From Manihot esculenta (Eukaryota > Streptophyta > Magnoliopsida > Malpighiales > Euphorbiaceae), in the NCBI RefSeq assembly GCF_001659605.2, contig NC_035176.2, positions 24,050,716-24,114,715 on the forward strand: DNA of 64,000 nt. The letters run 5' to 3'. A program made the position numbers and the translations under genes. Shown piece by piece: positions 1 to 64,000 of this stretch. The notes beneath the pieces are model-generated. The model was not told where the DNA came from. It made no database searches and saw nothing but the letters and a program-made list of their open reading frames with translations. How positions within the stretch are numbered: position 1 is the first letter of the stretch; each line of letters opens with the position of its first letter.

Positions 1-936
1 AAGACTGGGATTTTTGAGGTACATATCTTTGGACTTGGTGGGGGAGTATGTGTCTGGTGGGTTGTCACAGAGTTCTTGATAGGCTGTGTTGGGTTGGAAT
101 CCAGTAGGAAAATCCCAGGTGGAATCAGGACATTCACAGCCTATGGCAGTGCCAAACTCCTGCAGGGACAAGCAAAATCGCTGTCCCAATAGCCTGAACC
201 CAATAACATCTGGTGTGTGCAGGTTGTGCGTGGCTGGTTTATCAAAGTAAAATGTGGTGAAGAACTCATGTGTGAGTTCAGTGAAGGATGGCATGCGAAG
301 GTAAAAGAATGTGTCCCAACCAATGGCAGAAACAAGGGAACATACCTGATTTTGAAGTCTCAGTGCTTCAAGAGTGCCATGGTGTATGTACTTACCTGGA
401 TGGTATGATAGAGAAGAGACTTTGTCTAGCCTAGCTTATTCAGATGCCTTATTGAAAGTCAAGGCTTGAGTGATGTGATCCGGGTGGGCTTGTTTGGGCA
501 AATCACTAGGCAGATGGCCTTCTTTGTGGCTCGCGGGATGTGTGTCAATGGGGGTCTTTGGTTGTCACTCTGGGCTCAGCAGTGGTGGCAGTGGTGGCGG
601 TGAAGGTGTTCTTGGCCGTTTCTGCCCATGGCCGGTGGAAGTGGTGGCTTCTAGAGGCGTTTCGCCTTTAGGGGTGTCCATTGCGACTGTTGGAGAAGTA
701 GGTGGTGGTTCAATCATCGTCGCATTGTTTCGCCGGTGATAGGTTTGGACGTCCGGTGTGTCGGGATGTCTGGTCTATGCTTCCTCGGTCGTTCCGGCGT
801 CAGCGTTGTTGGGGACGGGTGGAGGGTTTTCCATGGCCTCCTCGTCACTGTCAGTGGGAATGCGAATGGGTCTAGGCATCCCGCGCCTCCTCCATATACC
901 GGGGCCGCCGGTGACAATCATCTTGGTTCTGGCCAT
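1..936 (-). pseudogene. Athila env-like (third) ORF, degenerate, cut by window edge
   Basis: The frame starting with ATG at 936 begins MARTKMIVTGGPG and stays in one register to base 1, broken by three stops (around 770, 565 and 438). Downstream parts include GFRLLGQ and LSLQEFGTAIG. The position after integrase and before the 3' LTR fits the env-like / plant transposon protein ORF of Athila elements; its biochemical role is unknown in the family. One copy of the DLPKS-coding palindrome lies in frame at 491-506. Assignment rests on position and remembered family wording, not on a search. Confidence 0.6.
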
Positions 937-1260
937 GGTGCTTGATGTCGCCGGTGATAGAGTTTCTTGGAGAAGAAGAAGAAGATGAAACAGAAAGAGA
1001 TAGTGTGAGGGAAAAGGAAATAATAAAAAAATTATTTAAAGTGATTTGGGATAGTTGAACTGCCCTGATCATTAAATGTTGGGTCCTGGCTTCTCGGTAG
1101 GGTGATTTGGTCAGTGATTTGGGCACATCACTTGCTCCAATCACTTGTGACTATGGTACACTCAGTCGATTTGCCCCAGTGATTTGGGCAAATCCTCTCA
1201 TCTGGGCTGCCTCCCAGTAGCGCTCTGTTTTCTGTCTTGGGCTGGACAACCTTGTATTGC
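937..1260. other. Spacer between env-like frame and integrase of element 1
   Basis: No coding frame is supported here. It carries at least two full copies of the GTGATTTGGGCAAATCAC-type palindrome (1114-1131 and 1179-1194) and a partial one near 1102. Confidence 0.6.
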
Positions 1261-2450
1261 TCAGCAGGCTGGGGAAGGGGGATCCAAGGGAACCTCCTCT
1301 ACAAGGTGTACAGTAAATCCCTCATAGAATTGCTTCAAGCGGTTCCCATTAACTTTGAAAACTTTGCTTGTTTGTAGACTGCGTATGTCAACAGCCCCAT
1401 GCGGATAGACATGCTCAACCAAGAATGGCCCAATCCACCTAGACCGAAGCTTTCCAGGAAATAATTTGAACCTTGAATCAAAAAGCAAGACCTTATCACC
1501 AACCTGAAATCGTTTTCTGGAGATGTGTTTGTCATGGAAGGCTTTAGTCTTGGCTTTATAATCCCATGAAGCTTCATATGCATCACGCTGAATTTCTTCT
1601 AGCTCTTGAATTTGCAATTTTCTGTGGGCTCCAGCTTCTTTTTCATCAAGATTACACTTTTTGACAGCCCAATAGGCTTTGTGTTCAAGTTCTACGGGTA
1701 GATGGCAAGCTTTCCCATAAATCAGCCTATATGGAGACATTCCAATTGGAGTTTTATAGGCTGTTCTATATGCCCATAAGGCATCATTGAGGCACACACT
1801 CCAGTCCTTGCGATTTGGGCAAACTGTTTTCTCAAGGATGGACTTGATCTCCCTGTTTGAGACTTCGGCCAGCCCATTTGTTTGAGGGTGATAGGCAGTA
1901 GAAGTTCTATGGACAACATGGTGCTTTTTAAGGAGAGTTTCCACTACCTTGTTGCAGAAATGGGTGCCTCGGTCACTGATTATGGCTTTGGACAGACCGA
2001 ACCTGGAGAATATGTGGGATTTCACAAAGTCAACAACCACTTTTGCATCATCAGCCCTTGTTGCTTTGGCCTCTATCCACTTGGACACATAGTCCACAGC
2101 CAGAAGTATGTAGGTGTTGCCAAAGGAAGGTGGGAATGGTCCCATAAAGTAAATGCCCCAAATGTCAAAGATTTCACAAACCATGATAGGTGCTTGTGGC
2201 ATTTCACTTCGGTTGCCAAGGTTTCCCGTTTGTTGGCATCTTGCACATGACCTACAAAATAAATAAGAATCTCTAAATATGTTAGGCCAAAATAACCCAC
2301 ATTCAAGGATTTTCAGGGCTATCTTGCGTGGCCCAAATTGTCCTCCACAGCCATATGAGTGGCAGAAGGCTAGGACAGAATGTATTTCTTGATCTGGAAT
2401 GCATCTCCTTATGACTTGGTCTGCACAATGCTTTCATAGGTAAGGCTCAT
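1261..2450 (-). pseudogene. Integrase of element 1, catalytically dead
   Basis: From 2450 down it reads the zinc-binding region (around 2400-2230, frame broken), the DDE core and the C-terminal domain ending at 1261. The second acidic residue is in IISDRGTHF and the glutamate in [16 protein letters not shown]. The first aspartate is missing: the expected GIDFMGP reads GIYFMGP near 2147, an Asp-to-Tyr change. The core plus C-terminal stretch 2202-1261 is otherwise one open frame of 313 codons. It would insert element cDNA into DNA, but with the first D lost it cannot do so. Confidence 0.9.
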
Positions 2451-3050
2451 CCCACACATAATACCTTGCATCTTTCTTGATCTTGTCTCTCATGTGTTTG
2501 GGCAAATCAGAAGGTAAATCACCTGTGGTAAGGTAATTTACTGTATCAGCATACCATGGTTTCTCTTCTTGGACAGCAAAGAGGTGCTCATCAGGAAAAT
2601 TTTCGTTGATGGGGCAGGTTTCCATCTCGGTCAGTATTCTGCTGAGGTGATCAGCTACAAGGTTTTCCTTCCCCTTCTTGTCATGAATCTCCACATCAAA
2701 TTCTTGTAACAGCAGTATCCAATGTACGAGCCTTGGTTTTGCTTCTTTTTTCTTGACCAAGTACCTTAGTGCAATATGATCTGAATAAACAATCACCTTT
2801 GTCCCAAGTAGATAGGACCGAAATTTCTCCAATGCAAACACAACAGCCAACAACTCTTTTTCTGTAGTAGAATAATTGCATTGTGCAGCATCTAAGGTGC
2901 GTGAGGCATAGTGAATGACATGAGGAGAGTTACCTTTGCACTGTCCCAACACTGCACCTACAGCAAAGTTGCTGGCGTTACACATGATCTCAAATGGAAG
3001 GGTCCAATCAGTAGCTGGATGACTGGGGCAGTGACTAGCAGTGATTTGAC
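2434..3050 (-). pseudogene. RNase H domain of element 1, first catalytic Asp lost
   Basis: A 183-codon open stretch (2985-2434) carries the RNase H motifs [16 protein letters not shown] and VADHLSR, followed by the linker to integrase ([10 protein letters not shown]). The first catalytic aspartate, normally in a CDAS motif, reads CNAS near 2978, an Asp-to-Asn change. RNase H would degrade RNA of the RNA:DNA hybrid. The domain joins the RT fragment upstream through a frameshift around 2960-2985. Confidence 0.88.
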
Positions 3051-4119
3051 CAAATCAAAGGTTGTTTTACAATTTTCATCAAAGCTGAATGGCATGTCCT
3101 GCTGTAATAACCTGCACAAAGGCTGAGTTATTTTGGAAAAATCTTTGATGAACCTCCTGTAAAAACCAGCATGGCCAAGGAAAGATCTAATCTCCCGAAT
3201 GCTGGTTGGATAGGGCAAGCTTTTGATGGTGTCTATTTTGGCTTTGTACACCTCTATCCCTTTTGCTGAAACAATGTGGCCTAAGATGAGGCCATGGCTG
3301 ACTATGAAGTGACATTTTTCGTAGTTCAAAACTAGATTTGCCTCCAAGCATCTTTGAAGTATCTTCTCCAATTTGGCTAGGCATTCTTGGAAAGAGTTGC
3401 CATACACCGTGAAATCATCCATGAAAACCTCAATAATTTTTTTACATAGTCAGAAAAAAAATACTCATCATGCACCTTTGGAAGGTGGTTGGTGCATTGC
3501 AAAGACCGAAGGGCATCCTCCTAAATGCGAAGGTGCCAAATGGACATGTGAAAGTGGTCTTTTCTTGATCTTTAGGTGCAACGGGGATTTAGTAGAATCC
3601 TGAGTATCCATCAAGGCAGCAGTAATGGCTTTTTCCAGCAAGTCTTTCAAGCATTTGGTCCATGAAGGGCAAGGGAAAATGGTCCTTCCTTGTGGTTGCA
3701 TTGAGCTTTCTATAATCCATGCAAACTCTCCACCCATTTTGCACACGAGTGGGTACTAGCTCTCCTTCAGAATTGGGGACAATGGTAATCCCAGTCTTCT
3801 TTGGTACCACATGGATGGGGCTCACCCATTTACTGTCAGAAATGGGATAGATCACCCCAATATCTAGGAGTTTCACTATTTCTTTCTTCACAACCTCCAT
3901 CATTGGTGGATTCAGCCTTCTTTGAGCCTCACGGATAGGTTTGCACTCTTCTTCCATGAGTATTCGATGCATGCATGTTGATGGTGAGATGCCTTTTATG
4001 TCTTCCAAGGTCCACCCAATTGCTTCTTTGTGCTTTCTCAACACTTCTAGGAGGCTGTCCTCTTCTTGCTGGCTTAATTGGTTGGAAATGATGACTGGAA
4101 GTATTTTTCCAGCCCCCAA
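2958..4119 (-). pseudogene. Reverse transcriptase of element 1, frameshifted
   Basis: The N-terminal part (4119-3589) holds VCMDYRKLNATTRKDHFPLP and ends at a stop after GYSGFY. A second stretch (3746-3468) is in another frame. The catalytic MDDF motif opens the third stretch (3422-2958), followed by LILGHIVSAKGI and the thumb/connection region. The parts are collinear but need at least two frame changes, so no active enzyme can be made. A palindrome copy lies near 3041-3057. Confidence 0.88.
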
Positions 4120-4200
4120 ATAGGCATATTTGAGGTGTCCGGACAGAGTTTTCAGGTCTGGTGTAGTTGCTGTCTGTGATATTGCTTGCTGTCTGTTTAC

Positions 4201-4395
4201 TTATTTGGGCAAATTTTCTGGTGCTGGGTCTGGTGATTTGGGCAGATCACTCTCTGTCACATCTATCTGCTCCAGTGATTTGGGCAAGTTGGGATCTGCC
4301 TGAATTGGTGATTTGGGCAAATCACCCGCAACCAGCAGTGAACAGTATGTTGTCTGGTCTGTGTCTTTTTCGGTGCTGCTGCTGTTGCTGTCCAT
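4201..4395 (-). pseudogene. Linker between protease and RT of element 1, DLPKS repeats
   Basis: A 64-codon stretch with repeated DLPKS/NLPKS peptides, each coded by one copy of the palindrome GTGATTTGGGCAAATCAC (4203-4216, 4233-4250, 4275-4287, 4308-4325). No enzyme motif is visible. It looks like a tolerated spacer of the polyprotein into which the palindromes have accumulated. Confidence 0.6.
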
Positions 4396-4455
4396 TTCTT
4401 CAGATCTGCATAAATCAGCATTGAGTGAGTTATCTAGATCAAAATCAAAGATTTC

Positions 4456-5571
4456 TTAACTTAAATCATCAATAACATCAAGACCATAAACAGGAGAAAC
4501 ATCATTGGGGAATTTCATGGTATCATAAACATTAAACTTGATAACTTCCCCTTCAAACTCCATGGTTAATGTGCAATCATGCACATCAATTTTTGTTCTG
4601 GCTGTGCTCAAGAATGGTCTCCCAAGCAGGATGTCAAAGGTGGTGCTGCTCTTATCTTCCTCCATGTCTATGACATAAAAATTTGCTGGGAAGACTAGTT
4701 GGTCCACTTGCACCAACACATCTTCAAGCACTCCCTTGGGATAGACAACAGATCAGTCGGCCAATTGGATTACTATGCTGGTGCCCTTGAGTGTTCCTGC
4801 ATTCAACAAGTTAAAAATGGAAAGGGGCATGACATTAATTGAAGCTCCAAGGTCACACATGGCCTTCTTTATCCCCACATTGCCTATTTTGCATGAAACA
4901 GCGAACATCCCTCTATCCTTGCACTTGGTTGGGAGCTTTCTTTGAATGACAGCTGAAATACACTCCCCTATACTTACCTTTTCACGTTCAGCAAGTTTCC
5001 TTCGGTTGGTGCATAGCTCTTTGAGAAACTTGGCATACCTTGGAATTTGCTTTACAGCATCCAATAGGGGAATGTTGATCTCTACCTTGCGGAGTATCTC
5101 AAGTATTTCTTTCTCCTCTTTCTCCTTTTGGGATCTTGCAAATCTTCTTGGGAAGGGGGGAGGTACCTTAAATTTCTCTACTGGTTGTTGTTTTGCCTTG
5201 GTCTGCTTGGAGCTGGATTCTGTCTGGGTTGTTGATTTGGGCAAATCAACTTCTGCCTTCTTTGGTGATTTGGGCAAATCACCACTGCTAGGCAGTACTG
5301 TCTGTCCATCGATTGGGTCCGTGATTTGGGCATATCGATGACCCTGATCACTTTCTGGCAGATTCTCCTCCGTGACCTGTTTTTGCTTTTGCTCAGCCCT
5401 GCTGTCTTGCAGCTCTTTTCCACTCCTCAATGTGATGGCACTAGCATTCTGCCTCGGGTTTATCTCAGTTTGGGAGGGCAGCTTTCCTTGTGATTCAAGC
5501 TTGCTCAAGGATGAAGCCATTTGTCCCATTTGTTGCTCAAGATTTTGCACAGTGTTTGCTAGGGACTTCAC
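4456..5571 (-). pseudogene. Gag C-terminus and aspartic protease of element 1
   Basis: The 5571-4753 stretch holds a Gln-rich part, a repeat region with DLPKS peptides (palindromes at 5232-5249, 5265-5282 and 5321-5338), a Lys/Glu-rich segment, and the retroviral-type protease start CDLGASINVMPLSIF. A stop at about 4753 separates it from 4731-4456, which continues with ILLGRPFLSTARTKIDV and the protease end. The catalytic Asp (DLGAS) is present. The protease would cut the gag-pol polyprotein. Confidence 0.88.
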
Positions 5572-5754
5572 TATATCTTCAAGGGGTGCATTGGATTTTT
5601 GAGGTGCTGCTGGTGCTGGATTTCTTTGCTGGTAATTTGGATATTGATTGGCCCTTGCATAACTGAAATTTGAGTGATCCCTCCAACCTGGGTTGTATGT
5701 ATTAGAATAGGGATCATACCTTCTTTGCCCATTGAAACCTCCAACTGCATTGAC

Positions 5755-6915
5755 TTACTGGTCCTCTTCTTGAAGGGAAGGACATAGATCAGTTGGGTGG
5801 TTTATATTTGCACATATTCCACATGGCTTGGGCTGCTGAATCTGCTGGACTTGTTGGGCTTGACCCACAACAAGGCTACGGACAGCATTGGTGAGATCAG
5901 AGATTTGGGATGCCAAAATTGATGTACTCACCTCATTTACCATTCTTGGTTGCTGCTCTTGGTCTCCAAATTGCTGAGAAGCTGCAGCCATGGTGGAAAT
6001 TAAATTCCTCATCTCTCGAGGTGATTTGTCCTCAATTGACCCTCCACAGGCTACATCAATAAATTTTCTCTCTGAGGGCAGCAGACCTCCATAGAAGTAT
6101 TCAATGTGGGATTGGTCAGAAATATCATGATGTGGGCAGCTTGTGCACAACCTTTTGAACCTTTCCCAGTATTCGTACAAGCCTTCAGAGTGTTTTTGCC
6201 TTATACCACTTATTTCTCGGTGGATGTCTATGGCTTTTGAGGTTGGAAAGAATTTTCTCAAGAATGCTCTCACCATACCAGCCCATGATGTGATGGATCC
6301 AGGTGGCAAGTAGAATAGCCATTCCTTGGCATAGTTGTCAAGGGAAAAAGGGAAGGCTCTAAGTTTGACATGTTCTTCAGAAATCCCTTAAGGTCTCATG
6401 GTTGAGCACACAATGTGGAATTCCTTTAAATGCTTGTGAAGATCTTCATTTTCTAGGCCTCTAAATTTGGGAAGGAGATGGATCAGGCCTGTCTTCAATT
6501 CAAAAGGTGCTGTCAATAGGGGATATGCAATGCACAAGGGCACTTGGTCTCCTGCTGGTTCAGCTAGCTCTCGGAGTGTTCTCTCCCGTGGCTATGGTGC
6601 TTGGACAGGCAGGTTTCCAGCTTGAATTTTAGCTTCTTCATGTGCAACAGGGGGTTCTGCCATTGCTGGATTTTCTGCAGCAACTTGGAATTCTGTTTCT
6701 GGTGCAAATTCAGCAGTGGTAGGTGCGGCAGTAGGCGAATCTACTGGTGCAATAAATTCTACAGCAGGGGCAATAGCAGTTCTGGTTGATGGTGTTGTTG
6801 ATGAAGATGGTTTTGAGGCTTGGTTCCTCAAGTTTGCTTGCTTCCTTAAGCTCTTGGCAGTGCGTTCTATCTCCGGATCGTAAAGAAGAGTGTCTTTACG
6901 GTCAGACCTGGTCAT
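5755..6915 (-). pseudogene. Gag of element 1, broken
   Basis: The start at 6915 (MTRSDRKDTLLYDPEIE) is the N-terminal gag region; the capsid-like core is in the 6309-5755 stretch with FLRKFFPTSK, YWERFKRLC and a remnant CGICANINHPTDLCP zinc motif. Between 6592 and 6309 the frame is interrupted. Gag would form the cytoplasmic particle. A TAA interrupts the frame near 5755. Confidence 0.87.
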
Positions 6916-6948
6916 AAAGGGAAAAATACGTTAGTTTAAATCAAATCA

Positions 6949-6963
6949 TCGGCAACGGCGCCA
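6949..6963 (-). promoter_or_regulatory. Primer binding site of element 1 (tRNA-Asp type)
   Basis: Minus strand reads TGGCGCCGTTGCC, the complement expected for the 3' end of plant tRNA-Asp, the usual primer of Athila elements. It lies 6-7 bases from the 5' LTR end. Confidence 0.85.
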
Positions 6964-6969
6964 ATTTTT

Positions 6970-8366
6970 TATAGCAGTTGTCGAAGCCGTCAAAAATAAA
7001 CCTATTAAACAATCAACAATTAACTTGTAGATAGTGGCAATAGGGTCGAACCACAGGGATTTGACACTACGGTTTTTCTTAATAATGACTTGGACAAGTA
7101 AATTACAAATAATTAAAAAAGGGGGGATTTGATTTGATGAATTAATACTAAATAGCAAGAGAAAGCAATAATTTAAAAGGATAAGAATTTCAATGGGAAA
7201 AGGATTCTAGTTGAAGCATGGATGAATTCCAGTTTGTTTAGAATTGATCATTGACTTTTTGATACTTTTATTTATTTCAATAAGTTAGTTTAGGACGTGG
7301 AAGACGCTTCTCACAATCCAAATTCCCCCTTAGTTTTAGTTTGATTAGGAAACGTTCGCTAATCAAACTCTAGTTAACAAGTTGCCAAGGAACGTCCTTG
7401 GGGCTTTTAGCATCGAACAACTGTTAACTGCATTAGGACTTAGAGAAATCCAACTCTAACCTTGCTAACCGCGTGGTCAAGTTCAGATTATGCAACTGAT
7501 TATACTTGTGTTTAAACAATCTAAACAATTACGGACCTAAATTATTCAAATAATATATTACTCAAGCAATTAAAAACAACAGGCCTTAATTGATTTTAAA
7601 AGCAGAGTAATAATTATAGAAAGATCAGGTTGCATAAATATTAAAGGTAAATAAGAGTTTAATAATGGAGTATTAAATCTCCCAATTCATCACAGATCTG
7701 AAATTTTCAACTTCAACTAGAAAGGAGAATTGTTTAGCCACTCATGGTGGACAAAATCACAAAAGAAAAGAAGAAAGAAAAGAAGAAAAGCTGTTGTGTT
7801 TCTGCAGAATTTCTGAAGGTGGAGAGAGATGGCTCTGCTGGTTTAGATGTTGTCCCCTTTTATAGCTGGAGAATCCTTATCCAATTAGGGTTTGGAAATC
7901 CCAATCTTGACTTGGTCTTCTTTGTAGTCTTTGATTCCTCTTTTATTTTGTATTTAATTGTGAATGGAATTCTTTAAGTGAAAGACTTTTTCGTGGCTCT
8001 TGGGACTGATCTTGCAGTATTTAAAATGGATTTGGACTTCTCCACTTTTGAATTTCAGTTTTCTGCACTTTTCCCGCTTCTGCTGTCTCTCTGCGTCAAT
8101 GTGATTTGGGCGGGTGATTTGGGCAGATCACTTGCCCAAATCATTTCTGCGAATTTACTTCCAGGTTTCTGCCTCAGCTTCCTTTGCTTGATTTGGCCAA
8201 ATCACTTTGACCCAATCACTTTTCCAGCTTTTCCTGCACTTTTTCTCCAACTTTCCATTTTCTTCCTTTCCTGTAAAAACATGACAAAAACCATAGATTA
8301 AGCTGAAAAATGTGTAATTAAATAGTAATGAAAATAGTAAAAATGTGGCTAAATTATGTTTGATCA
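6970..8366 (-). repeat. 5' LTR of element 1
   Basis: About 1.4 kb from the primer site to TTTGATCA. The inner end reads TA instead of TG. The minus strand has a TATA-like CTATAAAAGGGG at 7865-7854, a likely promoter. The outer part holds a cluster of four or five palindrome copies (8101-8143 and 8189-8206). Short open frames here are not supported as genes. Confidence 0.82.
7854..7865 (-). promoter_or_regulatory. TATA-like box in LTR of element 1
   Basis: CTATAAAAGGGG on the minus strand, in the middle of the LTR where the U3/R border is expected. Confidence 0.5.
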
Positions 8367-8938
8367 GCAATAAACACAGGAATAATATAAATAACAAGAA
8401 TAATTGAGAAAACTATAGAATCACATAAATCTCACAACTGATTGAACTAGAACTTTAATTATCCTTTAACTAAAAAGAAGAAATTTAGCCACACATGTTC
8501 ATGGCTAAGAATGGGAGATGAAAGATGAGATGATATCAGATACATCAGAATGCTCCCTTTTTATAGTGCTAAGAGTCATAAATACAAGTAGCTAAAATCA
8601 AAATCGAGTACAGCTTGGCAGATGAGAGTTATCTGTTTGATTCCCAGATTTAAAGTTGGGCTCTGTTCGTCAAGTATGTTTATGCCCATAACGTAGTCCA
8701 TAACACAGCTTGTCTGAAAATTAGAGTTCAAATATGACTATGTTCCTTATCCTTCTATGAATTTGATTGTGCCCACCTTTGATCTCAGAACGTGGATTCC
8801 AAATTGGATTTTTCTCTTATTATTCTCTAATTCTACTAAGATAACAAAATTTAAACGAATCAACCTATTTTAAACGAAATCAAACTCAATATCTAAGTAT
8901 TTTGTAATATTAAAGCTGTATAATTGTGCATATTATCA
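8367..8938 (-). repeat. 3' LTR of element 4 (outer part lost to element 1 insertion)
   Basis: Ends with TATTATCA at 8938, followed by the pyrimidine complement of the polypurine tract. It matches 31795-32339 over its length. A TATA-like CTATAAAAAGGG lies on the minus strand at 8566-8555. GCAAT at 8367-8371 is the right target duplication of element 1. Confidence 0.85.
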
Positions 8939-9503
8939 ATTCCCCCACACTTAAATCAGACTTGCCCTCAAGTGTGTACTCATTAATCAGAAAAGACTCA
9001 TAAAAGCTACCCATAATCAATAGCTCACAAAGTTAACTTAATTTAATTCAAGCAACCAGCATTCACAGTAAAATCTCATCAATGTATATAAATCATAAAA
9101 GAAATACCAATATAATCTTCAAAACTGAAATGTAACAAACTCATTCTTAATATGTGACCATGCAATTAAGTTCCATCAAATTCTTAAGTTGGTGGATAAA
9201 GAAATATATACCCAACTAACCAAGAAAGTCTCTTAAAATTATAATTTTCACCAAGAAATCCAAGAATTTAGTTTTTATTTATTTTATCATTTTTATTTTT
9301 ATGGTGTTGGTTTGAGATTTTTTTCGACTCCTACGAGGGTATACTCTCCCAAAACTGGTTTTTTCCATTTACAAGTGACATCCCTTACTTAAGGGGAATG
9401 GGCCCAAACCACCCAAACCAATCGATGATGGTAAACCATATTATTAGTGGTATGTTTCGAATTATTGACAGTCCCTACAGGGTATAATTCTCCCAATCAT
9501 TAG
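8939..9503 (-). other. PPT and 3' internal region of element 4, left piece
   Basis: Starts with ATTCCCCCACACTT, the complement of the polypurine tract. The rest is non-coding. ATTAG at 9499-9503 is the left target duplication of element 3. The motif around 9358-9400 (TTTTTCCAT then ACATCCCTTACTTAAGGGG) recurs in similar form just right of element 3 (25953-25988). Confidence 0.75.
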
Positions 9504-11004
9504 TGACTCGCGGTTGTCGAAGCCGGTCAAAAATAACCTCTACGATTATCAATAATTTTATAACTGCAGATAGTGGTAAAGGATCGAATCCACAGAGAAT
9601 TGAATACTCATCTATTCTTCTCGAACAAGATCAACTGAAAGCACAATTGGAGGTAAGTAACTGAAGGCAGACCAAAAGTAAAGTGCAATAAAGTAAAAAG
9701 GGGGTTTTGAGATTGATTTTACTAACAACTATTGAAAGCAATTAAAGCAGCAAGTAATTAAAATAAAAGTGAAAATCAATATGAGAAAGGTCTAGTTGAA
9801 GATATGGATCCACTTTGGTTGTTTGGGTTGATCATTGAAACTTATATTCCCTTGATTGGTTCAATAGATTAGTTATAGAGGTGGAAAACGCTTCTCACCA
9901 CCATGTCTCTCCTTATGATTAAATCAATTAGGGAACGTCCTCTAATCAATTACTAATTAACAAATTACCAAGGAACGTCCTTGGGCCTTAGGCATCAAAA
10001 CAATTGTCAATTGCATAAAGAATGAGAGAGATCCAATCCTAGCTACTCCAAAGGCATGAAGATGATGCTAGATCATACAATTCCTTAGTTTTTACACCAA
10101 GTGTTCTTAGGTCAGAATATTTCCAGCAATTACGGACTAACAAATATCCCGACTAACAATCAATTAACTTTGCAATCAAAAATCAAGTGGCCAATTTGAT
10201 CAAAACAACAAAGCAATCTTAGAATTAAGCACACAATTGCATGAATATTGAATAAACCAAAAGCAAACACTTTATGTTCAGATCTCACAACCCTTTAAAC
10301 AACCTTAGTTTCAACCAAACTTCAACTAGAATTAGGGTTTCAGCCACTCATGGCTGAACCAAAACAAAAAGTAGAAGAAGAGAAGAAGAGAAGGTGGAAC
10401 CGACGGCCGAAGGTGGAGGAGATGGGCGGCCGAACCCTTGGAGAGGTGGTGATTGAATTCTTGAAATCTTCAAATCTGCCTCTTCTTGTCTTCATAAGGC
10501 CTTTAAATATGTCTTGGGAGGTTGCCTAGGATTTCTTGGGTGTCCATGCATCTTTTAGAGGTTGCCCAAAGTGCCCTTAGTCTTATATGTGCCTTCTAGG
10601 TGCATGTGTGAAGTTGCAAGGACTTTTTGGTCTTTTAATTGCTGCCCAAGTGTGTCCAAGAAGTTTCCTTCACATTATTCTTGCCACCCATGCACTAAAG
10701 AGGAAGGTGGAGCCTCCTTTTGAATTTCGAATGTGCATGGCATGAAGTGGGAAACATGTGATCTTCAAGATTTGGCTTCTTGAATAAGGAAGAGGCAGTT
10801 CGGGAGGACTTTCGGCCGCCTAAACTTGTTTTCGGAAGCTGGACTTTCGGCTCTGGAGAAGACTTGCGGCTACCGAAGGTGCTTCCGAAGATGGTTGAGT
10901 TTCGGCTCTGGTCGAGGCTTTCGGCCGCCGAAGGTGCTTCCGAAGCTGGCTTTTCCAGATTTGGCACTTTTTTGGCAGTTTTGAGAGCATTTTCTCTTGA
11001 TTGA
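9504..11004 (-). repeat. 3' LTR of element 3, main part
   Basis: From TGACTCGCGG to the element 2 border; the remaining 114 bp are at 20875-20988. The part 9807-11004 matches 24639-25832 closely. Near 10814-10945 it holds TTCGGCCGCC palindromes. Open frames across this GC-rich part exist on both strands and are not supported as genes. Confidence 0.88.
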
Positions 11005-13277
11005 TGTAATACCCGGCTAGACTCCGGTATCAGAATTCCTACCGTTCGATGGAATCTCGGATGTTGGAAACCTCTAGAAGGGTAAAATTATGTTTTTATA
11101 AAATTTTTTAATGTATTTTATGATTTTAAGTAAGAAGGAAATTGATTTTTTGAATGAAAAAGACCATGGAGGCATTTCCAGGTTCGGCCGCCAAACATTG
11201 GATGGTTTAGGGGGGCAAGTTAGGCTCCCGAAAGTGGCTCAGGTTCGGCCGCCGAACCTCATGTTCGGCCGCCGAACTTGCATGAGTTTTAGTGGCACTT
11301 TAGGCTGCTGAAAGGTGGTCTGGCCAGCCCCTATAAGAGGGCTCCATGGCCGAAACGGGCGAGTTTCCTCCCCATTTTCGGCCAACGGTGAGTCCATGCT
11401 CTCCCATGGTCGTTTTTGTTGATTTTCCTCCCAATCTTTCAAGTTTTAACAAGTGTTTGCTGGGTTTTTGAAGATTTGTGAACTTAGAGCAAGTTTTGGA
11501 GCTTGGAGACCCAAGGAGCTAGATCTCTCCCATCTCCAAGTTAGGATCGTCTTCCCTTTCGATCTTTAAGAGGTAAGCCTAGATCCTACCTCTCTTGTAT
11601 GTTTTAAACGAGTTTTATGAGTTTTTTTGGGGTAGAAATGCATGTTTAGGTTTTATTTGAGTTTATGGGTTTATGTTGTAATTATGAGCAATGTGGCTTA
11701 TTTATGTATGTTTGATGTGTTGTAGTTGGGGTTTAGGATAGTTTGAAGCCCCTAGGAGCTTATGTATGTGTGTATGCATGTTGTAGAAGTGTTGTGTTCG
11801 AGTTGAATGGTTTGGGAGGTGTTTATGCATATAGGAGGCTGAGTTTTGCCCTTTGGAAGAACTCAGGTTCGGCTGTCGAAGGGACTTTCGGCCGCCGAAC
11901 CTGCCTATAGAGGCAAGCCTTTGGCTGCCGAACCCTGCCCCCGAAAGTGGACTTTCAGCTTTGGAAAGGAGTTTTGGCTGCCGAAGGTGCCGCCGAACAT
12001 GCATGAGTTTCGTCTCTGGAGAGAACCTTCGGCCGCCGAAAGTGCCGCCGAAGGTGCCTGACTTTCGGCTCTGGAGGGACTTTCGGCCGCCGAACCTGCC
12101 ACCGAAAGTGCCCTATTCAGCCTTCCTTTGCATAATTTCTATGATTGTTTTAAGGTGTTTTAGGGGGTCTTTGGGGAGTATTTTAGAGTCATGTTCTTGT
12201 GTGTTTGGTCCCTCATTTGAGTCCACCTGTGTAGGTTCGGACCCGAGGAACCGAGGACCTCAGCAGTGAGATAGCTGCTTCAGAGTCTTGTCTGAGCTAG
12301 CCTGAGGTGAGTAGAATAAACCTTTATGTTTTAAATTAATGAAAGTTTTAGCATGATTCACGCATCATGAATGCCATGAGATATATTAGGTTGTTGCATT
12401 AGAATTCATGAATATGTTGCATTGCATATTATGTTGTTGATGTGGATGAATATTGAATGATCCATTAGTCCTCGTATGATATGGTATGATATGATGATGA
12501 TATGGTACGAAAGTCCAGGAAGACCCATTCTACGTCTCTGGCACTATGTAAGAGAAAGTCTAGGAAGACCCATTCTACGTCCCTGGCACATTGGAATGTT
12601 ATGATATGTTATGTAAGGGAAAGACCAGGACCCATTCTACGTTCTGGCACTTTTGGATATGTTGAGGGCTATTGGTGACAAATTCATCCTTAATGTGATT
12701 TGTTTATGATGTGATGCATTTCATGAAAGCATGAACTTTAAATAATGTTTTATTATTCTGCTCACTGGGCTCTAGTAGCTCACCCCATTTCCCTAATCCC
12801 CCAGGTATGCAGGTACGGGCTAGTCCAGGAGGTCAGCAGGATTAGAAGTGTTTTATGTAATAGTTAGTTGTGGACATGAGAATATTGTGATGTAATGTAT
12901 TGAATAGTCATGTAGTAATGATATTGAGGATTAGAATTGTGCTTGACCCTATATGTATGATTATCCCCTTTGATACATGATCTATAAAATGTTTTTATGA
13001 TGTTGAAGTTTAACCAAACTTAGTTATGTTATGATACCCCATTGGAGCATTTGATGAGGACTCCAATGTGGGATTGATGATTATGATCATGAGTTGTGCA
13101 TGCACAGGTTGAGTTTGGTAAATGAATGAGAAAAGTTCAAAATTTTTATGTATGTGTTGATCATGTATGGGATTAAACAGGTGTACAGGATGTATGTTAG
13201 GCTTGCTACGGGTCCCGGCGGCCTTAAGCCGATCTGGATCCTAGCGCCGGTAGCGGTCCGATTTTCGGGTTGTTACA
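11005..13277 (+). repeat. 5' LTR of element 2
   Basis: 2273 bp. It has a TATA-like CTATAAGAGG at 11331-11340, two clusters of the GTTCGGCCGCCGAAC palindrome (11182-11277 and 11875-12110), and a tandem segment around 12500-12650 with repeated GACCCATTCTACGT. It differs from the 3' LTR by point changes and by repeat copy number. Confidence 0.93.
11331..11340 (+). promoter_or_regulatory. TATA-like box of element 2 LTR promoter
   Basis: CTATAAGAGG, present in the same context in the other LTR at 18972-18981. It lies just downstream of the palindrome cluster, so the palindromes would fall in U3, close to the promoter. Confidence 0.5.
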
Positions 13278-13280
13278 GAT

Positions 13281-13293
13281 TGGTATCAGAGCC
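13281..13293 (+). promoter_or_regulatory. Primer binding site of element 2 (tRNA-iMet)
   Basis: TGGTATCAGAGCC, three bases after the LTR end. This is the standard complement to the 3' end of initiator methionine tRNA. Confidence 0.92.
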
Positions 13294-13527
13294 CTAGGTT
13301 CATATGGTCGGACCTAGAGAGTGTCGGGCTCATAGAGGTTATAGAAGGTCAAGCACAATAGGAAAATCATGTCCACTAGGATAGGATGTGAAATGCCATG
13401 ATTATATGCATGCACATTGATGATATGCTATGTATGTGATGTATGTGATGCGGGTTCATGTGTTTCCACATGAACCATTTGATGCTAATGTTTTACGTGA
13501 TGTGTGCTATTTTTTTCAGTAAGCAAG

Positions 13528-14931
13528 ATGAGAGGAACTCGTCGATCTGCACGATTGACTGGAGTACCACCCCAGGACGAGGGCACGGATGCCCGTCCTC
13601 CCGCATTGCCTAGGGCAATGTCCTGCAGGTCTAGCAGGGAGAGAGCATCAAGGGACCCTAGAAGGTCTTTTGATGTGAGCAGAAGGGGAACAGTGCAAGG
13701 TGGAATGTCGGAAGATGTGGGGAATGATATGGATGTGGATCAGAGGAGGGATGGCAGTCTTGGAGTGAGTATGTCTGAAGAGGGTATGGGAGAGTCCCAA
13801 GGAGGCACTCAGGCCTCGGGATTTGTTCAGCCACCCCAGTACCCACCCTTTTCACAGAATTCCGGGTATTCGATGGGAGCTACATCGGATTACCCCAGTT
13901 TTAACCCTTACCCTTCTCACATGCCATACCCACCTTTCTACCCACCATACCCACAGTACCCTATGTACCCACCCCCATCTTTCTACCCAGGTTCAGCAAA
14001 CCCTATCCCAGGGGATGCTGCACCTCCTCCACCACCAGCAGAACCTACTGTCCCAGAAACCCAAATGCCTAAGCCTACCTCATCTGGAGGGAGCAAGGTC
14101 AAGATGACCGATTACATGAAGCTGGGTGCTCCCCAATATGAAACAGGGGATGACCCGTTTGTGTACCTTGAGAGGGTTAAGATGATTACAGATAAGATAG
14201 GAGCTGATGACAGTAGAGCCATTCAGATGGCTGGGTTCACTCTGAAGTGCAAGAAGGCCCGAGAGTGGTTCAAGAACTATGTTAACCCGAAGTTGGATAG
14301 CCTATCATGGGAAGAGTTTGCCAATGAGTTTGCAGGATGGGCTTTCCTTGACAGTTCAAAAGAGTTGAAGATGATTGAATTTGAGCAGTTGAGGCAGACA
14401 GAGGAGATAAGTGTGGATGAGTATACAGATAGGTTCTTGGAGCTGTTGCCATTTGCTGGGCAGAATCTGGACACAGACCAGAAGAAGTCAAGGAGGTTTA
14501 TCATGAAGCTTCATTCCAGATATTCCTCCTTGATCCAGTCAATAGAAAGGGAGAGTTTCCATGCCATAGTGGATATGGCCCGGAGGATGGAGGCTAGTGC
14601 AATAATCGAAGGGAAAGTCAAGCAGTCAATAGCACAGCCTTCTGGTTCCAAGACCCCAGGTGGGGGAAGGATAGACCCTTCTTCTTTAAGTTCAGGCAGT
14701 AAGCGGTGGAGCAATACCACCAAGAAGTCAAAGAAGAACAAGTTTTGGAACAAGATCAAGTCGGGTCTAGGATTAGGGAGTGGCTCAAGCTCAGGCATAG
14801 ATAATGCAGTATGCATGAAGTGTGGGAAGCCGCACAAAGGAGTATGTCGGTTTGGGACGACAGCCTGCTTCAGATGTGGGCAGGAGGGACACATGGCACA
14901 GGAGTGTCCTAGAGCAGCTTTTGTGGCATAG
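13528..14931 (+). pseudogene. Gag of element 2
   Basis: Start chosen at ATG 13528 (MRGTRRSARLTG); an in-frame ATG at 13504 is also possible. A Pro/Tyr-rich segment (around 13840-14050) precedes the capsid-like domain (about 14100-14600), then a basic region and the zinc knuckle CFRCGQEGHMAQEC (CX2CX4HX4C). It ends at TAG 14929-14931, but the same frame continues directly into protease, so this stop is probably a secondary mutation of a single gag-pol frame. Confidence 0.92.
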
Positions 14932-15390
14932 TCCCAGCAGACAGCTTCGGGTAGTGTGGCTCAGCCAGTAGCTCCAGCCGCGACTCAGACTAGTGGCAGA
15001 GGTCGAGGGAGAGAGGCAGCCTCTTCTTCAGCGGGTTTCAGGGGTGAAGGTCCATCAGCTCCAGCATGGATCTTCACGATGACTCAGCAGGAGGCAAATG
15101 CATCAAACACCATGGTGTCAGGTAATCTTATCATTGGTTGTTCAGATGTTTATGCCTTAATGGACCCTGGTGCATCTCATTCTTTCATTGCTCCGAGGGC
15201 CGTCGAGAGGTTGGGTTTGATGGTCTCTGGGTTAGAGTGTCCCCTATGGGTCAGTGGACCCAAGTGTGACCTGTCTGTGGCAGAGTCAGTCTGCCAGTGT
15301 AGTCCAGTTTTTGTTGAGGGAAGATGCCTTTCAGCCGACCTTGTGGTTCTAGATTTGACAGATTTTGACGTCATTCTAGGGATGGATTGA
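14932..15390 (+). pseudogene. Aspartic protease of element 2
   Basis: Same reading frame as gag. The active-site motif is LMDPGASHSFI around 15160-15190, with VILGMD near the end. It stops at TGA 15388-15390, where the family normally has a tryptophan after GMD. The protease would process the gag-pol polyprotein. Confidence 0.9.
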
Positions 15391-16374
15391 CTATCTACCC
15401 ATGGTGCTACCTTGGATTGCAGAGACAAGGTAGTCAGGTTCAGATGTCAGGATGGGTCAGAGGTTGTCTTCAGAGGAGACAGGAGGGGTACACCTAGAGG
15501 TTTGATATCAGCCCTACAGGCTCGTAGGTTGCTCAGAAGGGGTTGTCAGGGTTTTCTAGCTCATGTGAGAGAGCTGGACAGTCATGTCAGAGAGCCCGCC
15601 TCAGTGCCCGTGGTCAGAGAGTTTTTAGATGTCTTCCCAGACGAGCTGCCAGGTTTATCACCTGCTAGGGAGATAGAGTTCGAAATAGAGTTGATGCCTG
15701 GAACTAGACCGATCTCTATCCCTCCCTACAGGATGGCACCAGCAGAATTGAATGAGCTTAAAGAGCAGTTGCAAGAGCTGGTAGATAAGGGCTTCATTCG
15801 ACCGAGTACCTCACCTTGGGGTGCTCCAGTGCTGTTTGTGAAAAAGAAAGATGGATCCCTTAGACTTTGTATCGACTACAAGCAGTTGAACAAGGTCACT
15901 ACCAAGAATAAGTACCCGTTGCCGAGGATCGATGATCTATTCGACCAGCTAGCAAGAGCAGGTTGTTTCTCCAAGATAGATCTAAGATCCGGGTACCATC
16001 AGCTGAGGATAAGAGAAGAGGATGTACTGAAGACAGCATTCAGGACCAGATATGGGCACTATGAGTTCCTTGTAATGCCATTCGGGTTAACCAATGCCCC
16101 TGCAGCATTCATGGATCTCATGAACAGAGTTTTCAGTCAATACCTGGATCACTTTGTTATTGTCTTCATAGATGATATCTTAGTGTACTCTAGGAATGAA
16201 GAGGAGCATGCCCATCATCTGAGGTTAGTTCTGCAGACCTTGAGGGAACATGGCTTGTATGCCAAGTTCTCCAAGTGTGAATTCTGGCTGAGGAGCATTT
16301 CATTCTTGGGGCATGTGGTGTCAGAAAATGGAATACAGGTGGACCCCAAGAAGGTGGAAGTTGTAGCTAACTAG
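15391..16374 (+). pseudogene. Reverse transcriptase of element 2
   Basis: Same frame. Motifs in order: [40 protein letters not shown], the catalytic FIDDILVYS and FLGHVVS. All core residues of a Ty3/gypsy RT are visible. TAG at 16372-16374 interrupts the frame just before the connection to RNase H. Confidence 0.94.
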
Positions 16375-17109
16375 CCTAGACCCACTACAGTGACAGAGAT
16401 CAAGAGCTTCTTGGGTTTGGCAGGTTACTACAGAAGGTTCATCCAGGACTTCTCTAAGATTGCAGCTCCTATGACCAGACTGACTAAGAAGAACCAGAGG
16501 TTTGTGTGGACTGACCAGTGTGAAGAGAGCTTCGAAGAGCTAAAGAAGAGGTTGATGTCGGCACTAGTGTTAGCTCTGCCAATTAGCAATGAAGACTTCA
16601 CAGTGTATTGTGATGCGTCCCGTGTGGGACTGGGTTGTGTGCTGATGCAGAACGAAAGGGTGATTGCTTATGCTTCTAGACAGCTGAAGAAGCACGAGTT
16701 GAATTACCCTACACATGACCTAGAAATGGCAGTGATGATCTTTGCACTCAAGATGTGGAGGCATTACCTTTATGGGGTAAAATGTGAGATCTTCACCGAT
16801 CATAAGAGCCTGCAGTACATCTTGAGTCAGAGGGAGTTGAATCTAAGGCAGAGAAGATGGGTAGAACTGCTTAGTGACTATGATTGCAAGATCCAGTACC
16901 ATCCGGGTAAGGCGAATGTTGTGGCAGACGCCTTAAGCCGGAAATCACTTGGCAGTTTGTCCCATATTTCAGCAGAGAGAAGACCAGTGGTGAGGCAATT
17001 CTTCGAGCTCACTAATGAGGGCTTGCAGTTGGAGTTGTCTGGTACAGGTGCTTTGATAGCCCAGATGAGAGTGGCACCCGTGTTTCTGGAGCAGGTGGCT
17101 CAGAAATAG
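16375..17109 (+). pseudogene. RNase H of element 2
   Basis: Same frame. Starts with the connection ([11 protein letters not shown]) and has the four acidic motifs CDAS, LEMAV, FTDHKSL and VADALSRK, all intact. TAG at 17107-17109 separates it from integrase. Confidence 0.93.
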
Positions 17110-18507
17110 CACGAGGACCCAGAGTTAGTGAAGATTGCCAGGACTGTTCAGTCAGGCAAGAACGAAGAGTTCAGATTTGACAGTAAAGGGATCCTCCGCT
17201 ATGGGAATAGATTGTGTGTACCAGATGACGTGGGTCTAAAGGGAGACATTATGAGAGAGGCTCATAATGCCAGATACAGTGTTCACCCTGGAGCCACCAA
17301 GATGTATCAAGATCTGAAGAGAGTGTATTGGTGGCCAGCTATGAAGAGAGAAGTGGCACAGTTCGTGTCAGCCTACGAAGTTTGTCAGAGGATGAAGCTA
17401 GAACATCAGAAGCCGGCTGTAATGCTTAACTCACTACCTATTCCAGAGTGGAAATGGGAGAATATAGCTATGGACTTCGTGGTAGGGTTACCAGCAGCGT
17501 CCAATAGATTGGACTCCATATGGGTGATTGTGGACAGACTGACCAAATTTGCTCACTTCATCCCTGTCAGGAGTGGCTACTCTGTGGACAAGCTGGCGCA
17601 GGTGTATGTTGATGAGATTGTCAGGTTGCATGGGGTTCCTGTTTCAATAGTGTCTGATAGAGGACCCCAGTTCACCTCCAGGTTTTGGCGGAGTCTGCAG
17701 AATGCCATGGGTACCAGGTTGGACTTTAGCACTGCTTTCTATCCACAGACGGACGGACAATCTGAGAGGACCATCCAAACAATAGAGGATATGCTTAGAA
17801 TGTGTGTGCTGGATTTTGGCGGTTCTTGGAGGCAGCATCTACCTTTGGTGGAGTTTGCCTACAATAACAGCCATCATGCTAGCATAGGGATGGCTCCATA
17901 TGAAGCTTTGTATGGAAGGAAGTGCAGGTCGCCTATCTGTTGGGAAGAAGTTGGAGAAAGAGCCTTGGCAGGGCCTGAGCTAGTAGAGATCACCAGCAGA
18001 GTGGTGCCCATAATCAGAGAAAGGATCAAGACTGCTGCAAGCAGACAGAAGAGTTATGCAGACATTCGCAGAAGGCAAGTAGAGTTTCAGGAGGGGGATT
18101 TGGTATTGCTCAAAGTGTCTCCAATGAAAGGGGTGATCCGGTTCGAGAAGAAAGGTAAGCTAGCTCCACGGTACATCGGACCCTTTGAAATCTTGCAGAA
18201 GATCGGGAATGTATCGTATAAGCTGGATTTACCTGCTTCAATGGAGAGAATCCATCCGGTTTTCCATGTTTCCATGTTAAGAAAGTTCGTGTCAGATCCG
18301 GGCAAGGTTCTTAGTGAGCCTGATGTGGAGATCCAAGAATATCTCACCTATGTTGAGCAGCCAGTACGGATCCTAGACACCCAAATCAGAAAGCTAAGGA
18401 ACAAGGAAATTCCGATGGTGAAAGTCCTTTGGAATCACCACAACATCGAAGAGTGTACCTGAGAGACACGGGAGTCCATGCTCTAGCAATATCCTCATCT
18501 CTTCTAA
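17110..18507 (+). pseudogene. Integrase with chromodomain-type tail of element 2
   Basis: Same frame. The zinc-binding part has both histidines and the second cysteine (VCQRMK), but the first cysteine position reads Tyr (SAYEVC). The DDE core has AMDFVVG, IVSDRGPQF and DGQSERTIQ. The tail (LAPRYIGPFEI, VFHVSMLRK, VKVLWNHH) is the chromodomain region that is thought to steer insertion to chromatin. TGA at 18460 and TAG at 18484 break the last 16 codons before the natural TAA at 18505-18507. Confidence 0.93.
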
Positions 18508-18568
18508 GGTGAGTTTTATGTGCTTTATGTGTATGTTTATGTTTTATGCTATGCATGTGTTGTTTGGT

Positions 18569-18590
18569 GAACATTCGGGGACGAATGTTC
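18569..18590. promoter_or_regulatory. Hairpin upstream of PPT, element 2
   Basis: An inverted repeat GAACATTCG-GGGA-CGAATGTTC (9-bp arms) immediately before the polypurine tract. I recall the same hairpin-PPT arrangement from other Del/Tekay elements; role unknown, possibly RNA structure at the 3' end. Confidence 0.7.
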
Positions 18591-18592
18591 TT

Positions 18593-18605
18593 AAGGGGGG
18601 AAGAA
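18593..18605 (+). promoter_or_regulatory. Polypurine tract of element 2
   Basis: AAGGGGGGAAGAA directly abuts the 3' LTR start TGTAATACCC; it primes plus-strand DNA synthesis. Confidence 0.9.
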
Positions 18606-20874
18606 TGTAATACCCGGCTAGACTCCGGTATCGGAATTCCTACCGTCCGATGGAATCTCGGATGTTGAAAACCTCTAAAAGGGTAAAATTATATTTTTAT
18701 AAAATATTTTAATGTATTTTATGATTTTAAGTAAGAAGGAAATTGAGTTTTTGAATGAAAAAGACCATGGAGGCATTTCCAGGTTCGGCCGCCGAACCTC
18801 AAGTTCGGCCACCGAACCTCAAGTTCGGCCGCCGAATATTGGATGGTTTAGGGGGGCAAGTTAGGCTCCCGAAAGTGGCTCAGGTTCGGCCGCCGAACCT
18901 CATGTTCGGCCGCCGAACTTGCATGAGTTTTGGTGGCACTTTAGGCTGCCGAAAGGTGGTCTGGCCAGCCCCTATAAGAGGGCTCCATGGCCGAAACGGG
19001 CGAGTTTCCTCCCCATTTTCGGCCAACTGTGAGTCCATGCTCTCCCATGGTCGTTTTTGTTGATTTTCCTCCCAATCTTTCAAGTTTTAACAAGTGTTTG
19101 CTGGGTTTTTGAAGATTTGTAAACTTAGAGCAAGTTTTGGAGCTTGGAGACCCAAGGAGCTAGATCTCTCCCATCTCCAAGTTAGGATCGTCTTCCCTCT
19201 CGATCTTCAAGAGGTAAGCTTAGATCCTACCTCTCTTGTATGTTTTAAACGAGTTTTATGAAGTTTTTTTGGGGTAGAAATGCATGTTTAGGTTTTATTT
19301 GAGTTTATGGGTTTATGTTGTGTTTATGAGCAATGTGGGTTGTTTATGTATGTTTCATGTGTTGTAGTTGGGGTTTAGGATAGTTTGAAGCCCCTAGAAG
19401 CTTATGTATGTGTGTATGCATGTTGTAGAAGTGTTGTGTTCGAGTTGAATGGTTTGGGAGGTGTTTGTGCATATAAGAGGCTGAGTTCTGCCCTTTGGAA
19501 GAACTCAGGCTCGGCAGCCGAAGGGACTTTCGGCCGCCGAACCTGCCTATGGAGGCAAGCCTTTGGCTGCTAAACCCTGCCCCCGAAAGTGGACTTTCGG
19601 CTCTGGAAAGGAGTTTCGGCCGTCGAAGGTGCCGCCGAACATGCATGAGTTTCGTCTCTGGAGAGAACCTTCGGCCGCCGAAAGTGCCGCCGAAGGTGCC
19701 TGACTTTCGGCTCTGGAGGGACTTTCGGCCGCCGAACCTGCCGCCGAAAGTGCCCTGTTCAGCCTTCCTTTGCATGATTTCTATGATTGTTTTAAGGTAT
19801 TTTAGGGGGTTTTTGGGGAGTATTTTAGAGTTATGTTCTTGTGTGTTTGGTCCCTCATTTGAGTCCACCTGTGTAGGTTTGGACCCGAGGAACCGAGGAC
19901 CTCAGCAGTGAGATAGCTGCTTCAGAGTCTTGTCTGAGCTAGCCTGAGGTGAGTAGAATAAACCTTTATGTTTTAAATTAATGAAAGTTTTAGCATGATT
20001 CACGCATCATGAATGCCATGAGATATATTAGGTTGTTGCATTAGAATTCACGAATATGTTGCATTGCATATTATGTTGTTGATATGGATGAATATTGAAT
20101 GATCCATTAGTCCTTGTATGATATGGTATGATATGATGATGATATGGTACAGAAGTCTAAGAAGACCCATTCTACGTCCCTGGTACATTGGAATGTTATG
20201 ATATGTTATGTAAGGGAAAGACCAGGACACATTCTACGTTCTGGCACTTTTGGATATGTTGAGGGCTATTGGTGACAAATTCATCCTTAATGTGATTTGT
20301 TTGTGATGTGATGCATTTCATGAAAGCATGAACTTTAAATAATGTTTTATTATTCTGCTCACTGGGCTCTAGTAGCTCGCCCCATTTTCCTAATCCCCCA
20401 GGTATGCAGGTACGGGCTAGTCCAGGAGGTCAGCAGGATTAGAAGTGTTTTATGTAATAGTTAGTTGTGGACATGAGAATATTGTGATGTAATGTATTGA
20501 ATAGTCATGTAGTAATGATATTGAGGATTAGAATTGTGCTTGACCCTATGTGTATGATTATCCCCTTTGATACATGATCTATAAAATGTTTTTATGATGT
20601 TCAAGTTTAACCAAACTTAGTTATGTTATGATACCCTATTGGAGCATTTGATGAGGACTCCAATGTGGGATTGATGTTTATGATCATAAGTTGTGCATGC
20701 ACAGGTTGAGTTTGGTAAATGAATGAGAAAAGTTCAAAATTTTTATGTATGTGTTGATCATGTATGGGATTAAACAGGTGTACAGGATGTATGTTAGGCT
20801 TGCTACGGGTCCCGGCGGCCTTAAGCCGATCTGGATCCTAGCGCCGGTAGCGGTCTGATTTTCGGGTCGTTACA
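18606..20874 (+). repeat. 3' LTR of element 2
   Basis: 2269 bp, near identical to the 5' LTR. It has three tandem copies (20-bp period) of the palindrome unit at 18783-18836, where the 5' LTR has one, and lacks one copy of the 12500-12600 tandem segment. Confidence 0.93.
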
Positions 20875-20988
20875 GTCTCTTTACACCTAATATCTGCAAA
20901 ACATTATTAAAACCACAAAATTAGGTAGAAAAGGTGTAAATAAACATCAATAAGATCATGATAATATGGACTAAAATATGCTCTATCA
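20875..20988 (-). repeat. 3' LTR of element 3, outer 114 bp
   Basis: Continues the LTR interrupted by element 2 and ends CTCTATCA, as does the 5' LTR at 25945. It matches 25832-25945. Confidence 0.88.
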
Positions 20989-22051
20989 AATACCCCCACA
21001 CTTAGCCTTTTGCTTGTCCTCAAGCAAATAAACATAGTCAAATAAGCTTTCTTTGCTCTAGATCCTTATTTTCACTTAAGCTCTTACTCAAGACACCTAT
21101 TTTGAATCATTGTAGTGAAGAATATATGCATGAAGATTACTTACCTTCTTTCCTTGTTTCCCTTTGCTTACCATGGTTAGGATTTGTTTTCCTCAAGAGA
21201 GAGATCATACATGCACATTAATTTGTTAAGACTTTTTCTAGCTTTTGGATTGACTTGCCCTTACCTTGAAGTACTTTATTCAGGCTTTTGCACTTAGATT
21301 TTCCTTGAAAAAGTCACCAACCTTTTGACGTGAAGGTACATATTTGTGATACCCACCCCCAGTTACTCAGTTGGTCACCTCTCCAAGTGGCTATTAGCTT
21401 TGTTCTTAGTCTTTTGACCATTGGAACAGTTTTTTATTTTGTGCTTTTGAGGTCTTTGCCTTTGCTGAATTTTCTTTCTCTCAATGATTTGGGCAAATCA
21501 ACACCAATTGCTAAAACAAGTCACATTAAGTTCATTCACACAACTTTCAATTTATTCTCTCTAATGAGGGTCATCAATATATTTTTCACCATGGCAAACT
21601 CAAAGATTCAATTCAAAAGGCAATTCTCAAATATGAATATAACTCACTGCAATTGATTCAACATAAGTTTAAAGAGTCATCACATCAATGGGGTCATGGA
21701 AAGAAAAACTCATCCAACATAGTTTATCAATTTGAGTAGAGCAAAACAAAAAGAAGAAGAAGGTTGTGGTTGTGTGTGTTTTATTGAAAGTATAAACTAA
21801 AAAATTTCAACTGTGGCTATTCAAGGTAAAACTAAAAGGAAAAAGAAAAAATTTTGCAATCTAAAAGCATTGTAAATTTGCAGAAGAAGAAAGGAAGAAG
21901 AAGAAGGGAAGAAAAGAAGAAGAAGAGGGGGAGGAGAAGAGAAATATGCACCCCCACACTTAAATCATGCATTGTCCTCAATGTATAAGAAACATAAAAG
22001 AACAAAGGAAATTGAATACTCCCCTGGGGTGTGGTGCATGGTGTGTGATTC
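20989..22051 (-). other. PPT and 3' internal region of element 3
   Basis: Begins AATACCCCCACACTT, the complement of the polypurine tract. The rest is non-coding; it includes one palindrome of the element 1 family at 21484-21501 and a purine-rich AAGAAG tract near 21885-21935. Confidence 0.75.
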
Positions 22052-23330
22052 CTATTCAGACCGAAATAGTGGAATTTCTTCCACTACTTGCACTGCGAAT
22101 CCTTCATAATATGGTTTCAGTTGATGCCTATTTACTTTAAAGATTTTTCCAGTTTCTATGCTTTTGATGTCTACAGCTCTATGGGGGTAGGCATGTTTCA
22201 CAATGAATGGTCCAATCAACCTAGATCGTAACTTTCCTGGAAACAATTTTAAACGAGAATTAAAGAGTAGGACTTTTTCACAAACCTCAAATTGTTTTCT
22301 GGAAAGATGACTGTCATGGGAGGCTTTGGTTTTTATTTTGTAGTTCCAGAAGGTCTCATATGCATCTCGTCTTATTTCTTCTAGCTCTTACAGTTGCAAC
22401 TTGCGATGGTGTACAGCTTCTTTAAGGTCCATGTTGCAATTCTTTACAGCTCAATATGCCTTGTGTTCAAGCTCGACTGGAAGGTGACAAGCTTTGCCAT
22501 AGACCAGTCTGTAAGGAGACATACCTATGGGAGTCTTGTAAGCTGTTCGGTAGGCCCATAAAGCATCTTCTAATCTGGTGCTCCAATCCTTTTGGTTAGG
22601 AGAGACTGTCTTTTCAAGGATGGCCTTGATTTCTCTGTTGGATATTTCAGCTTGCGCATTTGTCTGAGGGTGGTAGGCTGTGGATGTTCTATGGATCACA
22701 TTGTGCTTCCTGAGGAGGCTTTCCACTACCTTGTTGCAAAAATGGGTCCCTCTATCACTGATGATTGCCTTAGGTACTCCATGTCTGGCAAAGATATGGG
22801 TCTTCACAAAGTCCACTACTGCCTTGGCATCATCAGTTTTCGTTGCCCTAGCTTCCACCCATTTGGATACATAATCCACTGCAAGGATGATGTAGGTGTA
22901 TCCAAAAGATGGCGGGAATGGGCCCATGAAGTCTATACTCCAAACATCAAATACCTCACAGACCATGATGGGGTTTTGTGGCATTTGATTTCTTTTGTTC
23001 AGATTTCCAGTTTGTTGACACCTAGCACATGATCTGCAGAACAGAAAAGCATCTCGAAAAATAGTGGGCCAGAATAGGCCACTTTCAAGTATCTTATGGG
23101 CAGTTTTTTTTGGACCAAAGTGTCCTCCACAATTATATGAATGACAAAAAGTAAGCACAGAAGCTATCTCTTGATCTGGGATACATCTCTTTATCATTTG
23201 GTCAGCACAATGTTTCCACAAATATGGCTCATCCCAAACATAGTATTTGGCATCTTTCTTTATCTTGTCTTTGGTATGCTTAGGCATGTCAGATGGTAAG
23301 TTACCTGTGGCCAAGTAGTTTACCATGTCT
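22052..23330 (-). pseudogene. Integrase of element 3
   Basis: Intact zinc-binding region (CGGHFG then CRSCARCQ) and all three DDE residues ([27 protein letters not shown]) lie in one 291-codon stretch ending at TGA 22453-22451. The C-terminal part continues in frame through a second stop (TAA 22390-22388) to 22052. Both stops are one transition away from the residues seen at the same sites in element 1. The N-terminal border is a TAG at about 23332 that separates it from the protease frame. Confidence 0.88.
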
Positions 23331-23332
23331 GC

Positions 23333-24667
23333 CTACCATGGCTCATCAGATTGGGCAAGGAAGATTTGTTCAAGTAGGTCATTCTTACATTCTTCAGATT
23401 CTGAAAGGTGCTCCTGGCTTGACTGCAAAGGCGGACTGGAAGAGCTTGCTTGCATTGGTGTCTGTGGAACAAGGTTCGGCGGCCGAAGGGTGGTGGAGTT
23501 CGGCGGCCGAATGTCAGTAGTTTCAGCAGGCGATGAGATCTGAGGTGAAGGGTTCGGCGGCTGAAGGGAGTTTAGCTTTGGTGGCCGAATGGTTGCTGAG
23601 TTTGGCGGCCGAGAGTCAGTAGCGTTCGGCTGCCGAAAGTTTTCAGTGTGTTGGGCAGACTGTGGCGATGGGTTCTGCGTCTGGAAGGCAGTCAGGTTCG
23701 GCAGCCGAAGGATGTCTGTATTTGGCGGCCAAAAATCTTCAATCTGCGCAACATCAATCTGTTGGATGCTACAGACTGTTTTCTTGAGTTCTGGTTCTTT
23801 CTGGCTTTCAATTTGTATCTGATTAGTATCTCTGCAGAAATCACTGTTAAGAATATCATCTTGATTTTCATCAAAAATCTCCTGGCTCAAACAGTCAACA
23901 ATATCAAGACCATAAACAGGGGACATATCATGTGGATATTTCATGGCATCATAGACATTAAACTTAATGACTTCCCCTTCAAACTCCATAGTGAGAGTAC
24001 TATCATGCACATCAATTTTAGTTCTAGCAGTACTCAAGAAAGGACGTCCAAGAAGGATATCAGAACTAGTATTACAACTATCTTCCTTAGTATCAATCAC
24101 ATAAAAATCAGCAGGAAAAACTAGTTCATCTACTTGGACTAACACATCTTCTAAAACACCTATGGGATATACCACAGATCTATCAGCTAATTGGATCACA
24201 ACTCTTGTATCTTTCAGTGCACATGCATTTAGAGATTTATAGATGGAGAGAGGCATGACATTTATGGATGCACCAAGATCACACATAGCTTTCTTAATTC
24301 CAACATTCCCAATCTTACAAGAAATAGCAAACATACCTTTGTCTTTGCACTTAGTAGGGAGTTCTCTTTTAATCACAGCAGTAACAACTTCTCCTACACT
24401 TACTTTCTCTCTCTCAGCAAGCTTTCTTCTATTGGTACACAACTCTTTCAGAAATTTTGCGTACCTGGGAATTTGCTTAACAGCATCTAGCAATGGTATG
24501 TTGATTTCCACTTTTCTGAAAGTCTCAAGAATTTCCTTTTCTTCTTTTTCTTTTTGTGTTCTTTCAAACCTCTTGGGAAAAGGAGGTGGAATCTGAAAAT
24601 GTACCTTTTGACTACTCTTTTGCGTAGGTGGTGTTTCAGATCCACTTTGGTTGTTTGGGTTGATCAT
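23333..24667 (-). pseudogene. Protease and RPPN-repeat linker of element 3 with LTR-derived N-terminus
   Basis: A 444-codon open frame. The first ten codons come from the 5' LTR, because a deletion fused the LTR to the coding region near 24639. Next come the Lys/Glu-rich segment, the protease (CDLGASINVMPLSIY, ILLGRPFLSTARTKID) and a Pro-rich tail with many RPPN/RPPK/RLPN peptides coded by GTTCGGCGGCCGAA palindromes (23474-23730). It ends DEPW and a TAG, exactly where the RNase H-integrase linker of element 1 has PWYAD. RT and RNase H are therefore removed with the frame kept. Confidence 0.88.
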
Positions 24668-25945
24668 TGAAACTTATGTTCCCTTGATTGGTTCAATAGA
24701 TTAGTTATGGAGGTGGAAAATGCTTCTCACCACCATGTCTCTCCTTATGATTAAATCAATTAGAGAACGTCCTCTAATCAATTACTAATTAACAAATTAC
24801 CAAGGAACGTCCTTGGGCCTTAGGCATCAAAACAATTGTCAATTGCATAAAGAATGAGAGAGATCCAATCCTAGCTACTCCAAACGCATGAAGATGATGC
24901 TAGATCATACAATTCCTTAATTTTTACACCAAGTGTTCTTAGGTCAGAATATTTCCAGCAATTACGGACTAACAAATATCCCAACTAACAATCAATTAAC
25001 TTTGCAATCAAGAATCAAGTGGCCAATTTGATCAAAACAACAAAGCAATCTTAGAATTAAGCACACAATTGCATGAATATTGAATAAACCAAAAGCAAAC
25101 ACTTTATGTTCAGATCTCACAATCCTTTAAACAACCTTAGTTTCAACCAAACTTCAACTAGAATTAGGGTTTCAGCCACTCATGGCTGAACCAAAACAAA
25201 AAGTAGAAGAGAAGAAGAGAAGGTGGAACCGGCGACCGAAGGTGGAGGAGATGGGCGGCCAAACCCTTGGAGAGGTGGTGAATGAATTCTTGAAATCTTC
25301 AAATCTGCCTCTTCTTGTCTTCATAAGGCCTTTAAATATGTCTTGGTAGGTTGCCTAGGGTTTCTTGGGTGTCCATGCATCTTTTAGAGGTTGCCCAAAG
25401 TGCCCTTGGTCTTATATGTGCCTTCTAGGTGCATGTGTGAAGTTGCAAGGACTTTTTGGTCTTTTAATTGCTGCCCAAGTGTGTCCAAGAAGTTTCCTTC
25501 ACATTATTCTTGCCACCCATGCACTAAAGAGGAAGGTGGAGCCTCCTTTTGAATTTTGAATGTGCATGGCATGAAGTGGGAAACATGTGATCTTCAAGAT
25601 TTGGCTTTTTGAATAAGGAAGAGGCAGTTCGGGGGGACTTTCGGCCGCCTAAACTTGTTTTCGGAAGCTGGACTTTCGGCTCTGGAGAAGACTTGCGGCC
25701 GCCGAAGGTGCTTCCAAAGATGGTTGAGTTTCGGCTCTGGTCGAGGCTTTCGGCCGCCGAAGGTGCTTCCGAAGGTGGCTTTTCCAAATTTGGCACTTTT
25801 TTGGCAGTTTTGAGAGCATTTTCTCTTGATTGTCTCTTTACACCTAATATCTGCAAAACATGATTAAAACCACAAAATTAGGTAGAAAAGGTGTAAATAA
25901 ACATCAATAAGATCATGATAATATGGACTAAAATATGCTCTATCA
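24639..25945 (-). repeat. 5' LTR of element 3, inner 303 bp deleted
   Basis: 1307 bp matching 9807-11004 plus 20875-20988. Because element 2 is absent here, this copy shows the empty site TTGATTGTCTC at about 25827-25837. Palindromes recur at 25639-25770. Confidence 0.9.
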
Positions 25946-25950
25946 ATTAG

Positions 25951-26912
25951 CTTTTTCCATCCACAAGAGACATCCCTTGCTTAAGGGGATCAAATGCCGT
26001 ACCATTTAAACCAGTCAATGTTGGTAAACCACCCAAAAATTCATAATATATATATATTTATAACTTAGTTCCCTGAGATAGTATCAAGACTCACTATAGT
26101 AGGTTAAAGTAGAGTTTCAAAATGCACTATTGGTCTTTTATCAAGCAATATCAATTCACTTAAACATAAGTTTGCACATTGAATCTCTTAATGATCTGCA
26201 TAAAAAGATAAGAAAATGCCATTTATGCTAGCTACCAAAAATAATTCAATTTAACTTTGAAAGTCAAATTTTTTTTTAAGGAGGATAAACAAATTAAACA
26301 AAACGAAAGGAATAATTAAAATTAAAACAAATGAATAGGCAAATGAACAGCATGTATATAGACAGACTCTCCTCCATACGTGGATCACAATGTCCTCAAT
26401 GTGATAAAAAAATAAAACAACCAAAACAGGTATATTTTCAGCTTTTCCCTCACACTTGGATCTAAAAAAAAAGTAAGAAGAGAGTTTAGAATATGACCCG
26501 TAAGGATGTCATGCGATGGGTTGCGCCCATTGAAGATGCGAGCTCGCCAGCCATCAGTGGTGGAGGAGGATCTGCGTTTGGGAGCCATGAGAATATGTGA
26601 GGTGAGGCTACCTAATACTACCTCCTTCATTCAAAACACACTGTTTTGTGAGAAAAAAATAAAATAAAAAATAAAAATCACAGACTTGTAAAATACGTAA
26701 AGTAAAAATCTCAAATTCGTAAAGATCAAAACAGGGAACATTCTTGTTACCCGTCGGGTTGGTTATGAGCATAACAAAAAACACAAACATACCCCTGTAA
26801 AAAAAATTTTATTTTAATTTTTTTTAACAAAAAAATTAAAATCTAACTAGAGAATGGTAGGAGTAGTTCTAATTTATAGTCGTAGCTAGACTTTATTTCA
26901 ATATCATGGCTA
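25951..26912 (-). other. 3' internal region of element 4, right piece
   Basis: Mostly AT-rich and non-coding. On the minus strand a short frame from 26588 (MAPKRRSSSTTDGWRARIF) resembles the start of an Athila env-like ORF, then decays. No RT or integrase motif is visible. Confidence 0.6.
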
Positions 26913-28060
26913 TCAGATATTTGGTGTTGGATCACTAAAAGTGATCTCCTTAACTGGTTTCACCTTGAATTCTTTATAAAATAGCTTGAGAAATACTTGT
27001 TGGAATGGTAATTTCAAACTGTATGAAGTGCGATTCTCATTTATGAATGGAGGTGGTTGACCGAGCAGTGATTTATGTCCCACTTTTATTCCCTGCACAA
27101 TAGGAGGTGAAAATTTAATATGAATATTAGGTGGTTCCTCAATAGAAGCAATATGGTGTAACGGTTTGTTTGCGTTTAATTCATATACTACTTCTTTTAA
27201 ACAATCAAAATTTTCCTTTATATACATTGAGCTAGATTTTCCAAAATTCTCACAAAGTTTAGTATTCAACTCATTTCTATATTCCAATTTAAGCACTTGC
27301 TGAACTAGAGGTTTACTAACATCCACTCTACACACACTAGAAATATTATTGGGGTGTTTCACATCATCATAAACATTAAATTCAATGACTTCCCCATCAA
27401 ACTCCATGGTGAGAGTGCCATCACAAACATTTATTTTCATTCTAGCGGTAGATAAAAAGGGTCTCCCTAGCAAAATATCATAAGAATTTTAGGATTTATT
27501 ATCCTCCATAGGAATCACATAAAAATCAGTAGGGAATATTAAATTATCTACTTGCACTAAAACATCCTCTAACACCCCATCAGGATAAACAATAAAGCGG
27601 TCAGCCAATTAAATCACTACACCTGTTTCTTTTAATGGACCAGCATTCAAAGATTGAAAAACTAATAAAGGCATGGTATTTATTGATGCACCTAAAACAC
27701 ACATTGCTTTTTTCACACCAATATTGCCAATTTTAATAGGTATAGCGAATATAACTTGGTCTTTACATTTGGTAGGCATTTTACTTTTAAAAATAACAGA
27801 TACCTTTTCATTCATACAAATCTTTTGGTAGCCTACCAGCTTTCTTTTATTTGTACATAATTCCTTTAAGAACTTCGTATAATGAGGTACCTGTTTAATT
27901 GTATCAAGTAAAGGTATATTGACTTCTACATTACGAAATGTCTCAAGGATCTCCTTTTCTTCTTTCTCTTATTTGGACCTGGCTAATTTCTGAGGAAAAG
28001 GAGGTTTAATGATCAAAGGTTCAGATTGCTCAAGTGCTAAAGCTGATTTATCTTGTTCAT
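26913..28060 (-). pseudogene. Protease region of element 4, active-site Asp lost
   Basis: Two stretches, 27815-27609 and 27473-26913, give the protease with IGNIGVKKAMC and LGRPFLSTAR. The active-site triplet that reads DLGAS in elements 1 and 3 reads VLGAS here (around 27698), an Asp-to-Val change. After the protease a roughly 130-codon tail of unknown kind ends at TAA near 26913; no RT follows. Confidence 0.82.
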
Positions 28061-29690
28061 GTACGGTCATCTCAATTTCCAGATCTGTACTGCGATCGTA
28101 CCCATGACTTACCTGACGAGGATTGTTGTGCCTGCAACTTACCTGACGAGGATCGTCTTACAGTTCTTTTTCACTTCTGAGTGTAACGGCACTTACATTT
28201 TGCTTAGGCTTCACTATGGTCTGAGAGGGTAGTTTACCTTGATTTTCCAGTTTGTTCATTGATATTGCCAATTGACTTATTTGTGTTTCCAAGTTGCGAA
28301 TACTCATCCAGGTCTCTTGTTGAAACTGTTGAGTCTTCTATTGAAATTGTTGAGTGTTAGTTGCCAAACTTTTAACAATATCTTCCAAGGACATACCTGA
28401 ATTAGATGAAGACGCTTGCTGCTGAAATTGTTTAGGCTGATAACTTTGAAAATTTTGTTGTTTATAGCTAAAATTTGGGTGGTTTTGCCATCTTGGGTTA
28501 TACGTGGTTGAGAAAGGATCGTAATCTCTTTATGGAGGACCTAGGAACTCATTGACAGCATCCACATGCTAGTCATCCTCTTAAAGTGATGGGCACATGT
28601 TAGTGGGATGATCCATATTAGCTCAAATTCTACAAGCTTTGGCTTGTTGTGCCTTCTCCGCAACAATATTTTCAACTAAAGTGGTTAGATGAGAAATTTT
28701 AAACTCAACAGAATAATTACTTACCTTAGAAACTCTTCTATAAGAGTCTTGTATAGGTACAAATTGTTGTGAATTTGCTGCCGTCATAGATATCAATTCT
28801 TTGGCCTCTCGGGGTGTTCTTTTACTTATCACACCTCCACTTGCAGCATCTATCATACGTCTTTCCATGGTTGTGAGTCCCTTATAAAAATAGAGCATGA
28901 GTTATTTATCTGAAATATCATGCCTAGGACAGCTAGCACATAGGCGTTTAAATCTCTCCCAATAGTCATGGAGAGTTTTTGTTTCCTTTTGCATAATTCC
29001 TGATATTTCTCTTCTTATTACAGATACTCTAGAAGAGGGAAAGAATTGGTCCAAAAATAATTTTACTATTTCTCCCCATGTAGTGACTGAATCTAGAGGT
29101 AGGTAGTACAACCAATCTTTTGCATTATCAGCTAGAGAAAAAGGAAATGCCCTTAGCTTGATTTCTTCTTCTGTAATTCCTTGTAGTCTCATGCTGGAGC
29201 ATACTACATGGAATTCTTTTAAATGTCTATGAGGATCTTCCCTTTCAATTTCTCTAAAGATGGGGAGGAGATGAATTCATCCTGACTTTAGCTCAAGTGG
29301 TGCATTCAGTGCAGGATAGACGATGCAAAGGGGTTGAGGGTCATCCACATTGTCAGTATCCTATATTGCTTATTCTTCAACCATTTTCTCTTCCACGTCA
29401 GACTCACCAGAGGTATCGTCCGGGTCAGATGTTGTTTCCTCCGTGCCCACGACCTGTTCGTCGATAGCAACTTGTTCTTCAACCGTGATCTCCTCTTCAA
29501 CTGCAGCAACCTGTGCTTCAATAGGGAGTTGTTCCTCAACGCTGGATTATGAGAGGTCTTTGTTTCGCTGTTTAGCCTCTTTTCTCAATTTTCTTGCGGT
29601 TTTCTCAATTTCTGGGTTGAACTCGAGTCTACCTGCAAGATTAGAACGTATTATTCAAAAAGAATTAATAAAACAATTTAGAACCAGTCC
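28061..29690 (-). pseudogene. Gag of element 4, many stops
   Basis: Collinear with the gag of element 1: an N-terminal EIEKTARKLRKEAK segment, a Glu-rich part, the capsid-like core (29192-28902: FPFSLADNAKDWLYYLP, YWERFKRLCASCP), then 28898-28623, a zinc-motif remnant and a Gln-rich part to about 28300. Multiple stops and shifts interrupt it. Confidence 0.85.
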
Positions 29691-29705
29691 TTGGCAACGG
29701 CGCTA
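29690..29705 (-). promoter_or_regulatory. Primer binding site of element 4 (tRNA-Asp type)
   Basis: Minus strand reads AGCGCCGTTGCCAAGG, one or two changes from the tRNA-Asp complement; it lies about 5 bases from the LTR. Confidence 0.75.
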
Positions 29706-29710
29706 AAATT

Positions 29711-30309
29711 TGATGGGCATCGAAACCACCAAAAAAAAATTTCTGCTTTAAAATAAAACTTGTGATAATGGTAAGCAGGGTCGATCCCACAGAGACTGGT
29801 AAGTGAATTAATTCTATTGAATGAACAGAAATAAAAATAAAATAAAATAAAATGGGAGAGGTTTTGAATATAGAGAAATAAATAAAATTAATTCAAAGAA
29901 AGAAATAATTAAATTTAAGAGAGATAATCAAGATAAGAAACATTTAGTTAAAGAAATAATTTTAGTTCAAGTTTTTGTGTGTTGATCACAGATAAAATAA
30001 TCTCAATTTAATTATTGATAAACCAGTTATAGATATAGAAGACACTTTAGGTATCCAATCCTTTCTTAGATTTTAAATTAGTTAAGAGACGCTCGTTAAC
30101 TAGCGCTAACTCTTGGATAACCGTAGGAGACGCTCCTAGAGTTTAATCCAATTATTGCATTAAGAATTAAAAGGATCTGATTTTAACTAACAAACGCGAG
30201 ATGCTCGGTTCATTTAAGTTAGATTATACTATTCCTTAGGAAGGCATTACGCAACTTAATTCACTACTTATTTCAGTTTAAGCAATAAGCATAGAAATAA
30301 TATAAATAT
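29711..30309 (-). repeat. 5' LTR of element 4, inner part
   Basis: Starts TGATGGGCATCG next to the primer site, runs to the solo LTR insertion and resumes at 31789. Confidence 0.82.
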
Positions 30310-31788
30310 TGGGAAATCCTGAGATTATTGCAACCCATTTGCGCAGCGGAAAAAATAAAATCTCTGTTGATTTCCTTTTCCAGAATCCGAGTGCTTCGTT
30401 TAATTCAAAAGATGAATATGAGACTAACCTGTTAATCTCGTCAAGAAGATACAATGCCGGACTGATGGTGCTGCCTTTTCAAATGAACACCCTCAATGGT
30501 ATCCACACAAACGGCTTCTATCCTTTTAGAGTGCTAGCTCTCTCAAAGATGGATAGATTATGTGCTCCACAATCTGCAGCGGTTAGACTGAATTTTCTAA
30601 AAACTATCGTCCTCACTTTCTTCGTAGAAAAAGTATTTATATATTTCAGTCTTTTTGTTTTCCCACAACTCTTTTCCTAAAAGAGTTGTACTACTCTTTT
30701 CCCAAAAGAGTTGTGTTTAGAACCCACTATCACAATCTCGCAGATACTCAAATATCTTTATGTGATAGAGTCCTTTATCTGTAACAGTTACAGATAGACT
30801 GCAGATCTTTTGAATATTATTATCTTATAATAATAACTAATTAATAATAATAACACTTTATTATTATTAATTAATATTAATAATAATAACACTTTATTAT
30901 TATTAATTATACTAATGGGCTTTTAGCCCATTAATATAGCACATCAACAACGTTCTTATGTGTGACCCAATAGGCTCACATTAATTGGCAATAGGCCCAG
31001 TCCAACAAGGCCTATAAGTCATAAGTGGCCTCTAGCAAGACATTATGACTACCCAACTAATATGAGGATCAATAGTCCGATAAAGCCTATTAAATAGAAC
31101 ATGTATTAATCCCTTTGTCACACGATATCTAGTTTGAACATAAGTCATGGTCAATGTCAAACTTATAATGTTCAAACTTATGATTTCTCGATCTCTAAGT
31201 AGACTGATAAATTCAAATGATATTGATCACACTATCAATTCATTTGAGCACGGCTATGCATTTCTCAGTCTCACTTATCGAGGGGCCCAGAAGATATCTC
31301 TCTCATAGAGAGGGACAAATCCTATCTTGATTGTTCATTATCCTCTACATAATTTCTATTATGCTCAGTCATAACCTTTATGATTGTCTGATTAAAGACA
31401 ACGTTTGGTTATGTCAAAACATAATAGTCTTTATGTTGGAAACTATGACAATCTCAAGTCAAAGAATTAAGACATAACTACTTTGAGATTCACTTATGAC
31501 AATGACCCATGTAGTGATCTCAATGCGGGTCCATCCAATACTTTATTCTCTAACAAGTATTTATGATTATTGAATTATATCAACATATACATAATCATCT
31601 CATGATTATCAATTAATAATCATACCAGTTATATTTTATTATTATCAACATAATAATAAGTAACCAGGGATGATAATCATTATTATGTAACATGCAAACA
31701 AATAATAATGATAAAAATCTCTTTTATTAATAACCAAAACGACATACAAAAAGGTCCAAGATAATAGCCTAGGGCATATACACTAACA
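30310..31788 (-). mobile_element. Solo LTR, Copia-like
   Basis: Reading on the minus strand it starts TGTTAGTGTATATGCCCTAG, a typical plant Copia LTR start, and ends in TTTCCCA. It splits the LTR of element 4; the direct repeat ATAAATA flanks it with one extra base on the left, and the unbroken site is seen at 8383-8392. A TATA-like box lies on the minus strand around 30645-30633. No primer site or coding domain is attached, hence solo LTR. It contains two adjacent hairpins (30665-30713) and a TAATAATAACACTTTATTATT duplication (30838-30907). Confidence 0.75.
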
Positions 31789-32339
31789 ATAAATACCAAG
31801 AATAATTGAGAAAACTATAGAATCACATAAATCTCACAACCGATTGAACTGGAACTTCAATTATCCTTTAACTGAAGAGAAGAAATTTAGCCACACATGT
31901 TCATGGCTAAGAATGGGAGATGAAAGATGAGATGATATCAGATAAATCAGAATGCTCCCTTTTTATAGTGCTAAGAGTCCTAAATACAAGTAGCTAAAAT
32001 CAAAATCGAGTACAGCTTGGTAGATGAGAGTTATCTGTTTGATTCTCGGATTTAAAGCTGGATTCTGTTCGTCAAGTATGTTTATGCCCATAACATAGTC
32101 CATAACACAACTTGTCTGGAAATTAGAGTCAAATATGACTATGTTCCTTATCCTTCTATGAATTTGATTGTGCCCACCTTTGATCTCAGAATGTGGATTC
32201 CAAATTAGATTTTTCTCTTGTTATTCTCCAATCCTACCAAGATAACAAAATTTAAATGAATCAACCTGTTTTAAACGAAATTAAACTCAATGTCTAAGTA
32301 TTTTATAATATTAAAGTTGTATAATTGTGAATATTATCA
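31789..32339 (-). repeat. 5' LTR of element 4, outer part
   Basis: Matches 8385-8938 and ends ATATTATCA. A TATA-like CTATAAAAAGGG lies on the minus strand at 31969-31958. The next bases (GGACT) start inside the 92-bp tandem array, so element 4 inserted into that array. Confidence 0.85.
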
Positions 32340-33545
32340 GGACTAACACATGGTCATGTGCATGGTGAATTCCCGCCTTATGGCTTGCCTGACGGATACC
32401 TATCTTACGGCCTTAAAACTTTTGTTTATTGGGACTAACACCCAATTATGTGCCTGGCGGATTTCCGCCTTGTGGCTTGCTTGGTGGATACCCATTTTGT
32501 GGCCTTGAAACTTTATTTATTGGGACTAACATCGGGTTATATGCCTAGCAGATTCTTGCCTTGTGGCTCGCCTAGTGGATGCCTGCCTTGTGGCCTTGAA
32601 ATTTTTATTTATTAGGACTAACACTCGCTCATGCACCTGGCGAATACCCGCCTTGTGGCTCGCCTGGCGGATACACACCTCATGACCTTGAAACCTTTGT
32701 TTATGGGGACTAAAATTCGATCATATGTCTGGCGGATTCCCGCCTCGTGGCTCGCATAGCAGATACTTGTCTTATGGCCTTAAAACTTTTATTTATTGGG
32801 ACTAATACCTAGTCATGCACCTAGCGGATTTCTGCCTTGTGGCTTGACTAGCGGATACCCACCTTATGGCCTTAAAACTTTTACTTATCAGGACTAACAC
32901 CCAGTCATGTGCCTGGAGACTTCCTGTCTTGTAACTGGCCTAGCGGATACCTGCCTTATAGCCTTGAAACTTTTGTTTATCGAGACTAACACCCGATCAT
33001 GTGCTTGGCGGATTCTCGCCTTTTGGCTCGCCTGACGGATATTCATTTTCTGCCTTTGAAACTTTTATTTATCAGGACTAACATTCGGTCATGCACTTGG
33101 TAGATTCTTGCCTTATGGCTAGCCTGGCAGATATCCACTTTGTGGCCTTGAAACTTTTGTTTATTAGGACTAACACCCGGTCATATGCCTAGCGAATTCC
33201 CACCATGTGACTCGCCTGGCGAATACCTGTCTTGTGGCTATGAAACTTTTATTTGCTGGGACTAATACCCGGTCATGTGCCTGGCAGATTCCTGCCTAGT
33301 GGCTCGCTTGGAGGATACCCGCTTATGGCCTTGAAACTTTTATTTATCGGGACTAATACCCGGAATATAGCCTGATGGATTTCTACCTTGTGACCTGTCA
33401 TAAGATGCCTTTTTTAGTGGGACTAATACCCGAATTATGGCCTGATGGATTTTCAACTTGAAGTCTTGGCATAAGATGTCTTGTTTAGTGGGACTAATAC
33501 CCAGATTATGGCTTGATGAATTCCCACCTTGAGGCCCTTAATGAA
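32340..33545. repeat. Tandem array, about 12 units of 92 bp plus 2 shorter units
   Basis: Units start with GGACTAACACCCGGTCATG and contain CTTGTGGC and GCCTTGAAACTTTT. Starts fall at 32340, 32432, 32523, 32615 and so on to about 33350; the last two units are near 70 bp. It lies between the integrase tail and the lost 3' LTR, where Tat/Ogre elements are known to carry tandem repeats. Confidence 0.9.
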
Positions 33546-33639
33546 ATTCTCTTTAATGTTTTTGGAGAAGGCAATTCCAACATTCCTTGTTATTGAAGAA
33601 CACAACACATGAAAAAAATACCTCGTTAATTATTATTGA

Positions 33640-33900
33640 TAAAATTTTCTCAGAATATAAATATTCCAAGAGTGGGCAATGACTCATCCATCTAACTTGG
33701 CCAGCTTATAAGACCCTGGATGAATAACCTTCGAGATCTTAAATGGTCCATTTTAGTTTTTGTCCAACTTACCAGATCCAGCATTACCGAATGTTATGTT
33801 CGTTCTTTTAAGGACTAAGTCTCCTACATTAGAGACACATGATTTGACTCTTATGTTGAATATTCGGGATATCTTTTGTGATTCATTTATTTTCCCTTAC
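33640..33900 (-). pseudogene. Integrase C-terminal remnant, Tat-lineage
   Basis: With frame changes and stops, the minus strand reads pieces such as NITFGNAG and KVIHPGSYKLA, typical of the end of Tat integrase. It directly follows the gag remnant, so the enzymes in between are deleted. Confidence 0.55.
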
Positions 33901-33929
33901 CATTGTTGGATCCTTCTACAATTACATAA

Positions 33930-35299
33930 ATAAACCCTATATATTTACGGTCAGGGGTAGTTTGAGGAGTTGTTACCTTAGTTGCGGGTCTTCTCTCTTC
34001 TATATTCTTTCTAGCAAACTTTCGAAGTACGTTATCCCTTATTAACCTCTCGATCTCGTCTTTCAACTGCCGACATTCCTCCGTTGTATACTCATGATCT
34101 TTATGAAAACGAAAATACTTGGTCCTATCTTTTTTTTTTTGGCTCTCTCAGAGTTGAGTTTGGGAGGCCACCTGACCTCCTTATCATTTTTTCTTATCCA
34201 CATTAGAATACGTGTTCATGAGTCATTCAATAGTGAATAATTCTTATACTTAATTTGGTCATCTCTTCCCCGGGAGACTAGGTAACTTCTTTGGTCTCCT
34301 TCATATCCTTTCCTCTCTAACTTTTAGTTTTGCTTTTGACTCATCCTCTTCTCTCAAGCTTAGACTTTGTCATCTAGCCTGATATACTTCCGGGCTTTAT
34401 CCATTAGCTGTTGGTATGTAGCGGTTGGGTTCTTAATTAGAGAATCCATGAACTTGACATTGCGTATTCCTTTCTTTAATACTTCACATGCTATTACTCT
34501 ACCTGTATTGCTTCTATATTAAATCGTGAGATAAACCTCCTTAAAGACTCATCCTCTCCCTGGTAGATCTTTTATAAGTCAGAGGAGAGCTTTTTAGGAG
34601 GTATACAAGATATAACCTGGACTTAAATAACGTAACAAATTGCATAAAGTTCTGAATTAAATCTGGGCTCAGATGTTAGTACTATTTTTAAGCCAAACCT
34701 GTGAGTGTTGACAAAAAGACTCAGCACAACACGAAGTCGTTGACATCCTGAAACTGTATGGTCATTCTAAAGATCACCAGCTAACTCCTGGGATCTGCTG
34801 TCCCGTCATATTTGTCCAGACTTGGGAGTTTAAACTTAGCGGAGAATGTCTTGAACTTAGCAGGGAATGTCTCTGCCAAGATTTCTTTTGAAAGAGGCAA
34901 GACATCATCCAGGCCAAAGTCCTTTTCCTGCTCCTTCTGATACCTTTGAAAAGTCCATACTAGCTTTCAATCGACATTCTTCGGAGCATTGTCTAATGAC
35001 TCCTCTTCCTTGAACTCGGCATTCCCTTTAAACCGCGTTTGGATTCCCTCTGTCCGAGTCCTTGGGGTATCAACGGATGCTTCCTCCCTTCCCCTAAGAG
35101 CCATGAAAGACGCCTCCCCTCGAGCTTTGTATTGCTCAAGAGTAACCTACAACTTTTTAATGTATTTGAGCATTTGCTTATTAAGATCTACTTTGTTAAC
35201 CATAAAGGGAGTGTTTTGTCCACTGCCAGGAGTGAAAGGAATGATAACGCTCTCATTGGTAGCAACAACCTTAGCAGGAGCTCGTAAATTATCGGCCAT
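33930..35299 (-). pseudogene. Gag remnant, Tat-lineage
   Basis: Start ATG at 35299 (MADNLRAPAKVV). Recognisable pieces are DDVLPLSKEILAE, LPSLDKYDGTADP (near 34810), MDKARKYIRLDDKV (near 34400) and YFRFHKDHEYTTEECRQL (near 34110). Stops and shifts are frequent. Confidence 0.68.
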
Positions 35300-35900
35300 T
35301 TCAAGAGAGAGAAAAGAGAGATTCCTTTTTAAGAGAAAGGGGAAAAAAGACCAGTTTTAATCTAAATGAACAGTGAGAATTTAATGGATTTCCTCAATGG
35401 AACCAAATGATGTGGTCGAAATAGAATTGTATTGTGATTGGTCAATCCTGCAAGAAAGAGAATGTGAGGTGGTTGGTACCTATGGTAGCCACTCGACGCT
35501 TAAGTCAATAAACTGAAGAATGGGGCGAATATAAGGAATTGTTTAGAATTAAAGAGTAGTTGTGTAAGAATTGCGTATCTTTATCTGAGCGATAATTAAT
35601 TTTTATACTGTAAGAAGATGGAATTAGCTATAGTATTTTCCAAAAATCCACCTTGTGCCGGCTAATTGATAAGGGATCTCACCAGCTGATCAATAAAGGA
35701 TCCCACCAGTTAATTGATCAGGAATCCCATGATTACAGACGTAATGGGGATCTGCTAGATTGTGTCTGCTAATGATAATTTTATATAAAGACTCGATCTC
35801 TTTAAGAAGAGGGCGAGTTTTAATGAAAAATCAGGTGTTACGGTATTCGGGTATTTCTTTCTATGAGTGGGACCGTGTATCGGTTTATCAAATTCTTATC

Positions 35901-38430
35901 ACGTGACATTGTTTTATAATGACAATCTTATCTTAAGCGATTGTTGTGATATATAAAAATATTGACAATGTGTTGTTTCTATTAGATATTTTAGTTATTT
36001 AATTTATTTTCTAAATATATTGCAACATATTTCATTAGTCATATTTTAAATAATAAAAGTTTGATCTATTTATTTTGAAAAATAAATTAAAAACATCTTG
36101 ATCATACAACACTTGTTTAATATATTTTTCTTGGTATTAACAATTAAATGCATGGAAGAATGAAAGTGTTCAACGAAGTAAAAATGAAATGTTGTTCAAA
36201 GAGTTTCTTAAAATATAATAATAAATTAAAAAATTATTAGTTAGTCTCCTATTATTGTAAAATTTACAAATTAATTTCTTTATTTTGAAAAATAAATTAA
36301 AGTATTTTTAATGTTTTAAAAAATTTATTAATTAATTATTCTGTTAAAATATTTTTAATATTTTAAAGAGTATATTAATTAGTTATTCTATTAATTTTAA
36401 CCATTAAATATTTTAATGTTTAGTTTTTATAATTTTAAAAAATTTATTAGTTAGTCTTTTATATTTTTAAAAAATTTATTAATCAGTAATCGGAGCATTT
36501 TAGACTTTTTTTATTATAATTAACGGTTAAAATTATTGAAAAAATTAATTAATAAATTTTTAAAATATTAAAAAATAATTAATATATTTTTTAAAATAAA
36601 AAATTAATTAATAAATTTTACTATTCCACACGGACTAAATAATTAGTTTTTCAAATAAATTTGTTAATAATCTTATTACTATGATGTTTTTCTAATTCAA
36701 TGTGAAAAACATTATCTCATAGACAAATTAGGCTTAATTGTCATTTTACTTGCACAATTAGTATTTTTTTCCAACTGTTTAATGTCAATAAAAAAGACAA
36801 ATAACACAATATATTCTTGTACTTTTTTATGTAACATTGAAAATTTGTCAATGTAATACTCGTTTTTGTTCAAAAAAATATGTTTATTAATTATTTTTAT
36901 ATAAATTAAAAATATAATTAAAATAAATAAAATGAAGTATCCTAAAATAGTTATTCAGATGAAATACTAGTGAATTTTTTGATGAGGCAAAATTTTTTAA
37001 TTTATTATTTATAATTATTAAATATAAATTTTTTAATTTAAATAGAATTAAAATTTGTTTACTTCTCTTATTTATTTATTTTTGTGAAATTAAATAACAA
37101 ATAAATATTTAAATACTAATTATATGGTAGTAATTCATAAATTTTTAAAATTGTTAATATTATAGTTATTATAAGTTACGATTATTAAAAATAGTTTAAA
37201 TATTTATCCATTTAAAATATTTTTTTAATATTGATATTTAAAATAAAATAATGTAATAAATAATTAAAAAATAAATTAATAGATTATTTAATTTTAAATG
37301 AACGAATTAAGTTGCCAATTAAGTGACTAACTGATTTTATTATTTCAAAAAACTTATTAATAGATTATTTAATTTTAAAAAATATATTAAAATATGTTTG
37401 AAGTATTAAAACATTTATAATTAATTATTTTATTAATTTCAACCATTAAATATTTTATATTTAATTTTTATTATATGAAAAAATTTATTAATTTATATTT
37501 TAATTTAATAAAAATATTTACTAATTAATTTATCTATATTAATGATATTTTAAAATATATTAATGTAAATTTAGATAAAAATTAATTGAATACGAGATGA
37601 ACTCAAATAATTTAAAATAAATTATAACTATTTAAATTATTTTTTTAAAATAAATTCTATTTTTTTTTTAAAATAGGAGTTGAAGAGTAGAATCTTAGAC
37701 CTCTTAAATGTATTAAGATGCACTTTTCAACAGACTAATTTTCGGAATGCAAAATAAATTTTATTTAAAATTATTATTAATTTTAAAAAATTAATTTAAA
37801 AAAAAAAAAACCCCACCACCGCAATGGGGTCACAAGCTCACATTCATAGTTAATTTTTATTTATTTATTAACGGACAAAAAGGAGTGTGATATCCGACTA
37901 GCGAACATGTTGCCGTCAGTTCTGCAGTTTATTAATTTATTCAATACTTATTTAAAAAAATCTCATTTGTCAGAAAAAGGACAATGCCTTTTTATATACA
38001 AATTCGATTTCACATGTAAACGAATTTAGTAATTATTAAATTAAATATTTTATATTTAAATTTACATATAATTAACTCCTGAAACAGTTAAAATTGTCTC
38101 TCAATAATAGAATTGAAAATAAAAATATTAAATTTTATTTTATTTTATTTAAATTTATATTTAAACTATTAATAAAAGATAAATATATTTAAATATACTT
38201 TAAAATAATAATTTTATTTAAATTTTTAATAATAATTTAAAAATGAATTTAAATTAAACGTTAAAAATTAAATATATTTAATATTTTTTATAATTTATAA
38301 TAAATTTAACATTTTACCCTTACTTAATTTAATAATGATAAAGATAAAATTTTATATAAATAAATATATAGTATCATTTTATTAGGCGAATTTATATAAA
38401 TTGAATCTAAATAAATTATACAATAAATTA
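35901..38430. other. AT-rich intergenic DNA with inverted repeats
   Basis: No coding frame is supported. Much of it consists of degenerate repeats of the AATTTATTAATTAATT type. One element with inverted ends is visible at 36226-36652; similar decayed arms occur near 37300-37560. Confidence 0.7.
36226..36652. mobile_element. MITE-like inverted repeat
   Basis: The left arm (TTAGTTAGTCTCCTATTATT then GTAAAATTTACAAATTAATT) is mirrored by the right arm, which reads TTAATTAATAAATTTTACTA and then CCACACGGACTAAATAA. Arms are about 60 bp with mismatches. No clear target duplication was found. Confidence 0.5.
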
Positions 38431-38435
38431 TGTGT

Positions 38436-38480
38436 ACTGTGACTTTAGAGAGAGAGAGGGAAGAGAGAGAGAGGGGTTGG
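38436..38480. repeat. GA-rich tract in CTP synthase promoter
   Basis: Imperfect GAGAGA run just upstream of the TATA box; such tracts are common in plant promoters. Confidence 0.6.
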
Positions 38481-38494
38481 GGGCTTGGCAAGTG

Positions 38495-38503
38495 TATATA
38501 AAA
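38495..38503 (+). promoter_or_regulatory. TATA box of CTP synthase gene
   Basis: TATATAAAA, about 30 bases upstream of the presumed start near 38530. A CT-rich leader of about 480 bases follows, with upstream ATGs. Confidence 0.65.
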
Positions 38504-39008
38504 GGCCTCAAATACTAGCCAATCTCATTCATTAAATTTCTGTTGTCACCCAGCCTTCCCTTTCCCTTCATCCCAAGTGTCCCAGTTTTTTTTCTTGCTT
38601 TACTGTGCCTTTCTTTCTGGTTCTTGCTACTCAGCAAGCTTTTCCTTTCATGGAGTTTGCTCTCCTCTTCTTATTTAGCCACTGAAACAGATAAAACTTA
38701 CCTTGCTTGTGGAGTTTCCTGCATACCCACAAAGACTGCGACCGTCAAATCTTCTTCTTTCGCTTCTTCAGGTGGTCTAATTGAAAAATAAGCTTAGCAA
38801 AAGTAGAAAGTAGAGTTCTTTTCGTTCTTGGACTTCATTTTGCTTCTTCTTCACCCTATGTTTCAGGATCTTTAGCACTCTGTTTTTGTTCTTCTTTTGC
38901 TCTGTTGAATTAAATGGAAATCTCATATGTATATGTATTGTTTTTGGTTTCGAAAATGCAAAAAATGAAATAAAAATAGGTGGTGTGAATAAGGAAATGA
39001 TGAAGAAA

Positions 39009-42000
39009 ATGAAGTACGTGTTGGTGACTGGAGGAGTAGTAAGCGGACTGGGCAAAGGAGTGACGGCTAGTAGTATTGGGCTGCTGCTTAAGGCCTGTAA
39101 TCTTCGTGTTACTACCATCAAAATAGGTTTATCCCTCTTCCTTTCTTCTTCTTCTTCATCATCTTCTTCTTCCAGTTAAAAATACACACTTTCTGATGTT
39201 GATTTATGGGGAAAATGTATATCTTCTGCTAGAAATGCTGATACCCGTTATGGGGTTTTGCAATTCATGTTTACAAGTTGTTCTCCTGTTTGTTTCTGTG
39301 AAAAGGGGATAGAATAATTACAAGTGTTTTCCCCTTCTTTTTCTTCTTCTTCTTTTCTCTCTGTTTTTCTTTTTTTATTTTGGTTTGTGGGGTGGGGGTT
39401 GGGTTGTGCGGATGTGTGACCTAAATGAATATGAGCAAGAGCTACTTAAGGAATATTTTTCTGACTTGTGAAACCTTTCACAAATGTATGAATAAATTTT
39501 CTTGTCTGTTGTTCATTTTTCTCCCCTGTTTTGTAGATTGATTTCATTCTATAGGTGGGCTCTTTCTGATTTTTTTTTTCTTTGTGATTTCTAAAAATTG
39601 GGTATCATGACCATCTATTATTGATTTTTTTTTTTTTTGAAAAAATTCCTTTAGGTTCCTCACTCGAATGCATCACACCTGACAAAAGTTGTTTCTTAAA
39701 ATTTGTGAACTCAGATCCCTACTTAAACAGTGATGCCGGAACAATGTCACCGTTTGAACATGGAGAAGTTTATGTCTTAGATGATGGTGGAGAGGTACAT
39801 AGTCTTCCTTAAATTCTGTATAAATATGTATATTTTTCTTTTATTTTCTTAAGGATTATTTAACAAGGTATTATGATCTGTATCGGATCATAACTTATGA
39901 ATCTCATGTCCGCCTGTTCTTTTTCCGATTAGCTACTTTGGACGAGGATGATGAAAGTTTTATGCACTAAAAAATAACGTCGTCTTCTTCTTTTTCACCA
40001 TGAGAGTGAGACTAAAGGATAAGAATTGGTCATTAGTCATGTCAGAAGAGGGAGGAGGAAAAAACAGAAAATAACAGCTTAGAGTATTGAAATTTCTAAA
40101 AAGTTGTGAAGAAAATGACTCTTTTTGGTTGTTTCAAAGGTGGACTTGGACCTTGGAAATTATGAACGTTTTCTAGATATCAAGTTGACAAGAGACAATA
40201 ATATCACCACTGGAAAAATTTACCAGGCAAGCCCATTAATTTCCAAATTTCTTTTTATTTGATGTGTCTGCTGCTAGAGAAACCAGAAAGAAACATCAGC
40301 CTGTGGAATTCTTGTTATTGAAGTCTTGTCTTTCTTTTCTTTTTGCATGTTAGGCTGTTATTGAAAAGGAAAGAAGGGGAGATTATCTGGGAAAGACTGT
40401 TCAGGTATTCCTCTATTGCCGACACTTCTGTAAAATTGTCCTAAAACTGTTGCTTGCAAAAGCCTTATCAATCTCCTTGTATTGTTGCAACCTGTAGGTC
40501 GTTCCTCACATTACTGATGCTATTCAAGAATGGATTGAACGCGCAGCAATGATACCGGTAGATGGCCAGCCTGGTCCTGCTGATGTTTGTGTCATTGAAT
40601 TGGGTGGCACAATAGGTACAATAACATCATAAATATTCTTGTTCAAAGTTCACAATAGCTGTTTTCAATGTTTTCTCTGTTGCATCTCACATTGAACATT
40701 TATGCTTGTAGGAGATATTGAGTCCATGCCATTTATTGAGGCTCTAGGACAGTTCTCATATCGTGTGGGTAAGAAAATTTGCCTGTGACGCATTTTAGGT
40801 GTTCTAGTTTTTATATTTGGTATTGGTAGTTGATCAATTTCTTCTCATCGTTTCTCTCTGTTTCAGGAGTTGGTAACTTTTGCTTGATTCATGTCAGCCT
40901 TGTACCTGTTTTAAATGCTGTTGGTGAACAGGTAGTCCTTAGAAAATTAGATAGTATTTAGTAGGGATATTTTCTGTTGGTGTCTTCTTTGCCTATACCA
41001 ATGAATTTTAGTCAGTCTAATGAGCTTAAAGAGATATGTATTCTTGACAGAAAACAAAACCAACTCAGCATAGTGTTCGTGGGCTGAGAGGTTTAGGATT
41101 GGCGCCAAATATCTTAGCTTGTCGCAGCACATTGGTCTCTCTCTCTCTCCCTCTCTCTCAAAAATACACGCAAATAAGTACTTATTTTAGCTTCATATTT
41201 TAAATATGAATCTATTTTGCAGGAACTTGATGAGAATGTGAAGATGAAACTCTCTCAATTTTGCCATGTCCAGGTGCGTTAATTAGAAGCACAGAACAAT
41301 TTATTTATTCAAAATTTTATAATGCATATCGTTTGTGCTTTAACTCATCTATTTTGTAAGATTATTAAGACCATATATTTTTCAGGCAGAAAATATCATC
41401 ACTCTCTACGATGTTCCCAACATTTGGCGCATTCCTTTGCTTTTAAGAGTAAGCACTTTTTAGGACCTGTGAAATTCATTTTAGAGTGCAGCTTCTGGTT
41501 CTTACAACTTACATGGATGTGTTTCTTCCCAATTAGGATCAGAAGGCTCATGAAGCAATTTTCAGAGTGCTGAATCTTCAGGGGTTTGTATTCTCATTAT
41601 CTTTTCCGTCTTCCTGATTCATAGGCACCACATATTCCTTGGCATCTTCTATTCTGTGGCATCCTTATGTGATTGTGTATTCTAATGTGCAGTACTACAA
41701 GGGAGCCTAACTTAAAGGAGTGGACTTCTAGGGCTGATATATGTGACATGTTGCATGAACCGGTGAGTCTCCACACATTTTGAATTTATGAATATTCTCA
41801 AATTTCTCAATATTTGTTTCCTGATATTATCTTTTCTAAACAATGAAATAACAGGTCCGAATTGCCATGGTTGGGAAGTATACTGGTCTTTCTGATTCCT
41901 ATCTGTCTGTAATAAAGGTACAATCATCTGTTATTGTCCCTTGCTTCCAATTATTATTAGAAGGAAGCTTCATGTTTCCATATATTGGAGTCTTTTTTGA

Positions 42001-44105
42001 CAATCTTTGCTTCTTGAGCTTATATATAGTTGCTGCTACTAGTATGAGTTTGCAAGTATTTCTAAATAATCTGTTATCCATATTTTTAGTGTCAATTTTA
42101 ATTATTTGTGGAAATATCTTTACAATCAGGCTCTTTTGCATGCATCTGTTGCTCGCCGTAAGAAACTTGTAGTGGACTGGGTTCCAGCTTGTGACCTTGA
42201 GAATGAAATGGCAAAAGAGGTTATAATTCAGAGTCTTGACATTGTATATCAATTATTTATGTTTCACCTTGTTCTGCATCTTGACTTGAATGCTATCCTT
42301 GCAGAATCCTGATGCTTACAAGGTTGCGTGGAAATTGCTAAAGGTTTGTGTTGTTGCTTGATGGTTCTTGCATTGCATATCTGGTTTAAACTGCTTCCTT
42401 TGTAATCTTATCCCTAAGTTTCAAGGGGCACATCTGACAAGTTTCTATCTCCAGGGTGCAGATGGCATTCTTGTTCCAGGAGGGTTTGGTGAGAGAGGTG
42501 TAGAAGGGAAGATTCTTGCAGCCAAATATGCAAGAGAGCATAGAGTCCCATTCCTCGGCATTTGCCTCGGAATGCAAGTTGCAGTCATTGAATTTGCGCG
42601 ATCTGTTCTTGGTTTCCAAGATGCTAATAGCACAGAATTTGATACTAACACTAAAAAGCCCTGTGTCATATTTATGCCTGAGGTTTTATTTCTGTTCTCC
42701 TCAGCTTGATTACAATGAAAACCAATTGATTATCCTTTTTTCTTTTTTTCATTTACTTTGTGGTCTGATGTTGTTACCTTTTTCACAGGGCTCAAAAACC
42801 CACATGGGAGGCACCATGCGTCTTGGGTCGAGGAGGACATATTTCCAAGTCATGGATTGCAAATCTGCAAAATTGTAAGTAACTTGAAGTATCCAAAGAT
42901 AATATTTGTATTTATACAAAATACGAAAGCAAAACATTTCTTTGACAAAATGTTTCAATCAGAATATGTAGCAAAGATATTAATACTGGCATCTTTATGA
43001 GTGTATGTCTAACTAGTGATGTGGATTCCGTCAGGTATGGAAACAAAAGTTTTATTGATGAGAGACATCGGCATAGATATGAGGTATGGAGCATGACAAT
43101 GTTCATATGCTTATCTTGCTAGTAGCTGTAGTTGCACAGAAGTAATAAAGTTTCTTATGCAGGTGAATCCTGATATGGTATCTCGCCTGGAGGAAGCTGG
43201 GCTCTCATTCACTGGCAAAGATGAAACTGGTCAGCGAATGGAGGTACGGCTTGTGTGCTGTAAAAATTAGTGATTCATATATTTTTCAAATTGGTTTAAT
43301 GGTCTTTGCACCTGGGGAGTTAATTTTTGGAATTTTGATGTGACAGATTGTTGAGTTGCCGAATCATCCTTACTATATTGGTGCTCAATTCCATCCTGAA
43401 TTTAAATCAAGACCAGGAAAACCCTCTGCTTTATTCTTGGGTAACACTCATTCATCCCCATATTGGATGTTTTGCTAATTACATCAAATGGAACTCTGCT
43501 GTTTCTTCATCTCCAATGTTACTGATTCCATGCTACTTGTATACCGCCTTTCAGTTCATTTCATTTTTTATAAGGTTTATTTGGATTAGGGTTTTGTCTA
43601 GAAACTAAGATGAAGAATTCTAGCTTCCCATTTCTGACATTATTAAATGTTAGTGAAAAATAAAATGATACAAAGGTGTTTGTTCTTAGTGACAAGACAT
43701 AATGTCCTGGACTTGAAGATGGCCCCACATCATGTGCATCTTTTTCTTGACTAGATAAAAGGGTGAAGTAGTCAATGAAAAAACCTGTCATGCCTGAGAA
43801 TACTTGTTTGTTTTTTAGTCTTTTCTGTCGTTTCTGAACTTTGCAGAACCTAACTTGATATTTGACCGTTTTCTGTTTATTTGTCAGTTTTCTCAACTTT
43901 CATTTGTACATTAATAATGTATTGTCATCAAAATGCAGGACTCATAGCAGCAGCATGTGGGCAACTAGATGCACTCTTGCAAGGCCACAAGCTTCCCAAT
44001 GGATTAGGCACTGGAATTCCAATACAGAAAGTAAACGTTTACCAAAATGGAAACGTTGCCAAGTTCGCAAAAATCGCTGCGGATGGCATATACACGCACT
44101 ACTAA
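39009..44105 (+). CDS. CTP synthase (glutamine-hydrolysing), 21 coding exons
   Basis: Converts UTP, ATP and glutamine to CTP in the cytosol, the last step of de novo pyrimidine nucleotide synthesis. Exons: 39009-39126, 39715-39794, 40140-40226, 40354-40404, 40498-40615, 40712-40768, 40867-40931, 41051-41134, 41223-41273, 41386-41448, 41537-41583, 41693-41762, 41855-41917, 42130-42219, 42305-42343, 42455-42682, 42789-42874, 43035-43083, 43163-43243, 43347-43440, 43939-44105. They join in phase to 595 aa, the usual plant length. The synthase domain (about 1-290) has the P-loop VSGLGKG and GGTIGDIESMP; the glutaminase domain (298 on) has the nucleophile in GICLGMQ (Cys398) and QFHPEF (His525, Glu527). 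All introns are GT-AG except the third, [13 protein letters not shown] is the family start; ATGs at 38997 and 39000 are in frame. Confidence 0.96.
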
Positions 44106-44440
44106 AATACTAAACTGTTGCTGCCTTTACAAAGTTCGCAGGAACAGCTTCCGATACTTAAGTTCTAATCTGTTGCTGCCTTTTGTTACAGGGCCTGTTT
44201 TTTTTCATGGAGTAATAGTTGTTCGATCCTATACTCTTTTGTAGTGTCTTAGGATTGGTTTGTACAGTAAGTTGAGTATGGGTAGTTGTCATTAGCTTCA
44301 AGAGACTGGATTGAACAGAGCTGGTTCCTGGTCTTTTAAACGGGACAGCTCTGTTGTAATTTACAGTGTACCATACTTTTCTGCTGGTGTATTTTGCGAA
44401 GTTCTTACTTTATAGCTATTCTGCAATGAGAATTTCTTCC
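44106..44440 (+). other. 3' UTR of CTP synthase gene (approximate)
   Basis: T-rich sequence after the stop with no further coding signal; the poly(A) site cannot be placed exactly. Confidence 0.5.
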
Positions 44441-45833
44441 TTTATGTTCATCACATTAGTTAATACTCTTGGATTCAGATCTTATTTCAGATTTATATGA
44501 GAGATATCATATAAGAAACAAGGGGAAATTAATTTAGGGTTTTTTTGTCATTTTGCCTAAAATTAAAATTTATAACTCAAATTATTTTTTTAAATTCACT
44601 CTAAACATTATTTTAATTTAAAAAATATATAATTGAAAATATTTTATAAAAAAAACTATTTAAAAAACATATTGAAAGAATAGAGTTTAATTGATTATTA
44701 AATTAATATATAGTGCAATTACATTCAATTATATCGTTAATCATGTACTTTTTTAAACATAATAATATTTAGAGTAGATTAAAAAAAATTAAGAGGCAGA
44801 TTAATTCAGAATTGAATTAATATAAAATAATATATTTAAATTATGGATAAAACTAAAAAATATATATAATAATAATAATATAAATTTTTAATATTATAAA
44901 TTTTAATTTTAGATAAAATTAAAAAATATTCTGAATTTAAAAAACTTTATAATTATATTCTAATCTTTTAAATTTTTATGAATTATATCTTGAAATTTAT
45001 TGCCGTGACGGTAATTATATGACATATATGTGGTAATTATATTAGACGTGAAGTTTAGGGTTTAATTGATAATTAAATTAGTATAAATATAATTATAAAA
45101 ATTTAAAAAAATGGAATTTTTTTATAATTAACTAAGGCTTTATTTGGTTAGGATCATTCAATTAGAAAACTTTAAATTTCCTGTTAAAATTGTGTTTGAT
45201 TGATTGGTATTTTTATTTAACTTTATAAGCATTTCTTTCCTTAACAAAAGAAAAAGATATTTTCTGAAAAATAATTTTCATTAAAATTTTATTTTTATTT
45301 TTTAATAAACGCAAGAGTGGCGTTGGTCACCTTATCGCTGGTTCCACCAGCGGCGGAGGTGAATTTTGACAAAAATCACTCCATTTTAACAAATACTTTT
45401 TCCCCCTCCCTTTGTTGACATTTTTTTTTTTTTTTTTATCAATTAACCGCTATTTGATAAGAAATCTGAAAACGACAGTGTTTTGATAAGGATAAATTGA
45501 ATATGTTTACATCTGTTCTGTTGTATCTAATAGAATCTTTTGATTACAATTTATACTGACATCAATACCATCTACTCTCTATTAGTTCCTATCTTTTCAT
45601 GTGATTGGCCGTTGCTACAACTCTTGATGCCTCTTCTTCATTCGTTTCAGATTTTTTTTGCATATTCCTCAATTTCTTTCTAAAAAGTTTTACTAACTCA
45701 AAATAATTAACTCAAATTATTTAATAATTCTGAATTAGATATTATTTATTATTAGTTGAACTTATAATCTCACACGTGGTGTGAGATCACCATAGAGGAG
45801 ACTCGGTTGAACATGTTCAGGTTGTTACATGAG
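44441..45833. other. AT-rich intergenic DNA
   Basis: No gene, RNA or repeat could be supported, apart from low-complexity A/T runs. Confidence 0.6.
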
Positions 45834-45841
45834 CGTCCTAT

Positions 45842-46495
45842 TAGAGGTGTAAATGAACCAAACCGTTTGTGAGCTACTCAAGGTTCGGTTCGATAAAAGT
45901 TCGACCGAACTCGACTCGATTTCTAAACGAGCTAAGTTCGAAGTTAATTTTTAGGCTCTTTTAGTAAACGAGCCAAGTTTCAGCTCCATAGTATTCGGCT
46001 CGTTAAGACTCGTGAGTTCGGCTTGTTTCTGAGTTCATGAATAAGCTCGCGAATAGGTTTGTGAACAATCTCGTTAAATAAACTGAAATTATTATCATAA
46101 GAGAAATAAACTCACAATGTGCATATACTTTCATGAGTCAAACTTAAATTTTTTAAAATTCATCTTTGTATAGTTTAGTTACACTCTTAAATTTGTATAT
46201 ATTTGGATCATTAAAATTTAAAAACTTATCTTTATAAATTTACAGGCTAATGTAGATATACTTATTTAACTAAAATTATTTTAATTTTAAATTTATTAGT
46301 TTTAAACTAAAACTCAAACTCATTATAAAAGCTCACCTCGTTTGCTAAACGAGCCAAATTTGAACTTCTTAATACTCGACTAGAATTCGAAATGAGTAAA
46401 GCTCGAATTTGTCTCGAACTCGAAAAAATTTTAATAAACTAAACTTGAACTCTTCAAAACTCGGTTCGACTCGACTTGGTTCGTTTAAACCCGTA
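45842..46495. mobile_element. hAT-type MITE (654 bp) with 8-bp target duplication
   Basis: Terminal inverted repeats start TAGAGGTGTAAATGAACCAA and, on the other strand from the right end, TACGGGTTTAAACGAACCAA. Perfect 8-bp duplication CGTCCTAT flanks it (45834-45841 and 46496-46503). Inner sequence is rich in AACGAGC/CTCGA motifs. No transposase frame. Eight-bp duplications are the hallmark of hAT. Confidence 0.82.
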
Positions 46496-46503
46496 CGTCC
46501 TAT

Positions 46504-47468
46504 ATAGCTCAAGCTGCCATCAAAACTTCTGAACAGAAACCTTAACAAAATAATTCTCATGTTCAAAATGGATAAGGAAGAGGTTGTGGGATCACCTCAT
46601 GGTCATGTTGCTCATGAGTATCCATCTCCACAATCCTTACCATCTATGCAACCTCATTTCTTTTTTACCCACCAGCAACTTTACCATTCATTCTTCAAAA
46701 TCAACTTATTCTTGGACTACTTATTCTGGTGTCAATTATCACTGAACATGCTATGAATGTGTTTGCATATTTTGTTCCTTTACCAAAAAGAAATCATGAT
46801 GTGCTGATAAACTATATGTTAAGAAAAGGGAGATTTCAAGATTCATATGTTGCCATTGTCCTTTGCAAAGAATCGAATTTTAAGAAGAGGGTGTGATGTG
46901 ATTCTAGCGATCTTGGAAATATAATTTTTTTCATTAAATTTATAAATTTATTTTCAACCATACTTTATTTATTTTTAAAAATTTATATAAGAAAAATTTT
47001 ATAATTTTTTATTAATATTAAAATTATCAGAGTCAAATTAATATCATTGACTAATAAGTAAATAGAAATACTTTTTACTTAAATTTCTCTTATTTTATGC
47101 CTTGATTTAAGGAAGTAGTCCTAAACTGAGTTGAAGGCTATCACTAGATTTTCAACCTAGTACGTGGAACTAATTACGACCGCAAGTAGACTAATTTTTT
47201 TTCCCTATTTAGTTTATATTTCTAGTTTGCTTATGTTTTAGTTATATTATTTTAATAAGATTTAGTAGTCGATTGTAATTAGTAGTCCTTTATGACTTAT
47301 AAATAGGACCCTATGTTACGTAATTTTCAGTTATTGGTTAATAATATTTATATGTAATTGTATTTATTTTTTATTATTTTTATTCAAATGTGGCAAAATT
47401 TTTGACTAATCACTTTTTTGAGGGTGACTTTTAAAAAAATATTATTATTTTTTTTATTATTTTTAATA
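46504..47468. other. Intergenic DNA with a possible LTR fragment
   Basis: A purine run (AAGAAGAGGG) followed by TGTGATGTGATTC at about 46887 and a TATA-like TTATAAATAGGACC near 47298 would fit a degraded LTR, but the ends and a second copy were not found. The short frame from 46559 is not recognised. Confidence 0.35.
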
Positions 47469-47905
47469 GGGTGATCATTCGGTCGATTCGGTTTAAAATC
47501 GAATCAAATTAAATAAATTAAAAATTAAAATTTTGATATTTATAAAATTGAATCGAACTGATTTTGATAAAAAATTAAATAGAATTAATCTGATTTAATT
47601 CGATTCGATTTAAATTTTTAATAATTATTTTTATGTTTTATTTTTAATATTTTAAAATTTAATTAAAATATTTTAATCTTGATTATGATCTAATTTCTAT
47701 ATTATTAAAAATAATATATTATTATCACTAATCGATTCAATTCAATTATTTTAATTTTTTTTACTAAAATCGAATTGAACTAAAATAACCAAAATTTTTA
47801 AAATTGAAAACCGAACTGAACTGAAATAAATAAAAAATTGAATCGAATTTTTAAATTAATTCAATTCGATAGATTTTTTCGATTTAAATCGAATATTGGT
47901 CGACC
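47469..47905. repeat. AT-rich inverted repeat (GGTGATCATTCGGTCGATTC family)
   Basis: Left end GGGTGATCATTCGGTCGATT; the right end on the other strand is GGTCGACCAATATTCGATTT. The interior is rich in AATCGAATC. Related copies are at 48284-48598 (right end CCGAATGCTCACTCC) and 62440-63850. Confidence 0.6.
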
Positions 47906-48283
47906 TATATTTTACTTATCTTATCCTTGTGTTGAGATTGTGTCAAAGTCATTAAATTTTAAGCCTTCACTAAATCAAATTTAGTATTTCCAAGCTATCA
48001 AACAAAGCACATCATTTGACAAGAAGTTGCTTGCGGATCCAACTATGAATCAAATAAAGATTCACAAAGAAAGAATGCCAAAACAATGTTTTGTCCCTAT
48101 CTTGCAATTTCTCCTCCCATTTTGACCACATTCATGAACTTAAGAGTCTACATGGGATTATCTTTGAGACGAATCCCAAGGAAGAGAAAAAGTGAAACTT
48201 GTCCTACTTAGCAATATTAACAATGTAAGGACAGTTTTGATGAAAGAATCATTTAAAAATATTTATTATATTCTTTTAAAATA

Positions 48284-48598
48284 GCAATATTCGATTAAAA
48301 TTAAAAAAATTGATCCAACTCAATTAATTTAAAATTTTAGTTTAATTTTTTATTATTTTGATTCAATTTTAATCAGAAAAAATTAAAAGAATAAAACCGA
48401 ATCGATTAGTAATAATAGTATATTATTTTCAATAATATAGAAAAATTTGATTATATTAAGATTAAAATATTTTAAATAAATTTTAAAATATTAAAAATAA
48501 AGTATAAAAAATAAAAATTTATTAAAAATTCAAACTAATCAAATTAAACTGAATCAAACCAATTTAATTTGATTCGATTTTATACCGAATGCTCACTC
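48284..48598. repeat. Second copy of the AATCGAATC-rich repeat
   Basis: Right end ATACCGAATGCTCACTCC, the inverted form of the family end; the left end is eroded. Confidence 0.5.
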
Positions 48599-51226
48599 CT
48601 ATATTACTTGAAACGTATGAGGCCATGATCTCCTTATTGGAGAATGCTAAAGAAACTCTCACCTATTATCTTGGTAGAGTTAGTTCAGAACCCTGCAGGC
48701 TCATGAACAAAGATGATTGATGAGGGAATAATGAGTTATAGAAAATCAAGATAGAGACAAATTAAAACAAAAGCAAGGACAATAATCTAAAGATATCATG
48801 CACAAGAAATAACAACAGAAAATCAAATTATCCTTATTCTTTCTACAAAATGAACAATCACCCAGAAAAGATTATAAACATTGTAATATTCAGGGTTTAA
48901 TTTCTTGAGAAAATACATCATATTACACGTACCCAATTCAATTTTAGCCTTCCTCATGAATAATCTGGAATCCTCTATATTCAGTTCAATCTTAGTGATC
49001 TTATCCAAACAATCCATTGCAATACCATTTATATCACATGTCCAACTATGACTGAATTTCTTAGCCCTAATCATATTTAGGTTTTTTACTCTAATTTCCT
49101 GCAACATATGATTACTTATTTGCGCCTGATATTAAGCATCCAATAGTTAGTCTCACATTTATTATTTTCAACTACATTATAATTTGACTGCGTGCTTTGA
49201 TAATAGACCCTATTCATCATGTACTCAGCTTATCAATCCATCTTCCAAACTTTGGAATGCTACTATTTTGTCTCAAAACTTTGAGTTTCAATATTTTTAC
49301 TAAAAAAGATCGGTTGATATGGTATTTTAAAAAAAATAGCATTTATTCGGTTAGATATAGTTATTGAAAGTTAAAAATTTGAGTATACGAGCAACTGATA
49401 AGTGTAATGATAATTTGGATATGAGTTTCTTAGCTCATAATTCTCATTTCTAGAAGACTTTTTGAAATACTAATGTTCTAAGTAAATTTTAGATTTTCCT
49501 ATGGCTTTTTTGCTGGGAATGACTACCATATAAAGACCTCCTTCAACATTGAATCCATCGTATAGATCCGGCCTATTCTTTTTATAAATGGAAGAAATAT
49601 ATTAATCACATTTTTTTCTTATACCCTCATGCTATCTCTATTTGGTTTAATTCTCCATTACAACTTCATTCTTCTTATCTCTCTAGCTCAACAATGATGG
49701 ACAAATGGTCAGAGATTTGTGATACACTTTTCTAGGAATCAGATGCAGATAGTCTAATATAATTTTTTGTCTTCCTTCTTTGGTAAATATGAAAAAATAA
49801 GAATGCTTCCACTTTCAATTAGATATCTAAACCGGCTGAAGAGTCTGTTAGTTTGGTAATCAGAAGTCGAGATGATTTTAGAGAAGCCATCTACAACCCT
49901 CTCTTCCCTCGCATCAATCATAAGCATATCAATAGCTATTAGTTCATCAAACTCAACTTTCTTGGCAACTCTTTCTTTCAGTTTCATAAAACTTAACTTT
50001 GATACAGCTTAGGACAAGAATTCAAATTCAGGAACCTTTGCAGTTATTGTTTGCGTTTGTGATCCTTTCAGAAGTGTTAATTGACTGATGCTCTTATTCG
50101 TAGACCCTATCTTAGACTCCTTATAATTAGAGAGTTAATTTTTCGAGAAACACTATTTTTGGCCAAAAATAGAGGCTTATTTTGCTGTATTATAAAAGCA
50201 AATTTCTTATCACAATTTAAGTCTGTAGAGGTAATACAGCTCCCGTAGTATTCAAGATATTATTTTGAATTTATTAGATATAACTAAATCCTTCCCGTTA
50301 ATCTCTTTTTCTTAGTCTGTTTCTTTTTCTTAAATACATTAGATTCACAATCAAACTACACATCTCCTTGATAAAAAATTCATTCGAAATAATTTGTTCA
50401 AAGTTAATCCCTTGAATCAAATGAACTTTTATTTACCCTCTGAAGGCTTCTAGCAATGAACACCTTATAATAAAAATAAAAAAAAATCATACAAGTGCAT
50501 TCTATTTAAATTTTATGAAGTAAAATCTACTTGTTTATATTTTAGACACAGACTGAATCTTGATATCAATTCGCCATGAGATAATAAGATAATATAGCAA
50601 ATACTCGCCTATCCCTTCTCCCCCAACTTTATTCAACTCTTTTAAGTTCTCCTAATTCTATGTCAAGACTTGAGTTTGCAATTTCCCTTCTTTTTAAAAA
50701 AAAAAATTTGACCAAGTTTGGTATATATGCCTCCCCCACCTGCTATGCTCAACTACAGGGACCTCATCCTTTATAGCACAGACAAGAGCTTGGTGTCATA
50801 AATAGACACAAATAGTGTTAGAAAAAAAAAATCTTTCCTAAATTAAATTTGGTGCTTGGACTAAAATTGTGACTAATTGAAAATGTTTGGCATTAGTATT
50901 GTTATCCATAGTTTAAAATTTTGAATAATCAAACCAAATATCTGAACCTTTCCTCCAGTAATCTATAAAAAAATTATAAAAATAAAAACATATGCTTACA
51001 CTTGCAAGTTGAAATAGAAAAACCAGACCTACAGTTACAAGGCCTCTACTCATCTTTAGTTCTGATAGGTTTAGTGGCCAGCCAGCACCCAGCACATCAC
51101 TTGCCACATTTCCAAGGTTTACAATTGCACTAAACTATGCAGTGGACAGGATCCTTTTTAAGCAAATAATAAGGAATCCCAAACATCCCTTAGTTTTTTT
51201 TTTCCCTTTCTTTCTTTCCCTTTCCT
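48599..51226. other. Intergenic DNA, nothing recognised
   Basis: Two short minus-strand frames (49107-48823, 49987-49754) have no recognisable domain, no splice context and no codon signal, so they are not called. It includes the 3' end region of the carrier gene near 51000-51226. Confidence 0.5.
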
Positions 51227-54200
51227 TCACTCAGAAACAAGATGATCAACAGCCAAATAATAACCTCCAACAATCAGACATGATGCTAAACCACTACGAG
51301 TCATTCGCAACCAGATCCCACGGAACAAGAGGTTCCTGTCTGCCGGGTGAATCCCTGTAACTCTCTCAAACCAATTTCCAGGTCGTCTCCATTTTAACAA
51401 TCTCCTCTCCATGGATATATACTGCAGGAGAACAGTATAATCACATGAAAACAACAAAGCAGCTAAAGCAATGAAAATTATCATGGCATTTGCAGTTATA
51501 GAAACCAACTGAGCAAACCTACTCTCTCTATCACACACACACACAAACAAAAAGTAAGAAATAACAGAAAAAAATTGGGGGGAGTTGGGAGGTGGGTGAG
51601 GAGAAAGGAAGGAAAGAATATGACTTGATTGATATTCCAACAGAAGGCATGTATTAGAGGGAAATAAAGTTTGAAACACAACCTCTCAAGTCAGCAATGA
51701 GACATAATTTGAGATCTTTGCAGTTTTCTCATTCTGGTGATCTTAGCTTTAATGTCATCTCCAGCCTAAATTTCAAAGTAACAAGGGTGATTTATAGTTA
51801 TGAAGATAATTGGAGGGACACCTTCCATTTTCGGGTTTGTCTCTTGAGGTACTCCTGGATGCAGATTGTGGATGGAGATTAGAGAACAAGAAGGGGAGCC
51901 AGATGCAACATATAATATCTTATCGACTTTTTCCACCAGTCTCCGGCTTGAGCACATTCCAAATATATTAACATTGAAGATATTTAATTCATTTTGGAGT
52001 ATTTAAGCATGTACATTGTTAAAATTATGAGATTTTTCCTTGAGAATATTAGGAGTGATTTATGAGAATCTCATTAATATGAGGAAGTCATGAGTTGATT
52101 ATCAAAATATTAGAAGTGATTTATCATTGATCTCATGATTATAAGAAAATCATGAGATTGATTACCGAAATATTAGCATTCTATATATGTTATATCTCTT
52201 CCATTATATATATGGTGTTCTATGTACTATGAAAGATGTCAATGAGTTAGTCCTTTCGAGGTTTTGTGTCCCTAGATTTAGGCTGTCTGTAGCTGAACCA
52301 AACAAATCTTTCTCATGTTCTTTTCTCAGTTCTTTCTTGTAACTCTAAATTTTTACATGGTATCAGACCCTCAAAGACTTCGATCCAAGTCCCTATTGTC
52401 TTCCCTAATCTTCTTTTTCAGCCTTTCTTTTTTTGTCACATGCTCATCCATAGAGCACGAGAGTTAGTTTCACTGCCAGTAGCTAGTCACCAATGAGCCT
52501 CCTAGGGCCGCTATAATAACCAGGTGCAATGTTCACATGTTAGCACATGACACTTCTCTGGCAACTCTTTTTTGCCGAAACAACTCTACCAATCAACTTT
52601 TGATTAGGCACCATCCACCAAAAAGAAAAACTGGAAAACAGAAAGGGAAGAGGAGAAGGGTGTTACTTCATTGTATTTTGTCACTCTGATGAGACTACTT
52701 AAAATGACTATCTTCAGTACTAAGCAATCAATTCGAAAAACTCTCTTCTTGCCCTTTGACCTTCTCATGATATTAGAGCTTAGATTGAAGTCCCTATTCT
52801 TCTTCTTCTTCTTCTTCTTCTTCTTCTTCATTAGACCCAAAGGTTGAAGTTCATACTCTATTCTACTCCTTTATTAGTGCCAAGGAAGTTCCCAATCTGT
52901 AAGTCATCTTTTTTCCTTTTTTGTTTTTGCTCTTCCTTTTCTTCACCTTTTGGGTTTGAAGTCTCCAAAGCTTTTTAAAGAACGCAGATCTGGATTTGAA
53001 AACCCAGGGCCTAAGTCCCTCCAAGCCTCTTTAGGAGGAAACCCTCTCTTTATTGTATCAGGAAAAAAAGGAAAACAAGTAAAAACAGAAAAAGGAAAAG
53101 ACACATTTCTTTCTTAAAAAGGAGGAATAGTGCTTGATAATAAATCCATGACTTCTGCAAAAATCTTATTACGGGGGTAGGGGGGTACTAAAACTAATGA
53201 GATTTTTCCTTAATAAAGAATATTAGGAGTATTTTGATAATTCATGATTATGAGAAAATCATGAGATTGATTACCAAAATATTGGGAGTGATTAATTATT
53301 GATAGCATTCCCCACTTTAAATATGGAGCTCTGTGTACTATGAAATACACAAGTGAACATAATATATTCCTTTTGGGGTTTGTGGTAAATCTTTATCTTG
53401 TTCTTTTCTCTTCTCTTTTATTTTTATAATTCCATATTTTCACATACATTATAACCGAGGGACACTCTGTAACAAGAATCATACCTTGGGCAACACAGTA
53501 CACTGTGATCGACTTTTAGCAGTGTCAAAACAATGAGATGCAGCAGCAGCAACAGAACCAGAAAATCCAGCTGCAAGACCGATAGATAGAGGAGAAAGTG
53601 GCCCAATTTCTTCATCAGACCTGATTGACAGCTAAGAACTTAGAGGAAGTGAAATAAAATAAACAAAAAAAAGTTCTTTAAAGCAGCAAATTCTGCTTTA
53701 TTATCTGGAACAGACAATTCCTTGTAATAAATGAATGAAAAAGTTAAAAATGAATGACAATTCATTTTACTTGGAGTATCTTAATATGCACTATACAACC
53801 ACAATGAAAGAGACTTTATAAAAATGTACAACTACAGGCAGGTTCCTCGAATGGTTTGTAAACTTATTTTACATATGCCCTATACATACCAGATGCCATA
53901 TTGTTGTTGAATGCAAAAGCTTTTGTTAAATGGTTCTTTACAGCATCTATATCATCTCAATCAGATAAGACCAGCTCATCCACAACCATGGCAACACAGG
54001 GAAATATAACATCCCAAATAATCAATGTGGAAATTGGATTTAATCATCACCTCCAAATAGAGAGTTTTCTCAACACATCCAAGTGCTAAGGTTGGTCCAA
54101 TATAGTAATAACCCACCCATACATATATACAATAGTGTAAAAAGAGAAATGGTGATGTTATTCTCTCAAACATAACATAAAAAATGCAACTACATAGGCA

Positions 54201-57200
54201 CTGATAACATCACAATACTGCAAGCAAAAATGTTAACTGGAAGATTGCATGGCAGGATATACTTTAGATCTTTAATTCCTTTGCTTCCTTTGGTTATGCA
54301 GCAGATATATTAATTATCAAAAGATTGAATGACTATTTGGCAATATTAGCCACTCTAGTCTTCTTTTATTTTTTGCCTCTGCACTTCTTTCTTCATTTTT
54401 TTTCTTTCTATTGGGGGGGAGGATGTTGATTGGCATTCATATGTAAGAGAGAAAAAGGATGAGAGAGTACAACAGAAATGCACCTTCCATCAACCTATGA
54501 GAAGCAAATAATAACAGTAAGTTTTTGCACACATTAATGAGAAGCACATTTCCAAACCTGGGTATAGGATCCATTCCAACTGCCTTCCAGTCAAGCATTG
54601 CTCGGTGCAGAAATTGCCAGGTAGAAAAGAAGATCCCACCATAAACAGAATCTCGAACAACACCTGGACGGAGTCCTCTCCATAATGCACCCCATCCTTC
54701 CAAAGAAATGATATTTGATGGCTTCTGAACATCACAGACTGATGGTGCCTTCCCAGATCCAGTCATCATCCATGGGTACTCTCGCAAGGCGCCAACCAGA
54801 TTTGGGTGTTTAGCAGATAGGGTGGACAAAAGTGCAACAGAATTGTTCAATGCCACCTTGTCTGGAGAATATCCACATAATAATTTATCAATCAGAGGTG
54901 ATACAGCTTTACTTTCTGCAGTTGAAATCAACCTTGGAAACCGAGATACAGATGCAACCTGCGCACGAAGTTTAATCAGTTCAAATGGAGAGCTTATGAG
55001 CGACTCCATTGAACCTGCTGCCACTCCTGCCATGAGGGCCTCAGAAACATATACATAATTGTCTTCTCGACCATCTACCACAAAAGTAATTGAAACCCCC
55101 ACTTTATGAATTAGAGCTTGTAGATCTAATGTCTGGCCAAATTCATTTAGACAACTCGCAATAGTAAATAAAGAAACTTGTGTTAATACCATAAACTAAC
55201 AAAGGAAGATATTGGAGTAAGTAGTGATGTGAACAGACAATCTACACAAAAATGCAGGAAACCTTCTCTCACATTTTGACTTCCATCATCTTTTATCACT
55301 GTTTGAAGTCTCCAACCAAAATTCACTTCCTAGTTCCTACTGCTGCTAACTTAAACAAAGATAAAAATAACAAAAGCAAATTGCTTTATGTGGGCAGATT
55401 GCTCTGAGTGGGTTGGGGGAATATTTAATCATCAAACCTCAAATTAGTTTCAATTAATGGGAAGAAGATAAGACCAAAGTTAGAATTCTTATCATTATCA
55501 GAAGAGCCTGCACATCTCATTTGTGTTCCAATATTTCAGCCAAACCTATCAAGATATTAGCGTTATTTAATGCATTCTTCTAAAAAAACCAACTTTGAAT
55601 TGCCACAATCAACTCTTATTTTTTCCATTGGTATGAAGATAAAGAGGGCTAGATGGTGAACTACATCCATAAACAAAGAACATAAAAATTTAAAATCAGG
55701 TCACTATATTTCTTCAAGAATGAGTTGCTCCCTCATAGAGGTGTGCAGTTTTTTCTGTTGAAGAACAAATGATGATTTTCAAGATTGCTGGATATATAAA
55801 AAAAAAAAAATAAAGAAAGAAACCTAAAATTTAATATTTCATAGGTAAACTAAAAGAACCAACACACTTTATTTATTCATTTGTGAAAAAACCTTCAAGT
55901 TCCAAACTTAAATATTTCACCATTTAATAATTTGCAAATTGTGATAACAACTACATATCGGCATAACTCTAGCCTCGCTGCTTAGATCAGATATTTGAAG
56001 TGCTTACAAATACAATTCAACAAACAAAAAAAAAGAACTTTTAATCTTAATTTAGAGGACCAATAACATTGTTGATACCAAAAACAATCCCAAAAGATTT
56101 TCATTACAATCTATGATGGGAAATTGATGAATTTACTACATTTAGGTTTTCTTCAATTTCAAGGTCAACAATGTTCTGATAGTTTTCATGTTTTCTAAAC
56201 ATGTGCTGAAAATTTGCCAACAGGTTGGGTTGGGTTATTTGGTGGTCTTAATATATAATGAAGTACCCATAATCCACAACTATAATTAGTTCAAAAGTCA
56301 GCACATTTGTCCATGCATTCCCCTCTGGTCAAATTATGTGATAATCAAGCAACATTCGTTGTGTCTCTTTTGTCTAGCTATCACAAAAGACTGAAATTTT
56401 ACTGTAAATTGCAAAATTGGTAAATATATGCATACATGTCAAAATGATGTCAGACAATCAAGAGGCCATACACAGAAAAGAATAAGGAAATAATTTTTTA
56501 TGCATCAATACCTAAGTTTGTTCCTGTCCAGAATATGTGAATTTTCAACATTCGGTGTCGAGTAGCTAAGCCAGCCTAAAGACAAAAACTTGAGAAGAGT
56601 CCTTATGGCCTTTCACCCTTCAAGGGAAGTTATTATCTACCACTCTCCAAAACATGTACCATGATGGGACTCCAATAAGTGTTCATCTCAAAATAACCCT
56701 TATGTCTCAAAATGAAGTTCTCTCAACTCACGGGTGAGTGAAGAAGTGAAAGCAGGTACAGAAAATCCAACAGTCAAAGGGGAATCCATCAGAGCAGGCC
56801 AGGTTCCTTACATCCAATGCCTGCCTTTATTTGGGTAGTTGGAATATCTCTATTCTATATATATACGTTTATAAGCCTTTTGAAAAATAGAAAAAATGGG
56901 AAGTCTTTGAACAACAATAAGTATCTTTATTACATTTGTTAAAACTTATATGTTCTTGTTAATTCCTATCGCAACAAGATGGACTCTACCTTGTCTAAGA
57001 ATGAACCAACTTTTAAATCTTGGTCTCAAAAAAGAATTCATTTGGTGCATTCCTTTGGGTGTGGATGAGACAAAGGCTTCTTAGTCTTCCATTTTCTTTA
57101 CTAATAACGAATGCTTCTTTTCTGCATAGCTAAGTTGAGGGTCAAAACAATGCCCCCCAATCGCCTTCCTTAGGAGGATGCTAAGACAACTATATTTTTC

Positions 57201-59232
57201 CTGGTTGAATCAGTTCTATTGGGTGTTATATAAGCTTGGCAGAAATTGCTTCCTTTGTGTGTGCCTTATTCCAGGTGCAAGGCTCCAAGAAGGGCACCTT
57301 TGTTTCCACCTTCAGCAAGTTCCATTGACAAAAATAAAAAAATAAAAAAAAGTTATAAAAAATTCTTTGACTTGAATTGTGCCAGTCTACTAAGAGTCCA
57401 ATATTGATACCTAAGAAGTTTTCAGACTTAGCACCACTAGTGATAACTAGTCATTTTTAATCTCACTCGTACATTGGTTTCAATATTCTCTATTATCTTT
57501 CTCATCTTAATTGCTTACTGGTTTCTTGGTTATTTAAATTGCTTTTTATTAAATTTTATTTTGTTTCTCATTTCTTTCAGGCACATGTCTGTGCCTTGCG
57601 CCTTAAACCTTTAACAAACATGCCTCATCTTCACTACCTTTATCCACAATCACCAAGGACAAAAACATCTCATTTCTTCAATAACTTTTTTTTATCTCAT
57701 AAAGTTACAAGTTTCTTGTCAATTAAATAAGATATATAAAGTTGCAAATGCAACAGCAAAAGCAAAAGCTTGCAATCCATGCATTTTTTTTATTTCTCAT
57801 TCCAGCTTGTATCAAAACTTGAGCATGCACTCGTTTACTTGTCCGTTCTAACACTCCAGAATGCCACATCTTGCCGAGCTGAATTATAAAAACATTTAAG
57901 AAAAACAAAACTATATAAACTGAATAGAGTACCTTTATAGAAAGCTGTCAAAACTTCATAGATTCCAAAGCGAGCTCCCATACCAAGTATTCTTGCTGAG
58001 GTCAACCACCCAAAGCCACTATACAAGCCTACAATGTTCATGCACCAGCCAATATATGTCAGGATACTAAAACTTGAAGACAAATATTTATGGAAAACTG
58101 CTCCATAAATGTAAGGATAATGGAACCAATGATGCATGCACATTGATTACTCAATTGAAGCAATTCAGCAACTTCCAAAGTATAGCCAATCCCTTACAAC
58201 TGTAAGTGGAATTTAGAGCTTCTATAACAACTTGAAGCTTAATCCAGGACTCTAGTGTTTTCCATTTCAAATTTCTATTTTATATTTTGTAAATTAGAAA
58301 ATGCTAAAATTCCTTTCTGGTGAAGTTCAAGATAAAGTGACCAACAACCCATAACCTTAACAACTATAAATAAGTTGCCATTCTATCTCCATCATGCCAT
58401 TCTATCTCCATCATGTTTCCGCAATCATTTCTTGACCTTTCCAAATATCAAATTTATTTTCACCACAACTTATTTCCAATGCAATGAGCCTAGGGCAATG
58501 ACCATGCTCACAACACAATCCATTCTTCTCTAGGTTAAAAGTTAAAAGATACCCGAAATTCAGTTATTGTTTTTAAGCACTAATCATTTCCTTTGTACAT
58601 ACAGATATCTAGATGTATCAGTAACCCATCTCTCACATATGTAGTACGGTGCATTTAATTAGTCAAACTTGATTCCAAATTTGTTATCATTCATGGAACA
58701 AGAAGAAGATCGAATATTCATCCCTCACATCCATATGGTGTGATGACTACTCCAATTTTCATTCCTCCAAAAAGCAAAGTATGAAGACTTTTTGATTCAT
58801 TGAAGAAAGATTGATAAAGATCAAACATTTATCACTATGAAAAAAAAATCATTTAAATAGAATAAAAGAATTAAATTCCATGACTAACTAAAGCAACGTA
58901 TTATCTAAGATCAAGATGCAGTATTAAAGAAGAATATGAACCTGAAATCCCAGATAATGACTGAACTCTATTCAAAACCTGATACAAGGTTAATGGTTTA
59001 TTGGAACTTGAACCGACCTGTAATCCAATTCAAAAACAAAGCATGCAAAATAAATTTTGAATATCCAAAAACCATAAAAAATAACATGTGTAGGGACGAA
59101 AGAAAACACACAAACCTGGATAAGGACTTTGATATTATCAAAGGGATAAGTAAGAGCTGTGCTTAGTGTTACTGACCCAGCAGCCGCAATCATATGGGTT
59201 GCAAACAAGTGGTTCTTCAACAATTCATCCAT
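51227..59232 (-). CDS. Mitochondrial carrier family protein, 6 coding exons
   Basis: Six-helix transporter of the inner mitochondrial membrane (SLC25 family); the substrate cannot be told. Exons on the minus strand: 59232-59116, 59017-58942, 58028-57933, 55074-54558, 53620-53485, 51421-51227; all introns are GT-AG and join in phase to 378 aa. Three repeats each carry the carrier signature: [11 protein letters not shown] (about 29-39), [11 protein letters not shown] and [11 protein letters not shown], the last with Cys for the usual Pro. The 517-base exon 4 includes a long insert between the second-repeat signature and GWGALWRGL, longer than in a standard 300-aa carrier. Start is the first ATG after a splice acceptor (CTACAAG at about 59238), so the 5' UTR is probably spliced. 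Confidence 0.92.
52017..53444 (+). mobile_element. Miniature LTR retrotransposon in last intron of the carrier gene
   Basis: Perfect 5-bp duplication TACAT (52012-52016 and 53445-53449). 5' LTR 52017-52357 starts TGTTAAAATTATGAG and ends TTTTTACA. Primer site TGGTATCAGACCC (52358-52370, tRNA-iMet). PPT-like ACGGGGGTAGGGGG ends at 53185, then a shorter 3' LTR 53186-53444. The internal 828 bp have no gag or pol. It runs opposite to the gene. Size and content fit a TRIM-like non-autonomous element. Confidence 0.85.
52797..52829. repeat. TTC microsatellite
   Basis: About ten TTC units inside the miniature retrotransposon. Confidence 0.9.
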
Positions 59233-59261
59233 TAGTTCTTGTAGTCACTCCAAATAAGTTG

Positions 59262-59705
59262 ACAGCAACAATTTTGCATCCAAAACAAGAGCCTCTAGGC
59301 AAAATAGAAATCCAACTTATTGATTGGATCATTAAGTGGTCATGCCTTGATATCAATACATCCTTGTCTACTTGTTCAATAAAATGTCCCAACCAGACTA
59401 CTAGTCTATTCATTAATAGTGGACACAACTTTCCATTGCTCTTTATTCGTTCTTCAACCACACAAAATGTGGATACCACTACAATTTTGCATCCAAAACA
59501 AGAGTTTCTAGTCAATATAGAAATCCAACTTATTGATTGGATCTTTAAGTGGTTATGCCTTGACATCAATACATTATTGTCTAAAGTGTGCCACTTGTTC
59601 GGTAAAATGTCTCAACCAGACACTAGTTGATTCACTAATAATGGACAAAACTTCCCATTGCTTTTTATTCGCTCTCCAGCCACACAAAATGTAAATACCA
59701 TTACC
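59262..59705. repeat. Tandem duplication, two units of about 213 bp
   Basis: ACAATTTTGCATCCAAAACA at 59268 recurs at 59481; both units continue in parallel through AAATCCAACTTATTGATTGG, ATGCC TTGA and ACACAAAATGT. It lies just upstream of the start codon of the carrier gene, in its likely 5' UTR intron. Confidence 0.85.
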
Positions 59706-61172
59706 AATTTATAGTCACAGTTTTATTAGAGAATCCCATACTTCCAACGCCACACATATTGCAAATTTGCAATTTAATACATAACAATTCATCATGCAAT
59801 GCTGTCTTGGAGCTTGCATAGATTGTCATGATTGCATTTGATAAATACAGGAGAAAAGATAAAGTGCAATAAGGTGGACATATTATGAATTGACCAGTCC
59901 ATGGAATAGCAAGGATTACATAAGCTCTGCTTCCGTGAAGGAACTGAACCACGGAACAGCAGAGATGCAGATAACGATAGGGTAGCCGTCCGTGGAACAG
60001 GAGCTCAGCTTCTGAGTATGGCTTCCACAATGGAACTTCAACAAATGATGGACAACAATGGAATAGAGCATAGACGAATTCAATGGCACCAAAACAATTG
60101 AAGGAAAACTAGGAATAGTACCTAATATGGCACTTGAGAAATTCTGGATACCCAAACCCAGACGCATTTAAATGTACAATGCCCAAACCTGGTCCAAACC
60201 CATTTAGAAATTAGAATTTCACCGCCCATATCCGCCCCAAACCCGTTATATCTCCAGCATACTAACCGAACTCCCCAAAACCTGATTTAACTAATTTTGC
60301 TAAAATCTTAATCACAAAATAGATTAACAGGTCAAAATATCCAAATCGAACCAATATTAAAGATGATGAAAAAAATAAAGTTTAAAATATATGAAATAGA
60401 TCACATAGAAAAATAAATAAGAAAGCATTAGAATATTACACTACCAAAAACATATATTATAATAGTAAGGATAATTTACAGCCAAGTCCCTGATAACTGA
60501 ATCAAATCTTTAGCAGATATAATCATCACTTCAACCTTTTTTATCATTTTCACCGAGAACATGTAATTGAAAAAAACATTTTTCTCCAAGGGATTTATGG
60601 AAAAAAATTAAAAAAAAAAAAAAAAGAGGCAAGACATGTCCCTTGAAGCTCTACAATACCACATCCGCAACTCATGTCTAATATCTCCAGACAACAGATA
60701 ACCTATTGTACTGGAGAACAGCTACGACAATTCATGTCTAACTTATATGCTACATATCATGCTGCTCTTCATATATAAAGAGAAATACATACACATCCAT
60801 ATATATGAATTTAATCAGTAAAAATAATTTGTTCAAATTTCCAATTTTAATTTATTCTATTCGAAGACAATGACAAAGTAATTCCCTAATTTTAATCTTT
60901 CAACCAAATCAATGTATTAATTTTTTAACCCAACTTAACTTATCTGCTAATGAATTGAATTAAGTGAAAAAACAAAAATAAAATTGACAATCAATTCCCT
61001 AAACCCACTAACCTGCAGTGGACTGAATCACGGAATACTGCGAGGAGCAGTGATGGAATTAAACACTAACCTGAAATACCAAAAGCGATCGGCACCACAT
61101 CAGCAAGCCCATACTCATAGAATATCAAATCAATAAACATATCAACACAAATAAATTCCCTCCACCCAAAAA
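59706..61172 (-). other. Probable 5' UTR intron region of the carrier gene
   Basis: No coding frame is supported. Pieces with CCACGGAACAG/CCATGGAATAG repeats occur near 59898-59999. Contains A-rich runs (60602-60626). Confidence 0.45.
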
Positions 61173-61320
61173 CCTGCAATTGTAAAAGCGGCAACAAACG
61201 AAGAAGACAGAGCTACAGTGTGAATGAGAGAGACCGAGAGGGCGGGGCAAGACTGAAGAGAGAAGGAGAAAGGAAGGGAGTGCCGTGGGTTTTGCTTTCT
61301 TAGAGAAATGAGAGCGTCGG
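61173..61320 (-). promoter_or_regulatory. Probable first non-coding exon of the carrier gene
   Basis: The minus strand is CT-rich (CTCTCTCATTCACACTGTAG) and ends with TTGCAG|GTTTTTGG, a good splice donor. This is the usual look of a plant 5' leader. Start site not determined. Confidence 0.45.
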
Positions 61321-62630
61321 GGACTCGGGGGTTTTGTGTGGGTTTTTTCTTTTTTTTTTTTTAATTCTAAATTTAGTTTTTTAAATGGTGCTAATTTTTT
61401 TTTCAGGCTTTTTTTTCTAATTTGTATATTTTTTATTTTATAAAAAACATATGAAGAAATTTTATTAAGAATTATAGGTATCATACGAGGTAAAATATAA
61501 TTAAGAGGTAAAATAATTTATTTCACCTAATATCATAGGTAAAATATAATTAAGAGGTGAAATAATTTATTTTACCTGATTTGGCTGTCCTGACTAAATT
61601 ATAATTTGGCTTATCACATATAAAATAATATAATTTCATTATTAAATTTAAATTTTATAATCATATATTCGCGTCTGTTATTTGATTTAAATATTTTTTT
61701 TTGTATACCATGTGCTTTTATAGCCAACTCTTTATATTTTATGCTTTAAATTTTTTTTTATTTTATATTTAATTTTTAAGATGTCAAAAAAAATTTTAAT
61801 ATACGAAACAGTATAGAAGAGAAACGGAGACAATTATAATGTCATAGAAAATAATATAGAAGCATAGCACCGATAATATTTAGTTCCATTTGTATAAAGT
61901 TTTTGAATCCTTAAGATTTAAATTAAGACATGAAAAATATTTTTAATATAAAAAATAATTAATAAATTTTTTAAAATTTAAGAGATTAATTAATATTTTT
62001 TTTAAATTATAAAATAAAATAATAAAATACTGAATAAAAAATTTATGAAAAAATTAACTAGTAAAATTTTTAAAATGTTAAAGATTTTTTAATATATTTT
62101 TTAAAATTAAAGGGTTAATTTTTTTATACTATATTAATTAAACAGTCATTTTCCTTTTAAAAATTTATATAATTATTTTAATATTATCAATGATGAAAAA
62201 TTTATGTTTGTTCTTGAACCCAAGACGAAATATCCTGCAAACAATCCCAGGCCCAAAGTGTTTCTGGCGTATACATGGCAAAGCTCATAATAACCTTAGA
62301 GAAAGAACTAGTGTTAACATTCATCTGGAGGAAGTTTTGACAAATTGAGTTCCAAAGTGGGATTAAAGCCATCCCTTGGGCGATCAAGAATGCCTTTATA
62401 GCTTCTATGGCTCCAAAAGGTCGTCCACCCAAGAAAACAGTCTCGAAAAAAAAATTAATTAAATTAAATTAATTCAAAATTTTAGTTTAATTTTTTATTA
62501 TTTTAATTTATTTAATTTTTAATTTTAAAAATTTAAATTATTTCAATTTAATTTTAATAAAAAAATTAAACCGAATCGATTAATAATAATAATATATTAT
62601 TTTAAAATAATATAAAAGTATTAAATAATA
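61321..62630. other. AT-rich intergenic DNA
   Basis: Contains a near-exact duplication of TAAAATATAATTAAGAGGT (about 61490 and 61545) and decayed AATTAATT repeats; from about 62440 a third copy of the AATCGAATC-rich repeat begins. No gene supported. Confidence 0.6.
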
Positions 62631-63778
62631 GGGAGATTTACAATTTAGTCTCTGAGTATTGCCATTATTAACAAGTCAGTCCCTGTATTTTTAGAAATCT
62701 ATTAAAACATCCTTATGTTTTCTTTCCGTCAATGAAATAGTCATTCTGTCCTCTTTTCTGTTAAAATTAGATAAAGGAGGAGAGAGAAAATTTTTAAAAT
62801 CTAATTTTACCCTCAAATAAAATCATTTATTTAGTCCTTGGATATTGTTATTATTAACAAGTTAGTCCTTACATTTTCAAAAATCTATTAAAATATTTTT
62901 ATATTTTTCTATATCTATTAAAACGTCCTTATCATTTCTTTTTGTCAATAAAATAGTCCCTATCTTTTCTCATATCTATTAAAACGTCCTTATCGTTTCT
63001 TTCCATCAACGAAATAGTCATTTCTCATTGTTTCTTTCCGTCAACGAAATCATCCCTCCTCATATTTTTAGAAATCTATTAAAAAGTCCTTATCGTTTCT
63101 GTTTGTCAACAAAATAGTCCCTATCTTTTCTCACATCTATTAAAATGTCCTTATCGTTTTTTTTGTCAACGAAATAGTCCCTATCTTTTCTTTTCTCCTC
63201 CTCCTCCTCCTCCTCTGAAGAAGAAGAAGAAGAAGAAGAAGAAGAAGAAGAAGAGAAAGAAGAAAAAGAAGAAAAAAAAAGAAGAAAAAGAAGAAGAAAA
63301 AGGAGAAGAAGAAGAAGAAGAAGAAAAAGAAGAAAAAGAAGCAAAAGAAGAAGAAGAAGAAGAAGGAGAAGAAGAAGAAGAAGGAGAAGAAGAAGAAGAA
63401 GAAGAAGAAGAAGGAGAAGAAGGAGAAGAAGAAGAAGAAAAAGAAGAAAAAGAAGAAAAAGAAGCAAAAGAAGAAGAAGAAGAAGGAGGAGGAGAAGAAG
63501 GAGAAGAAGGAGAAGAAGAAGAAGAAGAAGCAGAAGCAGAAGGAGAAGAAGAAGCAGAAGAATGAGGAAGAATTTATGAAGAAGAAAAGGAAGGAGGAGG
63601 AGGAGAAAAATAATTGAAGGTAATTTAGTCTTTTACTATATTTTTAACGGCAAAAATATATGGAAAGACTATTTTATTGACGGAGAGAAAAGATAATGAC
63701 GTTTTAATAGGTTTCTAAAAATACAGGAACTGACTTGTTAATAATGACAATACTCATAGACTAAATTGTAAATCTCCC
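62631..63778. mobile_element. Mutator-type non-autonomous element with long TIRs and 9-bp duplication
   Basis: Ends are inverted copies over about 110 bp, starting GGGAGATTTACAATTTAGTC. A perfect 9-bp duplication TAAATAATA flanks it (62622-62630 and 63779-63787), as in Mutator-like elements. The left half repeats a 55-60 bp unit (TATTAAAACGTCCTTATCGT then TCAACGAAATAGTCC) about six times. The right half is a GAA-rich purine tract. No transposase is present. Confidence 0.88.
63210..63605. repeat. GAA/GGA-rich polypurine tract, about 390 bp
   Basis: Nearly pure A/G on the plus strand, mainly GAAGAA with AAA and GGA interruptions. Its reverse frame reads as poly-leucine and is not a gene. Confidence 0.92.
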
Positions 63779-63787
63779 TAAATAATA

Positions 63788-64000
63788 ATTAAAATTAATA
63801 TATTTTAATTAAATTTTAAAATATTAAAAATAAGACCTTAACAAATATTAACATACATTTCAATTTTTATTTGAAAATTTAAGTAAAATTTACCAACGAT
63901 AGTAATTTTCGATATATATATAAACACTTATTTAAAATTTTAATTTTAAATTTTAATTAAAGTTGCATATAGATTTAGATTGGTGGTAAACGCATCTAAA
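63788..64000. other. AT-rich flank of the Mutator-type element
   Basis: Continues the AATCGAATC-type repeat interrupted by the Mutator-type element to about 63850, then unassigned AT-rich DNA. Confidence 0.5.

What the first reader, a model, noticed from the sequence alone, without database searches (positions are those of the whole stretch)
10814..23730. Second palindrome family GTTCGGC-C-GCCGAAC shared by a Tekay chromovirus and an Athila-type element
Copies lie in both LTRs of element 2 (11182-11277, 11886-12110, 18783-18920, 19520-19750), in both LTRs of element 3, and in the element 3 coding region. The two elements belong to separate Ty3/gypsy branches and share no other sequence here, yet carry the same 15-mer with 7-bp arms. 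The motif has no stop in any frame. This suggests either horizontal spread of the palindrome between retrotransposons or convergent recruitment of a binding site or hairpin.
Basis: partly seen in the sequence, partly recalled or inferred. Interest (0 to 1): 0.9.

Follow-up and report, generated by a model that had tools for sequence, protein, structure and literature searches.

The report
Shared palindrome in cassava retrotransposon promoters
A 13-base mirror-image DNA word, TTCGGC-N-GCCGAA, occurs about a third of a million times in this cassava genome, in a sample mostly at fixed promoter positions of one retrotransposon lineage but also in two other lineages, which suggests that mobile elements share a protein-binding site.

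Summary
The palindrome is real but slightly misdescribed. The shared unit is the 13-mer TTCGGC-N-GCCGAA; the exact 15-mer occurs 5 times in the window, all in Tekay LTRs. That only the palindrome is shared is wrong for the two LTRs: Athila LTR 10840-10951 aligns over 112 bp at 79-80% with the Tekay LTR. Palindromes inside the Athila ORF do stand without flanks shared with the LTR arrays.

The genome is cassava. The 13-mer occurs 333,204 times in 640 Mb, reversed control 4. In 20 random 10-kb stretches it is in 11, with 113 copies: mostly Tekay LTRs, a few in an Athila LTR, Athila gag coding DNA and one copia-like solo LTR.

In ten Tekay LTRs from motif-bearing DNA, as different as about 61% identity, palindrome clusters keep their positions. 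The last upstream core starts 67-68 bp before TATA in the 6 of 10 that have one there. Half-site spacing is strictly 1 bp; compensatory change is at chance.

Best reading: arrays of a dimeric protein-binding site, like the Sirevirus 'repeated motif', in Ty3/gypsy elements, partly copied between families. The binder is unknown.

The parts
11005..13277 (+). Tekay-type Ty3/gypsy element, 5' LTR
   Evidence: LTR start TGTAATACCC and end GTTACA, followed by TGGTATCAGAGC, which I read as an initiator-Met primer site from recall; pair with 18606-20874
13278..18605 (+). Tekay-type internal region: gag with zinc knuckle, RT, RNase H, integrase
   Evidence: Pfam hits PF03732, PF00098, PF00078, PF17917, PF17919, PF17921, PF00665, PF24626 in four ORFs
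18606..20874 (+). Tekay-type element, 3' LTR
   Evidence: 97.3% identical to the 5' LTR over ungapped columns, 93.7% with gaps counted
11182..11277 (+). palindrome cluster 1 in the 5' LTR, upstream of TATA (TATAAG at 11332); 20-bp units
   Evidence: TATA 68 bp after start of last core
18783..18918 (+). palindrome cluster 1 in the 3' LTR, two more 20-bp units than the 5' LTR; TATAAG at 18973
11867..12095 (+). palindrome cluster 2 in the 5' LTR (55-bp compound units in part), downstream of the TATA box
19509..19737 (+). palindrome cluster 2 in the 3' LTR (55-bp compound units in part)
9504..11004 (-). Athila-type element, 3' LTR, part left of the Tekay insertion; TSD CTAAT at 9499-9503
   Evidence: ends and TSD read by eye
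20875..20988 (-). Athila-type element, 3' LTR, part right of the Tekay insertion
   Evidence: end read by eye
24639..25945 (-). Athila-type element, 5' LTR, truncated where it meets the gag-protease ORF; TSD CTAAT at 25946-25950
   Evidence: ends and TSD read by eye
10811..10932 (-). 55-bp palindromic array in the Athila 3' LTR (unit orientation opposite to Tekay relative to the element), shared with Tekay cluster 2
25640..25761 (-). 55-bp palindromic array in the Athila 5' LTR
23474..23733 (-). palindrome array inside the Athila ORF after the protease region; many 24-bp (8-codon) steps, read as RPPN and variants; flanks not shared with the LTR arrays

Best explanation
The motif is a repeated cis-acting protein-binding site, two inverted TTCGGC half-sites one base apart, used by the Tekay LTRs of cassava. 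One cluster sits at a fixed distance upstream of the TATA box and a second lies about 500-750 bp downstream of it. A dimeric DNA-binding protein, either a host transcription factor or a TE-encoded factor, binds the arrays and drives or protects LTR transcription. The arrays grow and shrink as minisatellites. One Athila subfamily took up the 55-bp unit from a Tekay-like LTR, and a copia-like LTR shares an 18-bp piece as well as the palindrome. Shown: motif, copy number, positions, conservation, spacing, sharing. Inferred: binding, promoter function, direction Tekay to Athila. The factor is unknown.
For: 333,204 copies of the 13-mer against 4 for the reversed control. In a random 200 kb it is 113 of all 239 odd 6-1-6 palindromes; the next word has 8. 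TTCGGC...GCCGAA half-sites are 1 bp apart in 113 cases and in 0 cases 0, 2-12, 14 or 15 apart; the 23 cases at 13 bp fit neighbouring palindromes. In 10 Tekay LTRs (9 elements, three groups at 59-64% identity between groups, all from motif-bearing DNA) clusters stay at LTR positions about 178-300 and 817-1119. With L139, L132, w5 and L131 as reference in turn, cores match the other groups at 8.0-12 of 12 bases, exact fraction 0-1 per core (means by reference about 0.27-0.75); control 13-mers 7.2-7.4 of 12, exact 0.010-0.018. The last upstream core start lies 67-68 bp before TATA in 6 of 10 LTRs (5 elements; two are the pair of one element), the other 4 having no TATA there. Arrays in the Athila and copia-like LTRs also lie upstream of a TATA-like box. 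Over 207 sites there is no compensatory excess: 10 double changes, 3 complementary, 7.8 double expected.
Against: No binding, expression, methylation or small-RNA data could be examined. The arrays are minisatellites, so part of the conservation may be homogenisation, and the ten LTRs came from motif-bearing stretches. In the weakest reference (w5) 3 of 5 cores are exact in no LTR of another group, and 8 of 208 controls reach its mean. Cluster 2 of Tekay lies downstream of TATA, and the Athila coding arrays are not at a known promoter. Four of 10 Tekay LTRs have no recognisable TATA at the expected place.
Confidence: 0.55

Rival explanations
1. Neutral minisatellite: the palindrome and its 20- and 55-bp units are slippage-prone repeats that arose in a Tekay ancestor, are homogenised within LTRs, and hitch-hiked into other elements by ectopic recombination or gene conversion. 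No binding function.
For: Copy number of 20-bp units differs between the two LTRs of one element, 1 at 11182 against 3 at 18783-18837. Shared flanks between the Tekay and Athila LTR arrays. Nested insertion places the two side by side.
Against: Palindrome cores stay while flanks around them fall to 35-43% identity between groups (sites chosen by core, so partly circular), and cores beat control 13-mers of the same LTR in a test where cores were defined in the reference only. Fixed 67-68 bp to TATA. Athila coding arrays share no flanks with LTR arrays.
Confidence: 0.2
2. Hairpin and small-RNA reading: neighbouring palindromes fold as single-stranded RNA into long stems that feed, or evade, host siRNA silencing, as proposed for maize Sirevirus LTR palindromes.
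For: Tekay cluster 1 folds far better than shuffles (z -6.30), the Athila ORF array z -4.26, part of Tekay cluster 2 z -2.08; a Tekay LTR stretch without palindromes z 0.46. PMC5311732 (passages read) calls the palindrome motifs in the LTRs of three maize Copia families sRNA mapping hotspots.
Against: Athila LTR array z -0.52. No excess of compensatory changes over 207 sites. The centre base is free and the half-site sequence itself is what is kept, which suits protein recognition more than folding. An array of palindromes folds by construction.
Confidence: 0.13
3. TE-encoded anti-silencing factor: as with VANC proteins of Arabidopsis VANDAL elements, a protein made by one cassava element binds the tandem motif and removes methylation, and unrelated elements gain by copying the motif.
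For: Tandem short motif of high density in non-coding TE regions that evolves by repeat formation, as described for VANC targets in PMC5735166 (passages read); motif present in several lineages; half-site and spacing fixed.
Against: No candidate protein was sought or found. The VANC motifs quoted in the passages read are not palindromes, and the main text of PMC5735166 holds no word beginning 'palindrom'.
Confidence: 0.09
4. In the Athila ORF the repeat is simply a proline-rich amino acid repeat (RPPN), and the DNA palindrome is a by-product of its codons.
For: The steps between copies are multiples of 3 and the frame is open. L149 carries a similar linker repeat in the same frame.
Against: In a second Athila position, the gag N-terminus of L142, the same 13-mer is read in another frame as SAAE; L150 also carries it in the gag N-terminal region. 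None of the 120 listed homologues has two or more RPPN or SAAE in all. Position and frame vary while the DNA word stays.
Confidence: 0.03

Closest known systems
Repeated motif (RM) of Sirevirus LTRs (Ty1/copia), Bousios et al. 2010, PMC2829016 (section 9 and passages incl. abstract read)
   Same: Palindromic box with CGG-CCG core, many copies per element, clustered in the LTR upstream of the TATA box, extra copies inside the element near a coding region.
   Different: Described there as specific to Sireviruses, most elements having their own version (OPIE-2 and PREM-2 share one); here one identical 13-mer is used by Ty3/gypsy Tekay and Athila elements and a copia-like LTR of the same genome, with a second cluster downstream of TATA and copies inside Athila coding linkers.
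VANC target motifs of VANDAL DNA transposons, Hosaka et al. 2017, PMC5735166 (passages read; author name recalled)
   Same: Short motif repeated in tandem in non-coding TE DNA, evolving by repeat gain and loss; motifs recognised by VANC6 also occur in AT9TSD1, a TE unrelated to VANDAL.
   Different: DNA transposons (recalled), no palindrome mentioned in the passages read, known TE-encoded binder; here no binder is known.
Palindromic structures of maize Sirevirus LTRs and host epigenetic response (Bousios et al. 2016, Genome Res; paper not held; known only from the reference and citing passages in PMC5311732)
   Same: Palindromes in the regulatory region of LTRs of abundant elements.
   Different: Different host and, for most copies here, a different superfamily; no small-RNA data here. 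The maize box sequence comes from PMC2829016.

Membership tests
Sirevirus-type LTR repeated motif (RM) | palindromic box with CGG-CCG core | tested here: met
   TTCGGC-N-GCCGAA, spacer strictly 1 bp in the sample; definition from PMC2829016 section 9
Sirevirus-type LTR repeated motif (RM) | at least 8 copies per element, clustered in the upper half of the LTR upstream of TATA | tested here: inconclusive
   The window Tekay element has 12 exact 13-mers in its two LTRs; 4-9 per LTR in 10 LTRs; cluster 1 upstream of TATA where one is found, cluster 2 downstream
Sirevirus-type LTR repeated motif (RM) | carried by a Sirevirus (Ty1/copia) | tested here: not met
   The Tekay element has the order RT-RNase H-integrase (as Ty3/gypsy mark recalled); the Athila element here has integrase and a sub-threshold protease hit, no RT. 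The copia-like solo LTR was not typed
Sirevirus-type LTR repeated motif (RM) | boxes define CpG islands | not tested
   no CpG island program was run
VANC-type anti-silencing target | bound by a TE-encoded protein that lowers methylation | not testable with these tools
   no binding or methylation data held
   domains found, chromodomain not hit by Pfam in an ORF that ends at 18462; primer site read; no lineage tree was built
Athila-type element | Athila-like gag-protease and integrase | tested here: inconclusive
   rve and Integrase_H2C2 hits, protease below cut-off; 4845 relatives of the protease ORF, the named ones among the 120 listed being plant proteins; the Athila name rests on recall

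The most novel reading that the evidence does not exclude
One palindromic recognition word serves as a common control code for at least three unrelated retrotransposon lineages of one plant genome. It is gained both by copying of 55-bp units and by recruitment of the bare 13-mer, even inside coding linkers in two reading frames, so that a single DNA-binding protein addresses about a third of a million sites across the cassava genome.
Probability: 0.3. Interest if true: 0.87.

Novelty: new variant of a known kind. Interest (0 to 1): 0.66.

Why it matters
Palindromic LTR boxes were described as a Sirevirus feature for which no common binding factor was identified (PMC2829016). Here the same kind of box is in Ty3/gypsy elements, with one shared sequence, a conserved position and a spacing rule, at about one copy per 1.9 kb of a crop genome. 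That turns an open question, which protein reads these boxes, into a direct biochemical test with a defined 13-bp probe, and raises the possibility that unrelated mobile elements converge on, or exchange, one control site.

Tried and rejected
Rejected: the 15-mer as the unit (the outer base pair is not kept: 25 of 113 exact cores have G...C outside). Hairpin conservation. Chance. Pure Athila-Tekay gene conversion as the whole story (the copia-like LTR and the coding arrays). RPPN as the sole cause.

Helical phasing of spacings was tried: resultant about 0.4-0.5 at periods 10.5-11, also 0.40 at 12 for all spacings; tandem copies are not independent, so it is not used.

Protein searches: the Athila ORF gave 4845 homologues, 120 listed; its linker alone gave 1 hit, a Manihot protein with Athila-like pieces and no RPPN; an LTR reading frame gave 39 hits at E <= 1, of which 5 are named Manihot proteins and 34 unnamed (rows seen, sequences not studied). 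The 40 Athila LTR matches (97-100% identical, of 2451 first-look candidates) could not be cut out and were not checked for the array.

Papers: 0 papers hold the 13-mer with centre C or G. Searches aimed at a Ty3/gypsy counterpart of the Sirevirus boxes returned only PMC2829016; from searches I read no paper beyond passages of PMC2829016 (and its section 9), PMC5735166 and PMC5311732. The claim that such boxes are not in print for Ty3/gypsy rests on those searches of an open-licence library alone.
Full report
WHERE IT IS. The window is G000:C16:24050716-24114715 of a 640.36-Mb assembly. The five best homologues of the Athila ORF are Manihot esculenta proteins at 80-94% identity. The lengths of C8 (41,806,886) and C17 (35,156,893) equal those of contigs holding named Manihot esculenta proteins; C4 and C10 differ by 1,685 and 5,532 bases from the corresponding contigs. 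The window is therefore cassava, at most in another version of the assembly.

ELEMENTS. It sits inside the 3' LTR of an Athila-type element on the - strand. That element has LTR parts 9504-11004 plus 20875-20988 and 24639-25945, and a target-site duplication CTAAT at 9499-9503 and 25946-25950 (ends read by eye). Its protease-region ORF (a protease hit below the Pfam cut-off) adjoins its integrase ORF, and neither shows RT or RNase H.

THE MOTIF. The exact 15-mer occurs 5 times, all in Tekay LTRs. With 2 mismatches there are 25 sites, shuffle mean 0.02. The common unit is TTCGGC-N-GCCGAA, 18 exact in the window. In 20 random 10-kb stretches from contigs C1-C18 it occurs 113 times in 11 of 20. 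It makes up 113 of all 239 odd 6-1-6 palindromes there, the next word 8. Genome-wide there are 333,204 sites, against 4 for the reversed pattern; the 15-mer with centre C occurs 39,100 times on one strand and 38,410 on the other, control 0. Twelve fixed bases in 640 Mb would give about 38 by plain chance (arithmetic). A count of another palindrome of the same letters was asked for and not answered (and repeats).

CONTEXTS IN THE SAMPLE. Of 113 sites, 98 fall in matches to the window's Tekay LTR, 1 in the Athila LTR and 14 had no match to window parts. By position I assign 10 of those 14 to diverged Tekay-type LTRs (L130 2, L136 2, L139 6), 2 to the gag N-terminal coding region of an Athila element (L142) and 2 to a solo LTR of about 1.34 kb in L141 with TSD CCTCA. 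I call that solo LTR Ty1/copia-like from its end sequences, by recall; no internal region was seen, and only one copy. Three further stretches picked from the site list gave two more Athila elements with coding palindromes (L149 linker, L150 gag N-terminus) and one Tekay LTR (L151).

WHAT IS SHARED BESIDES THE PALINDROME. Tekay and Athila LTRs: 112 bp at 79-80% for the left Athila LTR, 79-81% for the right and, with palindromes masked, up to 34 bp at 82%, E 8e-5. The unit lies in opposite orientation relative to transcription in the two elements. Tekay (L131, L148) and the copia-like LTR: after masking, an exact 18-bp word, E 4.6e-4. The Athila ORF array and the L142 gag array share no flanks with the Tekay, Athila or copia-like LTR arrays at the thresholds used; between the two a single 11-bp match, E 0.05, was seen. 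The coding arrays step often by 24 bp; the word is read as RPPN in the window and in a similar form in L149, and as SAAE in L142. Apart from the window, four Athila elements with an LTR that could be followed were seen: L142 has the LTR array; L134, L150 plus L152 and L149 plus L153 do not: apart from the coding copies they hold no core at up to 2 mismatches (L134, L149) or 3 mismatches (L150, L152, L153), but for two 3-mismatch sites in L150 at 1256 and 2180. Partial Athila LTR matches in L136, L140 and L144 have no exact core within them either. So the LTR array was gained, or lost, independently of the coding arrays: L149 and L150 have coding copies without it.

CONSERVATION. Ten Tekay LTRs (9 elements), all taken from motif-bearing stretches or the window, fall in three groups at 59-64% identity to one another. 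Core clusters keep their positions in all ten, though not every core is in each LTR. A Tekay LTR tail in L146, which does not span the clusters, is the one such match in a motif-free stretch among the matches listed (at most 14 rows shown per stretch). With four LTRs as reference in turn, cores reach 8.0-12 of 12 matching bases in other groups, control 13-mers of the same LTR 7.2-7.4 on average; controls reaching the mean of the cores were 0 of 245, 3 of 199, 8 of 208 and 0 of 202. A TATA-like box lies 67-68 bp after the start of the last upstream core in 6 of 10 LTRs (5 elements); the other 4 have none there. Over 207 sites with up to 3 mismatches, in all contexts of the 11 stretches, double changes at a pair number 10 (7.8 expected), of which 3 are complementary, and the centre base is C 81, G 72, A 32, T 22. 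The word, not the folding, is what is kept. Single-strand folding is strong in Tekay cluster 1 (z -6.30) and the ORF array (z -4.26), weak in part of Tekay cluster 2 (z -2.08), absent in the Athila LTR (z -0.52) and in a control stretch (z 0.46).

MECHANISM. Strict 1-bp half-site spacing, a free centre, fixed promoter distance and retention in diverged LTRs fit a dimeric DNA-binding protein on LTR promoters. The arrays also behave as minisatellites: the two LTRs of one element differ, with 1 against 3 twenty-bp units at the first cluster. I put binding-site arrays first (0.55), neutral minisatellite second (0.20).

KNOWN RELATIVES. Bousios et al. 2010 (PMC2829016; section 9 and passages read) describe palindromic boxes, all but one with a CGG-CCG core, in Sirevirus LTRs upstream of TATA, with extra copies before the envelope gene, called Sirevirus-specific against classic retrotransposons, with no common binding factor found. 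The cassava motif is the same kind of thing in other lineages. It works like an RM; it is not a Sirevirus RM by carrier. VANC targets (PMC5735166, passages read) are a second model: tandem motifs bound by a TE-encoded protein.

LIMITS. No other plant genome could be searched, 43 calls to the genome search did not complete, the copia-like LTR was seen once, lineage names rest on recall, and no functional data were at hand.

Noticed in passing
window 11000-11004 and 20875-20879: The Tekay insertion has no 5-bp target-site duplication (ATTGA left, GTCTC right), judged against the uninterrupted Athila LTR at 25832; possibly a product of recombination between two Tekay copies.
   Followed up: partly
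window 23333-24673 and 22451-23332 (-): The Athila-type element has no RT or RNase H hit between protease region and integrase, and its 5' LTR is cut and joined to the gag-protease ORF; it looks non-autonomous.
   Followed up: partly
window 8387-8938 and 31789-32339: Direct repeat at 94% identity 23.4 kb apart, possibly LTR pieces of an outer element that holds the others.
   Followed up: no
window 32334-33363: 92-bp tandem array of about 11 copies (also seen as a 276-bp period).
   Followed up: no
window 63217-63572: Long GAA run, about 119 units.
   Followed up: no
window 54437-55195 (-): Open reading frame that looks like a mitochondrial carrier protein (impression from the sequence, not searched).
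   Followed up: no
L131 and L148 Tekay LTRs; L141 around 7220-7240: An 18-bp word GAGACTTTCGTCTCTGTC, itself with inverted ends GAGAC/GTCTC, is shared by Tekay LTRs and the copia-like LTR besides the palindrome.
   Followed up: partly
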